Source: a virus
Virus record (IMG/VR): IMGVR_UViG_3300031673_012906
Location: 1-53,541 of that record
Length of the DNA: 53,541 nt
Strand: one strand, 5' to 3'
Within the stretch, counting starts at the first letter, position 1. Every line of letters starts with the position of its first letter. Positions 1-53,541 of this stretch are shown here, in pieces. The position numbers were made by a program, and so were the translations under genes. The notes under the pieces are model-generated. The model made no database searches, was not told where the DNA came from, and saw only the letters and a program-made list of their open reading frames with translations.

Positions 1-377
1 TCAGCACGGAATTTTATTTTTTTCAATTCCTGTTCACTTGGTGGCGTAACTACGATTTTTGAATTGTTAAAGGTTACATTTTCGAAACGGGTGCCAGACG
101 CTGCATATATAATGGAATTATCATACCTCGTATTGGTAACTGTTGATCCAGTTCCATATGTCATTACGTTGTTATAAGTAGAATCACCAACTGTCATTGT
201 GTTGGTATTAGTATAAGTAAGACCAGTGGTATCCGTTAATAAATTTAAAGCAGCACAACTATTGTAATCTGTGGTAATGTAATCAGTACCAGTGGTAAGG
301 GTACAGTCATCCATAACAACCGTGTCACAGGTGGTAAATATCGAATATTTATTTTCGGTATCGATTGTAATTGCCAT
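1..377 (-). CDS. Partial Thr/Asn-rich protein, possibly a virion surface component
   Basis: An ATG at 377 opens a frame of 125 codons that runs off the left edge, so the C-terminus is missing. The visible part is rich in Thr, Asn, Asp, Tyr and Gly with short alternating hydrophobic stretches, as in beta-rich fibre or beta-helix proteins. It has no signal peptide, membrane segment or known motif. It starts one base after the stop of the preceding minus-strand gene, so it is the distal gene of that operon. A fibre or decoration role is only a guess from composition. Confidence 0.6.
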   Translation of the reverse strand, partial: MAITIDTENKYSIFTTCDTVVMDDCTLTTGTDYITTDYNSCAALNLLTDTTGLTYTNTNTMTVGDSTYNNVMTYGTGSTVTNTRYDNSIIYAASGTRFENVTFNNSKIVVTPPSEQELKKIKFRA

Positions 378-378
378 T

Positions 379-675
379 TTACAATTTATCTACGAAGGTT
401 TCCAGATTTCTTTTTTTAGTGCTGTTTTTTGCAACAAAGATATGGAAGTTTCTCCCATCCTTACATAGGTAGAGAACTTCTGGTGATTTTCCTTCAATTT
501 TAATTATACCATCGGTGCCTTGGAGATCTGCAAGGGCATCTTCGACTTTATATTTAAAATCTTTCTTGGTTCCCACAAATTTTAAATTATGAGAATCATC
601 GTGTATATGTACTTCCCCGTTGCTATAATTTTGAAAACGGAGTTCTCCCACTGTCTCTGAATTTTTGTCAGACAT
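379..675 (-). CDS. Small protein of unknown function, paralogue-like to the 1087-1476 gene
   Basis: 98 residues, soluble, charged, no recognised domain. Residues about 12-45 contain the pattern F-x-N-Y-x-x-G-x-V-H-I-x-D followed by a hydrophobic/charged stretch. The product of 1087-1476 has a matching segment (F-E-I-Y-x-x-G-x-I-H-I-x-D), so the two are probably diverged copies of one fold. It lies between unknown genes with 1-base gaps on each side, so it is translationally coupled. Confidence 0.7.
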   Translation of the reverse strand: MSDKNSETVGELRFQNYSNGEVHIHDDSHNLKFVGTKKDFKYKVEDALADLQGTDGIIKIEGKSPEVLYLCKDGRNFHIFVAKNSTKKRNLETFVDKL

Positions 676-676
676 T

Positions 677-1090
677 TTACCCCTTTGCGGTTACAGGAAC
701 CATGAGAATTTCTTCAGCATCTATATCAAATTCTTCGATGCGTCTGTTTTTTTCTCCCTTCCGGTCAACACTGTAGGCTTTGTAGCCATCTTTTATAAGT
801 TTGAGAAATCTGGACTTGGCTTCTTTTGCTTGTTTACCATTTTCCTTTTCCCAGACAACTCGTTCATCCCCTTTGTCATTGAGGATTTTCATTACTTTCT
901 TGGTGGTCTTCTGGGCTTTCACAATAAATTCTTCCAGACTTGCAGAAAATTTTTCAAGAATGGTTCCATCAATTTTTGTGATTATATATCCAAGTTTTTT
1001 AAATTTGATATATGTTTTTTTGGCTTCATCAATCTCTTTAAGATGCAATGAGTTCCAAGGGATTCTTTGATCCATTACTAATTCAGTCAT
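677..1090 (-). CDS. Conserved-looking phage protein of unknown function with an internal repeat
   Basis: 137 residues. Two similar segments occur, KFKKLGYIITKID (about 28-40) and FLKLIKDGYKAYSVD (about 95-109), each ending a Lys-rich helix with a G-Y and a short strand. This suggests an internally duplicated alpha/beta unit. The C-terminus is acidic and ends VPVTAKG. It overlaps the next upstream gene by 4 bases (ATGA), so it is in the same operon. No catalytic motif is visible. Confidence 0.7.
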   Translation of the reverse strand: MTELVMDQRIPWNSLHLKEIDEAKKTYIKFKKLGYIITKIDGTILEKFSASLEEFIVKAQKTTKKVMKILNDKGDERVVWEKENGKQAKEAKSRFLKLIKDGYKAYSVDRKGEKNRRIEEFDIDAEEILMVPVTAKG

Positions 1091-1476
1091 GATACCACCT
1101 TTACTTTAGCGTCAGCTAAAATCTTTTTTAATCGTTCAATTGTTCCGTGGGTTTTTTTCTTTAGAGATACATCGAGGTCATCGTTGCTTTCGTTATAGGT
1201 AAAAATAAGATTATCAGTGTCTCCCGCCCCATTGATTCGGTGCGTTTTCTTTTTTCTCCACTCACTGGATGTCATTGTTTCAATAACTTCTATTTCTTCA
1301 TCAAAGGCATCTATGTTTTTCCTGAATGTAAAATTTTTATCAGAAATATGAATAGTTCCCCGCTTGTAAATTTCGAAATCAAGTTTATCAAGTTTACCAT
1401 GCGCTATAATATCACCGTCTTTGGATTTTTTCGATTTATTGGATTTTGTAAAAGGTATGAGACTGTTTTTACGCAT
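1087..1476 (-). CDS. Small basic protein of unknown function
   Basis: 129 residues with a Lys/Ser-rich N-terminus (about 1-22) and then a segment resembling the 379-675 product. A clear AAGGAG Shine-Dalgarno lies about 6 bases before the ATG. It overlaps the following gene by 4 bases. There is no membrane segment or known motif. Paralogy with 379-675 is inferred from about 13 aligned positions and would need a profile comparison. Confidence 0.7.
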   Translation of the reverse strand: MRKNSLIPFTKSNKSKKSKDGDIIAHGKLDKLDFEIYKRGTIHISDKNFTFRKNIDAFDEEIEVIETMTSSEWRKKKTHRINGAGDTDNLIFTYNESNDDLDVSLKKKTHGTIERLKKILADAKVKVVS

Positions 1477-1488
1477 GGTTTCTCCTTA

Positions 1489-1806
1489 TCAATTATTTAC
1501 GCACGAAAATGTTTCATGCCATCTCCGTTTAAAGAACCCTGAAATGGAATTTGATAAATCATCATGGGTTTCTTTACTATCATCTCTACAGGATGACTTC
1601 ATAGGTCTGATATCTTCGATTAAAATTTGATCATCATTAACAGGGAATCGATCTGGGGTAATATTTCCTTTTTTAACCACCCTATAGTGTACGTGACCGC
1701 AGTTTGGACAGTGAATACGATAATTCCCATTCAGGGAAGTATTTAATTTAAAGTCAAAAATTTTTGGGCAATTGGTACAAGAAAATTCAAATAGTTGTCT
1801 AGGCAT
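1489..1806 (-). CDS. Zinc-ribbon protein of unknown function
   Basis: 105 residues. Residues about 10-13 (CTNC) and about 33-37 (CPNCGH) form a two-Cys-pair zinc ribbon near the N-terminus, followed by a polar tail. A GGGGG Shine-Dalgarno is positioned before the ATG. It is one of several small Cys-pair proteins in the first 6 kb. It could bind nucleic acid or a protein partner; nothing more specific is visible. Confidence 0.7.
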   Translation of the reverse strand: MPRQLFEFSCTNCPKIFDFKLNTSLNGNYRIHCPNCGHVHYRVVKKGNITPDRFPVNDDQILIEDIRPMKSSCRDDSKETHDDLSNSISGFFKRRWHETFSCVNN

Positions 1807-1870
1807 TGAAATACCCCCTTTTGGTATTTAAGAAATATAAAATTTTTATATTATTTATGCAAAATTATTT

Positions 1871-2215
1871 TTAATTATTTTTCTTCTTTGCTTCACGCAA
1901 CCATTTTAATAACGATTTCTCATTCTCGAACATGCTATTAATAGTTCTTACAGTCTGATCAGTTTCCAGTGGTTGGGGAATAAATTTTTCTTCACCATTA
2001 TCATCTTTTTCGATTATCCATTTAAGAAAGTAGTCCCAATCAGTATTAGTTGCTTTAGGGTGCCAGTGAACTTCAAGGAAGCTGAAGGGATGAATCCAAA
2101 ACCTGTGGGTTTCATCTTTTTTACATTGGAATACCGAATTACCATCCATTACCCTAGCCATACTATGGTGACTTACGCTTTCAACATCGCTATTACATAT
2201 TGGACACTTTTTCAT
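1871..2215 (-). CDS. Small zinc-finger-like protein
   Basis: 114 residues. The N-terminus has CPIC (4-7) and a later Cys and His (FQC, about 30; DETH and HPF, about 36-43), consistent with one treble-clef or ribbon zinc site. The rest is Trp/acid-rich. An AAGGAAAA Shine-Dalgarno lies before the ATG. It overlaps the start of its upstream neighbour's 3' end by 23 bases. Function unknown. Confidence 0.65.
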   Translation of the reverse strand: MKKCPICNSDVESVSHHSMARVMDGNSVFQCKKDETHRFWIHPFSFLEVHWHPKATNTDWDYFLKWIIEKDDNGEEKFIPQPLETDQTVRTINSMFENEKSLLKWLREAKKKNN

Positions 2216-2654
2216 ATTTTTCCTTATAAATTTTACATGCTTCTATCCTATTTTCGTTTAGCCAACGTACAATGGTACGTGCCAGTAGATATAAACCCCC
2301 ACCAATACAAAATATAACGATTATAACGATGTAAGAAAAATTTGATAGAATTAAAAATGCGGGAATGAATGGAGCGTTTTCCATTAATGCAAATGGTACA
2401 AGGATCATTGATATGATAACGGAACTTATAAGGGCAATTTTATTTAATAAGCTGGAATTTTTAAAATTATACCATATAGTTATACTAAACCTTTTAAGCC
2501 CATGTGGGATGTTTTTTATGAGCCGCCATGTAGCGGGTATAATTGTTTTAAATATCCCATCGATAATTGTTTTAAATACTAAAATTATAAAGTCCGTTAT
2601 TTCTTCGAACTTAAGGCCAAGGAAAATTCTGAATATGGTAAGTAATTTAATCAT
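2193..2654 (-). CDS. Predicted membrane protein
   Basis: 153 residues. An amphipathic N-terminal region (about 1-55) precedes two clear hydrophobic segments, about 72-90 (ALISSVIISMILVPFAL) and about 97-125, and a basic C-terminal tail. No family is recognised. It sits with another membrane protein (2668-2922) in the same operon. Confidence 0.65.
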   Translation of the reverse strand: MIKLLTIFRIFLGLKFEEITDFIILVFKTIIDGIFKTIIPATWRLIKNIPHGLKRFSITIWYNFKNSSLLNKIALISSVIISMILVPFALMENAPFIPAFLILSNFSYIVIIVIFCIGGGLYLLARTIVRWLNENRIEACKIYKEKYEKVSNM

Positions 2655-2667
2655 GATAGTGTATTTT

Positions 2668-2922
2668 TTATAGGTTCCTCAAAAACCCCATTAAGATCAT
2701 CAGGAACCACGCCCCCATAACGCAGCGCATGTAAATTAAAACCCAATGGGGTAAAGTTGCCATCCCATATATAAAAAATAAAGGAATTACAGCTATTGAG
2801 AGTATTAACACTGTTACGGGGACAAGATTTATTGCATACTCTTCTGAAACTTGTAGATGTGGATGTTTAAAGAAGGTTTCTATACCATTCCCATAATCCC
2901 CTTTTGTCCATATGATTTTCAT
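2668..2922 (-). CDS. Predicted small membrane protein
   Basis: 84 residues with a polar N-terminus (1-28) and two hydrophobic helices (about 31-53 and 59-82) ending in RNL. It overlaps the upstream 74-residue gene by 4 bases. Unknown function; size and topology would also fit a holin-like protein, but nothing else supports that. Confidence 0.65.
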   Translation of the reverse strand: MKIIWTKGDYGNGIETFFKHPHLQVSEEYAINLVPVTVLILSIAVIPLFFIYGMATLPHWVLIYMRCVMGAWFLMILMGFLRNL

Positions 2923-3143
2923 ATATTTTCACGTTCTTTTATGTATAGTTCAAATAGTTTTATTTGTTCGTTGAGATTTTCAATTGCTCGTTTAGCATGC
3001 TTTACTGATATGGTATGTTGAAATCTCTGTGGTATTCTTGTTGAGTATTTTGGATATTTGGTAAATTTATATGGATATTTTTTTGAAAAGTAAAATTCAT
3101 TATCTACTTCATTGTGACTTATGCTATCCGGTATGTAGCTCAT
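2919..3143 (-). CDS. Small hypothetical protein
   Basis: 74 residues, Tyr/Lys-rich first half and a predicted helix in the second half (HAKRAIENLNEQIKLFELYI). It has 4-base overlaps on both sides (ATGA type), so it is embedded in the 379-4185 operon. No motif recognised. Confidence 0.6.
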   Translation of the reverse strand: MSYIPDSISHNEVDNEFYFSKKYPYKFTKYPKYSTRIPQRFQHTISVKHAKRAIENLNEQIKLFELYIKERENI

Positions 3144-3631
3144 TTGGTATACTGATATGATAAGGTGTTATATTCTTCGGTATCGTAAACGCATAATCCC
3201 CGTTTAGTTAACAGGACGAATTCTTTTATACCTACATCAAGTGCCATTTTACTACAGATGGTACAGTAGGGGTCTCCTGATGTGGAAGGCGCACCACTCA
3301 TGTTATCAAGACGGATAAAATATAACCTTGAGCCAGCCAGTAATTCAGGATAATGTTCCAAGGCAAACATGATAGCTTTTTGTTCGGCATGTATGCAGCA
3401 GGTTTTATCGGTTACTTTTTTATGATAGGAATCTTTTTTGCAATCACATCTTCTTTGAGATTCAAGGCGTTTGGGTGGATTGTTAGATCCTATTCCAATA
3501 ATTTTTTTACCTTTAACAATAACACAACCACATTGGGATCGTTTACAGGTTGCTTTAAGGGCATAATTAGCAGCTTTATCAATAAATAACGAAGCTTCTT
3601 TTCGTTCACTTTTGAGGAATAAATGTCTCAC
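3140..3631 (-). CDS. CMP/dCMP deaminase-family protein
   Basis: 163 residues of the zinc-dependent cytidine/deoxycytidylate deaminase fold. Visible motifs are the catalytic HAEQKA (His-Ala-Glu) at about 92-97 and the zinc-binding P-Y-C-T-I-C at about 121-126. Other Cys residues at about 61-63 and 88-89 are extra. This form is common in phages and differs clearly from the second deaminase at 19329-19841. It probably supplies dUMP from dCMP or edits another pyrimidine substrate. It overlaps genes on both sides by 4 bases. Confidence 0.85.
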   Translation of the reverse strand: MRHLFLKSERKEASLFIDKAANYALKATCKRSQCGCVIVKGKKIIGIGSNNPPKRLESQRRCDCKKDSYHKKVTDKTCCIHAEQKAIMFALEHYPELLAGSRLYFIRLDNMSGAPSTSGDPYCTICSKMALDVGIKEFVLLTKRGLCVYDTEEYNTLSYQYTK

Positions 3632-4185
3632 CTTAATGCTTCAATTTTTTGTATGTTATCTGATACTACTCTAATCATTTTCTTTTCTGATACCGATTTG
3701 AGATTAAAATGTCCATGAAAATGGGAATCAATTGTTCTTCCACATTCTTTCACTTGATTTAATGTTTTAATACCGTCCAACCAATTTTTCGAATAATAGC
3801 TTGATTGTTTTGATTCTTTCTGAAGCGTTTCTTTTAAAATTCTCATTTCTTCGTTTGCCCACTTAACCCATTTAGGATTGTTGTGTTTCTTTCTGGGTTC
3901 CGGTCTTAGATGAAGATTTGTCCACCAGCTACATCCTTCGGGTGGAACGCTTGTATATCCCCAATAAGTGGTAAATTTTTCAGGTGGTAATACATCGGGT
4001 ACGGCTGGTATGAGCCAACCTATCTGATCACCATTTGGAATGGTGCATTTTTTACCTTGATCCTTTTCAGCACAATCTACACAATACAGATCAGTACAAT
4101 CGGCAATTGTTTGATATTCACGCCAGAGTTTAACGTTTTTGGCTCCACATATGCTACATTCGTATTTTCCGTTTTTACTTGTCAT
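3628..4185 (-). CDS. Zinc-ribbon protein of unknown function
   Basis: 185 residues. CSIC (10-13) and CVDC (35-38) form an N-terminal zinc ribbon. It is followed by a Pro/Trp-rich stretch (about 55-95) with W-G-Y-T-S-V-P and W-W-T-N-L that looks structurally conserved, then a helical C-terminus. No enzymatic motif. First large gene of the minus-strand operon that runs to the left edge. Confidence 0.7.
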   Translation of the reverse strand: MTSKNGKYECSICGAKNVKLWREYQTIADCTDLYCVDCAEKDQGKKCTIPNGDQIGWLIPAVPDVLPPEKFTTYWGYTSVPPEGCSWWTNLHLRPEPRKKHNNPKWVKWANEEMRILKETLQKESKQSSYYSKNWLDGIKTLNQVKECGRTIDSHFHGHFNLKSVSEKKMIRVVSDNIQKIEALR

Positions 4186-4191
4186 TCTGGG

Positions 4192-4257
4192 TTACCTGCT
4201 TCCGTGCCTTCCGCAGTGTGGGCAATCGTCCCATGTAAAACCACTTATTTTATTCAT
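4192..4257 (-). CDS. Predicted 21-residue CPHC microprotein
   Basis: An ATG at 4257 opens a 21-codon frame with a CPHCG motif (residues 12-16) and a final GSR, stopping at 4192, seven bases before the next minus-strand gene. It is supported by position: a TATATT element lies exactly 6 bases before the ATG, as seen before several other genes here. There is no Shine-Dalgarno, so translation would be leaderless. Very short, so certainty is limited. Confidence 0.4.
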   Translation of the reverse strand: MNKISGFTWDDCPHCGRHGSR

Positions 4258-4263
4258 TTAGAA

Positions 4264-4269
4264 AATATA
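4264..4269 (-). promoter_or_regulatory. TATATT element, 6 nt before the 4257 start
   Basis: On the minus strand TATATT is followed by six bases and then ATG. It is one of the recurrent sites of this type and would place the transcript start at or next to the start codon. Confidence 0.45.
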
Positions 4270-4321
4270 AAATATTTATGAAATTTTAGTTATGAAATTT
4301 TTTTCCCGTATTGAATAATTG

Positions 4322-4330
4322 TATAAACTT
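4322..4330 (+). promoter_or_regulatory. TATAAACTT late-promoter-like element
   Basis: Sense-oriented TATAAACTT 30 bases before the ATG of the 4360 gene, leaving room for a short leader with the AGAAG Shine-Dalgarno. Confidence 0.5.
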
Positions 4331-4359
4331 AGAACATATAATTAAAAAGAAGAGTTAAC

Positions 4360-4806
4360 ATGGATAACAACAAATTTTACACATTCGTTAAAAACATCGT
4401 AAAAGATGATGAAGTATTAGCCGAAAGTATCATAACTGCCCACAAAATGATTTTTGAGGGCGAAGAAGCTTTGGATGAAGGTTTAGGCAGAATGGTAGGA
4501 ACCGCTGGTCTATTGGCTTCATTATTGTTTGGTAATGCGTTTGCAAAAAATTGGACAGAAGAAGATGTAAGGGCAATGGCTAAGGAAAGCATTCAACTTA
4601 TTTTGGATGAATATGTTGAAGCATCTACTGAACCCGGTTTTGATGCTGAGGATGATTTGGAAACCTATAAAAAAGCTGTAAAGGCTTATAAGAAATTAAG
4701 GAAAAAGGATCAAAAGCTTGCTGATCTTTATGCTCGTATGATAGATCAAACACTACGCACAAAATTTGGTTTGGTTGGAGTTGGAGAATTGGCCAAATCC
4801 GAGTAA
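4360..4806 (+). CDS. Acidic protein of unknown function with the FxxF/LIExI N-terminal module
   Basis: 148 residues, plus strand. The N-terminus (about 5-32) shows K-F-x-x-F-V-x-x-I-V-K-D-D followed by an L-A-E-S-I helix. This resembles the N-terminal segments of the 8261, 27439 and 29033 products. A Gly/Ala-rich hydrophobic segment (about 46-63) could be a membrane-active helix. The rest is charged and helical. Preceded by a TATAAACTT element and an AGAAG Shine-Dalgarno. Function unknown. Confidence 0.7.
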   Translation: MDNNKFYTFVKNIVKDDEVLAESIITAHKMIFEGEEALDEGLGRMVGTAGLLASLLFGNAFAKNWTEEDVRAMAKESIQLILDEYVEASTEPGFDAEDDLETYKKAVKAYKKLRKKDQKLADLYARMIDQTLRTKFGLVGVGELAKSE

Positions 4807-4819
4807 TTTAATTAAATCG

Positions 4820-4847
4820 TTGACAAAACCTTTTGGGATTATATATT
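4820..4847 (+). promoter_or_regulatory. Sigma70-type promoter with no room for a leader
   Basis: TTGACA (4820-4825), 16-base spacer, TATATT (4842-4847), then six bases and the ATG at 4854. The predicted transcript start coincides with the start codon. Confidence 0.6.
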
Positions 4848-4853
4848 AAAGGT

Positions 4854-5132
4854 ATGAACGTGAAAACTTTATTTATCATATTATTTTTGGCTTTTAATGT
4901 AGGAGCAGCCAAAACTGCTGATTTTTCATTAAAAATCGATGATATTAATGAAAGCAAAGTAATAAAAGACGCTTTAGAATTTAATCATTTTAACTATTTA
5001 GTAGAACGCACCATATTAAAAGAATTAAAAATGAACGAAAAAGAATATCTGGAACTACAGATGAAAATAAAATTTAGGCGTTTAATGAGAAAAAACTACA
5101 GTTCCAGCATTCTTTGTTTCGGCAACTCCTAA
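4854..5132 (+). CDS. Predicted secreted protein of unknown function
   Basis: 92 residues starting at the ATG at 4854; an upstream in-frame TTG at 4833 lies inside the promoter and was rejected. Residues 1-18 form a signal peptide (K-T-L-F-I-I-L-F-L-A-F) with probable cleavage near GAA. The mature part is charged and helical with no motif. A perfect TTGACA and a TATATT immediately upstream suggest host-polymerase, possibly leaderless, expression. It ends tail-to-tail with the 5129 gene, overlapping by 4 bases. Confidence 0.6.
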   Translation: MNVKTLFIILFLAFNVGAAKTADFSLKIDDINESKVIKDALEFNHFNYLVERTILKELKMNEKEYLELQMKIKFRRLMRKNYSSSILCFGNS

Positions 5133-5650
5133 AAAATATTCTTCCCAATTATAGCCTGTGCCACTTTATCAATGTCATCAAAGAATGACTCTGGCATAAT
5201 TTTGAATGAATCATCAACAAAAGATGTTTCAAGATTACTTTCAAGGTTATGTTTTTGCCTTGAGAGAATTTCTTCTGTTAAGCCATGTGTATTTCTTTCC
5301 AGATGTTTTTTGAGCACATCGGGATAGAAAACTACGCCTATAACCGTATAACCTTTATTCCGGGCGGTACATGCATAATTTTTGTATTCCCATTGCTTGG
5401 AATTGGTATTATCACAAACAACTATATTAACGTTTTTCCTCAATGATTCCACAAAGGCTTCATAGTTCTGCTTATGATTATACCCAAGAGCTTTGATGTT
5501 AAATACATATTTACCATCCTTCATAAAGAAATCATCGGTGGAATGTACGATAACCTTTTGGCCATGTTTCTCACCTTTTTCTTTCAGGATGTTATTAAAT
5601 GTGGATTTACCACTACCTGAGATTCCTCTGTTGATTATAGCTACCTTCAT
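5129..5650 (-). CDS. P-loop polynucleotide-kinase-like protein
   Basis: 173 residues. The N-terminal Walker A is GISGSGKST (9-17), followed by H-S-T-D-D (about 36-40) and V-V-C-D-N-T-N (about 77-83). These are typical of the AAA_33/polynucleotide-kinase branch of P-loop kinases. The likely reaction is 5'-OH phosphorylation of a nucleic acid or nucleotide. With the RNA ligase at 25-27 kb it could complete an RNA-repair pair. There is no phosphatase domain, unlike T4 Pnkp. Leader with AAAAGGT Shine-Dalgarno and a TTATTTATATTTT element upstream. Confidence 0.8.
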   Translation of the reverse strand: MKVAIINRGISGSGKSTFNNILKEKGEKHGQKVIVHSTDDFFMKDGKYVFNIKALGYNHKQNYEAFVESLRKNVNIVVCDNTNSKQWEYKNYACTARNKGYTVIGVVFYPDVLKKHLERNTHGLTEEILSRQKHNLESNLETSFVDDSFKIMPESFFDDIDKVAQAIIGKNIF

Positions 5651-5680
5651 TTTAATACCTTTTGTTTTGAATTGTTTAAA

Positions 5681-5686
5681 AATATA
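5681..5686 (-). promoter_or_regulatory. TTATTTATATTTT element upstream of the kinase-like gene
   Basis: Minus-strand TATATT within ATTATTTATATTTTT, about 31 bases before the ATG at 5650, with a Shine-Dalgarno in between. Confidence 0.45.
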
Positions 5687-5721
5687 AATAATTTAATTTA
5701 AAAAAATGTATTTTTGTTCAT

Positions 5722-6036
5722 ATGAAAGAAGAAAAAAAAGGTTTATGTTATAGGTGTGAAAAAAGAGCAAAGTATCTTGAAACCGGACATGGCCCACGAT
5801 GTGAGTGTAAACAAACTGACACGGCAGTTCATTCATGTTATTGTTACGCACCAGTAAAGCCAGTTATACTGGCAGTAAATGATGGTGATGAACGCCCACA
5901 GTTTACAGGATGGATGATTTCAGCAAGAAGTCATTTCGTAAGAATACCTGAGTATAAAGCAGCCATTAAAGAGTATGATGATGGGAACCTGATTTATTGG
6001 GTTCCCAAAGAAGACGAAGAAGAATCTAAAGATTAA
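5722..6036 (+). CDS. Cys-rich small protein of unknown function
   Basis: 104 residues. Two Cys pairs (CYRC at 9-12 and CEC at 28-30) plus a C-Y-C-Y segment (about 40-43) indicate metal binding. The C-terminus is acidic (DEEESKD). The H-S-C-Y-C-Y-x-P-V-K-P pattern looks like a conserved phage orphan family, which I cannot name. It ends on the stop of the convergent 6033 gene, overlapping by 4 bases. Confidence 0.65.
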   Translation: MKEEKKGLCYRCEKRAKYLETGHGPRCECKQTDTAVHSCYCYAPVKPVILAVNDGDERPQFTGWMISARSHFVRIPEYKAAIKEYDDGNLIYWVPKEDEEESKD

Positions 6037-6191
6037 TTTTTGGTATCGTTTTTATATCCGTCTAATACTTCCTTTATACATTTAGGGCATGCTGAAGGAT
6101 TAAATCTAATACCAATAACGGTATAAATATCTCCACATATTCGACACTTAATATCTTGGAGTTTATTTGTTATATCTTCAGCTCTTGACAT
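6033..6191 (-). CDS. 52-residue zinc-ribbon microprotein
   Basis: ATG at 6191, stop at 6033. CRIC (16-19) and CPKC (35-38) are spaced as in a zinc ribbon. It overlaps the end of the 6178-6360 gene by 14 bases, so the two are likely translationally coupled. Function unknown. Confidence 0.65.
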   Translation of the reverse strand: MSRAEDITNKLQDIKCRICGDIYTVIGIRFNPSACPKCIKEVLDGYKNDTKN

Positions 6192-6360
6192 CAAATTTAT
6201 AATTGGCTACTATCTGCATAGCTTGGCCTTCTGTAAAACCTTCTTTGACCAAACTATCATACATAACTTTATATATTTTGGCAAATTTTGGTATTATGTC
6301 ATATGATGCGTCCAACATTATTCCCATTTGTTCCATCATTTCTTTTATTTGTTCTTCCAT
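6178..6360 (-). CDS. Small helical protein of unknown function
   Basis: 60 residues, mostly helical and Met-rich. The C-terminal part has G-F-T-E-G-Q-A-M-Q-I-V-A-N-Y, a helix pair often seen in small phage orphans. AAAGGTTG lies before the ATG as a Shine-Dalgarno. It is followed by the 52-residue zinc-ribbon gene. Confidence 0.65.
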   Translation of the reverse strand: MEEQIKEMMEQMGIMLDASYDIIPKFAKIYKVMYDSLVKEGFTEGQAMQIVANYKFDVKS

Positions 6361-6420
6361 AATTTTTCAACCTTTATAAATTAATTTTTATAAATATAAA
6401 GTATTTGTTAAAAAAATGTA

Positions 6421-6720
6421 TTAATCTTTTTTACTTTCTGAAAATTTGGAAGCCCCTAAAACATATCCTACAATCCCCGTGAAGATAGGAACGGTTAAAT
6501 CACCTGATATCTTACCCGCTAGTGATAATACCACCACAGCAGCTATAACACCCATTACAGTAACCGTTTTAAAGAACGCTGGATGTTGTAAAATGGATGC
6601 TATTTTTTCTTTAGACCATAATACACATACCCAAAAAATTAACCAAAACGCACATAAGCCAACCGTGGCTAAATATGACAATTTAACAATTTGGTCTGAT
6701 GTGAGTTTTAATTCATCCAT
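6421..6720 (-). CDS. Predicted membrane protein
   Basis: 99 residues with three hydrophobic stretches (about 15-34, 50-68, 75-90) and a charged C-terminus. Preceded by a minus-strand TATAAACT at 6738-6745. Small size and multiple helices would fit a holin or inner-membrane phage protein. No family assigned. Confidence 0.6.
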   Translation of the reverse strand: MDELKLTSDQIVKLSYLATVGLCAFWLIFWVCVLWSKEKIASILQHPAFFKTVTVMGVIAAVVVLSLAGKISGDLTVPIFTGIVGYVLGASKFSESKKD

Positions 6721-6737
6721 TTTTTTAGTCCATTAAT

Positions 6738-6745
6738 AGTTTATA
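6738..6745 (-). promoter_or_regulatory. TATAAACT late-promoter-like element
   Basis: Sense-oriented TATAAACT 18 bases before the ATG at 6720. Confidence 0.45.
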
Positions 6746-6762
6746 AATATATATTTATCAAC

Positions 6763-7464
6763 ATGTACAATATATCATTAATAGGTTTGACGGTGACAGG
6801 CGTTAGCATTGTACTAGATACTCTTCTTTTATTACACGGTAAAAATTTAGATGTTGAATTTATTGTAGATGATGAGAGTATTTCACCTTACAATCGTACT
6901 AATAATAATCTTTCAGCGTTAAATTACTATAAAAATATAATTAATATTAAAGAAACACCTTTAAATAAGTGGGTGCCAGACAAAAATAGGAAATTATGTA
7001 TTACAATAATTAATTCAGATACATCAAAGCATAAACGATCAGTTTATGTAAAATTGAAACAACGATATGATGTAAAAGATTATATGTACGCACCAATTGT
7101 ACATCCAAGTAGTGTTGTGTCTGGTAATGCTAAGATTGCTAATGGTGTTTTTGTTGGGCCAAATACAACGGTTGCTCATTTAGCAGAATTAAAAAAATTT
7201 ACATATCTTAGCAGAAATGTAAGTGTGGGACATGATTGTATATTAGGAAAATTCAGTAGTTTAAATCCAAACACCGCCGTTGGGGGGAGGACTACTATAG
7301 GTAATAATGTAACCATAGGAATGGGTGCTACAGTGTTTGATAAACTTAATATTGGCGGTAATACACTCATAGGCGGTGGTTCAGTTGTTACTAAATCTAT
7401 ACCTAAAAATGTTGTAGCATATGGTTCCCCTGCGAAAGTAATAAAAAATAATGACCATAATTAA
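6763..7464 (+). CDS. NeuD/PglD-like sugar O-/N-acyltransferase (left-handed beta-helix)
   Basis: 233 residues. An N-terminal alpha/beta nucleotide-sugar-binding-like domain (about 1-105) precedes a hexapeptide-repeat beta-helix (about 110-225) with repeated V-x-G-x-x, I-G-x-x and N-V-T-I-G-M-G-A. It ends in the family-typical A-Y-G-S-P-A-K-V-I. The family acetylates sugars such as sialic acid or bacillosamine precursors. It overlaps the DUF849 gene by 14 bases, so both form a plus-strand pair unlike the flanking minus-strand genes. Substrate unknown; surface-glycan modification is plausible. Confidence 0.85.
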   Translation: MYNISLIGLTVTGVSIVLDTLLLLHGKNLDVEFIVDDESISPYNRTNNNLSALNYYKNIINIKETPLNKWVPDKNRKLCITIINSDTSKHKRSVYVKLKQRYDVKDYMYAPIVHPSSVVSGNAKIANGVFVGPNTTVAHLAELKKFTYLSRNVSVGHDCILGKFSSLNPNTAVGGRTTIGNNVTIGMGATVFDKLNIGGNTLIGGGSVVTKSIPKNVVAYGSPAKVIKNNDHN

Positions 7465-8290
7465 TTTTACCCCAACGGGAATGATCCCCACTAAGCAACT
7501 CACACACCACGTTCCCATTACACCAAAGGAAATTGCAAAAGATGTATTGAAAGCTGTAAAATTGGGAGCAACTATCGCTCATTTACATGCTAGAGATAAG
7601 GATGGGAAACCTACTTATAAGAAAGAAATTTATAAGGAAATCATAGGAAGGATAAAAGAAAAGAATGATAAAATCTTATTAGCTGTTTCAACGAGCGGGA
7701 GATTACATCCTACTTTTGAGCACCGTTCTGAGGTCTTGGAACTTGAGGAACCATTCAAGCCAGATTTCGGAAGTCTTACGTTAAGTTCTTTAAATTTCAA
7801 TAAACAAGCAAGCGTTAATCCACCAGATTTAATAAATGGTTTAGCAAATAAAATGTTGGATTATGGTATTAAACCAGAACTGGAAGTTTTTGATATTGGG
7901 ATGATTAATTATTCTAAATATTTAATCAAAAAGAAGTTACTACAACCACCATATTATTTTATTTTAATATTGGGAAACATAGCATGTGCTCAGGCTAATT
8001 TGTTAAATGTGGGAGTAATGATAAACGAGCTTCCAGAAAATTCTGTTTATTTAATGGGGGGTGTTGGGCAATATCAATTTCCAATGAATTATTTAGGGCT
8101 GCAATATGCTGATGGTATTAGAATAGGATTAGAAGATAATATTTGGTTTAATGATAACAGAACAATATTGGCTTCAAATGAATATTTATTAAAACGTATT
8201 AATAAAATTATGGTTCCAATGAATAAAAAACCCTGTACAATTAATGAAGTAAGAGAAAAATTATATAACACCCACCACGAGCATCCATGA
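7451..8290 (+). CDS. DUF849/BKACE beta-keto acid cleavage enzyme family protein
   Basis: 279 residues, near full family length. Recognisable features are T-P-T-G-M-I-P-T-K (7-15), H-L-H-A-R-D (about 46-51, metal-binding), S-T-S-G-R (about 77-81), E-V-F-D-I-G (about 144-149), and R-I-G-L-E-D-N (about 225-231). Family members are Zn-dependent and condense a beta-keto acid with acetyl-CoA. I know of no common phage role. The coupling to an acyltransferase suggests a shared pathway supplying an acyl group or sugar precursor. It ends 30 bases inside the convergent 8261 gene. Confidence 0.85.
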   Translation: MTIINFTPTGMIPTKQLTHHVPITPKEIAKDVLKAVKLGATIAHLHARDKDGKPTYKKEIYKEIIGRIKEKNDKILLAVSTSGRLHPTFEHRSEVLELEEPFKPDFGSLTLSSLNFNKQASVNPPDLINGLANKMLDYGIKPELEVFDIGMINYSKYLIKKKLLQPPYYFILILGNIACAQANLLNVGVMINELPENSVYLMGGVGQYQFPMNYLGLQYADGIRIGLEDNIWFNDNRTILASNEYLLKRINKIMVPMNKKPCTINEVREKLYNTHHEHP

Positions 8291-8848
8291 AGGCGAACCA
8301 TCGGGGCCATGTCCATCTGGTTCTGTTCGATGGCCAGTAACCGTTTTAGCAACACCATCATACATCCAGCGTTCCATAACTTTAACTGAAGGTTCTTTAG
8401 TAAACCCGGAAAGATATCTGACAGCAGATCTTGTAGGAATTTTAATACTTCTACCTAAACTAGGAGATTGAATTTCCACACCATTTCCACCACTGATAAA
8501 TGACATGGTAACCTTTTCTCCTTGAGGAATAACTTCACCACTTTTTAGTTTAATGTCTTTATTAACAGTTACCGTTTTTTCTTCGTTTTCAAAACAAGCT
8601 TGAAAGCCCCTTTGTACGCTTTCAATTAAGTTGTTGTTTGAATTATCTTTCAATGATTCAAGGAATTTTTCAAATTTTTTTATTTGGGATTCATATACGC
8701 CAGATTTTGCTTCTCTAGAGGCTTTTTTATCTTGTTGTCTTCTGGCTTTTTTTGACAGTTCTTTTACTTCTTCAGTCCCTGTCCAATGAGACATTTGAGA
8801 ATGGCCTTTCTTACCGCCCTGTCCACCTTCAGTTTTTTTGATTTTCAT
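8261..8848 (-). CDS. Large-phage protein of unknown function with the FxxFLxxLK module
   Basis: 195 residues. The N-terminus is Gly/Lys/His-rich (G-G-K-K-G-H-S-x-M-S-H-W) and is followed by a basic helix. At about 57-85 is F-x-K-F-L-E-S-L-K with L-I-E-S-V-x-x-G-F, the module also seen in the 4360, 27439 and 29033 products. The C-terminal half is beta-rich with no catalytic motif. Preceded by a TATAAACT element and a TTAGGA Shine-Dalgarno, suggesting late expression. Possibly virion-associated, by inference only. Confidence 0.65.
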   Translation of the reverse strand: MKIKKTEGGQGGKKGHSQMSHWTGTEEVKELSKKARRQQDKKASREAKSGVYESQIKKFEKFLESLKDNSNNNLIESVQRGFQACFENEEKTVTVNKDIKLKSGEVIPQGEKVTMSFISGGNGVEIQSPSLGRSIKIPTRSAVRYLSGFTKEPSVKVMERWMYDGVAKTVTGHRTEPDGHGPDGSPSWMLVVGVI

Positions 8849-8874
8849 GTTATATCCTAATATTTCTTTCTATT

Positions 8875-8882
8875 AGTTTATA
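8875..8882 (-). promoter_or_regulatory. TATAAACT late-promoter-like element
   Basis: Sense-oriented TATAAACT 27 bases before the ATG at 8848. Confidence 0.45.
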
Positions 8883-8891
8883 TTTCTTGAC

Positions 8892-8920
8892 ATTTTCGGA
8901 AAAAAGTGTTATCCTTTAAA
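8892..8920 (+). promoter_or_regulatory. Consensus-like sigma70 promoter
   Basis: TTGACA, a 17-base spacer and TATCCT precede the 9011 gene, giving a leader of roughly 85 bases. The leader contains complementary TAAAACG and CGTTTTA segments and a perfect AAGGAGG Shine-Dalgarno six bases before the ATG. Coordinates are good to a few bases. Confidence 0.6.
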
Positions 8921-9010
8921 CAGGCTCTAGTAGCCAGTTAAACCATAAAACGATGCCATACATTATTAATTAGGTAACGTTTTAATCATCCTTAACTAAG
9001 GAGGTTTGTG

Positions 9011-9517
9011 ATGCCCACATACCTAGTTACAGAATATTCTGACCCCCGTTATAAAGCACTTAGATCCAATAGTGATGAAATGTACCTGTTGAAATCTTTG
9101 CAATATGCTTTAAAACCACACATGAAATTCAGTATTTCCAATAAGCCATGGACATCTCAGGAAAAGATTATCATACGGGATCAATTGCACGATCTCTGGG
9201 ATATTCCTGCAATGGCTAGACTTTGTGGAAGGCTCTATCGTAACCCGTTTGCTGTATTTTATCTCTACACGGAAATGATGTGGAAAGATCTGGTGCGGGG
9301 GCAGCGTGAATTATTTGATCGCATGAAAGTAAAAATTCCTAAGAGCACACCAAAAACTATCAATGGTATGATAGATCGGGAGCTTCTTAATGGTGGTCTT
9401 ACTGATGATGAAATACTGATAAAAGCTAAGGAACTGTCACTTAATCCACATGCTTGGGTTCAACGTTCGATTGATAACCGTAGAACTAAGTTACGAGAAC
9501 AGGGACTATTGGCCTAA
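9011..9517 (+). CDS. Autonomous helix-rich, possibly DNA-binding protein
   Basis: 168 residues starting at the ATG at 9011; the preceding GTG is too close to the AAGGAGG. Residues about 55-85 (I-P-A-M-A-R-L-C-G-R-L-Y-R-N) read like a helix-turn-helix. The C-terminus (about 130-168) has a second helical segment ending in R-T-K-L-R-E-Q-G-L-L. The gene has its own sigma70-type promoter and intrinsic terminator, and base composition richer in G+C than its neighbours. That fits a moron or an immediate-early regulator read by unmodified host polymerase. No family recognised. Confidence 0.75.
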   Translation: MPTYLVTEYSDPRYKALRSNSDEMYLLKSLQYALKPHMKFSISNKPWTSQEKIIIRDQLHDLWDIPAMARLCGRLYRNPFAVFYLYTEMMWKDLVRGQRELFDRMKVKIPKSTPKTINGMIDRELLNGGLTDDEILIKAKELSLNPHAWVQRSIDNRRTKLREQGLLA

Positions 9518-9524
9518 CACATTT

Positions 9525-9550
9525 AACCCCGCTTTAGAGCGGGGTTTTTT
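9525..9550 (+). terminator. Intrinsic terminator
   Basis: CCCCGC, loop TTTAGA, GCGGGG followed by six T, directly after the 9011-9517 gene. A canonical rho-independent terminator. Confidence 0.9.
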
Positions 9551-9585
9551 ATTACCCATACCCATCTGCTTTACAACATGGACAT

Positions 9586-9843
9586 TCAGGTATTGGTATA
9601 TCTTGTTTTCTGCGGTATTCCATTTGGAGTTTCCTTAATTCCGTCTTCTGCATATTGAAAAACCATTGCTTTATCTGTTAATACCAACCAGCAATAATAG
9701 AAGCGTTTAATCCAGCTTGGTAAATATAATGGGGAATAATAATAGGGAAGCGGTTTAGCAATATACCATCGGTCATTTATTTCAACTTGTTCACTATACT
9801 TCTTTGATACAATTTGGTCAATTAACGGTGGCTTCATGTTCAT
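9586..9843 (-). CDS. Small hypothetical protein
   Basis: 85 residues, Tyr/Trp/Pro-rich with a hydrophobic core around 44-58. It overlaps the upstream gene by 26 bases. No known motif. Confidence 0.55.
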   Translation of the reverse strand: MNMKPPLIDQIVSKKYSEQVEINDRWYIAKPLPYYYSPLYLPSWIKRFYYCWLVLTDKAMVFQYAEDGIKETPNGIPQKTRYTNT

Positions 9844-10078
9844 CTCTAAACCTGCTTAATTTTATTATTTTGTCTGAGTAATATGGTATGTATTCCCCAC
9901 CAGTTACAAAATCATATACTCCCCCATGCCATGTATCGGGGACTATATGTTCATTTACACGACAAAAACATAATCTATCCCAAAATGGATGATAATTACC
10001 ATCAGGGCATTTCTTATAAAGAAACGGTATCCTGTAGAGTATTTTTCTCTTATACCAAGGCGAATAACTAATAGCCAT
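9818..10078 (-). CDS. Small hypothetical protein
   Basis: 86 residues, rich in aromatics, Cys and His (K-K-C-P-D-G-N-Y-H and L-C-F-C), so it may bind metal. It has no Shine-Dalgarno; a TATATT element ends exactly 6 bases before the ATG, so the message is probably leaderless. Confidence 0.55.
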   Translation of the reverse strand: MAISYSPWYKRKILYRIPFLYKKCPDGNYHPFWDRLCFCRVNEHIVPDTWHGGVYDFVTGGEYIPYYSDKIIKLSRFRDEHEATVN

Positions 10079-10084
10079 AAGAAA

Positions 10085-10096
10085 AATATAAATAAT
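10085..10096 (-). promoter_or_regulatory. ATTATTTATATT element, 6 nt before a start codon
   Basis: Minus-strand TATATT, then TTTCTT, then ATG at 10078. One of the clearest examples of the leaderless-type promoter spacing. Confidence 0.5.
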
Positions 10097-10117
10097 TTAT
10101 GAAATTATGGGTTTCTT

Positions 10118-10531
10118 TTATTCAAAATGGTAAATACTTTGTAGAATCCTTTTTTTACTTCTTATCTTTCTTAGTTCTTCAGCAACAGAAAGATAAATTT
10201 CTTTCATTTCCTTATAATATATTTCCCTTTTTGGATGTACGTTTTTAGAAATTTTTTCCATGTATGCATACTTTAAATAAATTCTGTAATACACTCGCCA
10301 ATCAGGTTGTCGTGCTTGTACAGTTTTTTCTATTCGTTTAGTTATTATATCTATTTTTTTATAATAATCATTAACGCTCTTTAAATGGTATTCCGTTGAA
10401 TCTACTACGGTTGGCCAATAAAAATAATTAGGATCATTTTCGCACAGTTCATTAGAATTAGATGCCAATACAAAAATTACAACAGACAGCATAATCGTTA
10501 AATAAACAAAAAATTTTATGTTTTTAGGCAT
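10118..10531 (-). CDS. Predicted exported or membrane-anchored protein
   Basis: 137 residues from the ATG at 10531; the upstream ATG at 10546 overlaps the GGGAGG Shine-Dalgarno and was rejected. An N-terminal hydrophobic segment (about 6-24) followed by A-S-N is a signal peptide or anchor. The mature part is a Tyr/Lys-rich helical domain. Divergently placed to the lipoprotein gene at 10628. Function unknown. Confidence 0.65.
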   Translation of the reverse strand: MPKNIKFFVYLTIMLSVVIFVLASNSNELCENDPNYFYWPTVVDSTEYHLKSVNDYYKKIDIITKRIEKTVQARQPDWRVYYRIYLKYAYMEKISKNVHPKREIYYKEMKEIYLSVAEELRKIRSKKRILQSIYHFE

Positions 10532-10553
10532 AATATACCTCCCCACTGTACAT

Positions 10554-10561
10554 AGTTTATA
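10554..10561 (-). promoter_or_regulatory. TATAAACT late-promoter-like element
   Basis: Sense-oriented TATAAACT 23 bases before the ATG at 10531, upstream of GGGAGG. Confidence 0.45.
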
Positions 10562-10597
10562 TAGGGGGATATATTTTTTTATAAAAAGAGGCTTCTG

Positions 10598-10605
10598 TAT
10601 AAACT
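10598..10605 (+). promoter_or_regulatory. TATAAACT late-promoter-like element
   Basis: Sense-oriented TATAAACT 23 bases before the ATG at 10628, divergent from the element at 10554. Confidence 0.45.
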
Positions 10606-10627
10606 AAAATAAAAATAGGATACAAAT

Positions 10628-11050
10628 ATGAAAGCATTTATACTTTTTATAATAATGTATTGCTTTATAAAATGCGCACCTTTAAATTCAAATTCACCCC
10701 CAAAACAGTCCCCGGAACGTAGCACAAAGGTTGAAATGGTTGATGAAAGGATTTCCAGACAATCCTTAGATGAAAGGGGTTGGTCAGAAGATAGGAGAAA
10801 ATTTTTTATGGAAACCGATTATAGTAAATATGTTCCTGATTGGATGCAAAAAACCTTTATTGCAAAGGATGCTACTATGGGATTAGCGGGGATGACTAGA
10901 GATTTAATCGTATATATGTATGGCGAACCTAATAAAAGTAAGGGGGATTCAGTATGGTCTTATATTGGAGAACATTACCAGAATTTATTGGTTTTAAAGT
11001 TTAATAGCAATAATCAAGTAATTGAATGGGATTTTGCTCCATCTAAATAA
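10628..11050 (+). CDS. Predicted lipoprotein with a BamE/SmpA-like domain
   Basis: 140 residues. A signal peptide with F-I-K-C at about 13-16 is a plausible lipobox. The C-terminal half (about 82-138) has G-M-x5-V-Y-M-Y-G-x-P, then S-V-W-S-Y and a final V-L-K-F-x(5)-V-I-x-W pattern. This matches the BamE/OmlA-like lipoprotein fold and the same pattern in the 29479 product. Likely anchored to a host membrane; a role in superinfection exclusion or envelope alteration is a guess. Confidence 0.7.
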   Translation: MKAFILFIIMYCFIKCAPLNSNSPPKQSPERSTKVEMVDERISRQSLDERGWSEDRRKFFMETDYSKYVPDWMQKTFIAKDATMGLAGMTRDLIVYMYGEPNKSKGDSVWSYIGEHYQNLLVLKFNSNNQVIEWDFAPSK

Positions 11051-11054
11051 TTTT

Positions 11055-11086
11055 TTGTAAGAAAAAGTACCTATTTTTTCTTACAA
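11055..11086. terminator. Bidirectional hairpin terminator
   Basis: TTGTAAGAAAAA and TTTTTCTTACAA form a 12-bp stem with an 8-base loop between two convergent genes. Flanking A and T runs allow it to work on both strands. Confidence 0.75.
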
Positions 11087-11093
11087 TGATTCT

Positions 11094-11564
11094 TTATATT
11101 GTGTGGTTGTCCCACCAACCATTTGGATACGCTGGATTGAGATAAAACGTCAATGTGTACATCTCACCGTCTTGAACTTTGGTAAACATTCCTTTAAATG
11201 CATCCTCATCTTTAAAAGGTCTTATTGGGAGCTTAAGAATTACACTTTCCAATAATCTGATGTTGTTTTCCAACATCTCAGGCATAAACATATCATACAT
11301 GGTAACTCTGCATGCTATCCAAGGCGTGATTGCGTAGCCTTTCTTTGTTCTGGCCTTTGAAGGAATTTCAGCATACGTTAATAGTTTTGGGTAAATGACT
11401 ATAAAAAAAGGTTTATAGGTTCCTTCTACTTTACCCCCATGAGCAATAGTTTGTACGTCTATTTCATATGCATGGTTATCAATTTGTTTAAAACCAACGT
11501 TTTTTAACATATCCCCGACTTTTGCAAGGTCGGAATCTATCCATTCGGCAAGATTTAAATCCAT
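11094..11564 (-). CDS. Hypothetical protein
   Basis: 156 residues from the ATG at 11564, which has AAAGGAAA about 7 bases upstream. An in-frame TTG extends to 11654 but would bury the upstream 41-residue gene. Mixed alpha/beta; a Pro/Trp-rich C-terminus (N-P-A-Y-P-N-G-W-W-D-N). No motif or family recognised. Confidence 0.65.
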   Translation of the reverse strand: MDLNLAEWIDSDLAKVGDMLKNVGFKQIDNHAYEIDVQTIAHGGKVEGTYKPFFIVIYPKLLTYAEIPSKARTKKGYAITPWIACRVTMYDMFMPEMLENNIRLLESVILKLPIRPFKDEDAFKGMFTKVQDGEMYTLTFYLNPAYPNGWWDNHTI

Positions 11565-11577
11565 TTTTAAATTTCCT

Positions 11578-11703
11578 TTACTCTGGACGAACCCATGTTT
11601 TAGGAGATATAACACAATTGGCATGGACACATATAGTTTTGAACGTTTGTTCAATATAAGTGTCCAGCTCTGTGTTGTAAGTTTTTAAAAGTATTGTTCC
11701 CAC
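11578..11703 (-). CDS. Predicted 41-residue microprotein (GTG start)
   Basis: A GTG at 11703 opens 41 codons, stopping just before the Shine-Dalgarno of the 11564 gene. Support is the TATATT element exactly 6 bases before the GTG and the tight packing with the next gene. Two Cys (C-V-H-A-N-C) are present. No known family. Confidence 0.4.
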   Translation of the reverse strand: MGTILLKTYNTELDTYIEQTFKTICVHANCVISPKTWVRPE

Positions 11704-11709
11704 CTAAAA

Positions 11710-11721
11710 AATATAAATAAA
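11710..11721 (-). promoter_or_regulatory. TTATTTATATT element, 6 nt before a GTG start
   Basis: Minus-strand TATATT, six bases, then GTG at 11703; same spacing as before several ATG starts. Confidence 0.45.
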
Positions 11722-11742
11722 TTATATTTTTTTGGGGGTTAC

Positions 11743-11970
11743 TTATTTAGATGCGAGGTAAAAAATTAAACCAACATAAATATACAAACCAATTACACCA
11801 TATACCTCAAGCTTGGAATTGAAAACCCAAGATAACAGTTTCGAATTGAAAATATTATTTTCTTCCTCTCTTGATTCCTCTCTTGATTGCTCGTGCAAAT
11901 GCAACTCTGGTAAATTTTGGTTTGATAACTTTCCCTTTTTGGGGTAATCTTCTATGATTAATTTTGACAC
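11743..11970 (-). CDS. Possible small membrane protein overlapping the subtilase 3' end
   Basis: 75 codons from a GTG at 11970 with GAGGAAAT upstream, in a different frame from the subtilase and overlapping its last 116 bases. The product has an acidic/Arg middle and one C-terminal hydrophobic helix (about 55-74). The long overlap makes this uncertain; only the part after 11854 is free of the subtilase. Confidence 0.4.
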   Translation of the reverse strand: MSKLIIEDYPKKGKLSNQNLPELHLHEQSREESREEENNIFNSKLLSWVFNSKLEVYGVIGLYIYVGLIFYLASK

Positions 11971-12943
11971 TGATATTTCCTCTCATCAAATCAGTTGCGT
12001 TAATTACACCCATCCCACTATTATAATCTAAACTTTTTTTAGGATTAATCAAGCCATAACCTGTAAAACTATCTTGACCTGAGTAATTTGCATCAGTGGT
12101 TGTTTTGATTAGGTGTTCTCTAATATCTTCTACGTTATTTATGGGTGTATTTCCACCGTGTTTTCTGTGTTTGGCGATCATCAAGGCGACTACGCCTGTA
12201 ACAAATGGAGTAGCCATTGAAGTCCCGCTATAAAATGCGTAATTGTTTTCTGGAACACAGCTTAAAATATCAACACCCGGAGCAGCTACATCTATATTAC
12301 CACCAATCGAACTGAAACCAGCTCTTTTCATATTTTTTGCAATGGCTGCAACTGCAATTGTTTCATTATAGCAAGCAGGATAATCCAAATGTCCCGCCCA
12401 TGCACTATTACCACCAGCACAAATGGTTGGTATTTTAGCATCGTATGCTCTGCGTATAGCTGCATAAAAAGCTTTGGTATCTGTCCCACCACCTAAAGAC
12501 ATACTAATGATGTCCATTTTGTTTCTTATGCACCAATCAATGGCATTTATAATTCCAGCATATGAACCAGTTCCATCGTTGCCTAAACCCACACATGAAT
12601 AAATACTACATTCTGGAGCAACCCCCACCACGCCTATGGTATTATTTTTTGCACCGACAATTCCCGCAACGTGTGAGCCATGTCCCTGTACCGGATATTC
12701 TCTTCGATATATGTCTAAATTTCTTCTGTAAACGAAATCATAACCGCCTTTTATGGATAGATCAGGGTGCCTTAAATCCATTGCTGTATCTATAATAGCA
12801 ACCTTTACATTTGCTCCTTTATCACTGCGCCAAATTTCAGGAATATTGTATTTAGTAAGTTGCCACCCTAAAGTCTGGGATTTAGCAACAAGGTTAATGT
12901 TTGCTTTTTTGGTTTCAAGATAACCAAGAGATAATTTATTCAT
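11855..12943 (-). CDS. Subtilisin-like serine protease (S8 family)
   Basis: 362 residues with an intact catalytic set: Asp52 (A-I-I-D-T-A), His88 (G-H-G-S-H-V-A-G), oxyanion Asn179 (A-G-G-N-S) and Ser242 (G-T-S-M-A-T-P). There is no signal peptide and only a short N-terminal extension of about 40 residues, so it should act inside the cell or in the virion. The C-terminus is strongly basic (R-A-I-K-R-G-I-K-R-G-R-K), possibly for nucleic-acid or capsid binding. A hairpin covers the GGAG Shine-Dalgarno, and a TATAAACT element overlaps that hairpin. Maturation of phage structural proteins or degradation of a host target is plausible; the substrate is unknown. Confidence 0.93.
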   Translation of the reverse strand: MNKLSLGYLETKKANINLVAKSQTLGWQLTKYNIPEIWRSDKGANVKVAIIDTAMDLRHPDLSIKGGYDFVYRRNLDIYRREYPVQGHGSHVAGIVGAKNNTIGVVGVAPECSIYSCVGLGNDGTGSYAGIINAIDWCIRNKMDIISMSLGGGTDTKAFYAAIRRAYDAKIPTICAGGNSAWAGHLDYPACYNETIAVAAIAKNMKRAGFSSIGGNIDVAAPGVDILSCVPENNYAFYSGTSMATPFVTGVVALMIAKHRKHGGNTPINNVEDIREHLIKTTTDANYSGQDSFTGYGLINPKKSLDYNSGMGVINATDLMRGNISVKINHRRLPQKGKVIKPKFTRVAFARAIKRGIKRGRK

Positions 12944-12948
12944 TACAT

Positions 12949-12968
12949 AACTCCATTTAACTGGAGTT
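12949..12968 (-). promoter_or_regulatory. Hairpin sequestering the subtilase Shine-Dalgarno
   Basis: On the minus strand AACTCCA, loop GTTAAA, TGGAGTT. The 3' arm contains GGAG, seven bases before the ATG at 12943. Read-through transcripts from upstream would have this site paired. Confidence 0.65.
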
Positions 12969-12972
12969 TATA
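12965..12972 (-). promoter_or_regulatory. TATAAACT element overlapping the subtilase hairpin
   Basis: Sense-oriented TATAAACT whose last bases are the first of the hairpin 5' arm. A transcript starting about 7-12 bases downstream would lack that arm and expose the Shine-Dalgarno. Confidence 0.55.
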
Positions 12973-13129
12973 ATTTACTTATGGTTGGTTTTTTAGTTAC
13001 CGTGAGGAATTTTATTATGGTGAAATAAACAGCGGTTACTAAACCAAATAGGAATGTAGCAAACATTAAAAAAATGGCAAAACTTACGGTTATCGCAGTC
13101 TTGCCTATGAATCCAACAAGATTTAACAT
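12968..13129 (-). CDS. 53-residue predicted membrane protein
   Basis: ATG at 13129, stop at 12968, directly after the 13133 gene (3-base gap). Two hydrophobic stretches (about 4-25 and 27-43) end in a basic tail (T-K-K-P). Its stop codon lies inside the TATAAACT element that precedes the subtilase. Confidence 0.6.
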   Translation of the reverse strand: MLNLVGFIGKTAITVSFAIFLMFATFLFGLVTAVYFTIIKFLTVTKKPTISKL

Positions 13130-13132
13130 TGA

Positions 13133-13486
13133 TTATTTATCACGATTATCCCAATGATTTTCCAGATATTCTTTGGTAAAAATTTCAGGTATACAATCTA
13201 GATCGTTTCCACAAACATCCCACGCTGATTTAGTCCATTTCCACGTACTATCATCTAATTGTTCTATCCTTACATCGCCTTCCAGAGCATCCTGCTGACC
13301 TTCTTTATAAGCCCATTCCATTACTTCTCTTTTTGATTGCATTGACCAAACGAGTATCGCTTTCCCAAGTTTTTCTTTTCTGCTAGTTTCACTAGAATGG
13401 ATTAATAAAAATGATAAACAAAGTAAACATAAGCATATAGCACCTGATATGATTGTTTTTTTGTATCGTTCAAAAAACCCAATCAT
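13133..13486 (-). CDS. Predicted membrane-anchored protein
   Basis: 117 residues. One N-terminal membrane helix (about 11-29, Cys/Leu-rich) follows a basic start. The outer domain has two Cys (D-V-C-G-N-D-L-D-C), possibly a disulfide, and many Trp. It overlaps the upstream gene by 4 bases. Function unknown. Confidence 0.65.
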   Translation of the reverse strand: MIGFFERYKKTIISGAICLCLLCLSFLLIHSSETSRKEKLGKAILVWSMQSKREVMEWAYKEGQQDALEGDVRIEQLDDSTWKWTKSAWDVCGNDLDCIPEIFTKEYLENHWDNRDK

Positions 13487-13848
13487 TTTAATTCTTCCAT
13501 TTGAAGAACCAATTCACCGAATGTAGTGAACACAAAATCTTCTGGAAGTGTTATACCATAGAAATCATTTATTTTTTCAATTAATTCTTCCTGTTCTTCT
13601 TCGCTCAAAATGGAATCTAATTGGGAATCGATTGTTAGCCGAACATCTGGTTTATTTTTTATAAATAGTTTGATAATTATTTCAGCATCTTCAACCGTGG
13701 AAATAAATGTATCTGCTTGTTCTTCAATTCTTAGAACATTTATTTGCTCGTTTAATTTGTCCCTTTGAGAAACTAATTCCCTAAGATTTTCATGACGCAC
13801 TTTTGCTTTTACAGCTTTAGTTAGTAGGTGTCCAAATGTTCTTTCCAT
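13483..13848 (-). CDS. Coiled-coil protein of unknown function
   Basis: 121 residues; residues about 10-45 form a heptad-rich charged helix and the C-terminal half is acidic. No catalytic motif. Upstream on the minus strand is TATAAT following TTTATATT, and GAGG before the ATG. Confidence 0.65.
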   Translation of the reverse strand: MERTFGHLLTKAVKAKVRHENLRELVSQRDKLNEQINVLRIEEQADTFISTVEDAEIIIKLFIKNKPDVRLTIDSQLDSILSEEEQEELIEKINDFYGITLPEDFVFTTFGELVLQMEELK

Positions 13849-13960
13849 AATGAACCTCAGATATATTATACAGTGAATATAAATACTTTAAAAAAATTAG
13901 CAAAGATAAATATTTATTATTTTTGGTGGTTTTTACTCGTTTACGTGGTTTCCGGGGTGG

Positions 13961-14212
13961 TTATATGGTGTCGAACTTTTCAGACAATTTTAAAAAATTA
14001 TCTGTTGCTTCGGATACTTTCTTTGTAAGTATCTTATTTTTACTTTTTAGAAGTCTTATCGATTCAGTTAATTTTTCAATTTTTTCATTGGATGTTTTTT
14101 CGATAAGTTCCTTTTCTTTTCTAATTTGGACAATTTTTTCATCCATATTATCAAATAACTGGAAATATTCTTTTCTGGTGTAGGTCTGTCGATTATCTAT
14201 AACGCTATCCAT
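13961..14212 (-). CDS. Coiled-coil protein of unknown function
   Basis: 83 residues, almost entirely a Lys/Glu/Leu heptad coil from about residue 24 onward. An AAGGGG Shine-Dalgarno and a TATAAACA element lie upstream. It could be a structural or scaffold helper; no direct evidence. Confidence 0.6.
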   Translation of the reverse strand: MDSVIDNRQTYTRKEYFQLFDNMDEKIVQIRKEKELIEKTSNEKIEKLTESIRLLKSKNKILTKKVSEATDNFLKLSEKFDTI

Positions 14213-14230
14213 GTTAAGCCCCTTAATATT

Positions 14231-14238
14231 TGTTTATA
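14231..14238 (-). promoter_or_regulatory. TATAAACA late-promoter-like element
   Basis: Sense-oriented TATAAACA 19 bases before the ATG at 14212; one mismatch to TATAAACT. Confidence 0.35.
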
Positions 14239-14275
14239 TAAAAGGGATTTTTAGTCTATATTATTTAAACGTGCC

Positions 14276-14440
14276 ATGTATAACTTAATAGACAGGATAT
14301 TTAAATCACTATCATCCTTGGTGATATATATAATTGTTTTATATTTATTTGTATCGCTAATTACCAAAAGCTACATCAAAGGCACCTTCAAAGACATAAA
14401 AGAAAACTTACGCAAAGGCATCAGCAAAAATTTCTTTTAG
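14276..14440 (+). CDS. Possible 54-residue membrane protein
   Basis: ATG at 14276 to TAG at 14440. One membrane helix (about 14-29) and a basic amphipathic tail. No clear Shine-Dalgarno, and the last 33 bases are antisense to the sigma-factor gene. Plausible but weakly supported. Confidence 0.3.
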   Translation: MYNLIDRIFKSLSSLVIYIIVLYLFVSLITKSYIKGTFKDIKENLRKGISKNFF

Positions 14441-15193
14441 ATCTTTATTTTTACTTAACTTTCTAAGAGCTTTATCTTTTGCAACCCTAACCGATTCACG
14501 AGTAATGCTCATGTTTTGACCAATAGTTTCCATATTTTGTTTTTCACTATCAATTTCAAACCATGCTTTAATGACCCGCTGCTCTTTTTTATTAAGATTT
14601 GCTTCAAACGCCTTATCTAATTTTTCTTTTAAGTTTTTTTTATTTAGTTTTTCATCTGGGTCGTTTGAACTATTTGGATCTTCCAAAAAATCAGCCATCG
14701 TCAGATTAGAGTTATGATATAATTTTTTATCCAGTGATACCCCACCTATCATTGTATTTAAGGCGTTGTTAACTTCTTCTGTGTATTTGTTCATGTTAAC
14801 AGCTTTTTGAATTCTCATATGTACATGAAAAGGAAACCGTACAGGACATTCCAAATCTTGCATGCTGGATATGATGGATTGTTTAATCCAATAAACGCCG
14901 TATGAGATGAATTTAATGGGATATTTTTCATATTCATACTTATCAATGGATACAAACAACCCAAGTAAGCCATATGAAACTAATTCCTTCAGTGCCATGT
15001 GAGGGAATTTCTTACTGTAACTCATGGCAACCTTAACTACGAACTTCATATTATGAGCCACAATATGGTTTCGTATCTTTCTCTTAACTTCCTTGGAAGT
15101 TGTTTGATTATACATTTTAAAGAGACTTTTTTCTTCTTTATCGCCTAAGACCCTATGATCCCGGAAACGATAATAATTGTTCATTGAAAGCAT
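14408..15193 (-). CDS. RNA polymerase sigma factor, sigma70 superfamily
   Basis: 261 residues. Residues about 45-135 match sigma region 2 (N-H-I-V-A-H-N-M-K-F-V-V-K-V-A, then G-L-L-G-L-F-x-S-I-D-K-Y and Y-W-I-K-Q-S-I). Residues about 200-255 match region 4, including a helix-turn-helix (M-E-T-I-G-Q-N-M-S-I-T-R-E-S-V-R). Region 1 is absent. It would redirect host RNA polymerase to phage promoters. The TATAAACT or TTATTTATATTTT elements in this window are candidate targets. GGAGTGGT precedes the ATG. Confidence 0.88.
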   Translation of the reverse strand: MLSMNNYYRFRDHRVLGDKEEKSLFKMYNQTTSKEVKRKIRNHIVAHNMKFVVKVAMSYSKKFPHMALKELVSYGLLGLFVSIDKYEYEKYPIKFISYGVYWIKQSIISSMQDLECPVRFPFHVHMRIQKAVNMNKYTEEVNNALNTMIGGVSLDKKLYHNSNLTMADFLEDPNSSNDPDEKLNKKNLKEKLDKAFEANLNKKEQRVIKAWFEIDSEKQNMETIGQNMSITRESVRVAKDKALRKLSKNKDLKEIFADAFA

Positions 15194-15335
15194 ACCACTC
15201 CATTCAATTAAATTATTAGTAAGACAACTATAGAAATATAAAACAAAGTAAATGGAAACGCAAGTTTTTTTTTAGAAATGATAATTTTTTTTATATAAAT
15301 TTTTTTTCCTATGTCAATGTATACATTTAATTAAT

Positions 15336-15866
15336 TTATATTCTTGTGTGATCAAATTCCCGGACAACTTTTAAAAATGCTTCGGCGTTTCCTTTTGCAT
15401 CGTCAACGGGATGATGGGTGTGTTTTGTTTTTCTAAGGCGACTAATTTTACTTTTCATATTTTTTGTTCCCCCCTTGTATAAATCATTTATATTTCGGGA
15501 AGTGTGGCCAAATGGATTTAACCCCATATATCTCCAGAAATAATAATTTATAAACTGCCAATCAAAACCATTATTATCGGCAATGAATAAAGGCTTTCCT
15601 GTTTTATAATCATTGTTGGCCATAATCCAATCATAAAAATCTCTTATAACTTTTTTTGGTTCGGGGAATGCTAGTGTTTGCTCCCTGCTATGCCCGGAGA
15701 CAGACAATGCTTTTGGAATATAAACCTCTGAAATTGGCTTTAATTGCCCATAAAAGGTTTTATTCAACTTTTTTTCACTATCAATAATAACAGCTCCAAA
15801 AGAAACCATCGAATAAATACCCGGACAAGGCCCATCTGCTTCTATATCTACGCTAAAGTAGCTCAT
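15336..15866 (-). CDS. DEDDh 3'-5' exonuclease (DnaQ-like)
   Basis: 176 residues. Exo I is V-D-I-E-A-D-G (Asp7, Glu9), Exo II A-D-N-N-G-F-D-W (Asp97/Asp102), and Exo III H-H-P-V-D-D-A-K-G-N (His151/152, Asp155/156). All DEDDh residues are present. It is a single-domain exonuclease without polymerase. A role in RNA turnover, DNA repair or proofreading cannot be told apart from sequence. Confidence 0.88.
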   Translation of the reverse strand: MSYFSVDIEADGPCPGIYSMVSFGAVIIDSEKKLNKTFYGQLKPISEVYIPKALSVSGHSREQTLAFPEPKKVIRDFYDWIMANNDYKTGKPLFIADNNGFDWQFINYYFWRYMGLNPFGHTSRNINDLYKGGTKNMKSKISRLRKTKHTHHPVDDAKGNAEAFLKVVREFDHTRI

Positions 15867-15966
15867 TTTGATACCCAGTTGAAAAAAAACTTACTTGATT
15901 TTTTTTAAAATAATACTTTTATGGTTTTTAATATAAATAATTTAGATTTAAATGGGTGTAAATAAC

Positions 15967-15975
15967 TATAAACTT
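15967..15975 (+). promoter_or_regulatory. TATAAACTT late-promoter-like element
   Basis: Sense-oriented TATAAACTT ending 8 bases before the ATG at 15984. No Shine-Dalgarno is visible, so the message may be leaderless. Confidence 0.45.
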
Positions 15976-15983
15976 TATTTTGA

Positions 15984-16598
15984 ATGCAAAATTATAGCCA
16001 CCCATTTGTTAAATATGTCAGACACGAATGCAGACGATACGGTTGTAAATTAAAACTAATTTATAAATCTGAACTTGTGGATGATGACAATTCAATTTAC
16101 AGTGGGCATTTTTTAGATGATCCTTTAGAGCTTGTGGTTGCTACAAGGGTTTTATATACTACGTTTTTATCAACGCTGGTACATGAATATTCCCACATGG
16201 AACAATGGCGAGACAAATCCAAATACTATGTTCAAGGGTATCGTGGATGGGATTCATGGGATATAATGAATCGCTGGCTACAAGGACACGAATTTAAACG
16301 AACCACCATAAATCGCTCAATTAATGTAATTAGAAACTGTGAGGTAGATTGTGAAAGACGTGCAATTAAAAACATAAAAAAATTTAATATTCCGGTTAAT
16401 ATTAAAAGTTACTGCCAAAAGGCAAATGTGTACATCTATTTTCACAATTATATCAAAAAAACAAGGGTGTGGGATTGTAAGAAGGAACCAAATGACTGTC
16501 CTCAAATTTTAAAAGCCATGCCGGATAACTTGGATGGTGATTATTCTAAAATGCCAAGAAAAATAATGAGATTATATAAAAAATATGTCAGACCATAA
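15984..16598 (+). CDS. Putative zinc metallopeptidase (HExxH)
   Basis: 204 residues. H-E-Y-S-H at 67-71 in T-L-V-H-E-Y-S-H-M-E-Q-W is a zincin motif, with a later E-V-D-C-E-R segment (about 114-119) that could supply the third ligand. The rest is rich in aromatic and basic residues. No signal peptide, so it acts in the cell or virion. The family is frequent in large phages with unknown substrates. It overlaps the convergent 16572 gene by 27 bases. Confidence 0.75.
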   Translation: MQNYSHPFVKYVRHECRRYGCKLKLIYKSELVDDDNSIYSGHFLDDPLELVVATRVLYTTFLSTLVHEYSHMEQWRDKSKYYVQGYRGWDSWDIMNRWLQGHEFKRTTINRSINVIRNCEVDCERRAIKNIKKFNIPVNIKSYCQKANVYIYFHNYIKKTRVWDCKKEPNDCPQILKAMPDNLDGDYSKMPRKIMRLYKKYVRP

Positions 16599-16802
16599 AT
16601 TTTTTATATACCTGAAGAACTTTTTAATCTTTTGAACCCTATCATATTTTTTTCTGAAATTCGCAGCATACCTTGTAACCCATTTTGAAACAAGTTCTTC
16701 TTTTGAATAATATTTCCCACGATTACGCTTTTTTTTAACGTATTTTTGGATTGCATTAATTTCCACAGCGATATACTTAGCAAAATCACTACTTTCTTTC
16801 AT
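16572..16802 (-). CDS. Small basic protein of unknown function
   Basis: 76 residues, very Lys/Arg/Tyr-rich and helical. A GGGGGTG Shine-Dalgarno precedes the ATG, which is why this frame is preferred over an overlapping frame at 16604-16789. High positive charge suggests nucleic-acid binding. Confidence 0.55.
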   Translation of the reverse strand: MKESSDFAKYIAVEINAIQKYVKKKRNRGKYYSKEELVSKWVTRYAANFRKKYDRVQKIKKFFRYIKNLWSDIFFI

Positions 16803-16831
16803 GATGATGCACCCCCTTATAAGATACTAAT

Positions 16832-16840
16832 AAGTTTATA
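16832..16840 (-). promoter_or_regulatory. TATAAACTT late-promoter-like element
   Basis: Sense-oriented TATAAACTT 30 bases before the ATG at 16802. Confidence 0.45.
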
Positions 16841-16861
16841 TAAAACTATTTTACTGGTAAT

Positions 16862-17158
16862 ATGCTAAAGATTTTCCTGAAACACTGTATCTTTGAAATT
16901 TGCATAAAATTGCTGTTTGATAATATTGAAAAAAATTTTAAGGCTGTGAGTAATGAAAAGGAAAAGTTACTTCAACAGTATTACAACTTGATGACCAGAT
17001 ACACTAACAACCGTGGAGAAGCTATGGTAACCTATGAATATTTTAGACACGAACATCGGGATTTGACTGAATTGGGCCTAGTTGTAGAGTGTGCCAGTAT
17101 ATTAGAAATAATGGAAGGTGGTATATTTATGGATGATAGTTTTGAAGATGATTTTTAA
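16862..17158 (+). CDS. Hypothetical protein
   Basis: 98 residues, helical, with an N-terminal Cys-containing hydrophobic stretch and an acidic tail (D-D-S-F-E-D-D-F). It overlaps the end of the convergent Nudix gene by 32 bases. No family recognised. Confidence 0.55.
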   Translation: MLKIFLKHCIFEICIKLLFDNIEKNFKAVSNEKEKLLQQYYNLMTRYTNNRGEAMVTYEYFRHEHRDLTELGLVVECASILEIMEGGIFMDDSFEDDF

Positions 17159-17594
17159 TTATTTGCATGGCATTTGCATCTTTGAATATTTTTTTAAACC
17201 CGGAATGTAAATTGATGTAAGGTATCTCTGATAATCGATACCAGTTATAATCTAAATGTTCATGATTCAAAACTGCTTCAACTTCATTACTAACAATACC
17301 CAAAAAATTATAAAATTTGAAGTCCTTATCTTCCCCTTTGTTATTTTCTTCAGTATATATCGGATTCTCAATAATTTTTTCTGGTCGTAATTCTGCTTCT
17401 TCGTTCATTTCCCTTAAAGCAGCTTGTAAAGCTGTTTCACCGTGTTGCATATGTCCACCAAAGTTACACCATGTTTCCGGCTCATGTTCGCTCTCTGGGC
17501 TTCTCAGACCTAATAGAAGTCTTCTACTTACTGGACATAATAATGTGATTCCCGCCCCAGTATTTTTTATATCATTACCAACGGTTTCTTTCAT
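17127..17594 (-). CDS. Nudix hydrolase
   Basis: 155 residues. The Nudix box runs G-G-H-M-Q-H-G-E-T (about 45-53) through R-E-M-N-E-E-A-E-L (about 61-69), with the catalytic R-E-x-x-E-E intact. Family members hydrolyse nucleoside diphosphates linked to another moiety. The substrate is unknown; candidates include oxidised nucleotides, ADP-ribose or capped RNA ends. It is separate from the NrtR-like Nudix protein at 29884. Two bases separate it from the 17596 gene. Confidence 0.87.
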   Translation of the reverse strand: MKETVGNDIKNTGAGITLLCPVSRRLLLGLRSPESEHEPETWCNFGGHMQHGETALQAALREMNEEAELRPEKIIENPIYTEENNKGEDKDFKFYNFLGIVSNEVEAVLNHEHLDYNWYRLSEIPYINLHSGFKKIFKDANAMQIIKNHLQNYHP

Positions 17595-17595
17595 G

Positions 17596-17922
17596 TTAAT
17601 TATCTACCTGTTTGGCATTTACATCCACTAATTCGAATTTTCTCCAATTGGATGTACGGATGATTATTGTTTCATCTTTATCTATGATGTATAATTCAGT
17701 TCTTCTTAAACCTATTTTTTTAATTTTTGCTTTTTTCCCACCATAATAAATCAAACTACCCCGCCCAAATATGTCCGTTTTGAGCAATACAAATTCAAAT
17801 ACCATGGTAGCTACGTGCTTTATCAATCCCATTAAAACAAATGAGATAATAAATATCGCAATAACTTTCCATAAATGTGCGTTTACTAGCTGTTCAGATA
17901 ATTGTATGATTTCATTATTCAT
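17596..17922 (-). CDS. Predicted membrane protein
   Basis: 108 residues with one strong membrane helix (about 18-36) and a second weaker hydrophobic stretch (about 38-50), then a basic beta-rich domain. TATAAACT precedes it. Unknown function. Confidence 0.6.
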   Translation of the reverse strand: MNNEIIQLSEQLVNAHLWKVIAIFIISFVLMGLIKHVATMVFEFVLLKTDIFGRGSLIYYGGKKAKIKKIGLRRTELYIIDKDETIIIRTSNWRKFELVDVNAKQVDN

Positions 17923-17928
17923 ACAATG

Positions 17929-17936
17929 AGTTTATA
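17929..17936 (-). promoter_or_regulatory. TATAAACT late-promoter-like element
   Basis: Sense-oriented TATAAACT 7 bases before the ATG at 17922. Confidence 0.45.
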
Positions 17937-17938
17937 AC

Positions 17939-18580
17939 TTAAAATTTGTAATCAAAAAAATCTATGAATTTTTGGTTTTTAAGTTTTACGTTTTCTTTTG
18001 ATTCAGCATCATAATATTCTTGATATGGTATTTTTCGATTGCTGTTTTTCTTATGGGGGAGTTTAGTAACAGTATGGTTAATATTTAGTTTTTTTAATAC
18101 CGTGTTAATATCTTTATGTAGGTGTTCAAAACGAACGTAATAATCCATACAAAACTTATTATTTACTATTATATGGTCGTATTTATATACAGAATGTTTA
18201 GAAAAAATTTTGAAGCTTTTTCTTAGTTCATCTATGGTAAAATTATCCAATTTTGATTTATGTTTGAAATGAAAAGCGGAAACCATTAAATCCCAAGGGT
18301 TCCTTATGTTTGCAATTTTAAAATAATTGTTAAATATTCTCCCACCAACTAATTTTTTTATTTTTTTAGCTTCTATGTGATTTCTAAATAATATTTTACC
18401 ACCTTTAATTGCATTTTTAGGTTTATTTATGATTACTGCTTTTTTATCACTTATCGCTCCCCTACAACCTATTATATCCTTTTCGTTATCACAAAATTTT
18501 TCAAAAATAATTTCGGTGGACGTTCCCGCTGTTTTGAACGTTTTTACAAAAATGAATTTATGATTATGTGATAACAGCAT
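17939..18580 (-). CDS. Sulfotransferase-family protein
   Basis: 213 residues. The 5'-phosphosulfate-binding motif is F-V-K-T-F-K-T-A-G-T-S (about 11-21) and the 3'-phosphate motif is I-R-N-P-W-D-L-M-V-S-A (about 91-101), as in the Sulfotransfer_2 group. It would move sulfate from PAPS to a sugar or other hydroxyl. Its start shares the TAATG junction with the phoH stop. A second, different sulfotransferase lies at 47035-47766. Target could be a host-surface or virion glycan. Confidence 0.82.
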   Translation of the reverse strand: MLLSHNHKFIFVKTFKTAGTSTEIIFEKFCDNEKDIIGCRGAISDKKAVIINKPKNAIKGGKILFRNHIEAKKIKKLVGGRIFNNYFKIANIRNPWDLMVSAFHFKHKSKLDNFTIDELRKSFKIFSKHSVYKYDHIIVNNKFCMDYYVRFEHLHKDINTVLKKLNINHTVTKLPHKKNSNRKIPYQEYYDAESKENVKLKNQKFIDFFDYKF

Positions 18581-19332
18581 TATGATGGATCTCTGTTAGA
18601 TTGAACTGAGCTTCTGAATGTATCTTTCTCATATCTTATGATTATATCTTTTATTAATCGATGACGAACGATATCATTTTCAGTTAGTGTTATAAAACCA
18701 ATTCCTTTTACATCGTTGAGTATTTTTTGCGCATGCCTGAACCCAGACCTTAAATTACGGTTTAAATCCGATTGTGAAGAATCGCCTGTAATAACAACCT
18801 TACTATCTTTTCCCAAACGAGTTAAAAACATTTTCATCTGAGAAATTTTCATATTTTGGGATTCATCAGAAATAATAAATGAGTTATCCAGCGTGATTCC
18901 TCTCATGTATGCAAGGGGACATATTTCTATGTGTTTGTCCCAATCAAAATCAGTTTGTTCACTATCATCAACTTTTTTCTTTTTCTTCCTACCATTACCA
19001 TTTTTTTCAGGCTTCAATTTATTGATGCTATCAAAGATAGGTTTCATAAATGGTGCTATTTTTTCATCTAAAGAACCCGGAAGGAAACCTAATGCTTCTC
19101 CTGATTCAACCGCTGGTCTTGTTATGATAAGTCTATCATACCGTCTCTCTTTTAAAGCGTTGATAGCTTTACATATGGACAAAAAAGTTTTGCCTGTCCC
19201 GGCAGGGCCATTAACAAATAAAATATCATAATCGTTGATGGCATTTATTAATTCATACTGTCCTTGGGTTTTTGCCTTAATGGGAGTACCATTTCTATCA
19301 TAAATAATTGGTTGGCCAAATTGTTTTATCAT
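18580..19332 (-). CDS. phoH: PhoH-like ATPase
   Basis: 250 residues. Walker A is G-P-A-G-T-G-K-T (42-49), Walker B is I-I-S-D-E-S-Q-N (about 153-160), with the R-P-x-V-E-S-G-E-A-L-G-F-L-P-G segment typical of PhoH. A Lys-rich insertion (about 113-120) interrupts the domain. It is an ATPase, possibly RNA helicase-like, and a hallmark gene of many phages. It overlaps the dCMP deaminase gene by 4 bases and the sulfotransferase start by 1. Confidence 0.93.
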   Translation of the reverse strand: MIKQFGQPIIYDRNGTPIKAKTQGQYELINAINDYDILFVNGPAGTGKTFLSICKAINALKERRYDRLIITRPAVESGEALGFLPGSLDEKIAPFMKPIFDSINKLKPEKNGNGRKKKKKVDDSEQTDFDWDKHIEICPLAYMRGITLDNSFIISDESQNMKISQMKMFLTRLGKDSKVVITGDSSQSDLNRNLRSGFRHAQKILNDVKGIGFITLTENDIVRHRLIKDIIIRYEKDTFRSSVQSNRDPS

Positions 19333-19841
19333 TTATTTAGTTCCATGTTTACATTATTAATAATTAGTTCAATATTAGATTGGGCGAGAATAAAATTAAC
19401 TACTTGTGCATCATCTCCTACTGTGCTGGCTGCTTCAAACCAATCTGTTGCCACTATAATTTTTGCGATTTTGAATTTTGCTATTCTCAAGGCACAATGT
19501 TTACAGGGAAGCTGTGTCAGGTACACCGTTGCACCTTTTAACTTTTCTCTATCAGCAAAATCTAAGGCGTTTGCTTCAGCATGGGACATGTAGTTATATT
19601 TATTATCGCTGAAATTAACATATTTATCTTTTTCCTGATAACTTAAATGTTCTATTTCCCTGCTATGGGGAATTGACTTATCGTCCCACCCGGATATCGC
19701 ACCATTATAACCCCATGAAACGGGTGTTCCATCAGCAGCCACAATTATGCAACCTATTTTGGTATTTTCATCTTTAGAAAGTTTAGAAATATTTTTGGCG
19801 ATGTCTAAATAGACACTATCCTTTAATTCGTTTCTCTTCAT
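19329..19841 (-). CDS. Deoxycytidylate deaminase
   Basis: 170 residues. S-H-A-E-A-N-A-L (about 91-98) and L-P-C-K-H-C-A (about 113-119) give the catalytic His-Ala-Glu and zinc Cys pair of the T4-type dCMP deaminase. It converts dCMP to dUMP for dTTP synthesis. The class II reductase at 42.9 kb is its pathway partner. No Shine-Dalgarno; TATATT ends 6 bases before the ATG. Confidence 0.9.
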   Translation of the reverse strand: MKRNELKDSVYLDIAKNISKLSKDENTKIGCIIVAADGTPVSWGYNGAISGWDDKSIPHSREIEHLSYQEKDKYVNFSDNKYNYMSHAEANALDFADREKLKGATVYLTQLPCKHCALRIAKFKIAKIIVATDWFEAASTVGDDAQVVNFILAQSNIELIINNVNMELNK

Positions 19842-19847
19842 AAAAAA

Positions 19848-19858
19848 AATATAAATAA
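19848..19858 (-). promoter_or_regulatory. TTATTTATATT element, 6 nt before a start codon
   Basis: Minus-strand TATATT, six T, then ATG at 19841, in a gap of only 17 bases between two genes. Confidence 0.5.
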
Positions 19859-20437
19859 TTATTCAACGATTTGTGCTGTTATATAACCAATTAATATTAA
19901 TCCCATTATTCCGGTGGCTTTTTTCCATCTTAACTTGGATTTTCTTTCAATTTTATATGTTTTGTATAATTCATTAATATTCTTATTAGATTCCACTACC
20001 GCTGATTTATATAACGTTTCAGCGTTAATTGCTCCACGAATGAAAGATTGTTCAAATTCTTTTCTTACTTTTACCTCAGTTTGTAGGTATTTTCTCCATG
20101 CTTGGTCGTTAATATATAATGCTAAATCACGATAACAGAGCAATGCGCCAGTGTCCAATGCAATTGGGGCGAATACTGGATCTGTACGACTGAATAATGA
20201 ATCAGCGGGGATGCTGTCGGGCATTTTAAGCCTAAGATTCTTTGTAATAAAATCTTCTATGCTATCATTACTCGTGGCACCCTTTATTTCATCTGGAATA
20301 AAACTATCTACTTTATCAACGGCAATAGTTTTCAGTGGAACTGGTTCCCCATCGTCTAATACCGAAACATATGATTTCACTGATGAACAACTAATCAATG
20401 ATAAGAAAAAAATATAAATGAATAAATTTTTAATCAT
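19859..20437 (-). CDS. Lipoprotein with C-terminal membrane helix, spanin-like
   Basis: About 192 residues from the ATG at 20437; two further ATGs at 20449 and 20446 are possible. The N-terminus is a signal peptide ending in L-I-S-C-S-S, a clear lipobox. The extreme C-terminus has a membrane helix (G-I-M-G-L-I-L-I-G-Y-I). An outer-membrane lipid anchor plus an inner-membrane helix is the topology of a unimolecular spanin. It overlaps the coiled-coil membrane gene at 20430, which is followed upstream by a holin-like gene, so the position also fits lysis. Confidence 0.65.
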   Translation of the reverse strand: MIKNLFIYIFFLSLISCSSVKSYVSVLDDGEPVPLKTIAVDKVDSFIPDEIKGATSNDSIEDFITKNLRLKMPDSIPADSLFSRTDPVFAPIALDTGALLCYRDLALYINDQAWRKYLQTEVKVRKEFEQSFIRGAINAETLYKSAVVESNKNINELYKTYKIERKSKLRWKKATGIMGLILIGYITAQIVE

Positions 20438-20762
20438 AACTAACATCATCCCTTTTTGCTAACGAAGCTAATCTGTTTCTTCGTACCGTATTATCTTTAA
20501 TCTGTGCTATTTCTTTTAATTCTTTTTTTACTTCAATATGTTCTTTTTTTGCAGCTACCACTTCAACTACCGCCTTATCAGAAACTTCCTGAAGTTGTTG
20601 TTTTACTTCAGAAAGCCCTTCTTGTAATTTTGTGGATATTTCTACAGTATCTTTTGAATCTTTTTTCCTGAAAAATAAATAATAGGCTATTACAAATATT
20701 GCACCAATAACGATTATGATGTACTTCCACCATTTTTTAAGAAATATCCAAATTGTTTTCAT
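20430..20762 (-). CDS. Rz-like membrane-anchored coiled-coil protein
   Basis: 110 residues. One N-terminal membrane helix (about 13-31) is followed by F-R-K-K and a long Lys/Glu/Val coiled coil (about 40-90). This is the topology of an inner-membrane spanin subunit (i-spanin). It could also be a general phage inner-membrane protein. It lies 3 bases from the holin-like gene. Confidence 0.6.
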   Translation of the reverse strand: MKTIWIFLKKWWKYIIIVIGAIFVIAYYLFFRKKDSKDTVEISTKLQEGLSEVKQQLQEVSDKAVVEVVAAKKEHIEVKKELKEIAQIKDNTVRRNRLASLAKRDDVSYD

Positions 20763-20765
20763 GAT

Positions 20766-21035
20766 TTATCCTTCAGTCATACTTTTCAGTTTACCGATTA
20801 ATTCTTCTGGTAATGTATTCTTTTTGGCTTCAACTATACCATTTATAGCTTTCTTACCTACATATACACCCATTGCTGCTAAAGCAAGGGCCATGTCTTG
20901 TATACTGGCTGATTGCATTGGAACAAATGCAAATTTAACTGCAAACGTTACAACTAGTATGTTTGTTATACTAAGCTGACCAGTTTCGTCAAGTATTCTA
21001 AGAAATGATAGTGCTTTTTTGATTTTGTTAAACAT
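20766..21035 (-). CDS. Holin-like small membrane protein
   Basis: 89 residues. Two hydrophobic segments (about 22-42 and 46-64) flanked by charged ends (K-K-A-L at the start, basic and acidic residues at the end). This is the size and topology of many phage holins. It is first in the group with the two spanin-like genes. No endolysin is recognised nearby. The palindromic TATAAACT element lies upstream. Confidence 0.55.
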   Translation of the reverse strand: MFNKIKKALSFLRILDETGQLSITNILVVTFAVKFAFVPMQSASIQDMALALAAMGVYVGKKAINGIVEAKKNTLPEELIGKLKSMTEG

Positions 21036-21067
21036 AATGTTACCTCAATTGTTAATATATTTTATTT

Positions 21068-21081
21068 AAGTTTATAAACTT
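21068..21081. promoter_or_regulatory. Palindromic AAGTTTATAAACTT, divergent late-promoter-like element
   Basis: A perfect 14-base palindrome with TATAAACTT on both strands, between the holin-like gene and the 21088 gene. It can serve both directions. Confidence 0.55.
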
Positions 21082-21087
21082 CATATT

Positions 21088-21525
21088 ATGGGCGTATTAA
21101 TCGGTGTACCAGCAAAACAATGTGTTTCACGAAAATGGGGCGAAGGCCAGAAATTTGTAATTAAAGACGAAGTTAAAAGAATTACGAACGCAAATAACTG
21201 TCCAGCAAACCAATGTTACAAAGGCCATCCGGTATTCTTAAAAAAGAAACCATGCGATTCTCAGGATTTTATTAGAAGGGGGCGCAGCATTGCACCAGAT
21301 AGTGATGTAAAGAAAGTGGCTAAGACCTTCTTAGTAGGAAATAATCAATTCCGAAAGTATATATTTGAAGACGGTTCGGTGATGGTGGCACCAAAAGGAT
21401 ATTTAATGACCGGAGCTAAAAATAATGGAGATGCAAAACAAGGTATAAATACCGTGTTTTGCCCAAAAGGTGAATCTAAAGAAAATGCTGGATTTATTAT
21501 AAACGCCAATCACATAAATGTGTAA
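21088..21525 (+). CDS. Hypothetical protein
   Basis: 145 residues, basic, with Cys at several positions (N-N-C-P-A-N-Q-C-Y-K-G) and a Gly/Lys-rich C-terminal half. No signal peptide, membrane helix or lysin motif. It starts 7 bases after a TATAAACT element. Convergent with a small membrane gene. Confidence 0.6.
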   Translation: MGVLIGVPAKQCVSRKWGEGQKFVIKDEVKRITNANNCPANQCYKGHPVFLKKKPCDSQDFIRRGRSIAPDSDVKKVAKTFLVGNNQFRKYIFEDGSVMVAPKGYLMTGAKNNGDAKQGINTVFCPKGESKENAGFIINANHINV

Positions 21526-21535
21526 TTGACTGACG

Positions 21536-21709
21536 TTATTTAGGAGTTTTTAAAATTGTTAAAGCTTTTATAAATAACACTTTCGCCCAATAAAAGGGAA
21601 CCATTTCATTTTTAAACTGATTGGGATCTTTATATGATTCCAGAAATTTGTATTTGACAAAAACCACTGCATATTGAATTACCAACGCTAATAAAATAAG
21701 TTTAATCAT
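21536..21709 (-). CDS. 57-residue small membrane protein
   Basis: ATG at 21709 with a strong AAGGAGAAAG Shine-Dalgarno; stop at 21536. An N-terminal hydrophobic helix (about 2-18) is followed by a polar region and a second hydrophobic stretch (about 39-53). Function unknown. Confidence 0.6.
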   Translation of the reverse strand: MIKLILLALVIQYAVVFVKYKFLESYKDPNQFKNEMVPFYWAKVLFIKALTILKTPK

Positions 21710-21735
21710 TTCTTTCTCCTTGTTTTCTAATTGGT

Positions 21736-23898
21736 TTAATTGTTCATCTTGTATATGTGCTCATCCAATAATTCAACCATTGTTTCTTGAATGAGTTTAA
21801 TGTTTGGTTTATTTGGAAGTTTACAATCTTTGTAAGCTGCATCGGTTTTTTTATTTATATCGTTAGAATCTTGCTGTAGTTGTTCAAAAGGCATCTCACC
21901 CCTTAATATGGTCATAAAATAATCACGGTCAATATGTGTCCTATCAACCAGCACTCCTTGTCCGGTTGTTATTTCATATGACATATTTTCAAGTCTTCGT
22001 AAATGTGATGCGTGTTTTGAATTTCCATGTATGGATATTTTTCCATTTCTTCTAGTTATTAAAATATGATTTTTTACGGTAAAACAAACTATACGATGAT
22101 TTTTTACATTTACTTTTTGTATATTCCTACATCTCACATTTTGTCTTTTTACATTTGGTGATGTATTTATATGAATTTGATACATACCAGTTTCATTGTT
22201 AAATCCAGTTGATTCATATTTTCCCCATTTACTAGTTTCGTAACCGCATAAAAAAGATAGTTCTTGGATGTCATTTGCTAAATGTTCATTGGATGTATAG
22301 TATATGTAAGTATTATCTTGGTGATTTCTTTTATATCCATCACCTTGCAACAAAGCCTTTAAAATAAATGATAGTTGTTTTCGTGTTAATTTAAATACCC
22401 ATCTAGGGATTCTTTTTAATTTTGACCCATGGCCACAATCGTTATATATTTCTTCAGATATATTTCTTGGAAAATCCCACATATTTTCATTAAGTTTTTT
22501 ATTTTTTCGTGGGGGATACGTATAAGCATTACAATTTATATTGCTGTTTAATCGTAATTTTGTAATACTTTGGGTTAATCCAGAATTTAATTTTGATTGA
22601 GAAATTCTTACAACTTTTACTTTTTTATCTCTAAATAAACAGGTTCCATCACTTATATACCACCCCATAATTTTTAAATAATTATTTAAGGATATATTTA
22701 AGTTCTTTTTTTCAAATTCTTTACATTTCTTCATCGTGTTTATTTTTGGGTTGATTATTTTTAATGTGTTAAAACAATCTCCCAAATGAGATGCTTCAAT
22801 GAATTCCCAATTGTATTCTTTTTTATTATTTCTCTCAACTTTTTGTACATACATATTATGATTTGGTGTCACTAAGGTATCTGTATGATAAAAATGAAAA
22901 AGATTACCGTTAAAAATGCCATCAAATTTTTCAATAGGGGTATGATATTCTATCTTATGGGTTTTAGGAGTTAATGTGGCTAATTTTTCCATGTCATTGA
23001 TATTGTCAAAATGTTTCCAACCATTTTCTGTTAAGAATTCGGTATCATATGAATAACAATCATAACCAACTTTTGCTTCCATCACAGCCCGATTTTTGTT
23101 ACGACTTTTTTTCCATTGTTGATATCGGTTCCAGTTGAACCTTGATGATATATATCGTAATTCATTTTGTGCCATCTCAGCAATTTCATCCTTTAAATAT
23201 CTTCCAGAAATACTGGATATCATATGGAGAAATTGCTTCTGGACTTTCTTAAAATCTTCGATGGCGAATAAATAATAATTGGGGTCTATGTATTTTTTAA
23301 ATACCAAAGCACCTTCCCGATTTATCATCTGAGCCATCTCATTATAAAAGGCATCCCTGTCCTTTTCAGCAACAAAATCGGTTGATATTCTGGATATGCT
23401 TTCGCATTGGGTTTCGGGAAATATGCTCTTCTCTGGAAGCCCATAATCAGCCCTCTCAGGCTTCTTTATAGGCGGGTTGAGTAAGTAGCCTCTGTGAGTC
23501 TCAAGACGCTTCAATTGGGCGTGTGCGTAGCCCTGAAAACTGTACTTGGCTTTAATACAGAGGAACTGATCCCTTATGTCAACGATGCGCTGCCATTGGG
23601 GTGTCATAAGCTGGATAACTCGCTCAGGCGTGTATAAATAATCCAAAGCATTAGGATTGTTCTCACACATCAAGCGGATAGCTTTACTCAAAACGTAAAT
23701 GGATTTATCAATTTTATTGCCCTGTTCATCCGTCCAATTTTCTTCTCCCTCAAACTTGTCCAACCCATAAAGTACCCGTTTGGATGGCATGCATATACCA
23801 CCAAAGTCTTCATCAGATTCAGGGGTGTTGGTGCCGTAAGCTTGAGAACCCCGGATGAAGAGAAAGATTAAATTTTTTTCAATTTCTTGTTTTTTCAT
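21736..23898 (-). CDS. Predicted nucleotidyltransferase (COG3541-like) containing an intein
   Basis: 720 residues, of which 281-626 are an intein, leaving a 374-residue host protein. The N-terminus has R-G-S-Q-A-Y-G-T-N-T (16-25) and S-D-E-D (28-31), the nucleotidyltransferase Gly-Ser and Asp-x-Asp metal site. The C-extein restarts with S-K-H-A-S-H-L-R-R-L, the family's second conserved motif. Adjacent RNA ligase and phosphoesterase genes suggest end modification in RNA repair. The reaction is not established. Confidence 0.85.
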   Translation of the reverse strand: MKKQEIEKNLIFLFIRGSQAYGTNTPESDEDFGGICMPSKRVLYGLDKFEGEENWTDEQGNKIDKSIYVLSKAIRLMCENNPNALDYLYTPERVIQLMTPQWQRIVDIRDQFLCIKAKYSFQGYAHAQLKRLETHRGYLLNPPIKKPERADYGLPEKSIFPETQCESISRISTDFVAEKDRDAFYNEMAQMINREGALVFKKYIDPNYYLFAIEDFKKVQKQFLHMISSISGRYLKDEIAEMAQNELRYISSRFNWNRYQQWKKSRNKNRAVMEAKVGYDCYSYDTEFLTENGWKHFDNINDMEKLATLTPKTHKIEYHTPIEKFDGIFNGNLFHFYHTDTLVTPNHNMYVQKVERNNKKEYNWEFIEASHLGDCFNTLKIINPKINTMKKCKEFEKKNLNISLNNYLKIMGWYISDGTCLFRDKKVKVVRISQSKLNSGLTQSITKLRLNSNINCNAYTYPPRKNKKLNENMWDFPRNISEEIYNDCGHGSKLKRIPRWVFKLTRKQLSFILKALLQGDGYKRNHQDNTYIYYTSNEHLANDIQELSFLCGYETSKWGKYESTGFNNETGMYQIHINTSPNVKRQNVRCRNIQKVNVKNHRIVCFTVKNHILITRRNGKISIHGNSKHASHLRRLENMSYEITTGQGVLVDRTHIDRDYFMTILRGEMPFEQLQQDSNDINKKTDAAYKDCKLPNKPNIKLIQETMVELLDEHIYKMNN
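22021..23058 (-). mobile_element. Intein with LAGLIDADG endonuclease in the nucleotidyltransferase
   Basis: 346 residues. It starts with Cys281 (C-Y-S-Y-D-T-E-F), has a block B T-P-N-H, two LAGLIDADG-like helices (I-M-G-W-Y-I-S-D-G and I-L-K-A-L-L-Q-G-D-G) and ends S-I-H-G-N before Ser+1. The endonuclease Asp residues are kept, so homing may be active. It is inserted exactly between Y-D and S-K-H in the conserved motif. The penultimate residue is Gly rather than His. Confidence 0.88.
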
Positions 23899-24068
23899 TT
23901 TTTAGGTTTTTGGTTTTTCAGGTAATCACCTTGCTCCATATAATTAGATGCCATCTCAGCTTCAGCCGTAGTGAGCTTCCTACCTTTTTTCCCAGTATGG
24001 TTTTTCTTTAAATCAAACCCCACTTCCATTTTCTGGCCTTTTCTAAATTCCGTCTTTTTTGTACCCAT
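23895..24068 (-). CDS. 57-residue basic protein of unknown function
   Basis: ATG at 24068; the stop overlaps the nucleotidyltransferase ATG by 4 bases (ATGA), so they are coupled. Lys-rich, with a short helix T-T-A-E-A-E-M-A-S-N-Y. AAAGGTGA lies upstream as Shine-Dalgarno. Confidence 0.6.
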   Translation of the reverse strand: MGTKKTEFRKGQKMEVGFDLKKNHTGKKGRKLTTAEAEMASNYMEQGDYLKNQKPKK

Positions 24069-24100
24069 AATATAAAAATTTCACCTTTTTTATCAATAAA

Positions 24101-24106
24101 AATATA
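24101..24106 (-). promoter_or_regulatory. TTATTTATATTTTT element
   Basis: Minus-strand TATATT about 32 bases before the ATG at 24068, with a Shine-Dalgarno in between. Confidence 0.4.
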
Positions 24107-24131
24107 AATAATTTATAATTTAATGGGGCGG

Positions 24132-25067
24132 TTATTTAAAAACTTCCTCATATCCTTTTTGTTTTCCAACGTCCATTGTCACAATTCTTCTGTGATAAAT
24201 ATCTGTCTGGAACCAATTGGGGAAATTAATACCATAATCCAATGGATTACATGCCATGTAGCAACCAGAATGATGTTGATAAAAATATTTATCATGGGTA
24301 TGTCCGAACACCCATAATTTGTTTTCATCTAAATTTTCTAACAACTCACTTCCATCAAAATGATAAAATGTTGTTTGGGGAAACTGCCACTTTGTTAATA
24401 GATGACTCCAATCCGGGGAGATATGAGTTAATATGACATCACCTTCTAAATAAACTTTTTTTAATTTCTCATACAACTCATTAGAATATTTCACATATTC
24501 CAATTGTACTCGTGCATTTTTTTTAAGCTTATAGCCAAGGCTAATTTGTTTTTCCGTAGCTGTTTTGATCACGGTGGAATCATTAAGATATGCATCCCAC
24601 ATTTCTTTACATTCTGTATCATTACTATTCCAAACTTTTTTAGCGTAGTCATTGTTATACCACATTCCACATCCAGAAATTTTAATTCCATCTACTTCAA
24701 TGGTATCACCATTTAAATAATGAACACCGTCAATAGCATTAGACAACTCAATCATTTCATTTAGGCGATTGAAAGAATTCCACTTATACTTTTTCATTAT
24801 GCTGTTGGAAATCATATATAAGTCATGGTTACCATGCACCCATACAATATCTTTATAATATTGTCTTAAGATTTTAAATAAGACTGCATTCTGATCATTG
24901 TAATGGCCAATGTCTCCAGCAATAACTAAAACATTAGATGGTTTATCCGGTAATAGCTTTCCAATCAATTTATGTAAAAAAAGTTCCTGAACTTCCAAGG
25001 GAGAAGCTTTTTTAACCCACGTATCAATGTGTACATCGGAAATTATATCAACTGTTTTCTGTGCCAT
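24132..25067 (-). CDS. Calcineurin-like metallophosphoesterase
   Basis: 311 residues. Metal-binding motifs are in order: D-V-H (11-13), A-G-D-I-G (about 50-54), G-N-H-D (about 79-82), T-H-I-S-P-D (about 215) and G-H-T-H-D (about 256-260). All five blocks are present. It removes phosphate from nucleotide, RNA or protein substrates. Its place between the nucleotidyltransferase and RNA ligase suggests 2',3'-end processing in RNA repair, which is inference. Confidence 0.88.
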   Translation of the reverse strand: MAQKTVDIISDVHIDTWVKKASPLEVQELFLHKLIGKLLPDKPSNVLVIAGDIGHYNDQNAVLFKILRQYYKDIVWVHGNHDLYMISNSIMKKYKWNSFNRLNEMIELSNAIDGVHYLNGDTIEVDGIKISGCGMWYNNDYAKKVWNSNDTECKEMWDAYLNDSTVIKTATEKQISLGYKLKKNARVQLEYVKYSNELYEKLKKVYLEGDVILTHISPDWSHLLTKWQFPQTTFYHFDGSELLENLDENKLWVFGHTHDKYFYQHHSGCYMACNPLDYGINFPNWFQTDIYHRRIVTMDVGKQKGYEEVFK

Positions 25068-25077
25068 ATTGTATCAA

Positions 25078-25083
25078 AATATA
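25078..25083 (-). promoter_or_regulatory. TTATATTTT element upstream of the phosphoesterase
   Basis: Minus-strand TATATT 10 bases before the ATG at 25067; a variant of the close-spaced class. Confidence 0.35.
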
Positions 25084-25112
25084 AATCATTTATAAATTTT
25101 TATGATAATTAT

Positions 25113-27374
25113 TTATCCCATGTTCTCTATAATACGTTGTAAACGTTTATCAAGCTTCACATTTGCATAGGTATTATTCGTGGGTCTGCAATCACGGTGC
25201 ATCACAAGTTTTACCCTATCTGTTTTCCCATCCAGATAGCTGAGTATCTTCCCAACGTTTTCCTTATCCTTAACATTTTCAGCAAGCCAAAAATATCTTT
25301 CTTTCTTACCATCACGATCATTTGAAAACGATGGAACCTTTTCAGCATCGGTTTTAATAGCGTCCCATTTATCCCGGTGTATCTTTTCGGTTATATCGAT
25401 TAATTGTTTTGCGGTGTCCTTAAATTCTTCTGGGAGATTTAATAAGACATCATCCATGTTGAGAATGGTTAAAGTTTCCAAATCAATGGCTCTCCAGAAA
25501 TGTAAAGGTGTGACAGAGCTTAGAATTCTGTGTACCTTACAATATTCTTCGCCTTTTAACTTACACTTATAACCGTTGTCAAAGGTGATGACATATCCTT
25601 CTTCGTTAACGGTTAATTTTTCTTTGGCTGTGAATAAATCTTCAAAATTTTCAAAGTCAAATGATTTAGCAATATCACAACATAAATCATCGGCAGCTTT
25701 CCACGTTTCCCACGGATCTAATTCTCTTCCGGTTGCTGTTTCGATTATAGCTAAAAGGGTTAAAGATTCTTTTTTTCCATAATCTACAACAATCCTGTTT
25801 TCAGGATAAATTATTTCAAATAGATATGTATACTCAGGATTCATTTGATATTGCCGGATATGGCTTTGCAAAAATTTTGTTGCCCAGATAGCTTGTTCGG
25901 ATTCAAATGAACCACGAGTATTTACCCGCCATTCACTGTTATATTTGTAACAAATGCCAAGGCTATTATGAACAAGTATTCCACCAGCAAAAAAATTATG
26001 CGTTTCAGTTTCAAGATCATAACCACATTTACTATTTTTTAAAGCACTATCTTTAGAAATATCATTAGCGATTTTTAAAATTTTTTCCTTTCTTAATTTT
26101 AATACCGAATTAAAAGTTTCTTTTAAAAGAATAGATGGTTTACCCGTTCTATATTTTTCGGGTAATTTATATTGCATACATACGGGAAAATATTTATATA
26201 TAGATTTCCATAAGTTAGTTATTACCTCACCATTATCATAATTAATTCTAATATTCCATCCTTTTGCGTTATACATTGTTAAATTAATATTTTTAAATAT
26301 TTCTCTTATCTTATTTGCTATATTTTCACAGGATTTTTTTGATAAATAATTCATTGATAATGTTAATCTATCATTTTGCTTATCATGGTGAGATAATGAG
26401 CCATTATCCATATACATAAAAGCAAATGATATTTCATTAAACCAATCCAAATTATCAGGTAAATCTTTTTTTCCATTTGGATACCATTGTTTTTTCAAAT
26501 CTCCAAATTCATATGTATTTATTGAAGTATATGGTATCATATTAGTTCCAAACCCCGAAATTCTTTCATATTTTGTGTTAATACATAAATCACCCAAAAC
26601 ATGTTTTTTTAATTCAACATATTCTTTATGTTTTTTCTTATGAAATCCCTGTAATACTGCTCTTTTTTTATTTTGTGAAAAAGATATGCTACTATCAGCT
26701 AATAAAGAACCAAGTAAAATAGATTTTTGTTTGTCTGACATAAAGATTTCTTTACAATATATTTCGTCATTTGTTTTTAATTTATTTAAAGGAACATAAC
26801 CATTATTTGTATAAAATTTATGATTTGCTGTTATTCTTATTTTATTAGTTCCATGTGAACCCCCACCCGATCTATTACTCCAGTTATATGTTGTGGTTAC
26901 AATTTTCCAGTTATCTTTTTTACCATTTTTAAAAAAATTTAATATTTTAACGGGTTTTATTTCGTTGGTTTCGTGTTCATATCCCATAACGTGGGTTAAA
27001 TTTTTATTTTTAACAATGTTACCAATTCTTTCAAATTCACCATTTGGTAACATTATGGGCGTATTAAAATGTAAACACCCATCCATCTTTTCCAACACCT
27101 TAAATTTTCCTTCAAGGTTGGGCTGAAATTCTTTTGGTAGCTTTTCACCTGCTTCGCCATGAAGCTCTTCATAGTTGAAGAATTTTTTAAAACTTCTTGC
27201 TATTAATTTTCCAGTATTTTTTTCAAATACAATACCACGAGCATTTAATGAAATCTCATCCCAATCAAAATCATTTTGGATTTTTTGGCTATAATTAAAT
27301 AAAATTAAACCGTCTTTTTCTTGAGAATTAAGCCCTTCACGCTTCAAAAAATCTTCTAGTTTTAAATTTTGCAT
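25113..27374 (-). CDS. RNA ligase (T4 Rnl1-like) split by an intein
   Basis: 753 residues, of which 100-470 are an intein, leaving 382 residues, close to T4 Rnl1 length. The nucleotidyl-transfer motif I is K-M-D-G-S-L with Lys96; the intein sits between Gly99 and the Ser. Other ligase motifs include L-F-E-I-I-Y-P-E-N-R-I-V (about 518-529) and E-G-Y-V-I-T-F (about 592-598). It seals 5'-phosphate/3'-hydroxyl RNA ends, as T4 Rnl1 does for cleaved tRNA. Until splicing, motif I is broken and the enzyme should be inactive. Confidence 0.9.
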   Translation of the reverse strand: MQNLKLEDFLKREGLNSQEKDGLILFNYSQKIQNDFDWDEISLNARGIVFEKNTGKLIARSFKKFFNYEELHGEAGEKLPKEFQPNLEGKFKVLEKMDGCLHFNTPIMLPNGEFERIGNIVKNKNLTHVMGYEHETNEIKPVKILNFFKNGKKDNWKIVTTTYNWSNRSGGGSHGTNKIRITANHKFYTNNGYVPLNKLKTNDEIYCKEIFMSDKQKSILLGSLLADSSISFSQNKKRAVLQGFHKKKHKEYVELKKHVLGDLCINTKYERISGFGTNMIPYTSINTYEFGDLKKQWYPNGKKDLPDNLDWFNEISFAFMYMDNGSLSHHDKQNDRLTLSMNYLSKKSCENIANKIREIFKNINLTMYNAKGWNIRINYDNGEVITNLWKSIYKYFPVCMQYKLPEKYRTGKPSILLKETFNSVLKLRKEKILKIANDISKDSALKNSKCGYDLETETHNFFAGGILVHNSLGICYKYNSEWRVNTRGSFESEQAIWATKFLQSHIRQYQMNPEYTYLFEIIYPENRIVVDYGKKESLTLLAIIETATGRELDPWETWKAADDLCCDIAKSFDFENFEDLFTAKEKLTVNEEGYVITFDNGYKCKLKGEEYCKVHRILSSVTPLHFWRAIDLETLTILNMDDVLLNLPEEFKDTAKQLIDITEKIHRDKWDAIKTDAEKVPSFSNDRDGKKERYFWLAENVKDKENVGKILSYLDGKTDRVKLVMHRDCRPTNNTYANVKLDKRLQRIIENMG
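25965..27077 (-). mobile_element. Intein with LAGLIDADG endonuclease in RNA ligase motif I
   Basis: 371 residues. It begins Cys (C-L-H-F-N-T-P-I-M), has a block B T-A-N-H, endonuclease helices I-L-L-G-S-L-L-A-D-S and F-A-F-M-Y-M-D-N-G, and the classical end T-H-N-F-F-A-G-G-I-L-V-H-N before Ser+1. All splicing residues are present, including the penultimate His. The insertion site is inside the adenylation motif, between G and S of KxDGS. Confidence 0.93.
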
Positions 27375-27398
27375 AATACCATCCTTGAATTTTTATTA

Positions 27399-27404
27399 AA
27401 TATA
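27399..27404 (-). promoter_or_regulatory. TTATTTATATTTAAT element
   Basis: Minus-strand TATATT about 24 bases before the ligase ATG at 27374, with AAGGATGG as Shine-Dalgarno. Confidence 0.4.
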
Positions 27405-27425
27405 AATAATTTTTAAATAAAAAGT

Positions 27426-27434
27426 TATAAACTT
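27426..27434 (+). promoter_or_regulatory. TATAAACTT late-promoter-like element
   Basis: Sense-oriented TATAAACTT four bases before the ATG at 27439, too close for a Shine-Dalgarno. Confidence 0.45.
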
Positions 27435-27438
27435 ATAT

Positions 27439-27675
27439 ATGGTGTTTAGAGACAAATTTCTATCCTTTTTAGAATCATTGAAATCAGATGATTCAAAACT
27501 CATTGAAGTAATCATAGAGGGGTATAATTACATATATAAACCAAAAGAATCCACAAATCCTTATGCATTGACTGAAATAATCGAAAAACCCGAATCATAT
27601 TACGATATTTCTCCGCTTACCGTACATCAAATGTCCATTTTAACAGATGATGCTGAAAAGATAATGGCGGGGTAG
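27439..27675 (+). CDS. Module protein, probable N-terminal part of a frameshifted gene
   Basis: 78 residues. Residues 4-32 have K-F-L-S-F-L-E-S-L-K-S-D-D with L-I-E-V-I-I-E-G-Y, the module shared with the 8261, 29033 and 4360 products. It ends at GCG GGG TAG. A minus-one shift at the GGGG run would continue into the 27696 frame and give one protein of about 155 residues. Either a programmed shift, a mutation or an assembly error. Confidence 0.6.
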   Translation: MVFRDKFLSFLESLKSDDSKLIEVIIEGYNYIYKPKESTNPYALTEIIEKPESYYDISPLTVHQMSILTDDAEKIMAG

Positions 27676-27695
27676 CTAAAAAGTTTAATATTTCA

Positions 27696-27908
27696 GTGGA
27701 AAATGTAAAAGACCACTATAAATTATTTCACCAAGACATGCCAATATACGATTATCTGGAAAAAATTAAAAATTTAACCCAGTGGCATACAGACGGATAT
27801 TACGATAATGATAAGGATGAATATTATGGCAAGTGTCCAAAAGGATATGAAACACCCATGGACAACAAATACAGGGACAATAATTTATCAGGAGCACATG
27901 GATTTTAA
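27696..27908 (+). CDS. Probable C-terminal continuation of the 27439 gene
   Basis: 70 residues counted from a GTG at 27696, but the frame is open from 27647 and its upstream part reads G-G-V-A-K-K-F-N-I-S-V-E-N-V, a continuous helix-turn-helix-like stretch. That suggests it is not an independent gene. Its C-terminus is rich in Asp, Tyr and Gly. It overlaps the convergent guanylate kinase gene by 21 bases. Confidence 0.5.
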   Translation: MENVKDHYKLFHQDMPIYDYLEKIKNLTQWHTDGYYDNDKDEYYGKCPKGYETPMDNKYRDNNLSGAHGF

Positions 27909-28445
27909 TAACCTGATAAAACTTTCCTTCATATCATTTAACGGCCCAAATAATATTACGTGATCATATTCTTTCATTTTTAATAATTCAGTTTTCATTG
28001 CTGTTACTCTATTGTAATCATCAAATTTATCTCTATTTTTACTATTAAAATCTAATCGGTTACCTAATCTTTTAAATAATTCTTTTTTGTCCGGTGGTTC
28101 AATAAAGATGGTAATTGCTTCAGGGTATATTTTTTTAAGTTTTTCGGTTCCTTGAACATCTAAAATCGCAATGCAGTTTTTATCTGCGTTATTTTCAACT
28201 TCTTGTTTCAGTAATCCATAATACTTATCATAAACAATTGACCATTCTACAAATGCGTCATTTTGAGCGTAAAATTCAAATACTTCTTTAGATAAGAAAA
28301 AATATTCATCCCCTTTTTCTTCTTTCCTTTTTTTCCTAGTTGTACATGTTTTTAATCTGTACAATTTTAATTTTTTTATAGCATGATCAACTAATGTTGA
28401 TTTTCCTGAAGCGGATACCGAAGAAACAATAAAAATTTTATTCAT
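27888..28445 (-). CDS. gmk: Guanylate kinase-like protein
   Basis: 185 residues, typical length. P-loop S-A-S-G-K-S-T (11-17), then T-C-T-T-R-K-K-R (about 33-40) with the GMP-binding Y-F-F-L (about 48-51), I-L-D-V-Q-G (about 94-99) and the lid R-L-G-N-R. It phosphorylates GMP or dGMP. One TATATT element lies 6 bases before the ATG and there is no Shine-Dalgarno. Confidence 0.88.
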   Translation of the reverse strand: MNKIFIVSSVSASGKSTLVDHAIKKLKLYRLKTCTTRKKRKEEKGDEYFFLSKEVFEFYAQNDAFVEWSIVYDKYYGLLKQEVENNADKNCIAILDVQGTEKLKKIYPEAITIFIEPPDKKELFKRLGNRLDFNSKNRDKFDDYNRVTAMKTELLKMKEYDHVILFGPLNDMKESFIRLLKSMCS

Positions 28446-28451
28446 ATGAAA

Positions 28452-28457
28452 AATATA
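28452..28457 (-). promoter_or_regulatory. TATATT element, 6 nt before a start codon
   Basis: Minus-strand TATATT, then TTTCAT, then ATG at 28445. Confidence 0.5.
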
Positions 28458-28474
28458 AAATATATCAACAATAA

Positions 28475-28606
28475 TTCCAATTAAAAACTGTTGGTTTTTT
28501 TAAAGGGTGGGTTACGCAGGGTTCAGTTGGAACTGATTTATACAATGACATCGCAATATTTTATGAAGACATGATAGAAATTAAATCTATCAAAAAAATT
28601 AAATAA
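28475..28606 (+). pseudogene. Possible gene remnant without a start codon
   Basis: A 43-codon frame closed by TAA reads like coding sequence (G-W-V-T-Q-G-S-V-G-T-D-L-Y-N-D-I) but has no usable start until an ATG at 28571. It may be the tail of a degraded gene or chance. The rest of 28446-28718 holds only the promoter of the 28719 gene. Confidence 0.25.
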
Positions 28607-28669
28607 TCGTATTATAGATAAACTCAAGATTCACAGGTCTACCTACATAAATTTTTTCATTTATCAAAT

Positions 28670-28699
28670 TTGTTGTTTTATATATAAACATGGTATAAT
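28670..28699 (+). promoter_or_regulatory. Sigma70-like promoter
   Basis: TTGTTG, an 18-base spacer and a perfect TATAAT upstream of the 28719 gene. A TATATT also lies exactly 6 bases before the ATG (28707-28712). Confidence 0.5.
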
Positions 28700-28718
28700 T
28701 ATAAAATATATTATTTAT

Positions 28719-29027
28719 ATGCCAGTTAAATATAAGTGTCACTTTCCAAAATGTAATGAATATTTGAAAAGACACTTAATAAATTTTCATCATTTAATTC
28801 CACGAGAAATTAAAAAAACGAAAAAAACAATTCCATTATGTAGAAATCACCATGCTTTAATATATTACCCCGATTCCAAAGCTGGCCAGCATTCAATAAA
28901 TACCCCAGAAAGTATACAAATTCTGAACATATTAACATCGACAGCGGGAAAAACCCTTTATTATCAAGATTACAGTGGGAAAAAATTTTATTATTTTTTT
29001 GAAAGTAAAGAAATTGTTGAAGATTAG
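28719..29027 (+). CDS. Small HNH-like zinc protein
   Basis: 102 residues. C-H-F-P-K-C (7-12) forms a zinc pair, followed by F-H-H-L-I-P-R (24-30) and I-P-L-C-R-N-H-H-A-L (about 40-49). This is the Cys/His layout of a minimal HNH/endonuclease-VII-like fold. Whether the catalytic His-Asn-His set is complete is uncertain. Stand-alone gene with its own promoter; may be a homing endonuclease or a phage orphan. Confidence 0.6.
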   Translation: MPVKYKCHFPKCNEYLKRHLINFHHLIPREIKKTKKTIPLCRNHHALIYYPDSKAGQHSINTPESIQILNILTSTAGKTLYYQDYSGKKFYYFFESKEIVED

Positions 29028-29032
29028 TTCAT

Positions 29033-29464
29033 TTAAACGGTAAAAATGTCCCAATCATCCTCTGCAACTGCACTGGGGGAAACAGACAGGTCTTTAGCAG
29101 TTAAGCCTAAACTATCTTCTATTTCGTTTCTTTGGTGAGGGGCAACGTATTGATTGAACTCTGATGTAGGGTTATAATCTAATTCCGGTTCATCGTCCAC
29201 TGTGTATAAATGGTTGTATCTTTCTCTAGAATTTTTGAGGAAATTTAATACTTCATTACCCATTGAATGTGCTGTCATAGCAGCCATATCATTAAATGTG
29301 TCTAATGCAGGTACTTTTTGTTCTTCTCTGAAACGGTCAACCCTAATAATAAAATCACCATAATTTTCGGTTATGGCCTTGAAACCTTTTTCAATTGTCT
29401 CGATAAGAACTTTATTATCGTCTGTTTTTAATCGATTCAGGAAATTTTCAAATTTATTCTGCAT
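29033..29464 (-). CDS. Protein of unknown function with the FxxFLxxLK module
   Basis: 143 residues. Residues 4-33 have K-F-E-N-F-L-N-R-L-K-T-D-D with L-I-E-T-I-E-K-G-F, the module shared with 4360, 8261 and 27439. The C-terminal part is acidic with a Tyr/Pro-rich middle. TATAAACTT lies a few bases upstream, so late expression is likely. Confidence 0.65.
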   Translation of the reverse strand: MQNKFENFLNRLKTDDNKVLIETIEKGFKAITENYGDFIIRVDRFREEQKVPALDTFNDMAAMTAHSMGNEVLNFLKNSRERYNHLYTVDDEPELDYNPTSEFNQYVAPHQRNEIEDSLGLTAKDLSVSPSAVAEDDWDIFTV

Positions 29465-29468
29465 ATTT

Positions 29469-29477
29469 AAGTTTATA
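29469..29477 (-). promoter_or_regulatory. TATAAACTT late-promoter-like element
   Basis: Sense-oriented TATAAACTT four bases before the ATG at 29464. Confidence 0.45.
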
Positions 29478-29478
29478 T

Positions 29479-29841
29479 TTATTCTTCAACGGAAACGCTT
29501 TCTACAAAACCATCAGAATCAAATTGGATTTTTGCCATCATAACGAGTGTTCTATTTTCCACCTTATAATAATTCCATGTTTCTTTGTGTTTTTCTGTTT
29601 CTTCATCCCTTGCTCTATATATTTGGTCTGGACTTCCATAAAGTGAAAAAACAAGCTCCTGCTTCATACCAATGCATGGGATGCCTTGCTTGAAACTATC
29701 TTTGATTTCTTGTGTTAAACCCCATCCATTTTGGATGATATAAAATTCTCGTTCTGCTGGTGGGAGTCCACGGCTTACTAACGGCGCATTTGATGAACAC
29801 GCTAATACCAAAAGGATTAAAAGTATTTTAAAACGAAACAT
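29479..29841 (-). CDS. Predicted lipoprotein with a BamE-like domain
   Basis: 120 residues. Signal peptide with lipobox L-V-L-A-C-S-S (about 11-17). The mature part has G-M-K-Q-E-L-V-F-S-L-Y-G-S-P (about 58-71), then T-W-N-Y-Y and a strand pair ending in F-D-S-D-G-F-V, matching the BamE/OmlA fold. Paralogue-like to the 10628 product. Follows the NAD operon but is separated by a TATAAACA element. Confidence 0.7.
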   Translation of the reverse strand: MFRFKILLILLVLACSSNAPLVSRGLPPAEREFYIIQNGWGLTQEIKDSFKQGIPCIGMKQELVFSLYGSPDQIYRARDEETEKHKETWNYYKVENRTLVMMAKIQFDSDGFVESVSVEE

Positions 29842-29853
29842 GATTCCTACTTG

Positions 29854-29861
29854 TGTTTATA
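29854..29861 (-). promoter_or_regulatory. TATAAACA late-promoter-like element
   Basis: Sense-oriented TATAAACA 13 bases before the lipoprotein ATG at 29841, with TAGGA as Shine-Dalgarno. Confidence 0.35.
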
Positions 29862-29883
29862 AGATAGGAATATGTTTTTTACT

Positions 29884-30600
29884 TTAAAATTTATCTCTAA
29901 CGCCTTTGAATTTTAATAATGTTGGGGGTCTGCCTTTAACTATTTCAGACTTTTGTTTCGTTTCTTCTATTATATACATGGTATTAAATTTTCGTCTGAA
30001 ATTTGGGCTGATAAGTTCCTTTCCAAGAACCGCTTCACATACTTCCTGAAGCTCTGTCCATGTAAACGTTTTTCCTACTAATTCAAAGGCTATTGGTTTA
30101 TTCATAATATCTTCTTTTAACTTTTTTATTAAATCTTTTACAATGATATTATGATCAAACCCCATTTTTTTGGGAACTTTTCGGATGTTATACCATTTTG
30201 TTTCTAGTATATCATCTTTGCCTTTGATTTCCTGCTCCAATATTTTATTGGAAGTAAGTGTATAAAAGGCTGTTGTTATGGTTACATTTCTAGGGTCTCT
30301 TTTAGGATTGCTGTATGTCCCCAATTGACGTATAGACATGCCTTTTACATTGGTTTCTTCTTCCAATTCCCTGTTAGCAGCTTGTTCAAGTGATTCCTTC
30401 CCGATGGTACAATAACCACCCGGAAGAACCCAATAATATTGATATGGGGGGTCTGCCCTTTTACCTAAAAGAATTTTTAATGTGCCATCAATAATAGTAC
30501 ATATGCCTATATCAACGGTATTATTTGCACAAGGGTATTTGCCTTTATCATAATTAGTACCCTTTTTATTTAGGTGTTTACCTTCTGCTGATTTTTTCAT
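29884..30600 (-). CDS. NrtR-like Nudix and winged-helix protein
   Basis: 238 residues. An N-terminal Nudix domain has G-G-Y-C-T-I-G-K-E-S-L (about 61-71) and R-E-L-E-E-E-T (about 77-83), with one extra residue in the G-x5-E spacing. The C-terminal 85 residues (F-E-L-V-G-K-T-F-T-W-T-E-L-Q-E) match the winged helix of NrtR regulators, which bind ADP-ribose and repress NAD genes. Next to nadE, the classic NrtR neighbour. It could be a regulator, an ADP-ribose pyrophosphatase or both. It is the last gene of the NAD operon. Confidence 0.82.
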   Translation of the reverse strand: MKKSAEGKHLNKKGTNYDKGKYPCANNTVDIGICTIIDGTLKILLGKRADPPYQYYWVLPGGYCTIGKESLEQAANRELEEETNVKGMSIRQLGTYSNPKRDPRNVTITTAFYTLTSNKILEQEIKGKDDILETKWYNIRKVPKKMGFDHNIIVKDLIKKLKEDIMNKPIAFELVGKTFTWTELQEVCEAVLGKELISPNFRRKFNTMYIIEETKQKSEIVKGRPPTLLKFKGVRDKF

Positions 30601-30602
30601 CG

Positions 30603-31451
30603 TTATGCTGCCTTCAACAACTCTTCCCTTGGAATATTATAAGGATTATTCCTTTTGAATTCTGTTGCTTTAAAACGTAAAATTATGGGATGTTTTTCTA
30701 CGGATGTGTCACCGTTACGATATCTGGTAAGTATTTCATCAGCTTCGGCGTATGTGGCCACACCAAGCTGATCTAAGTCGCTATTGCTGATTCCTAACCC
30801 ATCGGTGGGGTTAGCCAAAATACACTGGTACAGGGCATCCTTGGCTTCTGGAGATATGCCCTCATAATTGTTTTCGCAGATATATTTAGCAAGTCCATAA
30901 ACCTCAGTTTTCCACAGGTTCTGAATCATCCCATAGTCACCGACATCACCATGCAGCGTCCAAAAACCAGCCAATAATTCGGTAAAATTATCTGTGGAAA
31001 GAACCATTCCATCGTAATGTCTGGCAATATCATAGAGATACATCATTCTTATTCTGGCCTTGATGTTCCCTTTTCGTATTTTAATTTGGTTTTCATAATT
31101 TTCAGTTAACCCACCATCTCTATAGGAAATTTCATCTTCCATTATGTATGGGTAAAATTTTTGATACATCTCTGTTAAATCTTTTTCCTCAAAATCGGTG
31201 CAAAAGAAATAACCTATTCTTTCGGCTCTTATACGTTCATCATCTTTATTTGTTTCAATGGGAATGCTTCTCCCTATCAAACGAGTATTAATAGATGGTA
31301 TGTCGCAAACTGGTTTTGCGAGAACTGTGCATAATGCACTATCAATACCACCGGATTCACCAATAACCAATGCTTTAATTTTATCATTGATAATCTTTGT
31401 ACGTAAATTCTCGTGTATATTACTGATTACCCTGCTATAATCCGTTATCAT
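30603..31451 (-). CDS. nadE: NAD+ synthetase
   Basis: 282 residues from the ATG at 31451, chosen because GGGAGG lies just before it; an upstream in-frame ATG at 31484 contains that Shine-Dalgarno. The PP-loop G-E-S-G-G-I-D-S (31-38) and S-T-D-N-F-T-E (about 153-159) are intact. The family converts NaAD to NAD+ with ATP and ammonia. No glutaminase domain. Two bases separate it from the NrtR-like gene. The PncA and PncB genes of this window supply the upstream steps. Confidence 0.93.
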   Translation of the reverse strand: MITDYSRVISNIHENLRTKIINDKIKALVIGESGGIDSALCTVLAKPVCDIPSINTRLIGRSIPIETNKDDERIRAERIGYFFCTDFEEKDLTEMYQKFYPYIMEDEISYRDGGLTENYENQIKIRKGNIKARIRMMYLYDIARHYDGMVLSTDNFTELLAGFWTLHGDVGDYGMIQNLWKTEVYGLAKYICENNYEGISPEAKDALYQCILANPTDGLGISNSDLDQLGVATYAEADEILTRYRNGDTSVEKHPIILRFKATEFKRNNPYNIPREELLKAA

Positions 31452-31452
31452 A

Positions 31453-31932
31453 TTATTTCCTCCCAAAAATATAAAAGTTATCAACTATCAGATGTGACAT
31501 GTAACCCAGAAAACTTGCAATGTAATATGCTAAGAAATATTTTTCATAACCGAAGTGAATAAATATAAAATAAGCTGGTATTGGTGCTAGTCCTCCAACC
31601 CAAATATTATGAGTGAAGCCCCGGTGTTTAAACAATTGCGGTAACATCGCTAAAAATGATAACGAACAACCTAACTTATAATACCCCAGATAATAAAATC
31701 CAACTAATGTTAACATAACTAGAAGGTAGACAATTTTTGAACTCACAGATTTTATGTCAATATCTGGTAACAATGCAAATATAAAAGCAGCGGGAGCAGA
31801 AAATAGTATGATCTTTATTATTGATTCGGTATCAAGGGTTCCCACCGTTTCTTTATATATGTATAGATTGAGTGCTGTTGCAGCACACGCAACAACCAAC
31901 CCTGCATTTCTATGTGTTTTAAACCCACTCAT
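31453..31932 (-). CDS. YdjM-like membrane metal-dependent hydrolase
   Basis: 159 residues, four to five membrane helices. L-P-D-I-D (about 55-59), H-R-G-F-T-H-N (about 103-109) and S-H-L-I-V-D (about 146-151) are the metal-binding motifs of the YdjM/LexA-regulated hydrolase family. The substrate of this family is unknown, so its place in an NAD/ADP-ribose operon is informative. One base before the nadE start. Confidence 0.8.
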   Translation of the reverse strand: MSGFKTHRNAGLVVACAATALNLYIYKETVGTLDTESIIKIILFSAPAAFIFALLPDIDIKSVSSKIVYLLVMLTLVGFYYLGYYKLGCSLSFLAMLPQLFKHRGFTHNIWVGGLAPIPAYFIFIHFGYEKYFLAYYIASFLGYMSHLIVDNFYIFGRK

Positions 31933-32144
31933 TTTATCATTAACTCGACTATTTTTTCTTTGAGTTTTTTACCTTCTTCTATTGAATCAAATGTTAATGT
32001 ATACTTATCATTAATAAGCAATTTAAATCCCTTTCCAAATGTGGGACTTGTAAAAATTTTTCCAACATGAACTATGTTGGCTATTTTAATCACCCCATCA
32101 GGATATGTTATTATTTTGTCATCAACTATGGCTACGTTGCTCAT
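31929..32144 (-). CDS. Small beta-rich protein of unknown function
   Basis: 71 residues, predicted beta-strands followed by a C-terminal helix (E-E-G-K-K-L-K-E-K-I-V-E-L), as in small PH-like or YcxB-like domains. Four-base overlaps at both ends, embedded in the NAD operon. Confidence 0.65.
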   Translation of the reverse strand: MSNVAIVDDKIITYPDGVIKIANIVHVGKIFTSPTFGKGFKLLINDKYTLTFDSIEEGKKLKEKIVELMIK

Positions 32145-32647
32145 TTTGTAAAATCCTTTTTTGTTAACAGTTGTTGATATTCTAAAAATTTTCTGAGATC
32201 AGTTAAATTTTCTCCAAGCCAATTGGTGCCTCTCCATGTGCTTCTATCTTGAGCTTTGGGATTGTCTGCACCCAAACCAATGCCCCATATACGGTCACGG
32301 GGGCTGGCTTCAACTAATGTAGTTCCTGTGGTTTGTAATAAACCCTTTTTCTCATTCTCGTTTTGGGTAAACTTCGCATAACTACCAATGAACACAATTT
32401 TTTTGGCATGCGCATTCCAGATTTTTTCATTAAAACCCTGTACATCCCGACCAGCAGCTTTTTGATCTCTGGGTTCTTTAAGTCCCATGATTTTCACCAA
32501 TGCTTTTTTATCATTAAACAATCGTGCTTTAGAAGCCATCATGTATTGTTCAGCACAATTGTAAACAGTTCTGTCAATTGTAAATTGACAAGGATGCCAC
32601 TGACTGAAAATCCCATGCCAAAAAAATGTAAATTTTTCCTGTTCCAT
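32141..32647 (-). CDS. NADAR (YbiA-like, DUF1768) ADP-ribose-related protein
   Basis: 168 residues from the ATG at 32647, preceded by AAAGGAG. Family features: F-F-W-H-G (about 7-11), N-C-A-E-Q-Y-M-M-A-S-K-A (about 29-40), P-R-D-Q-K-A-A-G-R (about 58-66), E-A-S-P-R-D-R-I-W-G-I-G-L (about 115-127) and W-L-G-E-N-L (about 150-155). NADAR proteins act on ADP-ribosyl or related N-glycosidic substrates; some reverse guanine ADP-ribosylation by DarT. That makes it a candidate counter-defence enzyme. Confidence 0.9.
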   Translation of the reverse strand: MEQEKFTFFWHGIFSQWHPCQFTIDRTVYNCAEQYMMASKARLFNDKKALVKIMGLKEPRDQKAAGRDVQGFNEKIWNAHAKKIVFIGSYAKFTQNENEKKGLLQTTGTTLVEASPRDRIWGIGLGADNPKAQDRSTWRGTNWLGENLTDLRKFLEYQQLLTKKDFTK

Positions 32648-32657
32648 TATTTCTCCT

Positions 32658-32879
32658 TTAGGCTTCTGGTAATTCGGATGCTTCAATTGAAATTCTTTCG
32701 ATACGATGGTAGGGGATAAATTCCATCACACCATTTTTGTTGGTACGATATACACCGTCTTTACTCAAAATTTTCACCTTATCCTTCAAATCGTTTAAAG
32801 GATTAGTATCTCCTATGGTTATCGTTTCATCAACTGAAGAACCACCAATTAAATGAACTGTTACTTTTTTATCTGCCAT
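32658..32879 (-). CDS. Small protein of unknown function
   Basis: 73 residues, beta-rich, with a G-G-S-S segment (12-15). It lies between ARH and NADAR genes with gaps of about 10 bases, so it is co-transcribed. No recognised family; it may be a partner of either neighbour. Confidence 0.6.
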   Translation of the reverse strand: MADKKVTVHLIGGSSVDETITIGDTNPLNDLKDKVKILSKDGVYRTNKNGVMEFIPYHRIERISIEASELPEA

Positions 32880-32890
32880 GTTAAAATTCC

Positions 32891-33769
32891 TTATGTTGTA
32901 ATTTTGGTTAAAAGCTCTTTGATTTCTTCCGCTGATTTTAATTTATCAACCCATCGTTTTGGTATTGCTTCATAGCCATAATAAGCACCCAACAAGGCAC
33001 CAGTTACGGCACCACCCGTGTCTGCATCATCGCCCCTGTTAATGATGGAAAGAACACCCGTTTCAAAATCAGGACAGTTGTGTAACGCCCATAAAGCTGC
33101 GCCTAAACTATGTATGCACCATCCAGAATTAGGCAATTTATCCCACTTCAGAGTTCGGCATGTTTCTAAATAATCTCTTGCAATTTTAAATTGGTCGATA
33201 TCTTTCCCAACCTTGGGATCTTTAAAAAAATCTAGTACAGAAAATTGTTTCATATTATATCCGGCTAGAACCCAATATAAAAGGCTAACAAAACATACAT
33301 CGGTTTCAACACATATTGGATGACCATGGGTTAATTTAGATTGGCTTCTAATTTCTTTAGGGTTTATATCATCTAAAAGTGCTAAAGGCGCACAACGCAT
33401 TATGGAACCGTTCCCCTGAGAAGCCGTATGTGTCATACCACATTCTTCTAACATTTCACCCTTTTCAATATTGGCTATTCCCATGCGAGTTGTGTTTCCA
33501 ATATCAGGTGGGTTTGTATGTTTCCATTTTACGAGATTTTGTGCAATATCGTGCAACTCAAATTTTTTATTTTTAGCAATGCTCCTAAGTAGGCATAACA
33601 TTAAATCTGTATCATCACTTCCCACACCAGCGGGGAATCCAAACGCACCACCCCCAACAATTTCATCATACCAACCATCTTCGGTTCTGGCTTTTGTAAA
33701 TTCCAATGGGATACCAAGGCAATCACCTACATGCAGCCCAATTAACATTCCTAATTTTTTATCATCCAT
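32891..33769 (-). CDS. ADP-ribosylglycohydrolase (DraG/ARH family)
   Basis: 292 residues from the ATG at 33769 with AGGAGAGG just upstream. G-S-D-D-T-D-L (about 49-55) and R-G-D-D-A-D-T-G-G (about 246-254) form the two-magnesium site; G-N-G-S-I-M-R (about 116-122) is also typical. It removes ADP-ribose from proteins, nucleic acids or small molecules. With the NADAR protein it gives two different ADP-ribose-removing activities in one operon. Confidence 0.92.
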   Translation of the reverse strand: MDDKKLGMLIGLHVGDCLGIPLEFTKARTEDGWYDEIVGGGAFGFPAGVGSDDTDLMLCLLRSIAKNKKFELHDIAQNLVKWKHTNPPDIGNTTRMGIANIEKGEMLEECGMTHTASQGNGSIMRCAPLALLDDINPKEIRSQSKLTHGHPICVETDVCFVSLLYWVLAGYNMKQFSVLDFFKDPKVGKDIDQFKIARDYLETCRTLKWDKLPNSGWCIHSLGAALWALHNCPDFETGVLSIINRGDDADTGGAVTGALLGAYYGYEAIPKRWVDKLKSAEEIKELLTKITT

Positions 33770-33917
33770 TATTCCTCTCCTGTGCCTTTCTTCTTTTCTC
33801 TTCATACCTATCAAGGGCAGATAGAAGAATGTGCTCCGCTAACGAGGGAGCTTGTTTAAACTGTTCTTTCTGTTTAAACTGTTCTTTCTCGTGATTAGTG
33901 TCTTTTTTGACTTCCAT
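33762..33917 (-). CDS. 51-residue Lys/Glu/Gln-rich microprotein
   Basis: ATG at 33917, stop overlapping the ARH start by 8 bases. The protein holds two tandem K-E-Q-F-K-Q units from an 18-base DNA repeat, then a helical tail. Function unknown. Confidence 0.55.
   Translation of the reverse strand: MEVKKDTNHEKEQFKQKEQFKQAPSLAEHILLSALDRYEEKRRKAQERNNG
33853..33888. repeat. Perfect tandem 18-bp repeat
   Basis: TGTTTAAACTGTTCTTTC occurs twice in a row inside the 51-residue gene. In-frame, so it duplicates six residues. Confidence 0.9.
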
Positions 33918-33926
33918 TTTTTCCTT

Positions 33927-34097
33927 TTATTTACAACTACTACAATTATACCTTCCACAGAATGGGCATCCTTCTTCATAAAAACCGTCTTTATTCTTTT
34001 CATTAACAGGTATTTTTGTTCCTTTATGAACTAGAGTTGGTTCAGTTCCCATGTGACCGCCAATCCATTCTGTTTTGTTGTCCCTATCATCTTTCAT
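33927..34097 (-). CDS. 56-residue Cys-motif microprotein
   Basis: ATG at 34097 overlapping the kinase-gene stop (ATGA). The C-terminus has C-P-F-C and C-S-S-C pairs (about 44-56), a zinc knuckle. Possibly a partner of the kinase-like protein, by position only. Confidence 0.6.
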   Translation of the reverse strand: MKDDRDNKTEWIGGHMGTEPTLVHKGTKIPVNEKNKDGFYEEGCPFCGRYNCSSCK

Positions 34098-35806
34098 TTT
34101 GATTTCACGCTTTGAAGTTGATTATCATTAACAAATAAAATTCTATCTACACCGTCATATAAATGCATATCCAATTCAACGGGGGAATCTTTTACTTCTT
34201 GAAATCCGTTAGCATTGATGTTATAAAATAGTTCCAGTGTATTTTCTTCTTTGACTGTAACAGCCATACCTTTTTGATTTACCATAAAATTAACGGTTTG
34301 GTAATTAATATCTTGATCGCCCCGTAGTTCGTATGTTGTAAATTCTTTTCTGAAGTAAAAAACGAAACGGTCAAATTTACTATCCTTTTCACCTATGACG
34401 ATGCAGAATCTTCCGATTCGTTTAGCATCTATAATTCGATAACCATCCAATTCAGGAATGTTAACATTAGAACACATTTTGTGTTCGTAAGGTATCGAAA
34501 ACATTGCTTTACCAAAACAATCTTGAATAATTAAACCTGTAAACATCTGAAATGGCCCGACAATGTTACCAACCGCCCTTGGTAGGTGGATAACTCTACC
34601 CATTTTATCGAAGGTATTTTCAACAATTTCATTTTGATAAATGGTATATATAGAACCATTACATTCCATAATATCACTATCGGTTTTTGTTCTGCTTATT
34701 TCCTTTCGTTGTAAATCAAAGAATCCAACGTTTTCACCCGTTTTAACTGCGATAATTGGTTCGCCACCCAACACATTTGCTAACCGAATGTTTTTTGGTT
34801 TTTGGGTAAATGTGAATATTTCTGTATCCCTTTGATAGATGGCCTTAGTGGTAATTACATAACGCTTCTGATTGAAATTATATACATCAATTATAGCATC
34901 ATCATACTTGTAAACAACATCAACAATAAGCCCACCGCTACTGATAACAGCAACAGGTTTGGCACCAACAAATAAACCGGAACCATCTGCAAAAGGTGGT
35001 ACGCTGCGTTCGTTCTTTATAAAAATTAATTTATACCAATCCAGATGTTTGGGTGGGATATATACTTCAAAATCTCTAAGTGATTTTACCAACTTAACAT
35101 CTTTATCAAACACCGAAATACTTTTTTCCATCCGGCCTTCCAAATCATCATTTTCGAAATCTGGATGGTTCCCATTAAAAGGATGTAAACCTGTGTATAG
35201 CCTGAAAGTAACCACTGCCCATGAGAACCAATCACTTAGTTCATTGAATTGACCGAAGGGAAGTAACCTGTCTCTAACACTTGGAGAAATGGCATCACAG
35301 TTAAAATTTTTTGTTTTATATGAATCGACATCAATGTTATATGTTATTTGATATTTTTTATCCGTTAGAAAATTCATTTCATTATAATCACCAACAAGGG
35401 AACCATTTACGCTATGTACGTAGATAAGGGTTTCCTGCATGTGCTTTACAAGATTAGCAGCCATTTCCGGTGTGATACCATTTTCTTTTTTAAATTTTCT
35501 TGAGCATATCCTAATTAAAAATTCGGTGTCGCTTATATAAGGCATTGTGAAACCGATGGGTTTTTTCTTTTTAGGATCGTATATCACATCTTTTGGCCCA
35601 AGGATATTTGGTCTGTCTAACGCTCTTAGTTCCAAAATTTTTTGTTCGGGTATCATGTCTTTTGGATCATGATATATCTTACATGCCATGTTTTTATATT
35701 TGAAAACCTTTGCTTGACCACCCATAGCAATATAATCATCCAACGTAACTACTGGCTGCTTACCCGCAATTAATGCTTTTACTTTTTTACCCGGATTAAC
35801 TGGCAT
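34094..35806 (-). CDS. Serine/threonine kinase-like protein with C-terminal propeller-like region (TerY-P type)
   Basis: 570 residues. The N-terminal kinase lobe has G-G-Q-A-K-V-F (29-35) and Lys43 (A-C-K-I-Y). The catalytic loop is G-D-Y-N-E-M-N-F (139-146, Asp140 and Asn145) and the metal Asp159 lies in I-D-V-D-S. This loop and I-D-x-D-S are typical of the kinases that accompany TerY-like vWA and PP2C proteins. Residues about 275-565 are repeated beta-strands, likely a propeller. The 11-base overlap with the PP2C gene supports a functional triad. Confidence 0.82.
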   Translation of the reverse strand: MPVNPGKKVKALIAGKQPVVTLDDYIAMGGQAKVFKYKNMACKIYHDPKDMIPEQKILELRALDRPNILGPKDVIYDPKKKKPIGFTMPYISDTEFLIRICSRKFKKENGITPEMAANLVKHMQETLIYVHSVNGSLVGDYNEMNFLTDKKYQITYNIDVDSYKTKNFNCDAISPSVRDRLLPFGQFNELSDWFSWAVVTFRLYTGLHPFNGNHPDFENDDLEGRMEKSISVFDKDVKLVKSLRDFEVYIPPKHLDWYKLIFIKNERSVPPFADGSGLFVGAKPVAVISSGGLIVDVVYKYDDAIIDVYNFNQKRYVITTKAIYQRDTEIFTFTQKPKNIRLANVLGGEPIIAVKTGENVGFFDLQRKEISRTKTDSDIMECNGSIYTIYQNEIVENTFDKMGRVIHLPRAVGNIVGPFQMFTGLIIQDCFGKAMFSIPYEHKMCSNVNIPELDGYRIIDAKRIGRFCIVIGEKDSKFDRFVFYFRKEFTTYELRGDQDINYQTVNFMVNQKGMAVTVKEENTLELFYNINANGFQEVKDSPVELDMHLYDGVDRILFVNDNQLQSVKSK

Positions 35807-36680
35807 GGTTTACCTTTAAGGTAGCTGAAGAAATATCATCAAAGTGTTGAGCTTGGATTTTTTCCATTTCTAATTTTAGTCTATCCATTCTTCTTCTCAC
35901 AAACTTACCGTGGGTTTTTTTATACGCAACTGTGTTGAATGCTACTTCAGGCGTGGTAATAAAATTCTTTTCTTCGGGTGTGGGTTCTTCAAGTTTTTTA
36001 GGATTAAATTCATATGTTTCAATACCATCGCTGGATAAAGAAATGAAATCAATTTTTTTAATATCACCTGTGTGTATTAAGGGGGCAGTAGATTCGGTGG
36101 TAATAATGTTTGATAAATATCCCGTGTCTTTGTATGTTCGGAGGTTAACTGTTCGTTCTGCACCACCAAATTTTTCGTCATCCATGTAACTATGTTTCCG
36201 TAATACATCCATTTCGTAGGATAAATAATATGGAGCATTACTGGCGTAGTTGATATTAAACCACGCACTAGTACCATTGGTACGTTTGATAATTATATTA
36301 CCATCACCATATCCGATGATAAAATATTTGCCCTTAGTCGCAATTGCCATTAATAAGGTGGCATCGCAAATTTGATAGGAAAGCCCAAATTGAGCAACGG
36401 TATTTTTTGAGTAGAATATGATATCCATTTTTATACATGCTACCAATTGTTCCAACGATAAATTTTCTATTAAACTGCCATGATATGCATTCTTAATTGC
36501 TTTCTCTGCACTAAAGGATATAATTCTGGAACCAAGATCAGTCTTAGGCGAGGATGTACATCCATCAGATATAATTACATACGCAAGTTCCCCATCTCCG
36601 AATTTACCTTCTAGGGCGTAATCTTCACATATGTTATGACCATTTCCTAATTCAATATAGGAATCAACATTAAAATTCAT
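35796..36680 (-). CDS. PP2C-family protein phosphatase
   Basis: 294 residues from the ATG at 36680, with AAAGGAACG upstream. Metal-binding and core motifs: N-I-C-E-D-Y (about 16-21), I-S-D-G-C-T-S-S-P-K-T-D-L-G (about 37-50), G-Y-G-D-G (about 122-126), S-S-D-G-I-E (about 216-221) and D-D-I-S-S-A-T-L (about 281-288). It should reverse phosphorylation by the neighbouring kinase. The vWA gene precedes it with a hairpin in the 44-base gap. Confidence 0.87.
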   Translation of the reverse strand: MNFNVDSYIELGNGHNICEDYALEGKFGDGELAYVIISDGCTSSPKTDLGSRIISFSAEKAIKNAYHGSLIENLSLEQLVACIKMDIIFYSKNTVAQFGLSYQICDATLLMAIATKGKYFIIGYGDGNIIIKRTNGTSAWFNINYASNAPYYLSYEMDVLRKHSYMDDEKFGGAERTVNLRTYKDTGYLSNIITTESTAPLIHTGDIKKIDFISLSSDGIETYEFNPKKLEEPTPEEKNFITTPEVAFNTVAYKKTHGKFVRRRMDRLKLEMEKIQAQHFDDISSATLKVNHAS

Positions 36681-36695
36681 ATGACGTTCCTTTTG

Positions 36696-36721
36696 AAATG
36701 GGGGAGTAAACCCCCCCATTT
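36696..36721 (-). promoter_or_regulatory. Intercistronic hairpin between vWA and PP2C genes
   Basis: AAATGGGGG and CCCCCATTT form a 9-bp stem with an 8-base loop. No T-run follows on the minus strand, so it is more likely an mRNA processing or stability element than a terminator. Confidence 0.6.
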
Positions 36722-36724
36722 ACA

Positions 36725-37465
36725 TTAAAGGCTGAAGCTTGGGTTTGCTACTGGTTTCGATGGCATACCTGTCTGAATATTTTGTGATGTGCTGGAAACA
36801 CTCTGGCTTATCCATCCAACAACTTTGGCCAGATTTTTTCCGGTAAAATTGGCACAATCAAGAAATTTACTGAACATTCCATCTTTTCTGAATTGCTCAA
36901 GTTCATCTTTATATTCGGCTGCATTTACACCAATCAAAAAAGGTTCAACTATTCCCATCTGTTCATTTCTTTTAATTCTTGTGTAAGCATCTTTAATCTT
37001 AGATGCGGGGTGCTTGGAATCGTTTTCCCATCCATCAGTAACAACGAAGAACACTGCGTTGACTTTGTATTCATCATCGATCAGTTTTTGGGCATATGTT
37101 TCGATTGCTTCAATAGAATTTAAAGTAGCATCAATGAGCGGGGTCATTCCATCGGGTTCAACGCACCCATCATATATAGATGGATCAATAGTACTCAACA
37201 GTTTGAAACCATGTACTTCCTTGATGTTATTGGGAATATAGGAATTGAAAGTAATCACACGAAGCATTACCATTTCAGGACATGGTATATCATCTACACA
37301 TGCCTTGTGTATTTCTTTCATTGCTTTTTCAATAAGCCCTTTGAAATCATCAACGGAAGTTGTTGCGTCCAATGCAACTTGAACCAATGTATATCTGTCA
37401 TCTAACAGATCTTCAATTTCTTCCGTGCTGAACTCAAAGCCAGATGTTGTGCTTAGACTATCCAT
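36725..37465 (-). CDS. TerY-like von Willebrand factor A protein
   Basis: 246 residues. MIDAS-like residues: D-A-T-T-S (33-37, in place of D-x-S-x-S), Thr108 (D-G-M-T-P) and Asp144 (V-T-D-G). The fold pattern is of the TerY/vWA class found with PP2C and kinase in the TerY-P triad. C-terminal Ser/Gln-rich tail. Binds metal or a partner and may act as adaptor for phospho-signalling. Confidence 0.82.
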   Translation of the reverse strand: MDSLSTTSGFEFSTEEIEDLLDDRYTLVQVALDATTSVDDFKGLIEKAMKEIHKACVDDIPCPEMVMLRVITFNSYIPNNIKEVHGFKLLSTIDPSIYDGCVEPDGMTPLIDATLNSIEAIETYAQKLIDDEYKVNAVFFVVTDGWENDSKHPASKIKDAYTRIKRNEQMGIVEPFLIGVNAAEYKDELEQFRKDGMFSKFLDCANFTGKNLAKVVGWISQSVSSTSQNIQTGMPSKPVANPSFSL

Positions 37466-37495
37466 TTTTTAGCTCCTTCTTAGGTTAATTAAATT

Positions 37496-38335
37496 TTAAT
37501 ATCCAAAATAGTTTTCTGTGGTCGCCAGTTTGAGTCCTTTGTCTTTCATTTCACTTACGAATTCTTCACCCTGTGGTGTAAAGTCCACAATACCGGGGAT
37601 AATTACAGGGCTGGAAGCGTCTGTCAAAAGTGTGAACTTCTTTAATTGATCTACATCAAATTGTTCAACTACATCACGCATGGTAGCTGCAACGCAGTGA
37701 GATAAAGCCTGTCCTGCAAATACTATTTCACAGTCATCTTCTTTTAGGATGTTGATCAATGCTTCGTTGAGCATGGTGTTTCTCTCACCGGGGCGAATAA
37801 CTTCCGCTTTAACAGCACTGTAGTGTTCAACAAATGGGTTGGAACCTTTTGTTATCATATTTGCTTTATGATATTTTCTTTCCCACTCATTGATGGCTTT
37901 TACAACGGGTTCCACCATACACCATCCCCAAGTACCAATGATACAGTGTTCGGGCCAAATCTGAACGTTGTATTTTTTACGTGGGTCATCTACCGTCTGG
38001 GTTTCCAGCTTTTCAGTATATTCCAATGCCCAAGATTGATATTTGGGATTGGCAGATCTAAACGCACCATCTAAAACAGATTGGTGGGATATTTGAGTTC
38101 CGGGGTCGGGGTGATTATTGTTTTCATCCAACCACCAAACACCGTGTCCAACGTGGATGACGCTGTGAGAATCCAAGGTACAGGTGATTTTTTTGAATTC
38201 CCCGTTATATTTTTCAATGAACTTTGCTGTGCGCTCACAGTCTTTTTCAGCATTTGCAACATAAAGTGCTGCCTTATTTGGTATGCAAAAATCATTCTGC
38301 ACATCAATCAAAAACAAGTGAATATTCTTATCCAT
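37496..38335 (-). CDS. pncA: Nicotinamidase (isochorismatase superfamily)
   Basis: 279 residues, longer than most PncA. Catalytic triad Asp11 (L-I-D-V-Q-N-D-F), Lys163 (T-K-G-S-N-P-F) and Cys214 (S-H-C-V-A-A-T), with zinc ligands Asp55, His57 and His64 (D-S-H-S-V-I-H-V-G-H). It hydrolyses nicotinamide to nicotinate. First gene of the operon reading left; AAGGAGTT precedes the ATG. A pair of TTATCA-type inverted repeats lies upstream. Confidence 0.92.
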   Translation of the reverse strand: MDKNIHLFLIDVQNDFCIPNKAALYVANAEKDCERTAKFIEKYNGEFKKITCTLDSHSVIHVGHGVWWLDENNNHPDPGTQISHQSVLDGAFRSANPKYQSWALEYTEKLETQTVDDPRKKYNVQIWPEHCIIGTWGWCMVEPVVKAINEWERKYHKANMITKGSNPFVEHYSAVKAEVIRPGERNTMLNEALINILKEDDCEIVFAGQALSHCVAATMRDVVEQFDVDQLKKFTLLTDASSPVIIPGIVDFTPQGEEFVSEMKDKGLKLATTENYFGY

Positions 38336-38369
38336 TTTTTAACTCCTTTTTATTGTTGTTGTACTTTTT

Positions 38370-38452
38370 ATCATTTTGATAATAAACCTATACAATTAAA
38401 TATAAACCTTTTTTTTCAAAAATGCAAACATTTTTTATCAAAATAATAAAAA
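38370..38452. promoter_or_regulatory. Two TTATCAAAAT-type inverted repeats upstream of pncA
   Basis: TTATCAAAATGATAA (minus strand, near 38371-38385) and TTATCAAAATAATAA (plus strand, near 38436-38450) lie in the 180-base gap before pncA. They may be operator sites, for instance for the NrtR-like protein. AT-rich background lowers confidence. Confidence 0.3.
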
Positions 38453-38515
38453 ATACTTGACTTAAGAGATAAATGGTGTTTTTGGATAAATTTCTAAGGG
38501 TATTTTATAATATTT

Positions 38516-40624
38516 TTATATTCTTAATTCTTTTGTTTTTAATAAGGAAGATCTTGAAATTACATTTTCCTGTTCTTGTTTAAAGAGATTCCGTTTGTAT
38601 CGTTCTATCAGCGGGTGATCATGTAATTGAGATTGACCGCTGAAATATTTTTTAAATATCTGTTCCGCTTCCTCATATGATTTAACTTTGAGTTGGGTAA
38701 AATCATTTATAGAAATTCCCATGCGGGGCATTGCTTTGATACAATTAGTGAATGCTTTTCTTTCTTTTATATTTTGGATGCGCTTCTTTAACAAATATTT
38801 TGCTAAATCATAAATTTCAGTTTTCCAAAGCGATTGGATTAAATGAAAATCTCCAACGTCTCCATGAAGCGTCCACAAACCAGTTAAAAAGTCAGTTTGA
38901 TTGACAGTTGAAATTACTTTACCTTTCTTTGTCTGTGCTAAATCGTATAGATATATCATCCTTATTCTGGCTTTAATATTAGCTGCCCGAATTTTAACTT
39001 CTAACGTGTTGTTTTTAATATTAAGATTATTTTCGTTTTTTAATCCTCTACAAAAAACTTTATAGTCAGTGGTTAAATCAACCTTTTGAAATCTTGTACA
39101 TAATAAACTTCCTATCATCTTGGCTAAAATTATATCTTTTTTATTATCATCTTCAATTACAAAACTTCTTCCCATTAAAGGAATCTTCATTTCACGGCAA
39201 ACTTTTCTACATAAAAAAGCAGTGACAGCACTATCAACATCGCCAGAAATTCCCAACACCAAAGATTTAAGTTTATTTGTGGTTATAAAATTTTTCAATT
39301 CAATTGTCATTGATTTTATTAGAAAATCAAAATTATTAAGATTTTTTGAAATAGTTATTTGTCGTTTCTTTCGTAAAAATGTTTCAACTTTTGGTGTTTC
39401 CGGTTCACTAACTTTTAAAATATCAAATATCAAATTCTTATCAAAAATTACTTTGTTATCAGTTAATGGTATAAGTTTTTGAAATTTTTTCCGTATGAAT
39501 TGTTTTAACTCTGTAGGAAATCTAAGTAACGGTTTTATGGTTTTATTTTCGTATAAAAAACCATTACTCGCCCTAATGAGAATATCATTGTTTCCGTGTA
39601 AATTAATCTCTTGGGGAGAAAAGTTGCTATTTCCGAAAATGAAAAATTCAGTAGATTTTTTAAACAATGTCATATCAAAAGCATCAAAAACATTGATGTT
39701 ATTTTTAAATAAATCTAAAAATTTAAATTCACATTTTGTGTTAGGTTGCCATATTAAAAATAATTCACGCTTTCCTTCTTCTGCTATTGATTTTGCTATG
39801 AGATAATCTCTTACTCTTTCACGTAATGTACCTTTAACATCGACATATAATTTGGCCCTTCTTCTGATACAGCTATAATAATTTGGTTTCATTTCTCTTA
39901 TTGAAAAATTCGCCAATTCATGGTCATCTTTTATTCCCCAAGGAACTCTTCTTAAAGATAGGTCTCTATTTTTTATCGTTAGTTCTAATAAATTATCTTT
40001 ATATTCTTCGCTGATGGTTTGATGTTTAACTCTTACAGTATCATCATGTGGTATATGGTTTAATGAATCAGGATATATATTTTTGCGTATTAATCCATTA
40101 TTTTCCAATCGTTCATATAAATCAGAATCATCCCATCCATAACACGTTAATCTTTCATCGTACCCCTGTACTTTAGTTAAATGTTCTCTAAACGCATAAA
40201 TAGCACCGTTCAAATGAATTTCATTTGTATCTCTTGCTAATTCCCATCTTCCTGTAAAAAAAGAATCCTTTTTTAATATAAATTTTTGAAAAAAGTTTTC
40301 GGTAAGTTTAATATCAGCGTCCAATTTTAAAATTTTATTTTTACTGGCAGCTTGTATTGCTAAATTATATGCATAAGAAAGAATCCAATCATCTTCCCCT
40401 TCCACCCTAAGTATGATAATCTGTTTCTTAGCTTTAAATTTATTTACTATTAGTTCTACGGGGCTATCTGAACTCCAATCAACAATAATTATTTCATCGA
40501 TGTTTGGATTATCTACCCATGTCTGTAATGATATTTCTAAATGGTCATTTCTATTTTTTATAGCATTTATAACGGAAACACCATTTTCAATTGGTTTTCC
40601 CAAAATATTACGTGTGTTATTCAT
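38516..40624 (-). CDS. Fusion: GT2 glycosyltransferase, degenerate fucosyltransferase-like segment, NadE-like domain
   Basis: 702 residues. Residues about 15-240 are a GT2 glycosyltransferase with I-I-V-D-W-S-S and the metal site L-D-A-D (about 98-101). Residues about 265-390 resemble the N-terminal half of the fucosyltransferase-like product of 40626. Residues about 445-690 are closely related to the NadE at 30603, including I-K-A-R-I-R-M and T-L-H-G-D-V-G-D. The PP-loop is S-G-D-V-D-S instead of S-G-G-x-D-S, and S-T-V-N-Q-T-D replaces S-T-D-N-F-T-E. The NadE-like part is therefore probably altered in activity, perhaps a regulatory or nucleotide-binding domain. Confidence 0.85.
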   Translation of the reverse strand: MNNTRNILGKPIENGVSVINAIKNRNDHLEISLQTWVDNPNIDEIIIVDWSSDSPVELIVNKFKAKKQIIILRVEGEDDWILSYAYNLAIQAASKNKILKLDADIKLTENFFQKFILKKDSFFTGRWELARDTNEIHLNGAIYAFREHLTKVQGYDERLTCYGWDDSDLYERLENNGLIRKNIYPDSLNHIPHDDTVRVKHQTISEEYKDNLLELTIKNRDLSLRRVPWGIKDDHELANFSIREMKPNYYSCIRRRAKLYVDVKGTLRERVRDYLIAKSIAEEGKRELFLIWQPNTKCEFKFLDLFKNNINVFDAFDMTLFKKSTEFFIFGNSNFSPQEINLHGNNDILIRASNGFLYENKTIKPLLRFPTELKQFIRKKFQKLIPLTDNKVIFDKNLIFDILKVSEPETPKVETFLRKKRQITISKNLNNFDFLIKSMTIELKNFITTNKLKSLVLGISGDVDSAVTAFLCRKVCREMKIPLMGRSFVIEDDNKKDIILAKMIGSLLCTRFQKVDLTTDYKVFCRGLKNENNLNIKNNTLEVKIRAANIKARIRMIYLYDLAQTKKGKVISTVNQTDFLTGLWTLHGDVGDFHLIQSLWKTEIYDLAKYLLKKRIQNIKERKAFTNCIKAMPRMGISINDFTQLKVKSYEEAEQIFKKYFSGQSQLHDHPLIERYKRNLFKQEQENVISRSSLLKTKELRI

Positions 40625-40625
40625 A

Positions 40626-41582
40626 TTATTTTAAAATTAATTTTATATCCCCAATTACATTAGCCACCCACGAAAATGTACTCCACGTTGTACCAAATAT
40701 TTTTTTAGTCCGTGAAAGACAATACATATCAGCTAACGCATCTATTTGACCACCCTTTACTTCATTATATTTTGATTCGTGGAATGATTTTAAATCATTC
40801 TCAATGATGTGATTTCTAAATCTTTTTTTGAAATTGTTGGATGTTCGCTTGCAATCAGTTGCCAGAAAAAACCTAGCATTCTTATTTTTTGAAATTATAT
40901 CCTCAATGATTTTTATAAAATAATTATCATCATGGGATTCCAAGTATTCTAAAGAATCTGGGTTTTTAGCATCCATCACATCACCTTTTCTGATGTGCAT
41001 GCCATACGTGTGTTTACTGTATTTAGAAACGCTGTGCTCTACCAATTGTTTAACATATTCATTAAGTTTTAAATTTCTTAATTCATAAATGAATTCGTTT
41101 TCTATTCCTAAGAACGTAGGCCATACAAGGTTTGATGTGATAATACTTAAGGGGAGATTGCAATTGTTTGCTAATTTAAAATTCCAAATATTGAAATTAT
41201 ATTTTTTTAAGTTAGCAACGACTTCCTTTCGATGAGTTCCTTCATTATATACATTACCTTCATTTTCTTCATATTGTTTACATTTACTTAACTGAATAAA
41301 ATCATTTAAGTTAATTGATTCTCCCCGGATTTTATTAAATTCTTTCTCAGTTATTAAGTTTTCTTCATTGGAAAAAAAGGAATTAAAATGTGTATCGTCA
41401 AACCCTATTGTTTTAGTCCAACAGAGAAGTAATTTTCTATTTAATTTCCCGGCCAACGCTTTATAAAAAGCATACGCTCTCATTCTATTACCTAAACCGT
41501 TAATTACTTTTATTGCTAAGTAATTATTTTTAGGATTTGGGGTTATATGGTAATCTTTGATTAGTGCATTTTTATTCATCAT
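40626..41582 (-). CDS. GT11/O-fucosyltransferase-like glycosyltransferase
   Basis: 318 residues. N-terminal G-L-G-N-R-M-R-A-Y-A-F (about 30-40), H-I-R-K-G-D-V (about 195-201) with the H-x-R-x-G-D nucleotide-binding motif, and a C-terminal D-A-L-A-D-M-Y-C-L-S-R-T (about 279-290) resemble GDP-fucose transferases. It probably adds a deoxysugar to a glycan. ATG doublet at the start; TATATT lies 5 bases before the first. Confidence 0.8.
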   Translation of the reverse strand: MMNKNALIKDYHITPNPKNNYLAIKVINGLGNRMRAYAFYKALAGKLNRKLLLCWTKTIGFDDTHFNSFFSNEENLITEKEFNKIRGESINLNDFIQLSKCKQYEENEGNVYNEGTHRKEVVANLKKYNFNIWNFKLANNCNLPLSIITSNLVWPTFLGIENEFIYELRNLKLNEYVKQLVEHSVSKYSKHTYGMHIRKGDVMDAKNPDSLEYLESHDDNYFIKIIEDIISKNKNARFFLATDCKRTSNNFKKRFRNHIIENDLKSFHESKYNEVKGGQIDALADMYCLSRTKKIFGTTWSTFSWVANVIGDIKLILK

Positions 41583-41587
41583 AAGAT

Positions 41588-41598
41588 AATATAAATAA
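41588..41598 (-). promoter_or_regulatory. TTATTTATATT element, 5 nt before a start codon
   Basis: Minus-strand TATATT, five bases, then ATG at 41582. Confidence 0.45.
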
Positions 41599-41632
41599 TT
41601 TTATCATTTATATTAAAACTTAATGAAAAATA

Positions 41633-42838
41633 TTAATGATTAATCTGAAAAACTTTTTTAACGTGAGTTTCATGTTCTGCGTCTTCACACATACCTTTAC
41701 CCTTGGAATCAGATATTTTAGCTACGGGGTTACCGTTGACTTCAACCAGTTTCATAACCATCTGTAGGGCGACATATAACGGCCCTAAATCGAAGCCTAA
41801 ATGAGTTCCTATGCCAAAGCTTAATTTGATTTGATTTCTGAATCTCTCGATCAATTTAAACATTAATTCAAATGTTACACTGTCACTGAATACAGCAGTT
41901 TTTGATGTTGGTGAAAGACCAAGTTGCTCATAATGATTTATCAATTTTTCGCACCACCAAAAAGGATCACCTGAATCATGCCGACAGCCATCAAATAACT
42001 TGGCAAAATACAAATCAAAATCTCTGAGAAAAGCATCGAAACCCACAACATCACTTAATGCAATTCCCAAACGACCACGATATACTTCTGACCATACCTG
42101 AAGCATATATTTAACACTGTCCTTGAGGTTAACGCCTTGCAAGCCCTGACCAAGCATCTCATATTCATGTGCCATCGTGCCAATATCAAGTAAATCGTGC
42201 TTCATTGAAAAATGTAAATTACTGGTTCCCACGAAACAATTTGAAGGAAAGCCAGCTTTTAATGCTAGTAGCATTTCTTCGTGCCAATCAAAACTTGGCC
42301 TTCTGCGAGTTACAAAATCAGCAAACGTAAACGTTGAAACATTTCTGAAAAAAGCATTCCCTTTTTTTATTTTATCATCCAACCGTCTACGACCTTCGGA
42401 ATAATCCATATTGGGATATTCATTGCGGGTATATACTTCTTGAGCAATACCCAGAACAAATGTTTCAAATGGGCTTGTGTATATAAGTGGGGAATCTGGC
42501 TGCGTACCGATATGTAAACGCCCTTCTTTTTCACGAATATCTATATAATCATAGTTTAATTTGAAATGTCGTAAAAATTCGATGAACGCCACGCTAAAAT
42601 AGGGGTTTCTTTCTTTAAGAAACCCAAGTTCTTTTGATTCCAACGAAAGTGAGCATAAATGTTTTACATGGTCTTTAATTTCATCCATGTATGGCAGTAA
42701 ATTATAAGAACTTCTGTTTTTAAATGAATACCTTGAAAGAACATTACTGAACCGGGAGAAAAACACATACAGCATGGTGTATTTATATTTATCTGTGTCT
42801 AAAAGACTATTGATGATGGGTTTATCAATTTTAGCCAT
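41633..42838 (-). CDS. pncB: Nicotinate phosphoribosyltransferase
   Basis: 401 residues, the length of E. coli PncB. Motifs: L-L-D-T-D-K-Y-K (12-19), F-A-D-F-V-T-R-R-R (about 171-179), G-T-S-N-L-H (about 204-209), G-T-M-A-H-E (about 220-225), R-H-D-S-G-D-P (about 284-290) and F-G-I-G-T-H-L (about 344-350). It makes NaMN from nicotinate, PRPP and ATP. NAMPT-like use of nicotinamide is possible but less likely because a nicotinamidase is encoded nearby. AAGGAGCGG precedes the ATG. Confidence 0.92.
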   Translation of the reverse strand: MAKIDKPIINSLLDTDKYKYTMLYVFFSRFSNVLSRYSFKNRSSYNLLPYMDEIKDHVKHLCSLSLESKELGFLKERNPYFSVAFIEFLRHFKLNYDYIDIREKEGRLHIGTQPDSPLIYTSPFETFVLGIAQEVYTRNEYPNMDYSEGRRRLDDKIKKGNAFFRNVSTFTFADFVTRRRPSFDWHEEMLLALKAGFPSNCFVGTSNLHFSMKHDLLDIGTMAHEYEMLGQGLQGVNLKDSVKYMLQVWSEVYRGRLGIALSDVVGFDAFLRDFDLYFAKLFDGCRHDSGDPFWWCEKLINHYEQLGLSPTSKTAVFSDSVTFELMFKLIERFRNQIKLSFGIGTHLGFDLGPLYVALQMVMKLVEVNGNPVAKISDSKGKGMCEDAEHETHVKKVFQINH

Positions 42839-42913
42839 ATCCGCTCCTTATAATATTTGATAGAATATAAAATATTTATATTTTTGGCGCAACGGAAATA
42901 TTTATTAATAATA

Positions 42914-42937
42914 AAAACAGCCCAATTAGGCTGTTTT
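42914..42937 (-). terminator. Hairpin terminator after the ribonucleotide reductase gene
   Basis: AAAACAGCC, loop TAATTG, GGCTGTTTT followed by T-rich sequence on the minus strand, 8 bases after the stop at 42945. Confidence 0.8.
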
Positions 42938-42944
42938 AATTAAT

Positions 42945-45539
42945 TTATGAACATCTGCTCCATTGACAAGAAGGACATTTCACGCAACTTTCTATAAATA
43001 CAAGCTGCTCTTTACATTGAGGACACGTAGAATGCTTTCCGGTAACTGGCGTACCATCTTTTATAAATTGCTTCAATAATCTTTTGATGTGAAATGAAAA
43101 AGATGATAGCGGGTAATTTCCTTGATCAAGAATATTCACGATTTCAATTCTGGGAATGTTATGGCGAAGGCAAAACCCAATTGTTCTGGCAATTCTGGTT
43201 ACATTAGTTTGCCCCTGACATTTTTCCCAATGTTCATCTATTAATGCTTTTGGAATACCATTGGATTTTGCCAACTTAAACATGGAATTTACGGTTTCAT
43301 CTGCTACTTCGTTACTTTCTTTACAATTGGTGCTCACGAATAGGGCGAATGGTTTTGTTAAATTTTTATCAGCGAATGCTATATTAACATACCATTTTTT
43401 ATGATTGTTATCATTAATGATGTAACCTTTGGAAAAATATTCATCTGGTAATTTGTATTTATCTTTTATAACATTACCATTTGCTTTCAAAAATATATTT
43501 TCAAGATATGCTCGTTCTTCCTGTATTTCTTCCTTCTTTTCAAGAACAGCAGCCATTGTACCAGCACGATAGGTGGTTATTCCTTTAATACCAGCCTTCC
43601 AAGCATCTAAATATACATGTTTAAATTCTTCGTATGAGTAATCTTTAGCAACGTTGATTGTTTTAGATGTACCCATGTCGGTATATCTGGAAATTATCTT
43701 TAATGTATCTATGTGTTCTTTTACGCTTAGTTCACTGGTGGATACAAACGTGCCTTTTTCTTCTAATTCGCTAATTCTTTCTTCAGAAAAATTATTTTCC
43801 ACAAATTCCCAACCATAATCTTTAACGAGGTTGTATTTTGTTAAACCCCTGTTCTTATCCATCTTATATGCTTGGTCTTCAAAAGATCCTTCAAGGAAAA
43901 AGTCTTCGGTGTCACCGTTTTTAATTGAGTTAAGTTTCATGTGTTTCGTTTCACACCATTCACCTGATTGAAGATTTGGGAACTTGAATCCTTTTTCTTT
44001 TAAAGCCTGTTGTTCTTTCTCCGAAACAATAGTCCAGCGAACGTATTCTTTTCCGAAGGGTACTGGTTCAATTCCACCAGATACACATTGAGCATACGTT
44101 GCATTGTTTCCAGTTGGAGCATTGGCACTTCTATGGCTGTTACGCATTTCTCCAATTTTTTCAATTTCTTGTTTTATATCTTTGCTAATGGGGAGATGTT
44201 TCCACCAGTATGTGTTGAAATATTTTTCTTTATCAAAATGCTTAAAGCTTCCCTTTTCTTTTCCTAAGTTAGCACTTGCCAGTAACTCAGTTTCAGATTT
44301 TGCTCTAAATATATCTTCAATTAATCTTAAAGATTCATCGGAACCAAAACGCACACCTAAAATGTAATGTAGGGAACCTAAACCCATAACACCAACACCG
44401 ATACGTCTTTTTTCTATCATCGACTTTTTATATTCTTCCAATGGGACTTTAGAAATATCATTGATGTTATCAGCAAATCTTACTGCAATACCAACAGCTT
44501 TCCTAAATTTATCATAATCAAAAGCATAATGGTCAGCATCGATTTTTACGATATACTTGACAACATTGAGTGAAAATAGGTTGCAGATTCCTGCTGCTGC
44601 CATGGGTATCTCTCCGCATGGATTAGTTGTAAATATTTTTTCAGCATATGTCAACGAGTTATATTTGTTAATAATGTCAAGAAACAATACTCCCGGATCA
44701 TTTCTTGTATACGTGGACTTCATTATTTTGTCCCATAAAAAGGTAGCATCCACTTTTTTGTATATGACTACGGGATACCCTTTACTTTCCCAATCCTCAA
44801 TATCACCAAACCATTCCGTCTTATAGTTCTTATGTTCGGTGTCTGGGAATTTCAGCTCCCATTTTTTGTTATTTTTAACAGCATCGATAAAGCCATTGGT
44901 GATACCAACGGAAAGATTAAATTTTTCTAATCTGTTTGGTATCAATTTTGCATCAATAAAATCTTCTATTTCTGGATGCCATATTTCCAGTACGCCCATT
45001 TGCGCACCTTTGCGTATTTTTATTTTTTCTTCAGGTTTGCGATCTCCCAGAACTTTGTTACTTCCTTTGGTTATGATCTCCGAAGACTTATCCCAGAGTT
45101 CCATGAATTTAAGTACGCCCGGAGTTCTAGCACCAATTCCCTTTATATATGTACCATTTGGACGCAACCAAGAAAAATTCATTCCATAACCACCCTCAGA
45201 CTTTAATGTAAGTGCTTGGGATTTCAGCATTTCATATATACCATTGATGCTATCAGCGTCTTGAAACTCCCCGCTGGTAGGCCCATGTACGAAACAATTT
45301 ATTAAACTTGTTCCCTCTCGCTTCTCTACGCCTAAATTGGATGTTATGCGTCCACCAGACACCCCTTTAAAGTCATCTAACAGCCATAAGAAGTCTTGAT
45401 ATACTTCGTCATGCTTGTTTTCCTTTTCAGGCTCTGATGCGCTCATTGCAAGTCTATTCCATAAATCTCTGTGTGTCTTTTCTTTTGGTGCTTTGTAATT
45501 GTCTCTCCATACTTCTCTTGAAATTTCCTGCAAGTGCAT
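42945..45539 (-). CDS. nrdJ: Adenosylcobalamin-dependent (class II) ribonucleotide reductase
   Basis: 864 residues. N-P-C-G-E-I-P (about 316-322) holds the active-site Cys and Glu, I-N-C-F-V-H-G-P (about 79-86) the redox Cys, and the C-terminus has a zinc ribbon (C-P-Q-C, then C-V-K-C-P-S-C) and the C-x4-C-like shuttle. No class I small subunit or class III glycyl-radical motif is present. It converts ribonucleotides to deoxyribonucleotides and depends on host or environmental B12. Leader has a 9-bp inverted repeat around the Shine-Dalgarno. Confidence 0.9.
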   Translation of the reverse strand: MHLQEISREVWRDNYKAPKEKTHRDLWNRLAMSASEPEKENKHDEVYQDFLWLLDDFKGVSGGRITSNLGVEKREGTSLINCFVHGPTSGEFQDADSINGIYEMLKSQALTLKSEGGYGMNFSWLRPNGTYIKGIGARTPGVLKFMELWDKSSEIITKGSNKVLGDRKPEEKIKIRKGAQMGVLEIWHPEIEDFIDAKLIPNRLEKFNLSVGITNGFIDAVKNNKKWELKFPDTEHKNYKTEWFGDIEDWESKGYPVVIYKKVDATFLWDKIMKSTYTRNDPGVLFLDIINKYNSLTYAEKIFTTNPCGEIPMAAAGICNLFSLNVVKYIVKIDADHYAFDYDKFRKAVGIAVRFADNINDISKVPLEEYKKSMIEKRRIGVGVMGLGSLHYILGVRFGSDESLRLIEDIFRAKSETELLASANLGKEKGSFKHFDKEKYFNTYWWKHLPISKDIKQEIEKIGEMRNSHRSANAPTGNNATYAQCVSGGIEPVPFGKEYVRWTIVSEKEQQALKEKGFKFPNLQSGEWCETKHMKLNSIKNGDTEDFFLEGSFEDQAYKMDKNRGLTKYNLVKDYGWEFVENNFSEERISELEEKGTFVSTSELSVKEHIDTLKIISRYTDMGTSKTINVAKDYSYEEFKHVYLDAWKAGIKGITTYRAGTMAAVLEKKEEIQEERAYLENIFLKANGNVIKDKYKLPDEYFSKGYIINDNNHKKWYVNIAFADKNLTKPFALFVSTNCKESNEVADETVNSMFKLAKSNGIPKALIDEHWEKCQGQTNVTRIARTIGFCLRHNIPRIEIVNILDQGNYPLSSFSFHIKRLLKQFIKDGTPVTGKHSTCPQCKEQLVFIESCVKCPSCQWSRCS

Positions 45540-45542
45540 AAA

Positions 45543-45599
45543 TTTGATACCTTATTTTATAATTAAATTAAAACTAAAACGTCTCTCATCGGTATCAAA
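45543..45599 (-). promoter_or_regulatory. Inverted repeat in the nrdJ leader
   Basis: TTTGATACC and GGTATCAAA, 39 bases apart, flank the leader; the proximal arm includes part of the AAGG Shine-Dalgarno. A TATATT at 45600-45605 would start the RNA at the distal arm, making a 5'-end hairpin. No cobalamin-riboswitch sequence is recognisable. Confidence 0.5.
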
Positions 45600-45656
45600 A
45601 ATATAAATCAATTTTGGGAAAAATGTTTCTTTATTTGAAAAAATATTTATATAAAA

Positions 45657-46238
45657 TTAATTGTTCGTTATAGAGTAAATAATGGCACATATTCCAAATG
45701 ATAGGAAGGTAATAATTATAATTTTATTAAAATGTTTAGCCTTAGCACGTATGTTATCTTCGGCTTTTTCACTCCATACAAATGAAAATTTAATGGTATT
45801 AAATTCGTCTAACGTGACGGTATAGGGGTGTTGGTATTCGAGATAAATTTTAAATCGGAAAATATCTCTTACATCAGGTTTGAATCCGGTTACGTCTTTA
45901 TTTAAATCGTATGTTGTTTCTTCAACCTTAGTTGTAATGATTGGATACTCAACTATACTATCAATTAAACTTTCACCTATTTTTATATCATAAAATTCAA
46001 GTACAACAACGTTGTTAAGCGTGTCATAATAATCTATATAAGCAGTTGGAATACTTGAGAATATGAAAATAAGTTCGATGCGTTTATTTTCTAATCCATA
46101 AATCCTATCTACATAAACGCCTTCAAATTTTCTTGATAGTGCCATTGATGTGTTTGTTCTTGTATTGGCATCCTCAAACACGTCAGCTAATATCGTTGAC
46201 AGACACAAAAATAGCACTATTTTTATCAGAAAATTCAT
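45657..46238 (-). CDS. Predicted exported protein with C-terminal membrane helix
   Basis: 193 residues. N-terminal signal peptide (about 1-18) with an A-D cleavage site, a beta-rich extracytoplasmic domain and a C-terminal helix (about 170-190). Preceded by TATAAACT and TAGGAG. Envelope-located; function unknown. Confidence 0.65.
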   Translation of the reverse strand: MNFLIKIVLFLCLSTILADVFEDANTRTNTSMALSRKFEGVYVDRIYGLENKRIELIFIFSSIPTAYIDYYDTLNNVVVLEFYDIKIGESLIDSIVEYPIITTKVEETTYDLNKDVTGFKPDVRDIFRFKIYLEYQHPYTVTLDEFNTIKFSFVWSEKAEDNIRAKAKHFNKIIIITFLSFGICAIIYSITNN

Positions 46239-46288
46239 GATTGTTAAAAGGTGGTAATATTAAATACCACGGCTTCTCTCCTATATAC

Positions 46289-46296
46289 AGTTTATA
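46289..46296 (-). promoter_or_regulatory. TATAAACT late-promoter-like element
   Basis: Sense-oriented TATAAACT about 50 bases before the ATG at 46238. Confidence 0.4.
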
Positions 46297-46333
46297 TATA
46301 AGAGTTTTATAAAGGTGAATTTTCTTTTAGGTA

Positions 46334-46711
46334 TTAGGGATTTTGTGGTTTTAAATCTTCCCAACCCAGTTCGTCCATTAGTTTTTTGGCTTCTTTTTGA
46401 TATCTATCTAAATCTTCTTGAGTAACTACTTTGGGTCTGTGGAATTTTATGGTAGATTCGCCTTTTTCTTCTTCTGTTTCATAAATTTTCCAATCAAAAA
46501 CAAATCCTTCTTGAATGAATTCTCTTTCAGATTCTGGTATTGAAGTTTTTTTAAATTCAGCAACAGCTTCCGGGCCTATAACGTAATCTGGGTTTTTTTT
46601 CCTTTGTTTTTTTATTTCTAATACATCATACAGGGTGGCCATGAAGGAATCTTCTTTTATTTCACCAAATTCAACGACCCCTTCGAAATGTTCTAATAAT
46701 TTGCGTTTCAT
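46334..46711 (-). CDS. Hypothetical protein
   Basis: 125 residues, Glu/Lys-rich, with a short beta region (F-V-F-D-W-K-I-Y) and a helical C-terminus. It overlaps the upstream membrane gene by 4 bases. No recognised family. Confidence 0.6.
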   Translation of the reverse strand: MKRKLLEHFEGVVEFGEIKEDSFMATLYDVLEIKKQRKKNPDYVIGPEAVAEFKKTSIPESEREFIQEGFVFDWKIYETEEEKGESTIKFHRPKVVTQEDLDRYQKEAKKLMDELGWEDLKPQNP

Positions 46712-46971
46712 GATATCAGTCGAGAAAATAGAAATAATACTACAGCCAGTATTATACCAACACCATCGGCTATTAGATCTTTAAGCTCTGCTTTACCTTC
46801 AGGGCTACGCATGTCTCTGATTTCTTTATATACCCCAACACTCACCGTTAATAAAATAGCGATAAGGGGTGCTGATTTTAAGAAAGAAAGTGCTAAACAT
46901 AAACCCGTGCAGATAGCAAAACTGTAAACAAGATGATCTCTTTTATCTTTTGCCCAATTTAAAATGTCCAT
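46708..46971 (-). CDS. YfiM-like small membrane protein
   Basis: 87 residues. D-K-R-D-H-L-V-Y-S-F (about 8-17), helix pairs (about 12-31 and 34-48), and D-L-I-A-D-G-V-G-I-I-L (about 64-74) resemble the DUF2279/YfiM-type proteins seen in many phages and bacteria. Function unknown. Confidence 0.6.
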   Translation of the reverse strand: MDILNWAKDKRDHLVYSFAICTGLCLALSFLKSAPLIAILLTVSVGVYKEIRDMRSPEGKAELKDLIADGVGIILAVVLFLFSRLIS

Positions 46972-47034
46972 TTTATGATCCTTTTAATATTTTTTATTTA
47001 TATTTTAAATATATATAATTTAAGAAGGAATGTT

Positions 47035-47766
47035 ATGAAATATTCGGTAAATGCACTACATAAATCAGCAACTGTCTTTTTACTTCGTTTTTTTAGAGTT
47101 ATTGCAAATAGTAAAGACATGAAGTATTTCTCAAGGGATATTTCATTGGAAAGTGCTGAAGCATTTAAAGAAGAAAAAGATAATTGTATAAGATGCCCCG
47201 CAAGGGGATTTCCGGGCAAAATGAATGAAAATATATTCTACATTTTCATTTTAAGAAACCCATTGGACACACTAGTTTCTGAGTATTATTCATTCGGATG
47301 GATGCATGCCGTAAAAGGAACGGATGAAGAACAGAAAAATTTATTGAAAAAAAGAGAAGAGATCAAACGTGGGACAATAGATGAATATTGTATCAATAGC
47401 GCAGACATATTGTTAAAGAAAATTACACCGTTGTTAAACATGGACATAAAGAAAATGGGCGATGATCATATGTCACTAACGTATGAAGATATGATGTTAA
47501 ATTTTGATAAATGGTCTAATAAAATTTTTAACTTGTTTCACGTAAAACGGTTAGAACGACAGGAGATATTTGAAAAATTTAAAATTGAATTTGAAAATTT
47601 AAATGAGCTAACACCTGAAGAAATTTTCAAGGGGAAAAAAAGACATAAAAGAAAAGCTACACCCGGAGATTATAAAGAAAAATTACAAGCAGAAACGATT
47701 GTAACTTTACAAGAAAAATTCAAAGAAGTTTTACAGCTTCATAATAAGATTTCTTTTAAAAAATAA
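47035..47766 (+). CDS. Sulfotransferase-like protein
   Basis: 243 residues from the ATG at 47035, preceded by AAGAAGGAAT; an upstream in-frame ATG at 46975 lies in the divergent promoter region. H-K-S-A-T-V-F (about 9-15) is the PAPS 5'-phosphosulfate site and L-R-N-P-L-D-T-L-V-S-E (about 73-83) the 3'-phosphate site. C-terminal half is helical and basic. Only plus-strand protein gene in the glycosyltransferase cluster; its stop touches tRNA-Thr. Confidence 0.82.
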   Translation: MKYSVNALHKSATVFLLRFFRVIANSKDMKYFSRDISLESAEAFKEEKDNCIRCPARGFPGKMNENIFYIFILRNPLDTLVSEYYSFGWMHAVKGTDEEQKNLLKKREEIKRGTIDEYCINSADILLKKITPLLNMDIKKMGDDHMSLTYEDMMLNFDKWSNKIFNLFHVKRLERQEIFEKFKIEFENLNELTPEEIFKGKKRHKRKATPGDYKEKLQAETIVTLQEKFKEVLQLHNKISFKK

Positions 47767-47836
47767 GCTGGTGAGAGGAATCGAACCCCCGTAGCCTGAT
47801 TACGAAACAGGAACACTACCACTGTGCTACACCAGC
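47766..47836 (-). tRNA. tRNA-Thr(CGT)
   Basis: Acceptor GCTGGTG/CACCAGC, anticodon loop TTCGTAA, T-arm GTTCGATTC. CCA is not encoded. One mismatch in the anticodon stem. Confidence 0.88.
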
Positions 47837-47837
47837 A

Positions 47838-48551
47838 TTAAGTGGTTTCTTTTTGTTTTTTATGGTGTTTAATTATATGAGCACCATTTAATTTGTTACT
47901 CGATAATCTAAAATGTAATACATAATCATTCACATTAAAATTAAATATTTTTACATTTTTATTATTTTCTAAAATAGTTCCAATCATTGCATCTTCATAC
48001 ATAACATCTAATTTTAGTTCTGGTATTTTTGTTTTGTCAATACTGGCTATGAAATCAACCGTGTCTTTACCGAGCATGTAACAATGACCTTGCGCCCATT
48101 TCAGCGGGAATTTCCCCTCATATTCTTTTCTTAATTCTTTTGGGACTAAATTGTAATGATGTTTTCGATTTCCACATTCACCCGTGACAAATTTTCCACA
48201 ATAATTATATCCGTCTTTAAAATATGTATCAAGACTTTTTATTAAGTTTTTACATCTATTATCTACATATATATCGCTATCCATTTTAATTATGTAATTA
48301 AAATCAATATTTAATGAACAATATTTAAAAAATTCGTATGTTTTTTCAGCAAGTGTTTCGTATGACTCAACACATGGTACATATAATTTTCTTCCTTCTA
48401 ATCTTGCTGGTGAGTTATCATTTGTCCCGTATACATAAAAAACTAAATCGTTTTTTAATTTTCTTGGCAACCACGTTTTTTCTATTGCTTTTATTCTGTC
48501 ATTTTCCTTTGGACATAAAAAAATCCCAAAAATCCGATTACATTTCAACAT
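47838..48551 (-). CDS. GT31-like beta-1,3-glycosyltransferase
   Basis: 237 residues. V-F-Y-V-Y-G-T (about 37-43), E-S-Y-E-T-L-A-E-K-T (about 62-71), I-K-M-D-S-D-I-Y-V (about 89-97, the D-x-D site) and Y-E-D-A-M-I-G (about 189-195) match the galactosyltransferase (GT31) family. No signal anchor, so it acts in the cytoplasm. It likely builds a glycan on a virion or host target. Confidence 0.82.
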   Translation of the reverse strand: MLKCNRIFGIFLCPKENDRIKAIEKTWLPRKLKNDLVFYVYGTNDNSPARLEGRKLYVPCVESYETLAEKTYEFFKYCSLNIDFNYIIKMDSDIYVDNRCKNLIKSLDTYFKDGYNYCGKFVTGECGNRKHHYNLVPKELRKEYEGKFPLKWAQGHCYMLGKDTVDFIASIDKTKIPELKLDVMYEDAMIGTILENNKNVKIFNFNVNDYVLHFRLSSNKLNGAHIIKHHKKQKETT

Positions 48552-48552
48552 A

Positions 48553-48822
48553 TTATTTATCCTTTTTTTTACCTTTTAGTTTAGGTTTAAGCTTGGGCAA
48601 ACTATCACCAGTACTCTTTCTATGCCCCCTAATTGCTTTTCTATAATCCGGTGGATCAGCGGTTTTACCAGAAGCAACCAATATAACAGTCCACGGTTCC
48701 GTCCATTCTTCGCCTTTTTTAATTGATACACGGTGGCCAATTTTACAATGTTTCTCAGGAAGCCATGCCACATAAGTAGTATTACCTTGTTGTAATTTAC
48801 ACTGTCTATAAAACGTTTTCAT
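48553..48822 (-). CDS. Small basic protein of unknown function
   Basis: 89 residues from the ATG at 48822; an upstream ATG at 48861 is less likely. Beta-rich core (T-Y-V-A-W-L-P, R-V-S-I-K-K) and a long Lys-rich tail (K-P-K-L-K-G-K-K-K-D-K). Another overlapping frame was rejected on composition. Possibly nucleic-acid binding. Confidence 0.55.
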   Translation of the reverse strand: MKTFYRQCKLQQGNTTYVAWLPEKHCKIGHRVSIKKGEEWTEPWTVILVASGKTADPPDYRKAIRGHRKSTGDSLPKLKPKLKGKKKDK

Positions 48823-48861
48823 ATCAATAAAAATATATTTTGCCCGAATATAAACGTACAA

Positions 48862-49767
48862 TTATTTAAATTTATAGTTTTTTTTAACAAGTCCGTAATT
48901 TTGTAGTACTTTAATCTCATTATTACTTAATCTATAAGGATTTAATAATAAGGGTTCATTGTTTTTATATAAATTACCAATCTTAAAATTTTTTTCAATG
49001 AGTTCATAATCGAGCAATCTTCCAAGTTCGACACCGTTTAATTTATAATGATTTAATATTAAATTATCTGGTGGTGGTATTTTACTTTTATTTGCCCAAG
49101 CATAAAAATCATGTATACAACCAGCAAGTCTAAAATCTTTTTTCGGTTGTATAATAAATTTTGCCCCAAAATCAAAAACTCTTCTTTTAATCCCCCGCCT
49201 TATCTTAATTACATTTTTTTGTCTTATTGATATGTTCTTATCTGTTTCTCTAAACCTTGAAACAAATAATTTTTGTAATAGTCTAATAACTACAAATTTT
49301 TTGTTATCGTTTAAAAAATTTATAATGTCAATATTATGTTTGCTGTGAAGATATTCATCTAAATCTAAAAAGGCTATCCATTCATTATCTTTCCCAAAAT
49401 TTTCAAGGCAGTGATTAACACCGTTAACTTGATCATAGGTAATTTTACCATTTTCATCCAAAGGTTGCCATTTGATATAAGTTATGTAGGACTTATATTT
49501 TGAAATAATTTCGTTCATTTTTTCATATAATTCTTCTTCCGTGAATCTTTGTAATTTATTTATATTTTGTCCCCGTTTATTTTTACCATTAATGGTTACA
49601 TTATTCCCTACTTTTTCAAGCCATGGATCAACGTATTCAGATCCATAATTGTCGTATAAATAAAAATGGTCTACCCCAATGTTTAAGTGGTAAGTTATAT
49701 AATCTTCTAAAAAGAAAATATTCTCCTGTGGCATGAAGATTGTCATTATACTTAATTTATTTTTCAT
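48862..49767 (-). CDS. GT92/GT2-like glycosyltransferase
   Basis: 301 residues from the ATG at 49767 with AAAAGGTTT upstream; a longer frame reaches into the neighbouring tRNA and was rejected. N-terminal F-L-E-D-Y-I-T-Y-H-L-N-I-G-V-D-H-F (about 19-35), Y-L-Y-D-N-Y, and W-I-A-F-L-D-L-D-E-Y-L (about 129-139, D-x-D) match the GT92 (DUF23) family. Part of a cluster of glycosyltransferases interspersed with tRNAs. Confidence 0.82.
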   Translation of the reverse strand: MKNKLSIMTIFMPQENIFFLEDYITYHLNIGVDHFYLYDNYGSEYVDPWLEKVGNNVTINGKNKRGQNINKLQRFTEEELYEKMNEIISKYKSYITYIKWQPLDENGKITYDQVNGVNHCLENFGKDNEWIAFLDLDEYLHSKHNIDIINFLNDNKKFVVIRLLQKLFVSRFRETDKNISIRQKNVIKIRRGIKRRVFDFGAKFIIQPKKDFRLAGCIHDFYAWANKSKIPPPDNLILNHYKLNGVELGRLLDYELIEKNFKIGNLYKNNEPLLLNPYRLSNNEIKVLQNYGLVKKNYKFK

Positions 49768-49789
49768 ATCAAACCTTTTATACTTTTCA

Positions 49790-49864
49790 AGCTGACAGGG
49801 GGAATCGAACCCTACCGACCTCTCCCATACCAAGGGAGTGCTCTACCAACTAAGCTATGTCAGC
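49790..49864 (-). tRNA. tRNA-Thr(GGT)
   Basis: Acceptor GCTGACA/TGTCAGC, anticodon stem CTCCC/GGGAG with loop TTGGTAT, T-arm GTTCGATTC. The stop codon of the next gene overlaps its 5' end. Confidence 0.9.
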
Positions 49865-50573
49865 ATAATTTTAATTTCTCCGCTACTATTTTTACATGTT
49901 TGTGGTTTCTTTCCAACCATGGAATATGTATCATACATGGGTAATTATTAGTGAATGGATTGTAAAGCTTTCCATCTTTAACTTCAATATCTTTTGAAAT
50001 ATCCCATTGAAAAGCGATGTTCCAAAAAATCTTACAATAATAGTCGAGACCAACTTTTTTCTGGCCTTTTCTGCAAAAATCACCAAATACAGTTTGATCA
50101 TTTGTGTTTGGTTTTGAATATTTTTTACCTAAAGCCCACATATCTTTACTTAATAAATATTTAATCATTAGTTGAATGTCTTTATTATATCCCATAAAAC
50201 TTCCAGCGTTGACAAAACTATATGGCGTGTTTGGTTTTTTCTGTTTGGTAAAATATTCAATGTTGTGTTGAAAATGGTGAGTTGGTTTTAATTCAACGCT
50301 AAATAAAATTCGATAACCAGTTGACAAAAAATTATTTAATATAGTTTTCTCCGATCTTAAGTAAAACACATCCCAACAATCACTAAAAAGCACAATTTCA
50401 TTTTTGGGTAATTTTTCGAGATGTTTTAACCATAAAGAAAATCTGGTTATCATTAAAGGTTTCTCATTAAATCCTTCACCAAAAACATTTATGTCTATAT
50501 TGTTTCTTTCACATGATTTTAAAAATAACTTAAAATATTCATTATGTTGATTAGTAAATGCATAAAACTTCAT
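49860..50573 (-). CDS. PLOD/GT25-like glycosyltransferase
   Basis: 237 residues. F-S-D-C-W-D-V-F-Y (about 63-71, D-x-D-like), F-V-N-A-G-S-F-M-G (about 119-127) and N-D-Q-T-V-F (about 157-162) match the procollagen galactosyltransferase/PLOD-type fold. Ends in M-I-H-I-P-W-L-E-R-N. Its TGA stop lies within the 5' end of tRNA-Thr(GGT). TATAAACTT precedes the ATG. Confidence 0.8.
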   Translation of the reverse strand: MKFYAFTNQHNEYFKLFLKSCERNNIDINVFGEGFNEKPLMITRFSLWLKHLEKLPKNEIVLFSDCWDVFYLRSEKTILNNFLSTGYRILFSVELKPTHHFQHNIEYFTKQKKPNTPYSFVNAGSFMGYNKDIQLMIKYLLSKDMWALGKKYSKPNTNDQTVFGDFCRKGQKKVGLDYYCKIFWNIAFQWDISKDIEVKDGKLYNPFTNNYPCMIHIPWLERNHKHVKIVAEKLKLC

Positions 50574-50578
50574 AAATT

Positions 50579-50587
50579 AAGTTTATA
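50579..50587 (-). promoter_or_regulatory. TATAAACTT late-promoter-like element
   Basis: Sense-oriented TATAAACTT five bases before the ATG at 50573, immediately after tRNA-Met. Confidence 0.45.
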
Positions 50588-50592
50588 AAATA

Positions 50593-50665
50593 TCGTGATG
50601 GGGAGACTCGAACTCCCAACCTCTGCCTTATGAGAGCAGCGCACCACCGCTTGTGCTACATCACG
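50593..50665 (-). tRNA. tRNA with CAT anticodon (Met or lysidine-Ile)
   Basis: Acceptor CGTGATG/CATCACG, anticodon loop CTCATAA, discriminator A. The fully paired C1-G72 and lack of G-C runs in the anticodon stem argue against an initiator. Met and Ile2 cannot be separated by reading. Confidence 0.88.
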
Positions 50666-50868
50666 TTAATTTGTGGAGATTTTGTTTTAAGTAAATGCTT
50701 AATTCTTTGAAATGTTGTAAATACGGGTTGAGATTCTAATAATGCAGCCAATGTTTCTTTAACATTTTCTTCAGGAAGTTCTAAAACCGGACTCCATTTT
50801 TCAATTAATCCTCTCCTAAGAGCAGTCTTTTGCGCTCTATGAAATTTCTGACTATAATCGTTTTTCAT
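50656..50868 (-). CDS. Small hypothetical protein
   Basis: 70 residues, helical and basic. It overlaps its upstream neighbour by 4 bases. Its stop TAG is positions 8-10 of tRNA-Met. No family recognised. Confidence 0.55.
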   Translation of the reverse strand: MKNDYSQKFHRAQKTALRRGLIEKWSPVLELPEENVKETLAALLESQPVFTTFQRIKHLLKTKSPQINVM

Positions 50869-51137
50869 TTAAAAACTTCTGAAGGTAATTTTCTATCAAC
50901 GGTATCGTTTCGTTCATACACTGTCAATATCGCACATGCTACATGTACAGAATCAGATTCATACGAAAATTTTGGAAATTCAACAGATATAACATCCAAT
51001 TTATCAATTTTATCTGTCCATGCTTGCCACATAGTTGATTTGACAATAACACCATCACCCATGTTTATTTTTTCACCATCTTCGGGATTGTAAATCTCAA
51101 AATGTAATTTACTTAAAGGAACTTTTACTTTTTTCAT
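50865..51137 (-). CDS. Small beta-rich protein of unknown function
   Basis: 90 residues, acidic centre, alternating hydrophobic strands. Overlaps on both sides by 4 bases; co-transcribed with the 51134 gene. No motif. Confidence 0.55.
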   Translation of the reverse strand: MKKVKVPLSKLHFEIYNPEDGEKINMGDGVIVKSTMWQAWTDKIDKLDVISVEFPKFSYESDSVHVACAILTVYERNDTVDRKLPSEVFK

Positions 51138-51454
51138 TTTATTTTTCCGGTTGCAACATCATAATTAATTTTTCGTCTCATCTTTTTAACCATTTTTCGC
51201 ATGTGTTCTTCAGCTTTTGGTTTAGGCATAATCTTTGTATTAATTTTCCAAACTCTGCGTTCCCCAGATCGTGGGCGACCATCACTTATTGTAAGGGAAT
51301 CTTCCCCTTCTTTAAGTACCAAATATGAATAATATTTAGAAGGATTAAATTTTGTATACCTGTTTTTAGGTATTGAAAATGCTTTTTTAAAACCCTTGAA
51401 TATAATGTCAATACATTTATCAAAAAGCTGATGTAATATGAAAGTTTTAATCAT
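51134..51454 (-). CDS. Basic protein of unknown function
   Basis: 106 residues. An N-terminal helix (I-L-H-Q-L-F-D-K-C-I-D-I-I-F) and a Lys/Arg-rich C-terminus (M-R-K-M-V-K-K-M-R-R-K). TATATT lies exactly 6 bases before the ATG and there is no Shine-Dalgarno. Confidence 0.55.
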   Translation of the reverse strand: MIKTFILHQLFDKCIDIIFKGFKKAFSIPKNRYTKFNPSKYYSYLVLKEGEDSLTISDGRPRSGERRVWKINTKIMPKPKAEEHMRKMVKKMRRKINYDVATGKIK

Positions 51455-51460
51455 ATTTTA

Positions 51461-51466
51461 AATATA
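51461..51466 (-). promoter_or_regulatory. TATATT element, 6 nt before a start codon
   Basis: Minus-strand TATATT, then TAAAAT, then ATG at 51454. Confidence 0.5.
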
Positions 51467-51490
51467 AATTATTTTTCAAATAAAAGATTG

Positions 51491-51565
51491 CGGAGATGAA
51501 GGGATTTGAACCCTCGTTCTTCTGCGTGACAGGCAGACGCTTTCGGCCAACTAAGCTACACCTCC
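51491..51565 (-). tRNA. tRNA-Asp(GTC), copy 1
   Basis: Acceptor GGAGGTG/CATCTCC, discriminator G, anticodon stem TCTGC/GCAGA with loop CTGTCAC, T-arm GTTCAAATC. Confidence 0.9.
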
Positions 51566-51576
51566 AAGAAATTTGG

Positions 51577-51650
51577 CGAGGTCGAGGGGAGTTGAACCCA
51601 CCATACTCAACGCTGACAACGTTGCGCTCTACCAATTAAGCTACGACCCC
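51577..51650 (-). tRNA. tRNA-Asp(GTC), copy 2
   Basis: Acceptor GGGGTCG/CGACCTC with discriminator G, anticodon stem CAACG/CGTTG with loop TTGTCAG. Sequence differs widely from copy 1. Confidence 0.85.
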
Positions 51651-51655
51651 ATGAG

Positions 51656-51729
51656 TAGACGTGGGTGGAATCGAACCACCGACTTTCACCTTATCAGAGT
51701 GACACTCTAACCAACTGAGCTACACGTCC
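51656..51729 (-). tRNA. tRNA-Ile(GAT)
   Basis: Acceptor GGACGTG/CACGTCT with discriminator A, anticodon stem TCACT/GGTGA, loop CTGATAA, T-arm GTTCGATTC. Confidence 0.9.
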
Positions 51730-51743
51730 ATAATTTTAAAAAG

Positions 51744-51817
51744 CACCCATGAGAGGATTCGAACCCCTAACCCCTTCGTCCGTAGCGAAGTGCTCTATCC
51801 AGTTGAGCTACATGGGC
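51744..51817 (-). tRNA. tRNA-Arg(ACG)
   Basis: Acceptor GCCCATG/CATGGGT, anticodon stem CTTCG/CGAAG, loop CTACGGA. The dephospho-CoA kinase gene ends on its positions 8-10. Confidence 0.9.
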
Positions 51818-52374
51818 ATGAATAATTCTAAAAAGAATTTTTTTATTTCTCTACCATCGTTTATAAATACATAATCAGCTTTTTTTCTGTTTTCACCACC
51901 TTGATTTTGGAATCTGGCTCTTTGAGCAAATTGTTTAAAGGGAAGATTATCCCTTTTCTTTACCCTTTCTCCCCTTACATCAACAGGAGCATCCACCCAG
52001 AGCGTTTTATCTACATATTGATCCCATCCTTTTTCAAACAAAGTAGCCATTTCCACAACCAGAAACTTGTAATCTCTTGCTTTTGCTTTCTCAAGTTCTT
52101 TAAGAACAATTGGATGTACAATATTTTCAAGTTGCTCTAATTTTTCCTTATCGTTAAATACAACACTAGCTATATACTTCTTATTTAAGCGCATATTTGG
52201 TTTATATGCATCACCACCAATAAGATTTTGGATTTTTGGAATAACATCGCTTCTAAGCATCACACTTTTTGCAATGTGATCGCAGTTGAAGATTACTGCG
52301 CCATATTTTTCCTTTAAAATGGAACATATATGTGTTTTTCCACTTCCCATTCCACCTGTTATTCCAAGTATCAT
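51808..52374 (-). CDS. coaE: Dephospho-CoA kinase
   Basis: 188 residues from the ATG at 52374, with AAAGGAG upstream; a longer frame runs into the tRNA upstream. P-loop G-I-T-G-G-M-G-S-G-K-T (4-14), N-C-D-H-I-A (about 29-34), V-H-P-I-V (about 83-87), M-A-T-L-F-E (about 106-111) and R-Q/A-R-F-Q-N-Q (about 155-161) match CoaE. It makes CoA from dephospho-CoA. Its TAG stop is positions 8-10 of tRNA-Arg(ACG). Confidence 0.88.
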   Translation of the reverse strand: MILGITGGMGSGKTHICSILKEKYGAVIFNCDHIAKSVMLRSDVIPKIQNLIGGDAYKPNMRLNKKYIASVVFNDKEKLEQLENIVHPIVLKELEKAKARDYKFLVVEMATLFEKGWDQYVDKTLWVDAPVDVRGERVKKRDNLPFKQFAQRARFQNQGGENRKKADYVFINDGREIKKFFLELFMPM

Positions 52375-52392
52375 TTGTGCTCCTTTAAAAAG

Positions 52393-52472
52393 TATCCGCA
52401 GGAGGACTCGAACCCCCATTTTCAACTCCATTTACGTCTACTCCGTTAGAAGCGGAGAACGGTTATACGGAC
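52393..52472 (-). tRNA. tRNA-Arg(TCT)-like, D-arm missing and long variable region
   Basis: Acceptor GTCCGTA/TGCGGAT, anticodon stem CTCCG/CGGAG with loop CTTCTAA and a normal T-arm. Only six bases lie between position 9 and the anticodon stem, so no D-arm fits, and about 23 bases fill the variable region. Function uncertain. Confidence 0.6.
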
Positions 52473-52489
52473 AAAATTATTTTATCAAT

Positions 52490-52777
52490 CTAGGAGTCTG
52501 TAACACTATTTAATCTTTCAATTACTTTTAATATAAATTCTTTTTCATAAATATCTTGCATTCCTTCCCTTAATCGGTTGATAATTGTTTTGTGTTTCCA
52601 ACCTTGCATTTGGGCTTCCTTGTATAAATGTATCCAAGATGGCAACCAGTTGTGTTGTTTGCATAAGTCAAATATGACAAACAACGGAACACCTGTAGTA
52701 TCGAAAAATTTAAATATTCCTGATACAACTAGTTGACCATCTGTAGACTTTCCAATAATTTTTACTTTAGGTAACAT
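52490..52777 (-). CDS. Conserved-looking phage protein of unknown function
   Basis: 95 residues. T-G-V-P-L-F-V-I-F-D-L-C (about 28-39) is followed by W-L-P-S-W-I-H-L-Y and G-W-K-H-K-T-I-I-N-R-L, two helical, Trp-rich segments. This spacing looks like a small DNA-binding or helical phage family. No firm assignment. Confidence 0.6.
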   Translation of the reverse strand: MLPKVKIIGKSTDGQLVVSGIFKFFDTTGVPLFVIFDLCKQHNWLPSWIHLYKEAQMQGWKHKTIINRLREGMQDIYEKEFILKVIERLNSVTDS

Positions 52778-52797
52778 GATAAAATCCTTTCTTTAAG

Positions 52798-52873
52798 AAG
52801 CCGTGGTGGGACTCGAACCCACGAAGCAATCCGTCTGCTCATTCTACAGGTGTGCCTACCCAATCGCCAAAAA
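52798..52873 (-). tRNA. Degenerate or unusual tRNA-like sequence, anticodon unclear
   Basis: The 3' half has a perfect T-arm (GTGGG, TTCGAGT, CCCAC) and acceptor strand CACGGCT, and a D-loop-like TTGGGTAGGC is present. No 5' strand complementary to the acceptor is found and no anticodon loop with U33 can be drawn. Possibly a decaying tRNA. Confidence 0.35.
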
Positions 52874-52877
52874 CAAG

Positions 52878-52953
52878 TATCCGTAGAGGGATTTGAACCC
52901 CCGCTCTTGTGTTTAGGAAACACATGCCTTAATCCAGACTTGGCTATACGGAC
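52878..52953 (-). tRNA. tRNA-Arg(CCT)
   Basis: Acceptor GTCCGTA/TACGGAT, discriminator A, anticodon stem TGTGT/ACACA with loop TTCCTAA, T-arm GTTCAAATC. Confidence 0.88.
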
Positions 52954-52964
52954 ATATACATAAG

Positions 52965-53039
52965 TACCCGTTGAGGAAATTGAATCCCCGACCTCATCCA
53001 CGTCAAGGATGCGCTCTAAACCAACTGAGCTAAACGGGC
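52965..53039 (-). tRNA. tRNA-Val(GAC)
   Basis: Acceptor GCCCGTT/AACGGGT, discriminator A, anticodon stem CATCC/GGATG with loop TTGACGT. Confidence 0.88.
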
Positions 53040-53047
53040 ATGATAAG

Positions 53048-53122
53048 TAACCCCTAGTGGATTTGAACCACTGTCCTCTGGATGTAAACCAGCTACACTT
53101 GGCCAGACTGTGCTAAGGGGTC
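53048..53122 (-). tRNA. tRNA-Val(TAC)
   Basis: Acceptor GACCCCT/AGGGGTT, discriminator A, anticodon stem CTGG/CCAG with loop TTTACAT (four firm pairs), T-arm GTTCAAATC. Confidence 0.85.
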
Positions 53123-53127
53123 ATAAT

Positions 53128-53210
53128 AGCGGATGACAGGATTTGAACCTGCGATGCCTTTCGGCTCTTGGTTGGAAGCCAAGCGCATTACCAGACTATG
53201 CTACACCCGC
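53128..53210 (-). tRNA. tRNA-Gly(TCC) with an extra variable-arm hairpin
   Basis: Acceptor GCGGGTG/CATCCGC, discriminator U as for Gly, anticodon stem CTTGG/CCAAG with loop CTTCCAA.  The variable region is 14 bases and contains GCC-GAAA-GGC, a tetraloop hairpin not normal for tRNA-Gly. Confidence 0.85.
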
Positions 53211-53410
53211 AGAAATTAATTTTAACTTGGTATTAAATTTTGCTCTATGTATTCTTCTTTTTCTTCTACCGTTTCCTTTATTTAATGTTCCATTCGTTGA
53301 TGTTAAACTATGACAATTAGGACACAAAAGTTCTAAGTTTTTTTCGTCATGGTTTAGATAATTTCCGTCTGTATGATGAACTTGTAATGGAATTTTTCCT
53401 GTGTATACAA
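53196..53410 (-). pseudogene. HNH endonuclease fragment between two tRNA-Gly genes
   Basis: The frame encodes I-P-L-Q-V-H-H-T-D-G-N, then L-E-L-L-C-P-N-C-H-S-L-T and a basic tail, the core of an HNH nuclease. No ATG, GTG or TTG lies between tRNA-Gly(GCC) and the HNH core; an ATT after AGGAAAA is the only candidate. The stop is inside tRNA-Gly(TCC). The usual N-terminal part, including the first Cys pair, is missing, so it is probably a homing-endonuclease remnant. Confidence 0.6.
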
Positions 53411-53412
53411 AA

Positions 53413-53483
53413 AGCGAACGGCGGGATTCGAACCCGTATAATCTACCATGGCAAGGTAGTGCATCCCCATCTGCCACATTCGC
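53413..53483 (-). tRNA. tRNA-Gly(GCC)
   Basis: Acceptor GCGAATG/CGTTCGC, discriminator U, anticodon stem CTACC/GGTAG with loop TTGCCAT, T-arm GTTCGAATC. Confidence 0.9.
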
Positions 53484-53497
53484 ATAAAACATTTATA

Positions 53498-53541
53498 AGC
53501 TGGCGAGAGGAATCGAACCCCCATGATCTTGATTACAAAAC
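53498..53541 (-). tRNA. tRNA-Thr(TGT), partial at the window edge
   Basis: The 3' acceptor CGCCAGC, T-arm GTTCGATTC and anticodon loop TTTGTAA are visible; the 5' part lies beyond the right edge. Confidence 0.8.

What the first reader, a model, noticed from the sequence alone, without database searches (positions are those of the whole stretch)
29884..38335. A 13-gene phage operon joining NAD+ salvage, ADP-ribose removal and TerY-P phospho-signalling
Thirteen minus-strand genes are packed with overlaps or gaps of at most 44 bases: PncA, vWA, PP2C, kinase, two microproteins, ADP-ribosylglycohydrolase, a small protein, NADAR, another small protein, a YdjM-like hydrolase, NadE and an NrtR-like Nudix/winged-helix protein. 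NADAR and DraG/ARH proteins are known ADP-ribose-removing families and NrtR is a known ADP-ribose-responsive NAD regulator. TerY-P triads are known as bacterial stress modules. I do not know of a description of all these in one phage operon. Inference: a system that restores NAD+ and erases ADP-ribose marks made by host defences (NAD-depleting effectors, DarT-like toxins), with reversible phosphorylation controlling it.
Basis: partly seen in the sequence, partly recalled or inferred. Interest (0 to 1): 0.93.

Follow-up and report, generated by a model that had tools for sequence, protein, structure and literature searches.

The report
Phage NAD+ salvage operon with phospho-switch
A large uncultured phage carries a gene block that recycles nicotinamide into NAD+ next to a dedicated kinase/phosphatase/vWA switch; about 90 other phage sequence groups and scattered bacteria keep the same nicotinamidase-plus-switch core, which I did not find described and which suggests that NAD+ recycling is controlled by protein phosphorylation.

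Summary
The 13 minus-strand genes are real (at most 30 bp between neighbours once starts are corrected) and the family calls hold.

The core is PncA-vWA-PP2C-kinase. All four occur in 91 of 105 viral sequence groups; kinase-anchored loci have PncA within 10 kb in 66 of 69 groups, always on the same strand. PncB, NadE, NadD, NrtR or NAD+-dependent ligase often sit alongside; one phage has PncB-PncA-vWA-PP2C-kinase-NadE-NadD as one run. The same block occurs sporadically in bacteria (Parcubacteria, Rhodoferax, Bradyrhizobium, Acidobacteria), where an NrtR-like operator precedes PncA, PncB and NadE far more often than control genes (odds ratio 12).

So this is a phage copy of a prokaryotic, probably phospho-regulated, deamidating NAD+-salvage locus. 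NADAR and ARH are accessory: NADAR is moderately enriched near the module, ARH is not. The switch resembles TerY-P/YegI-PphC-YegL, but its kinase ends in a beta-propeller and it misses PADLOC's TerY-P models. Counter-defence is plausible, not shown. Observation confirmed; interpretation partly supported; novelty moderate to high.

The parts
41633..42838 (-).
   Evidence: NCBIfam TIGR01514 358 bits vs cut-off 269.6; PDB best hit nicotinate PRTase 1yir E 2.5e-89
38516..40624 (-). Glycosyltransferase family 2 - NadE fusion; PP-loop SGDVDS instead of SGGxDS
   Evidence: Pfam NAD_synthase 2.1e-27 at residues 437-612 and Glycos_transf_2; NadE domain 40% identical to the operon NadE
38336..38515 (-). 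180-bp AT-rich intergenic, likely promoter region of the operon (TTTGCA-18-TATATT at 38428-38399 is only a consensus match)
   Evidence: number of promoter-like matches in the region not above shuffles
37496..38335 (-). PncA, nicotinamidase with a long stretch between metal ligands H57 and H130; triad D11/K163/C214 and metal ligands D55/H57/H130 invariant
   Evidence: AF2 pLDDT 91.7, best PDB folds all nicotinamidases
36725..37465 (-). vWA (TerY/YegL-like), intact MIDAS (D33, S37, T108, D144); tail with invariant serines 220/222/224/227/236
   Evidence: hhalign to YegL 75%, E 2.4e-5
35796..36719 (-). PP2C-type Ser/Thr phosphatase, metal-ligand aspartates conserved
   Evidence: Pfam PP2C_2 8.8e-13; alignment A7
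34094..35806 (-). Ser/Thr kinase (K43, D140, N145, D159) with C-terminal beta-propeller (about 287-570)
   Evidence: Alignments A5/A9; AF2 pLDDT 91.5 and Foldseek; hhalign to YegI 98%, E 3e-14
33927..34097 (-). 56-aa ORF with CPFC..CSSC (zinc-ribbon-like); overlaps the kinase stop by 4 bp
   Evidence: not conserved
33762..33917 (-). 51-aa ORF, coding status uncertain
   Evidence: not conserved
32891..33769 (-). ADP-ribosylglycohydrolase (DraG/Tri1 type), SDDT and GDDADT motifs present
   Evidence: Pfam 2.5e-63; PDB 6dre 9e-33
32658..32879 (-). 73-aa protein, no homologue found
32141..32647 (-). NADAR domain protein; aspartate (LTDLR) where YbiA-type NADARs have glutamate
   Evidence: TIGR02464 151 bits vs 73.7; alignment to 8bau; residue rule from PMC11125620
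31929..32144 (-). 71-aa protein, no homologue found
31453..31932 (-). YdjM-like membrane protein
   Evidence: Pfam YdjM 2.1e-13
30603..31451 (-). NadE, ammonia-dependent NAD+ synthetase (no glutaminase domain)
   Evidence: TIGR00552 115 bits vs 63.7; PDB NadE hits; 49-53% identical to NadE of other phages
29884..30600 (-). NrtR-like Nudix + winged-helix regulator
   Evidence: Pfam NrtR_WHD 61 bits vs 27; PDB 5bs6 and 3gz5, E about 1e-23

Best explanation
The operon is a phage-carried version of a prokaryotic NAD+-salvage locus. PncA deamidates nicotinamide (released when NAD+ is consumed) to nicotinate, PncB makes nicotinate mononucleotide, a NadD (from the host, or on an unsequenced part of this phage) adenylylates it, and the ammonia-dependent NadE completes NAD+; PncA releases ammonia and NadE uses ammonia. 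The kinase-propeller, PP2C and vWA form a dedicated phospho-switch for this salvage, probably setting the activity or assembly of PncA or of its vWA partner. NrtR adds ADP-ribose-responsive transcriptional control. NADAR and the DraG/Tri1-type hydrolase are accessory genes in this phage that strip ADP-ribose from nucleic acid and protein. Shown here by sequence: gene families, catalytic residues, conserved co-localisation, full pathway in relatives, bacterial counterparts with shared operators. Inferred: co-transcription, direction and target of phosphorylation, a rise in NAD+, and the benefit (phage replication, including NAD+-dependent ligase in relatives, and/or resistance to NAD+-depleting defences).
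For: Core PncA+vWA+PP2C+kinase in 91 of 105 viral groups, 84 of 90 in the same order. Kinase-anchored: PncA within 10 kb in 66/69 groups, 75/75 occurrences on the same strand. 53 of 91 core groups carry at least one further NAD gene within the fetched flank; 14 carry PncB+NadE+NadD. L005 (170-kb phage contig): PncB-PncA-vWA-PP2C-kinase-NadE-NadD, then one gene, then LigA. Catalytic residues conserved. PncA model matches nicotinamidases. PncB and NadE pass curated models. Prokaryote loci: PncA in 53/57 with enough upstream sequence, often with NrtR, PncB and NadE and in one case NadA; TTAGT-N11-ACTAA upstream of PncA 13/62, PncB 6/24, NadE 3/17 versus 16/721 controls, odds ratio 12, p = 7e-12.
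Against: No biochemical data. No NadD in the 53.5-kb record. The operator is not found in the phages, so NrtR control there is unproven. PncB/NadE are within reach in only about 40% of groups, so PncA plus the triad may do something narrower than full NAD+ synthesis. Adjacency does not show that PncA is a phosphorylation target. Distribution in bacteria is sporadic (4/192, 3/99), more like a mobile or conflict gene set than a housekeeping one.
Confidence: 0.66

Rival explanations
1. Counter-defence: the operon restores NAD+ drained by host NADases (Thoeris, DSR, TIR/SIR2 effectors) and erases ADP-ribose marks (DarT-like toxins), functionally parallel to NARP1/NARP2.
For: Phage NAD+ reconstitution as counter-defence is established in the literature (Osterman 2024 as cited in PMC13232231 and PMC13292451). 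NADAR in the same unit, with the aspartate of DarT1-linked NADARs; NADAR near the module in 15 groups vs 4 expected, p = 2e-5. Nicotinamide is the by-product of NADases and is what PncA uses.
Against: Same core in bacterial chromosomes beside NAD biosynthesis genes. LigA beside the module in 11 core groups suggests a plain metabolic need. ARH not enriched. No defence-specific gene is consistently linked.
Confidence: 0.35
2. The PncA-triad is a conflict or signalling device in its own right: PncA removes nicotinamide (an inhibitor of sirtuins and ADP-ribosyltransferases) or makes a nicotinate signal, and the triad acts like TerY-P defence in bacteria and as superinfection exclusion in phages; the other NAD genes are passengers.
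For: Triad architecture resembles TerY-P, a reported anti-phage system (PMC7699616, PMC11090510); sporadic distribution in bacteria; PncA is more tightly linked to the triad than PncB/NadE.
Against: PADLOC TerY/PP2C models give no hit for the window triad and only E = 0.02 for a relative's PP2C. Recurrent PncB/NadE/NadD/NrtR neighbours and shared NrtR-like operators.
Confidence: 0.17
3. No single system: a metabolic gene neighbourhood in which unrelated small operons happen to abut in this phage.
For: Most of the window is minus-strand and gene-dense; four small ORFs and YdjM are not conserved beside the core; NADAR/ARH sit elsewhere in most relatives.
Against: The four-gene core and its NAD companions recur in order in about 90 viral groups and in bacteria. 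It can be true only for the part inserted between kinase and NadE.
Confidence: 0.1

Closest known systems
Preiss-Handler (deamidating) NAD+ salvage, PncA-PncB-NadD-NadE
   Same: Three of four enzymes in the window, all four in 14 related viral groups
   Different: Phage-borne and joined to a phospho-signalling triad; no NadD in this record
Phage NAD+ reconstitution NARP1 / NARP2 (Adps-Namat; NadV-NadM/NadR)
   Same: Phage genes that rebuild NAD+ from its breakdown products
   Different: Different chemistry: nicotinamidase and nicotinate PRTase instead of NadV or Adps/Namat. The 2022 survey of viral NAD+ systems names only NadV, NadM and NadR as synthesis enzymes and has no mention of PncA or NadE (PMC9503650)
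TerY-P triad / E. coli YegI-PphC-YegL
   Same: vWA, PP2C and Ser/Thr kinase encoded together; kinase domain homologous to YegI, vWA to YegL
   Different: Kinase ends in a beta-propeller rather than a zinc ribbon or OB fold; PncA is a constant partner; no match to PADLOC TerY-P models
NrtR-controlled NAD operons
   Same: Nudix + winged-helix regulator with NAD genes; TTAGT-N11-ACTAA operators in bacterial relatives have the palindrome layout reported for NrtR (PMC6800001)
   Different: Operator not found in the phages; regulon includes the kinase/phosphatase/vWA genes, not mentioned in the NrtR papers read
ARG-centred host systems with NrtR-like regulator, phosphatase, vWA (PMC9503650 section 3.8)
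   Same: ADP-ribosylglycohydrolase, Nudix-HTH regulator, vWA and NADAR in one neighbourhood
   Different: Those are bacterial, and no nicotinamidase, PncB, NadE or protein kinase is named among their parts

Membership tests
Preiss-Handler NAD+ salvage | Nicotinamidase with D-K-C triad and metal ligands | tested here: met
   Invariant in 38 homologues; fold search
Preiss-Handler NAD+ salvage | Nicotinate (not nicotinamide) phosphoribosyltransferase | tested here: met
   TIGR01514 above cut-off
Preiss-Handler NAD+ salvage | NadD | tested here: not met
   Absent from the 53.5-kb record, which is probably a fragment; present beside the module in relatives
Preiss-Handler NAD+ salvage | NadE | tested here: met
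   TIGR00552 above cut-off, SGGIDS present
NARP1/NARP2 | Adps+Namat, or NadV+NadM/NadR | tested here: not met
   The only NAD-type phosphoribosyltransferase found among the larger ORFs is a nicotinate PRTase; no Adps model was searched
TerY-P triad | vWA with MIDAS, PP2C and Ser/Thr kinase encoded together | tested here: met
TerY-P triad | Kinase with C-terminal zinc ribbon or OB fold | tested here: not met
   Beta-propeller instead
TerY-P triad | Match to PADLOC TerY-P models | tested here: not met
   No hit at E<=1 for the window; relative PP2C E 0.02
TerY-P triad | Anti-phage activity | not testable with these tools
   needs plaque assay
NrtR | NUDIX plus NrtR winged helix | tested here: met
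NrtR | Operator upstream of target genes | tested here: inconclusive
   Found in bacterial relatives, not in window or phages; a diverged motif cannot be excluded
NrtR | ADP-ribose response | not testable with these tools
   needs EMSA
NADAR | NADAR domain and acidic last-strand catalytic residue | tested here: met
   aspartate type
ADP-ribosylglycohydrolase | PF03747 domain with metal-binding motifs | tested here: met
   SDDT and GDDADT read in the sequence

The most novel reading that the evidence does not exclude
A previously undescribed, widespread phospho-signalling system shared by large phages and scattered bacteria, in which a kinase with a beta-propeller sensor, a PP2C and a vWA protein gate nicotinamidase and hence the whole NAD+ recycling flux; phages use it to set the NAD+ budget during infection, including against NAD+-depleting immunity.
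Probability: 0.45. Interest if true: 0.88.

Novelty: new variant of a known kind. Interest (0 to 1): 0.74.

Why it matters
Phage NAD+ reconstitution is a live topic in anti-phage immunity, but the described routes use NadV/NadM/NadR or Adps/Namat. Here is a deamidating route in phages, nearly all uncultured, joined in about 90 viral sequence groups to a kinase/phosphatase/vWA triad of the kind whose cellular role (YegI-PphC-YegL, TerY-P) is poorly known. The constant partner, PncA, gives a concrete candidate process for such a triad and makes it testable with purified proteins. It also shows bacteria and large phages sharing one NAD control locus.

Tried and rejected
Zinc-ribbon microproteins beside the kinase as a split TerY-P ribbon: 10/81 near the kinase vs 53/781 elsewhere, not convincing. 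NrtR operator in the phages: weight-matrix and consensus scans gave chance-level hits. ARH as part of the core: 4 groups vs 3.2 expected. NADAR-anchored search: 0 of 59 loci have PncA or the kinase. Single-sequence ARH scan of viral contigs gave one hit, uninformative. Direct DNA similarity to named phages: none. PADLOC TerY-P assignment: no hits for the window. Promoter scans of this AT-rich region are not above shuffles. Literature searches for nicotinamidase with vWA/PP2C found nothing relevant; the library lacks subscription papers, so absence is not proof.
Full report
Observation. The 13 ORFs are present as described. Using the ATG starts with Shine-Dalgarno sites for ARH, NADAR and NadE, the spacings from PncA to NrtR are 30, 5, -11, -4, 9, -8, 11, 10, -4, -4, 1 and 2 bp. 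Pfam and NCBIfam support the enzyme names. The vWA and kinase are below the Pfam cut-off but carry their metal-binding or catalytic residues, invariant or nearly so in 31 and 60 aligned sequences. The window is a 53,541-bp IMG/VR record; no DNA match to named phages. Two NAD genes upstream were missed: PncB (passes TIGR01514) and a glycosyltransferase-NadE fusion whose PP-loop reads SGDVDS.

Conservation. A PP2C search found two uncultured huge phages (485 and 595 kb) that also hold the kinase, vWA and PncA in the same order. Profile searches of IMG/VR with kinase and PncA alignments returned 80 loci each. Collapsed at 90% identity of PncA or kinase, all loci form 105 groups, of which 91 have all four core proteins; 84 of 90 keep the order PncA-vWA-PP2C-kinase, median span 5.3 kb. 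Anchored on the kinase alone, PP2C is within 10 kb in 69/69 groups, PncA in 66/69, vWA in 65/69, and every one of 75 PncA occurrences is on the kinase strand. Groups are not independent evolutionary events, but kinase identities to the window are mostly 28-42%, so the link is old.

Companions. PncB occurs in 38 groups, NadE or its fusion in 41, NrtR in 39, NadD in 23, NAD+-dependent DNA ligase in 13, NADAR in 15, ARH in 4. Fourteen groups have PncA, PncB, NadD and NadE within the fetched flanks. L005, from a 170-kb contig in the window's own viral clade, reads PncB-PncA-vWA-PP2C-kinase-NadE-NadD-(132 aa)-LigA. In L005, L010 and L072 NadE follows the kinase directly; in the window seven genes, including ARH and NADAR, lie between kinase and NadE. 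I infer that these were inserted. Measured densities in 17 phage contigs that carry the module (5.2 Mb) are one NADAR per 520 kb and one ARH per 650 kb, so 15 NADAR near 105 modules exceeds the expected 4 (p = 2e-5) but 4 ARH does not exceed 3.2. The 59 NADAR-anchored loci show no PncA or kinase.

Bacterial counterparts. A scan of GTDB genomes with the kinase alignment gave 80 loci. Where at least 4.5 kb upstream is available, PncA is present in 53/57, vWA in 53/57 and PP2C in 47/57; median span of the four is 4.3 kb. Hosts include Parcubacteria and other Patescibacteria, Rhodoferax, Bradyrhizobium, Acidobacteria, Myxococcota and Armatimonadetes; several lie on scaffolds of 0.4-1.5 Mb. A Parcubacteria contig of 412 kb has NadA, NrtR, PncA, vWA, PP2C, kinase, PncB and a NadE with a glutaminase-type domain together. 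Some short MAG contigs may be misbinned phage. The kinase is sporadic: 4 of 192 genomes in the Parcubacteria phylum sample and 3 of 99 in the Bradyrhizobium genus sample. In the kinase tree the window falls in an all-viral clade of 20 (support 1.0), while other viral and bacterial clades interleave, implying repeated exchange.

Operator. In bacterial loci a palindrome TTAGT-N11-ACTAA (typically TTAGTGT-N7-ACACTAA) lies upstream of PncA in 13/62, PncB 6/24 and NadE 3/17, versus 1/75 for the kinase and 16/721 for control ORFs (Fisher p = 7e-12). The pattern was noticed in part of these loci first, so the test is not fully independent, but the Patescibacteria sites were not in the starting set. 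Known NrtR sites are palindromes of this size that differ by lineage (PMC6800001; PMC5343134). So in bacteria PncA and the triad appear to share a regulon with PncB and NadE. The phages show no such enrichment.

Proteins. AlphaFold2 gives a kinase domain followed by an all-beta propeller (pLDDT 91.5; domain arrangement uncertain, pTM 0.55); PDB matches are protein kinases, LRRK2, and WD40/BamB propellers. The PncA model's best PDB matches are nicotinamidases. The kinase domain is homologous to E. coli YegI (98%, E 3e-14), the vWA more weakly to YegL (75%), PP2C hardly to PphC (19%). TerY-P kinases are described with a zinc ribbon or OB fold (PMC11090510), and PADLOC's TerY-P models do not recognise the window triad. 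It therefore looks like a TerY-P/Yeg-type triad in architecture but is not filed as TerY-P. The vWA tail has five invariant serines, a candidate phosphosite region (inference).

Interpretation. The best-supported reading is a phage copy of a prokaryotic deamidating NAD+-salvage locus with its own phospho-switch, dressed in this phage with two ADP-ribose hydrolases and an NrtR regulator. What is shown is gene content, catalytic residues, synteny, bacterial counterparts and operators. What is inferred is transcription as a unit, which protein is phosphorylated, and the benefit. Counter-defence is a plausible benefit because phages are known to rebuild NAD+, but supplying phage NAD+-dependent ligase and general metabolism fits equally, and bacteria carry the same set.

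Novelty. The 2022 survey of viral NAD+ systems names NadV, NadM and NadR as phage NAD+ synthesis enzymes and does not contain the terms PncA, nicotinamidase or NadE. The jumbo-phage overview reports Ter genes and NAD salvage as separate systems. Searches of the held library for a nicotinamidase-vWA-PP2C-kinase link found nothing. NadE in phages is annotated in public records, so parts are known; the linked module is what appears new. Subscription literature could not be searched.

Noticed in passing
window 38516-40624: Glycosyltransferase family 2 fused to a second NadE domain whose PP-loop reads SGDVDS; possibly a decayed or repurposed NadE.
   Followed up: partly
window 25113-27374 and 21736-23898: RNA ligase (T4 Rnl1-like) interrupted by an intein with a LAGLIDADG domain, and an RlaP-like nucleotidyltransferase with a LAGLIDADG-like insert; with a calcineurin-like phosphoesterase between them, an apparent RNA-repair block.
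   Followed up: no
window 47766-53483: Twelve tRNA genes among glycosyltransferase, dephospho-CoA kinase and small ORFs.
   Followed up: no
window 6763-8290: Plus-strand pair: hexapeptide acyltransferase-like protein and a beta-keto acid cleavage enzyme (BKACE), unusual in a phage.
   Followed up: no
window 11855-12943: Subtilisin-like protease (Pfam Peptidase_S8).
   Followed up: no
L003 28804-29355: Protein that looks by eye like a macro domain (TARG1/DarG-like) about 6 kb downstream of the kinase in huge phage LR745208; a similar macro-like cluster is near the module in 9 groups, though one member had no Pfam hit.
   Followed up: partly
L136 17062-18960, L005 13577-15496 and others: NAD+-dependent DNA ligase next to the module in 13 viral groups, a direct NAD+ consumer.
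   Followed up: partly
L032 14577-15389 and others: Thg1-like tRNA-His guanylyltransferase in 12 groups within 10 kb of the module.
   Followed up: no
L238 3468-6146: Adenosine deaminase - Nudix fusion between PncB and NrtR in a Rhodoferax locus.
   Followed up: no
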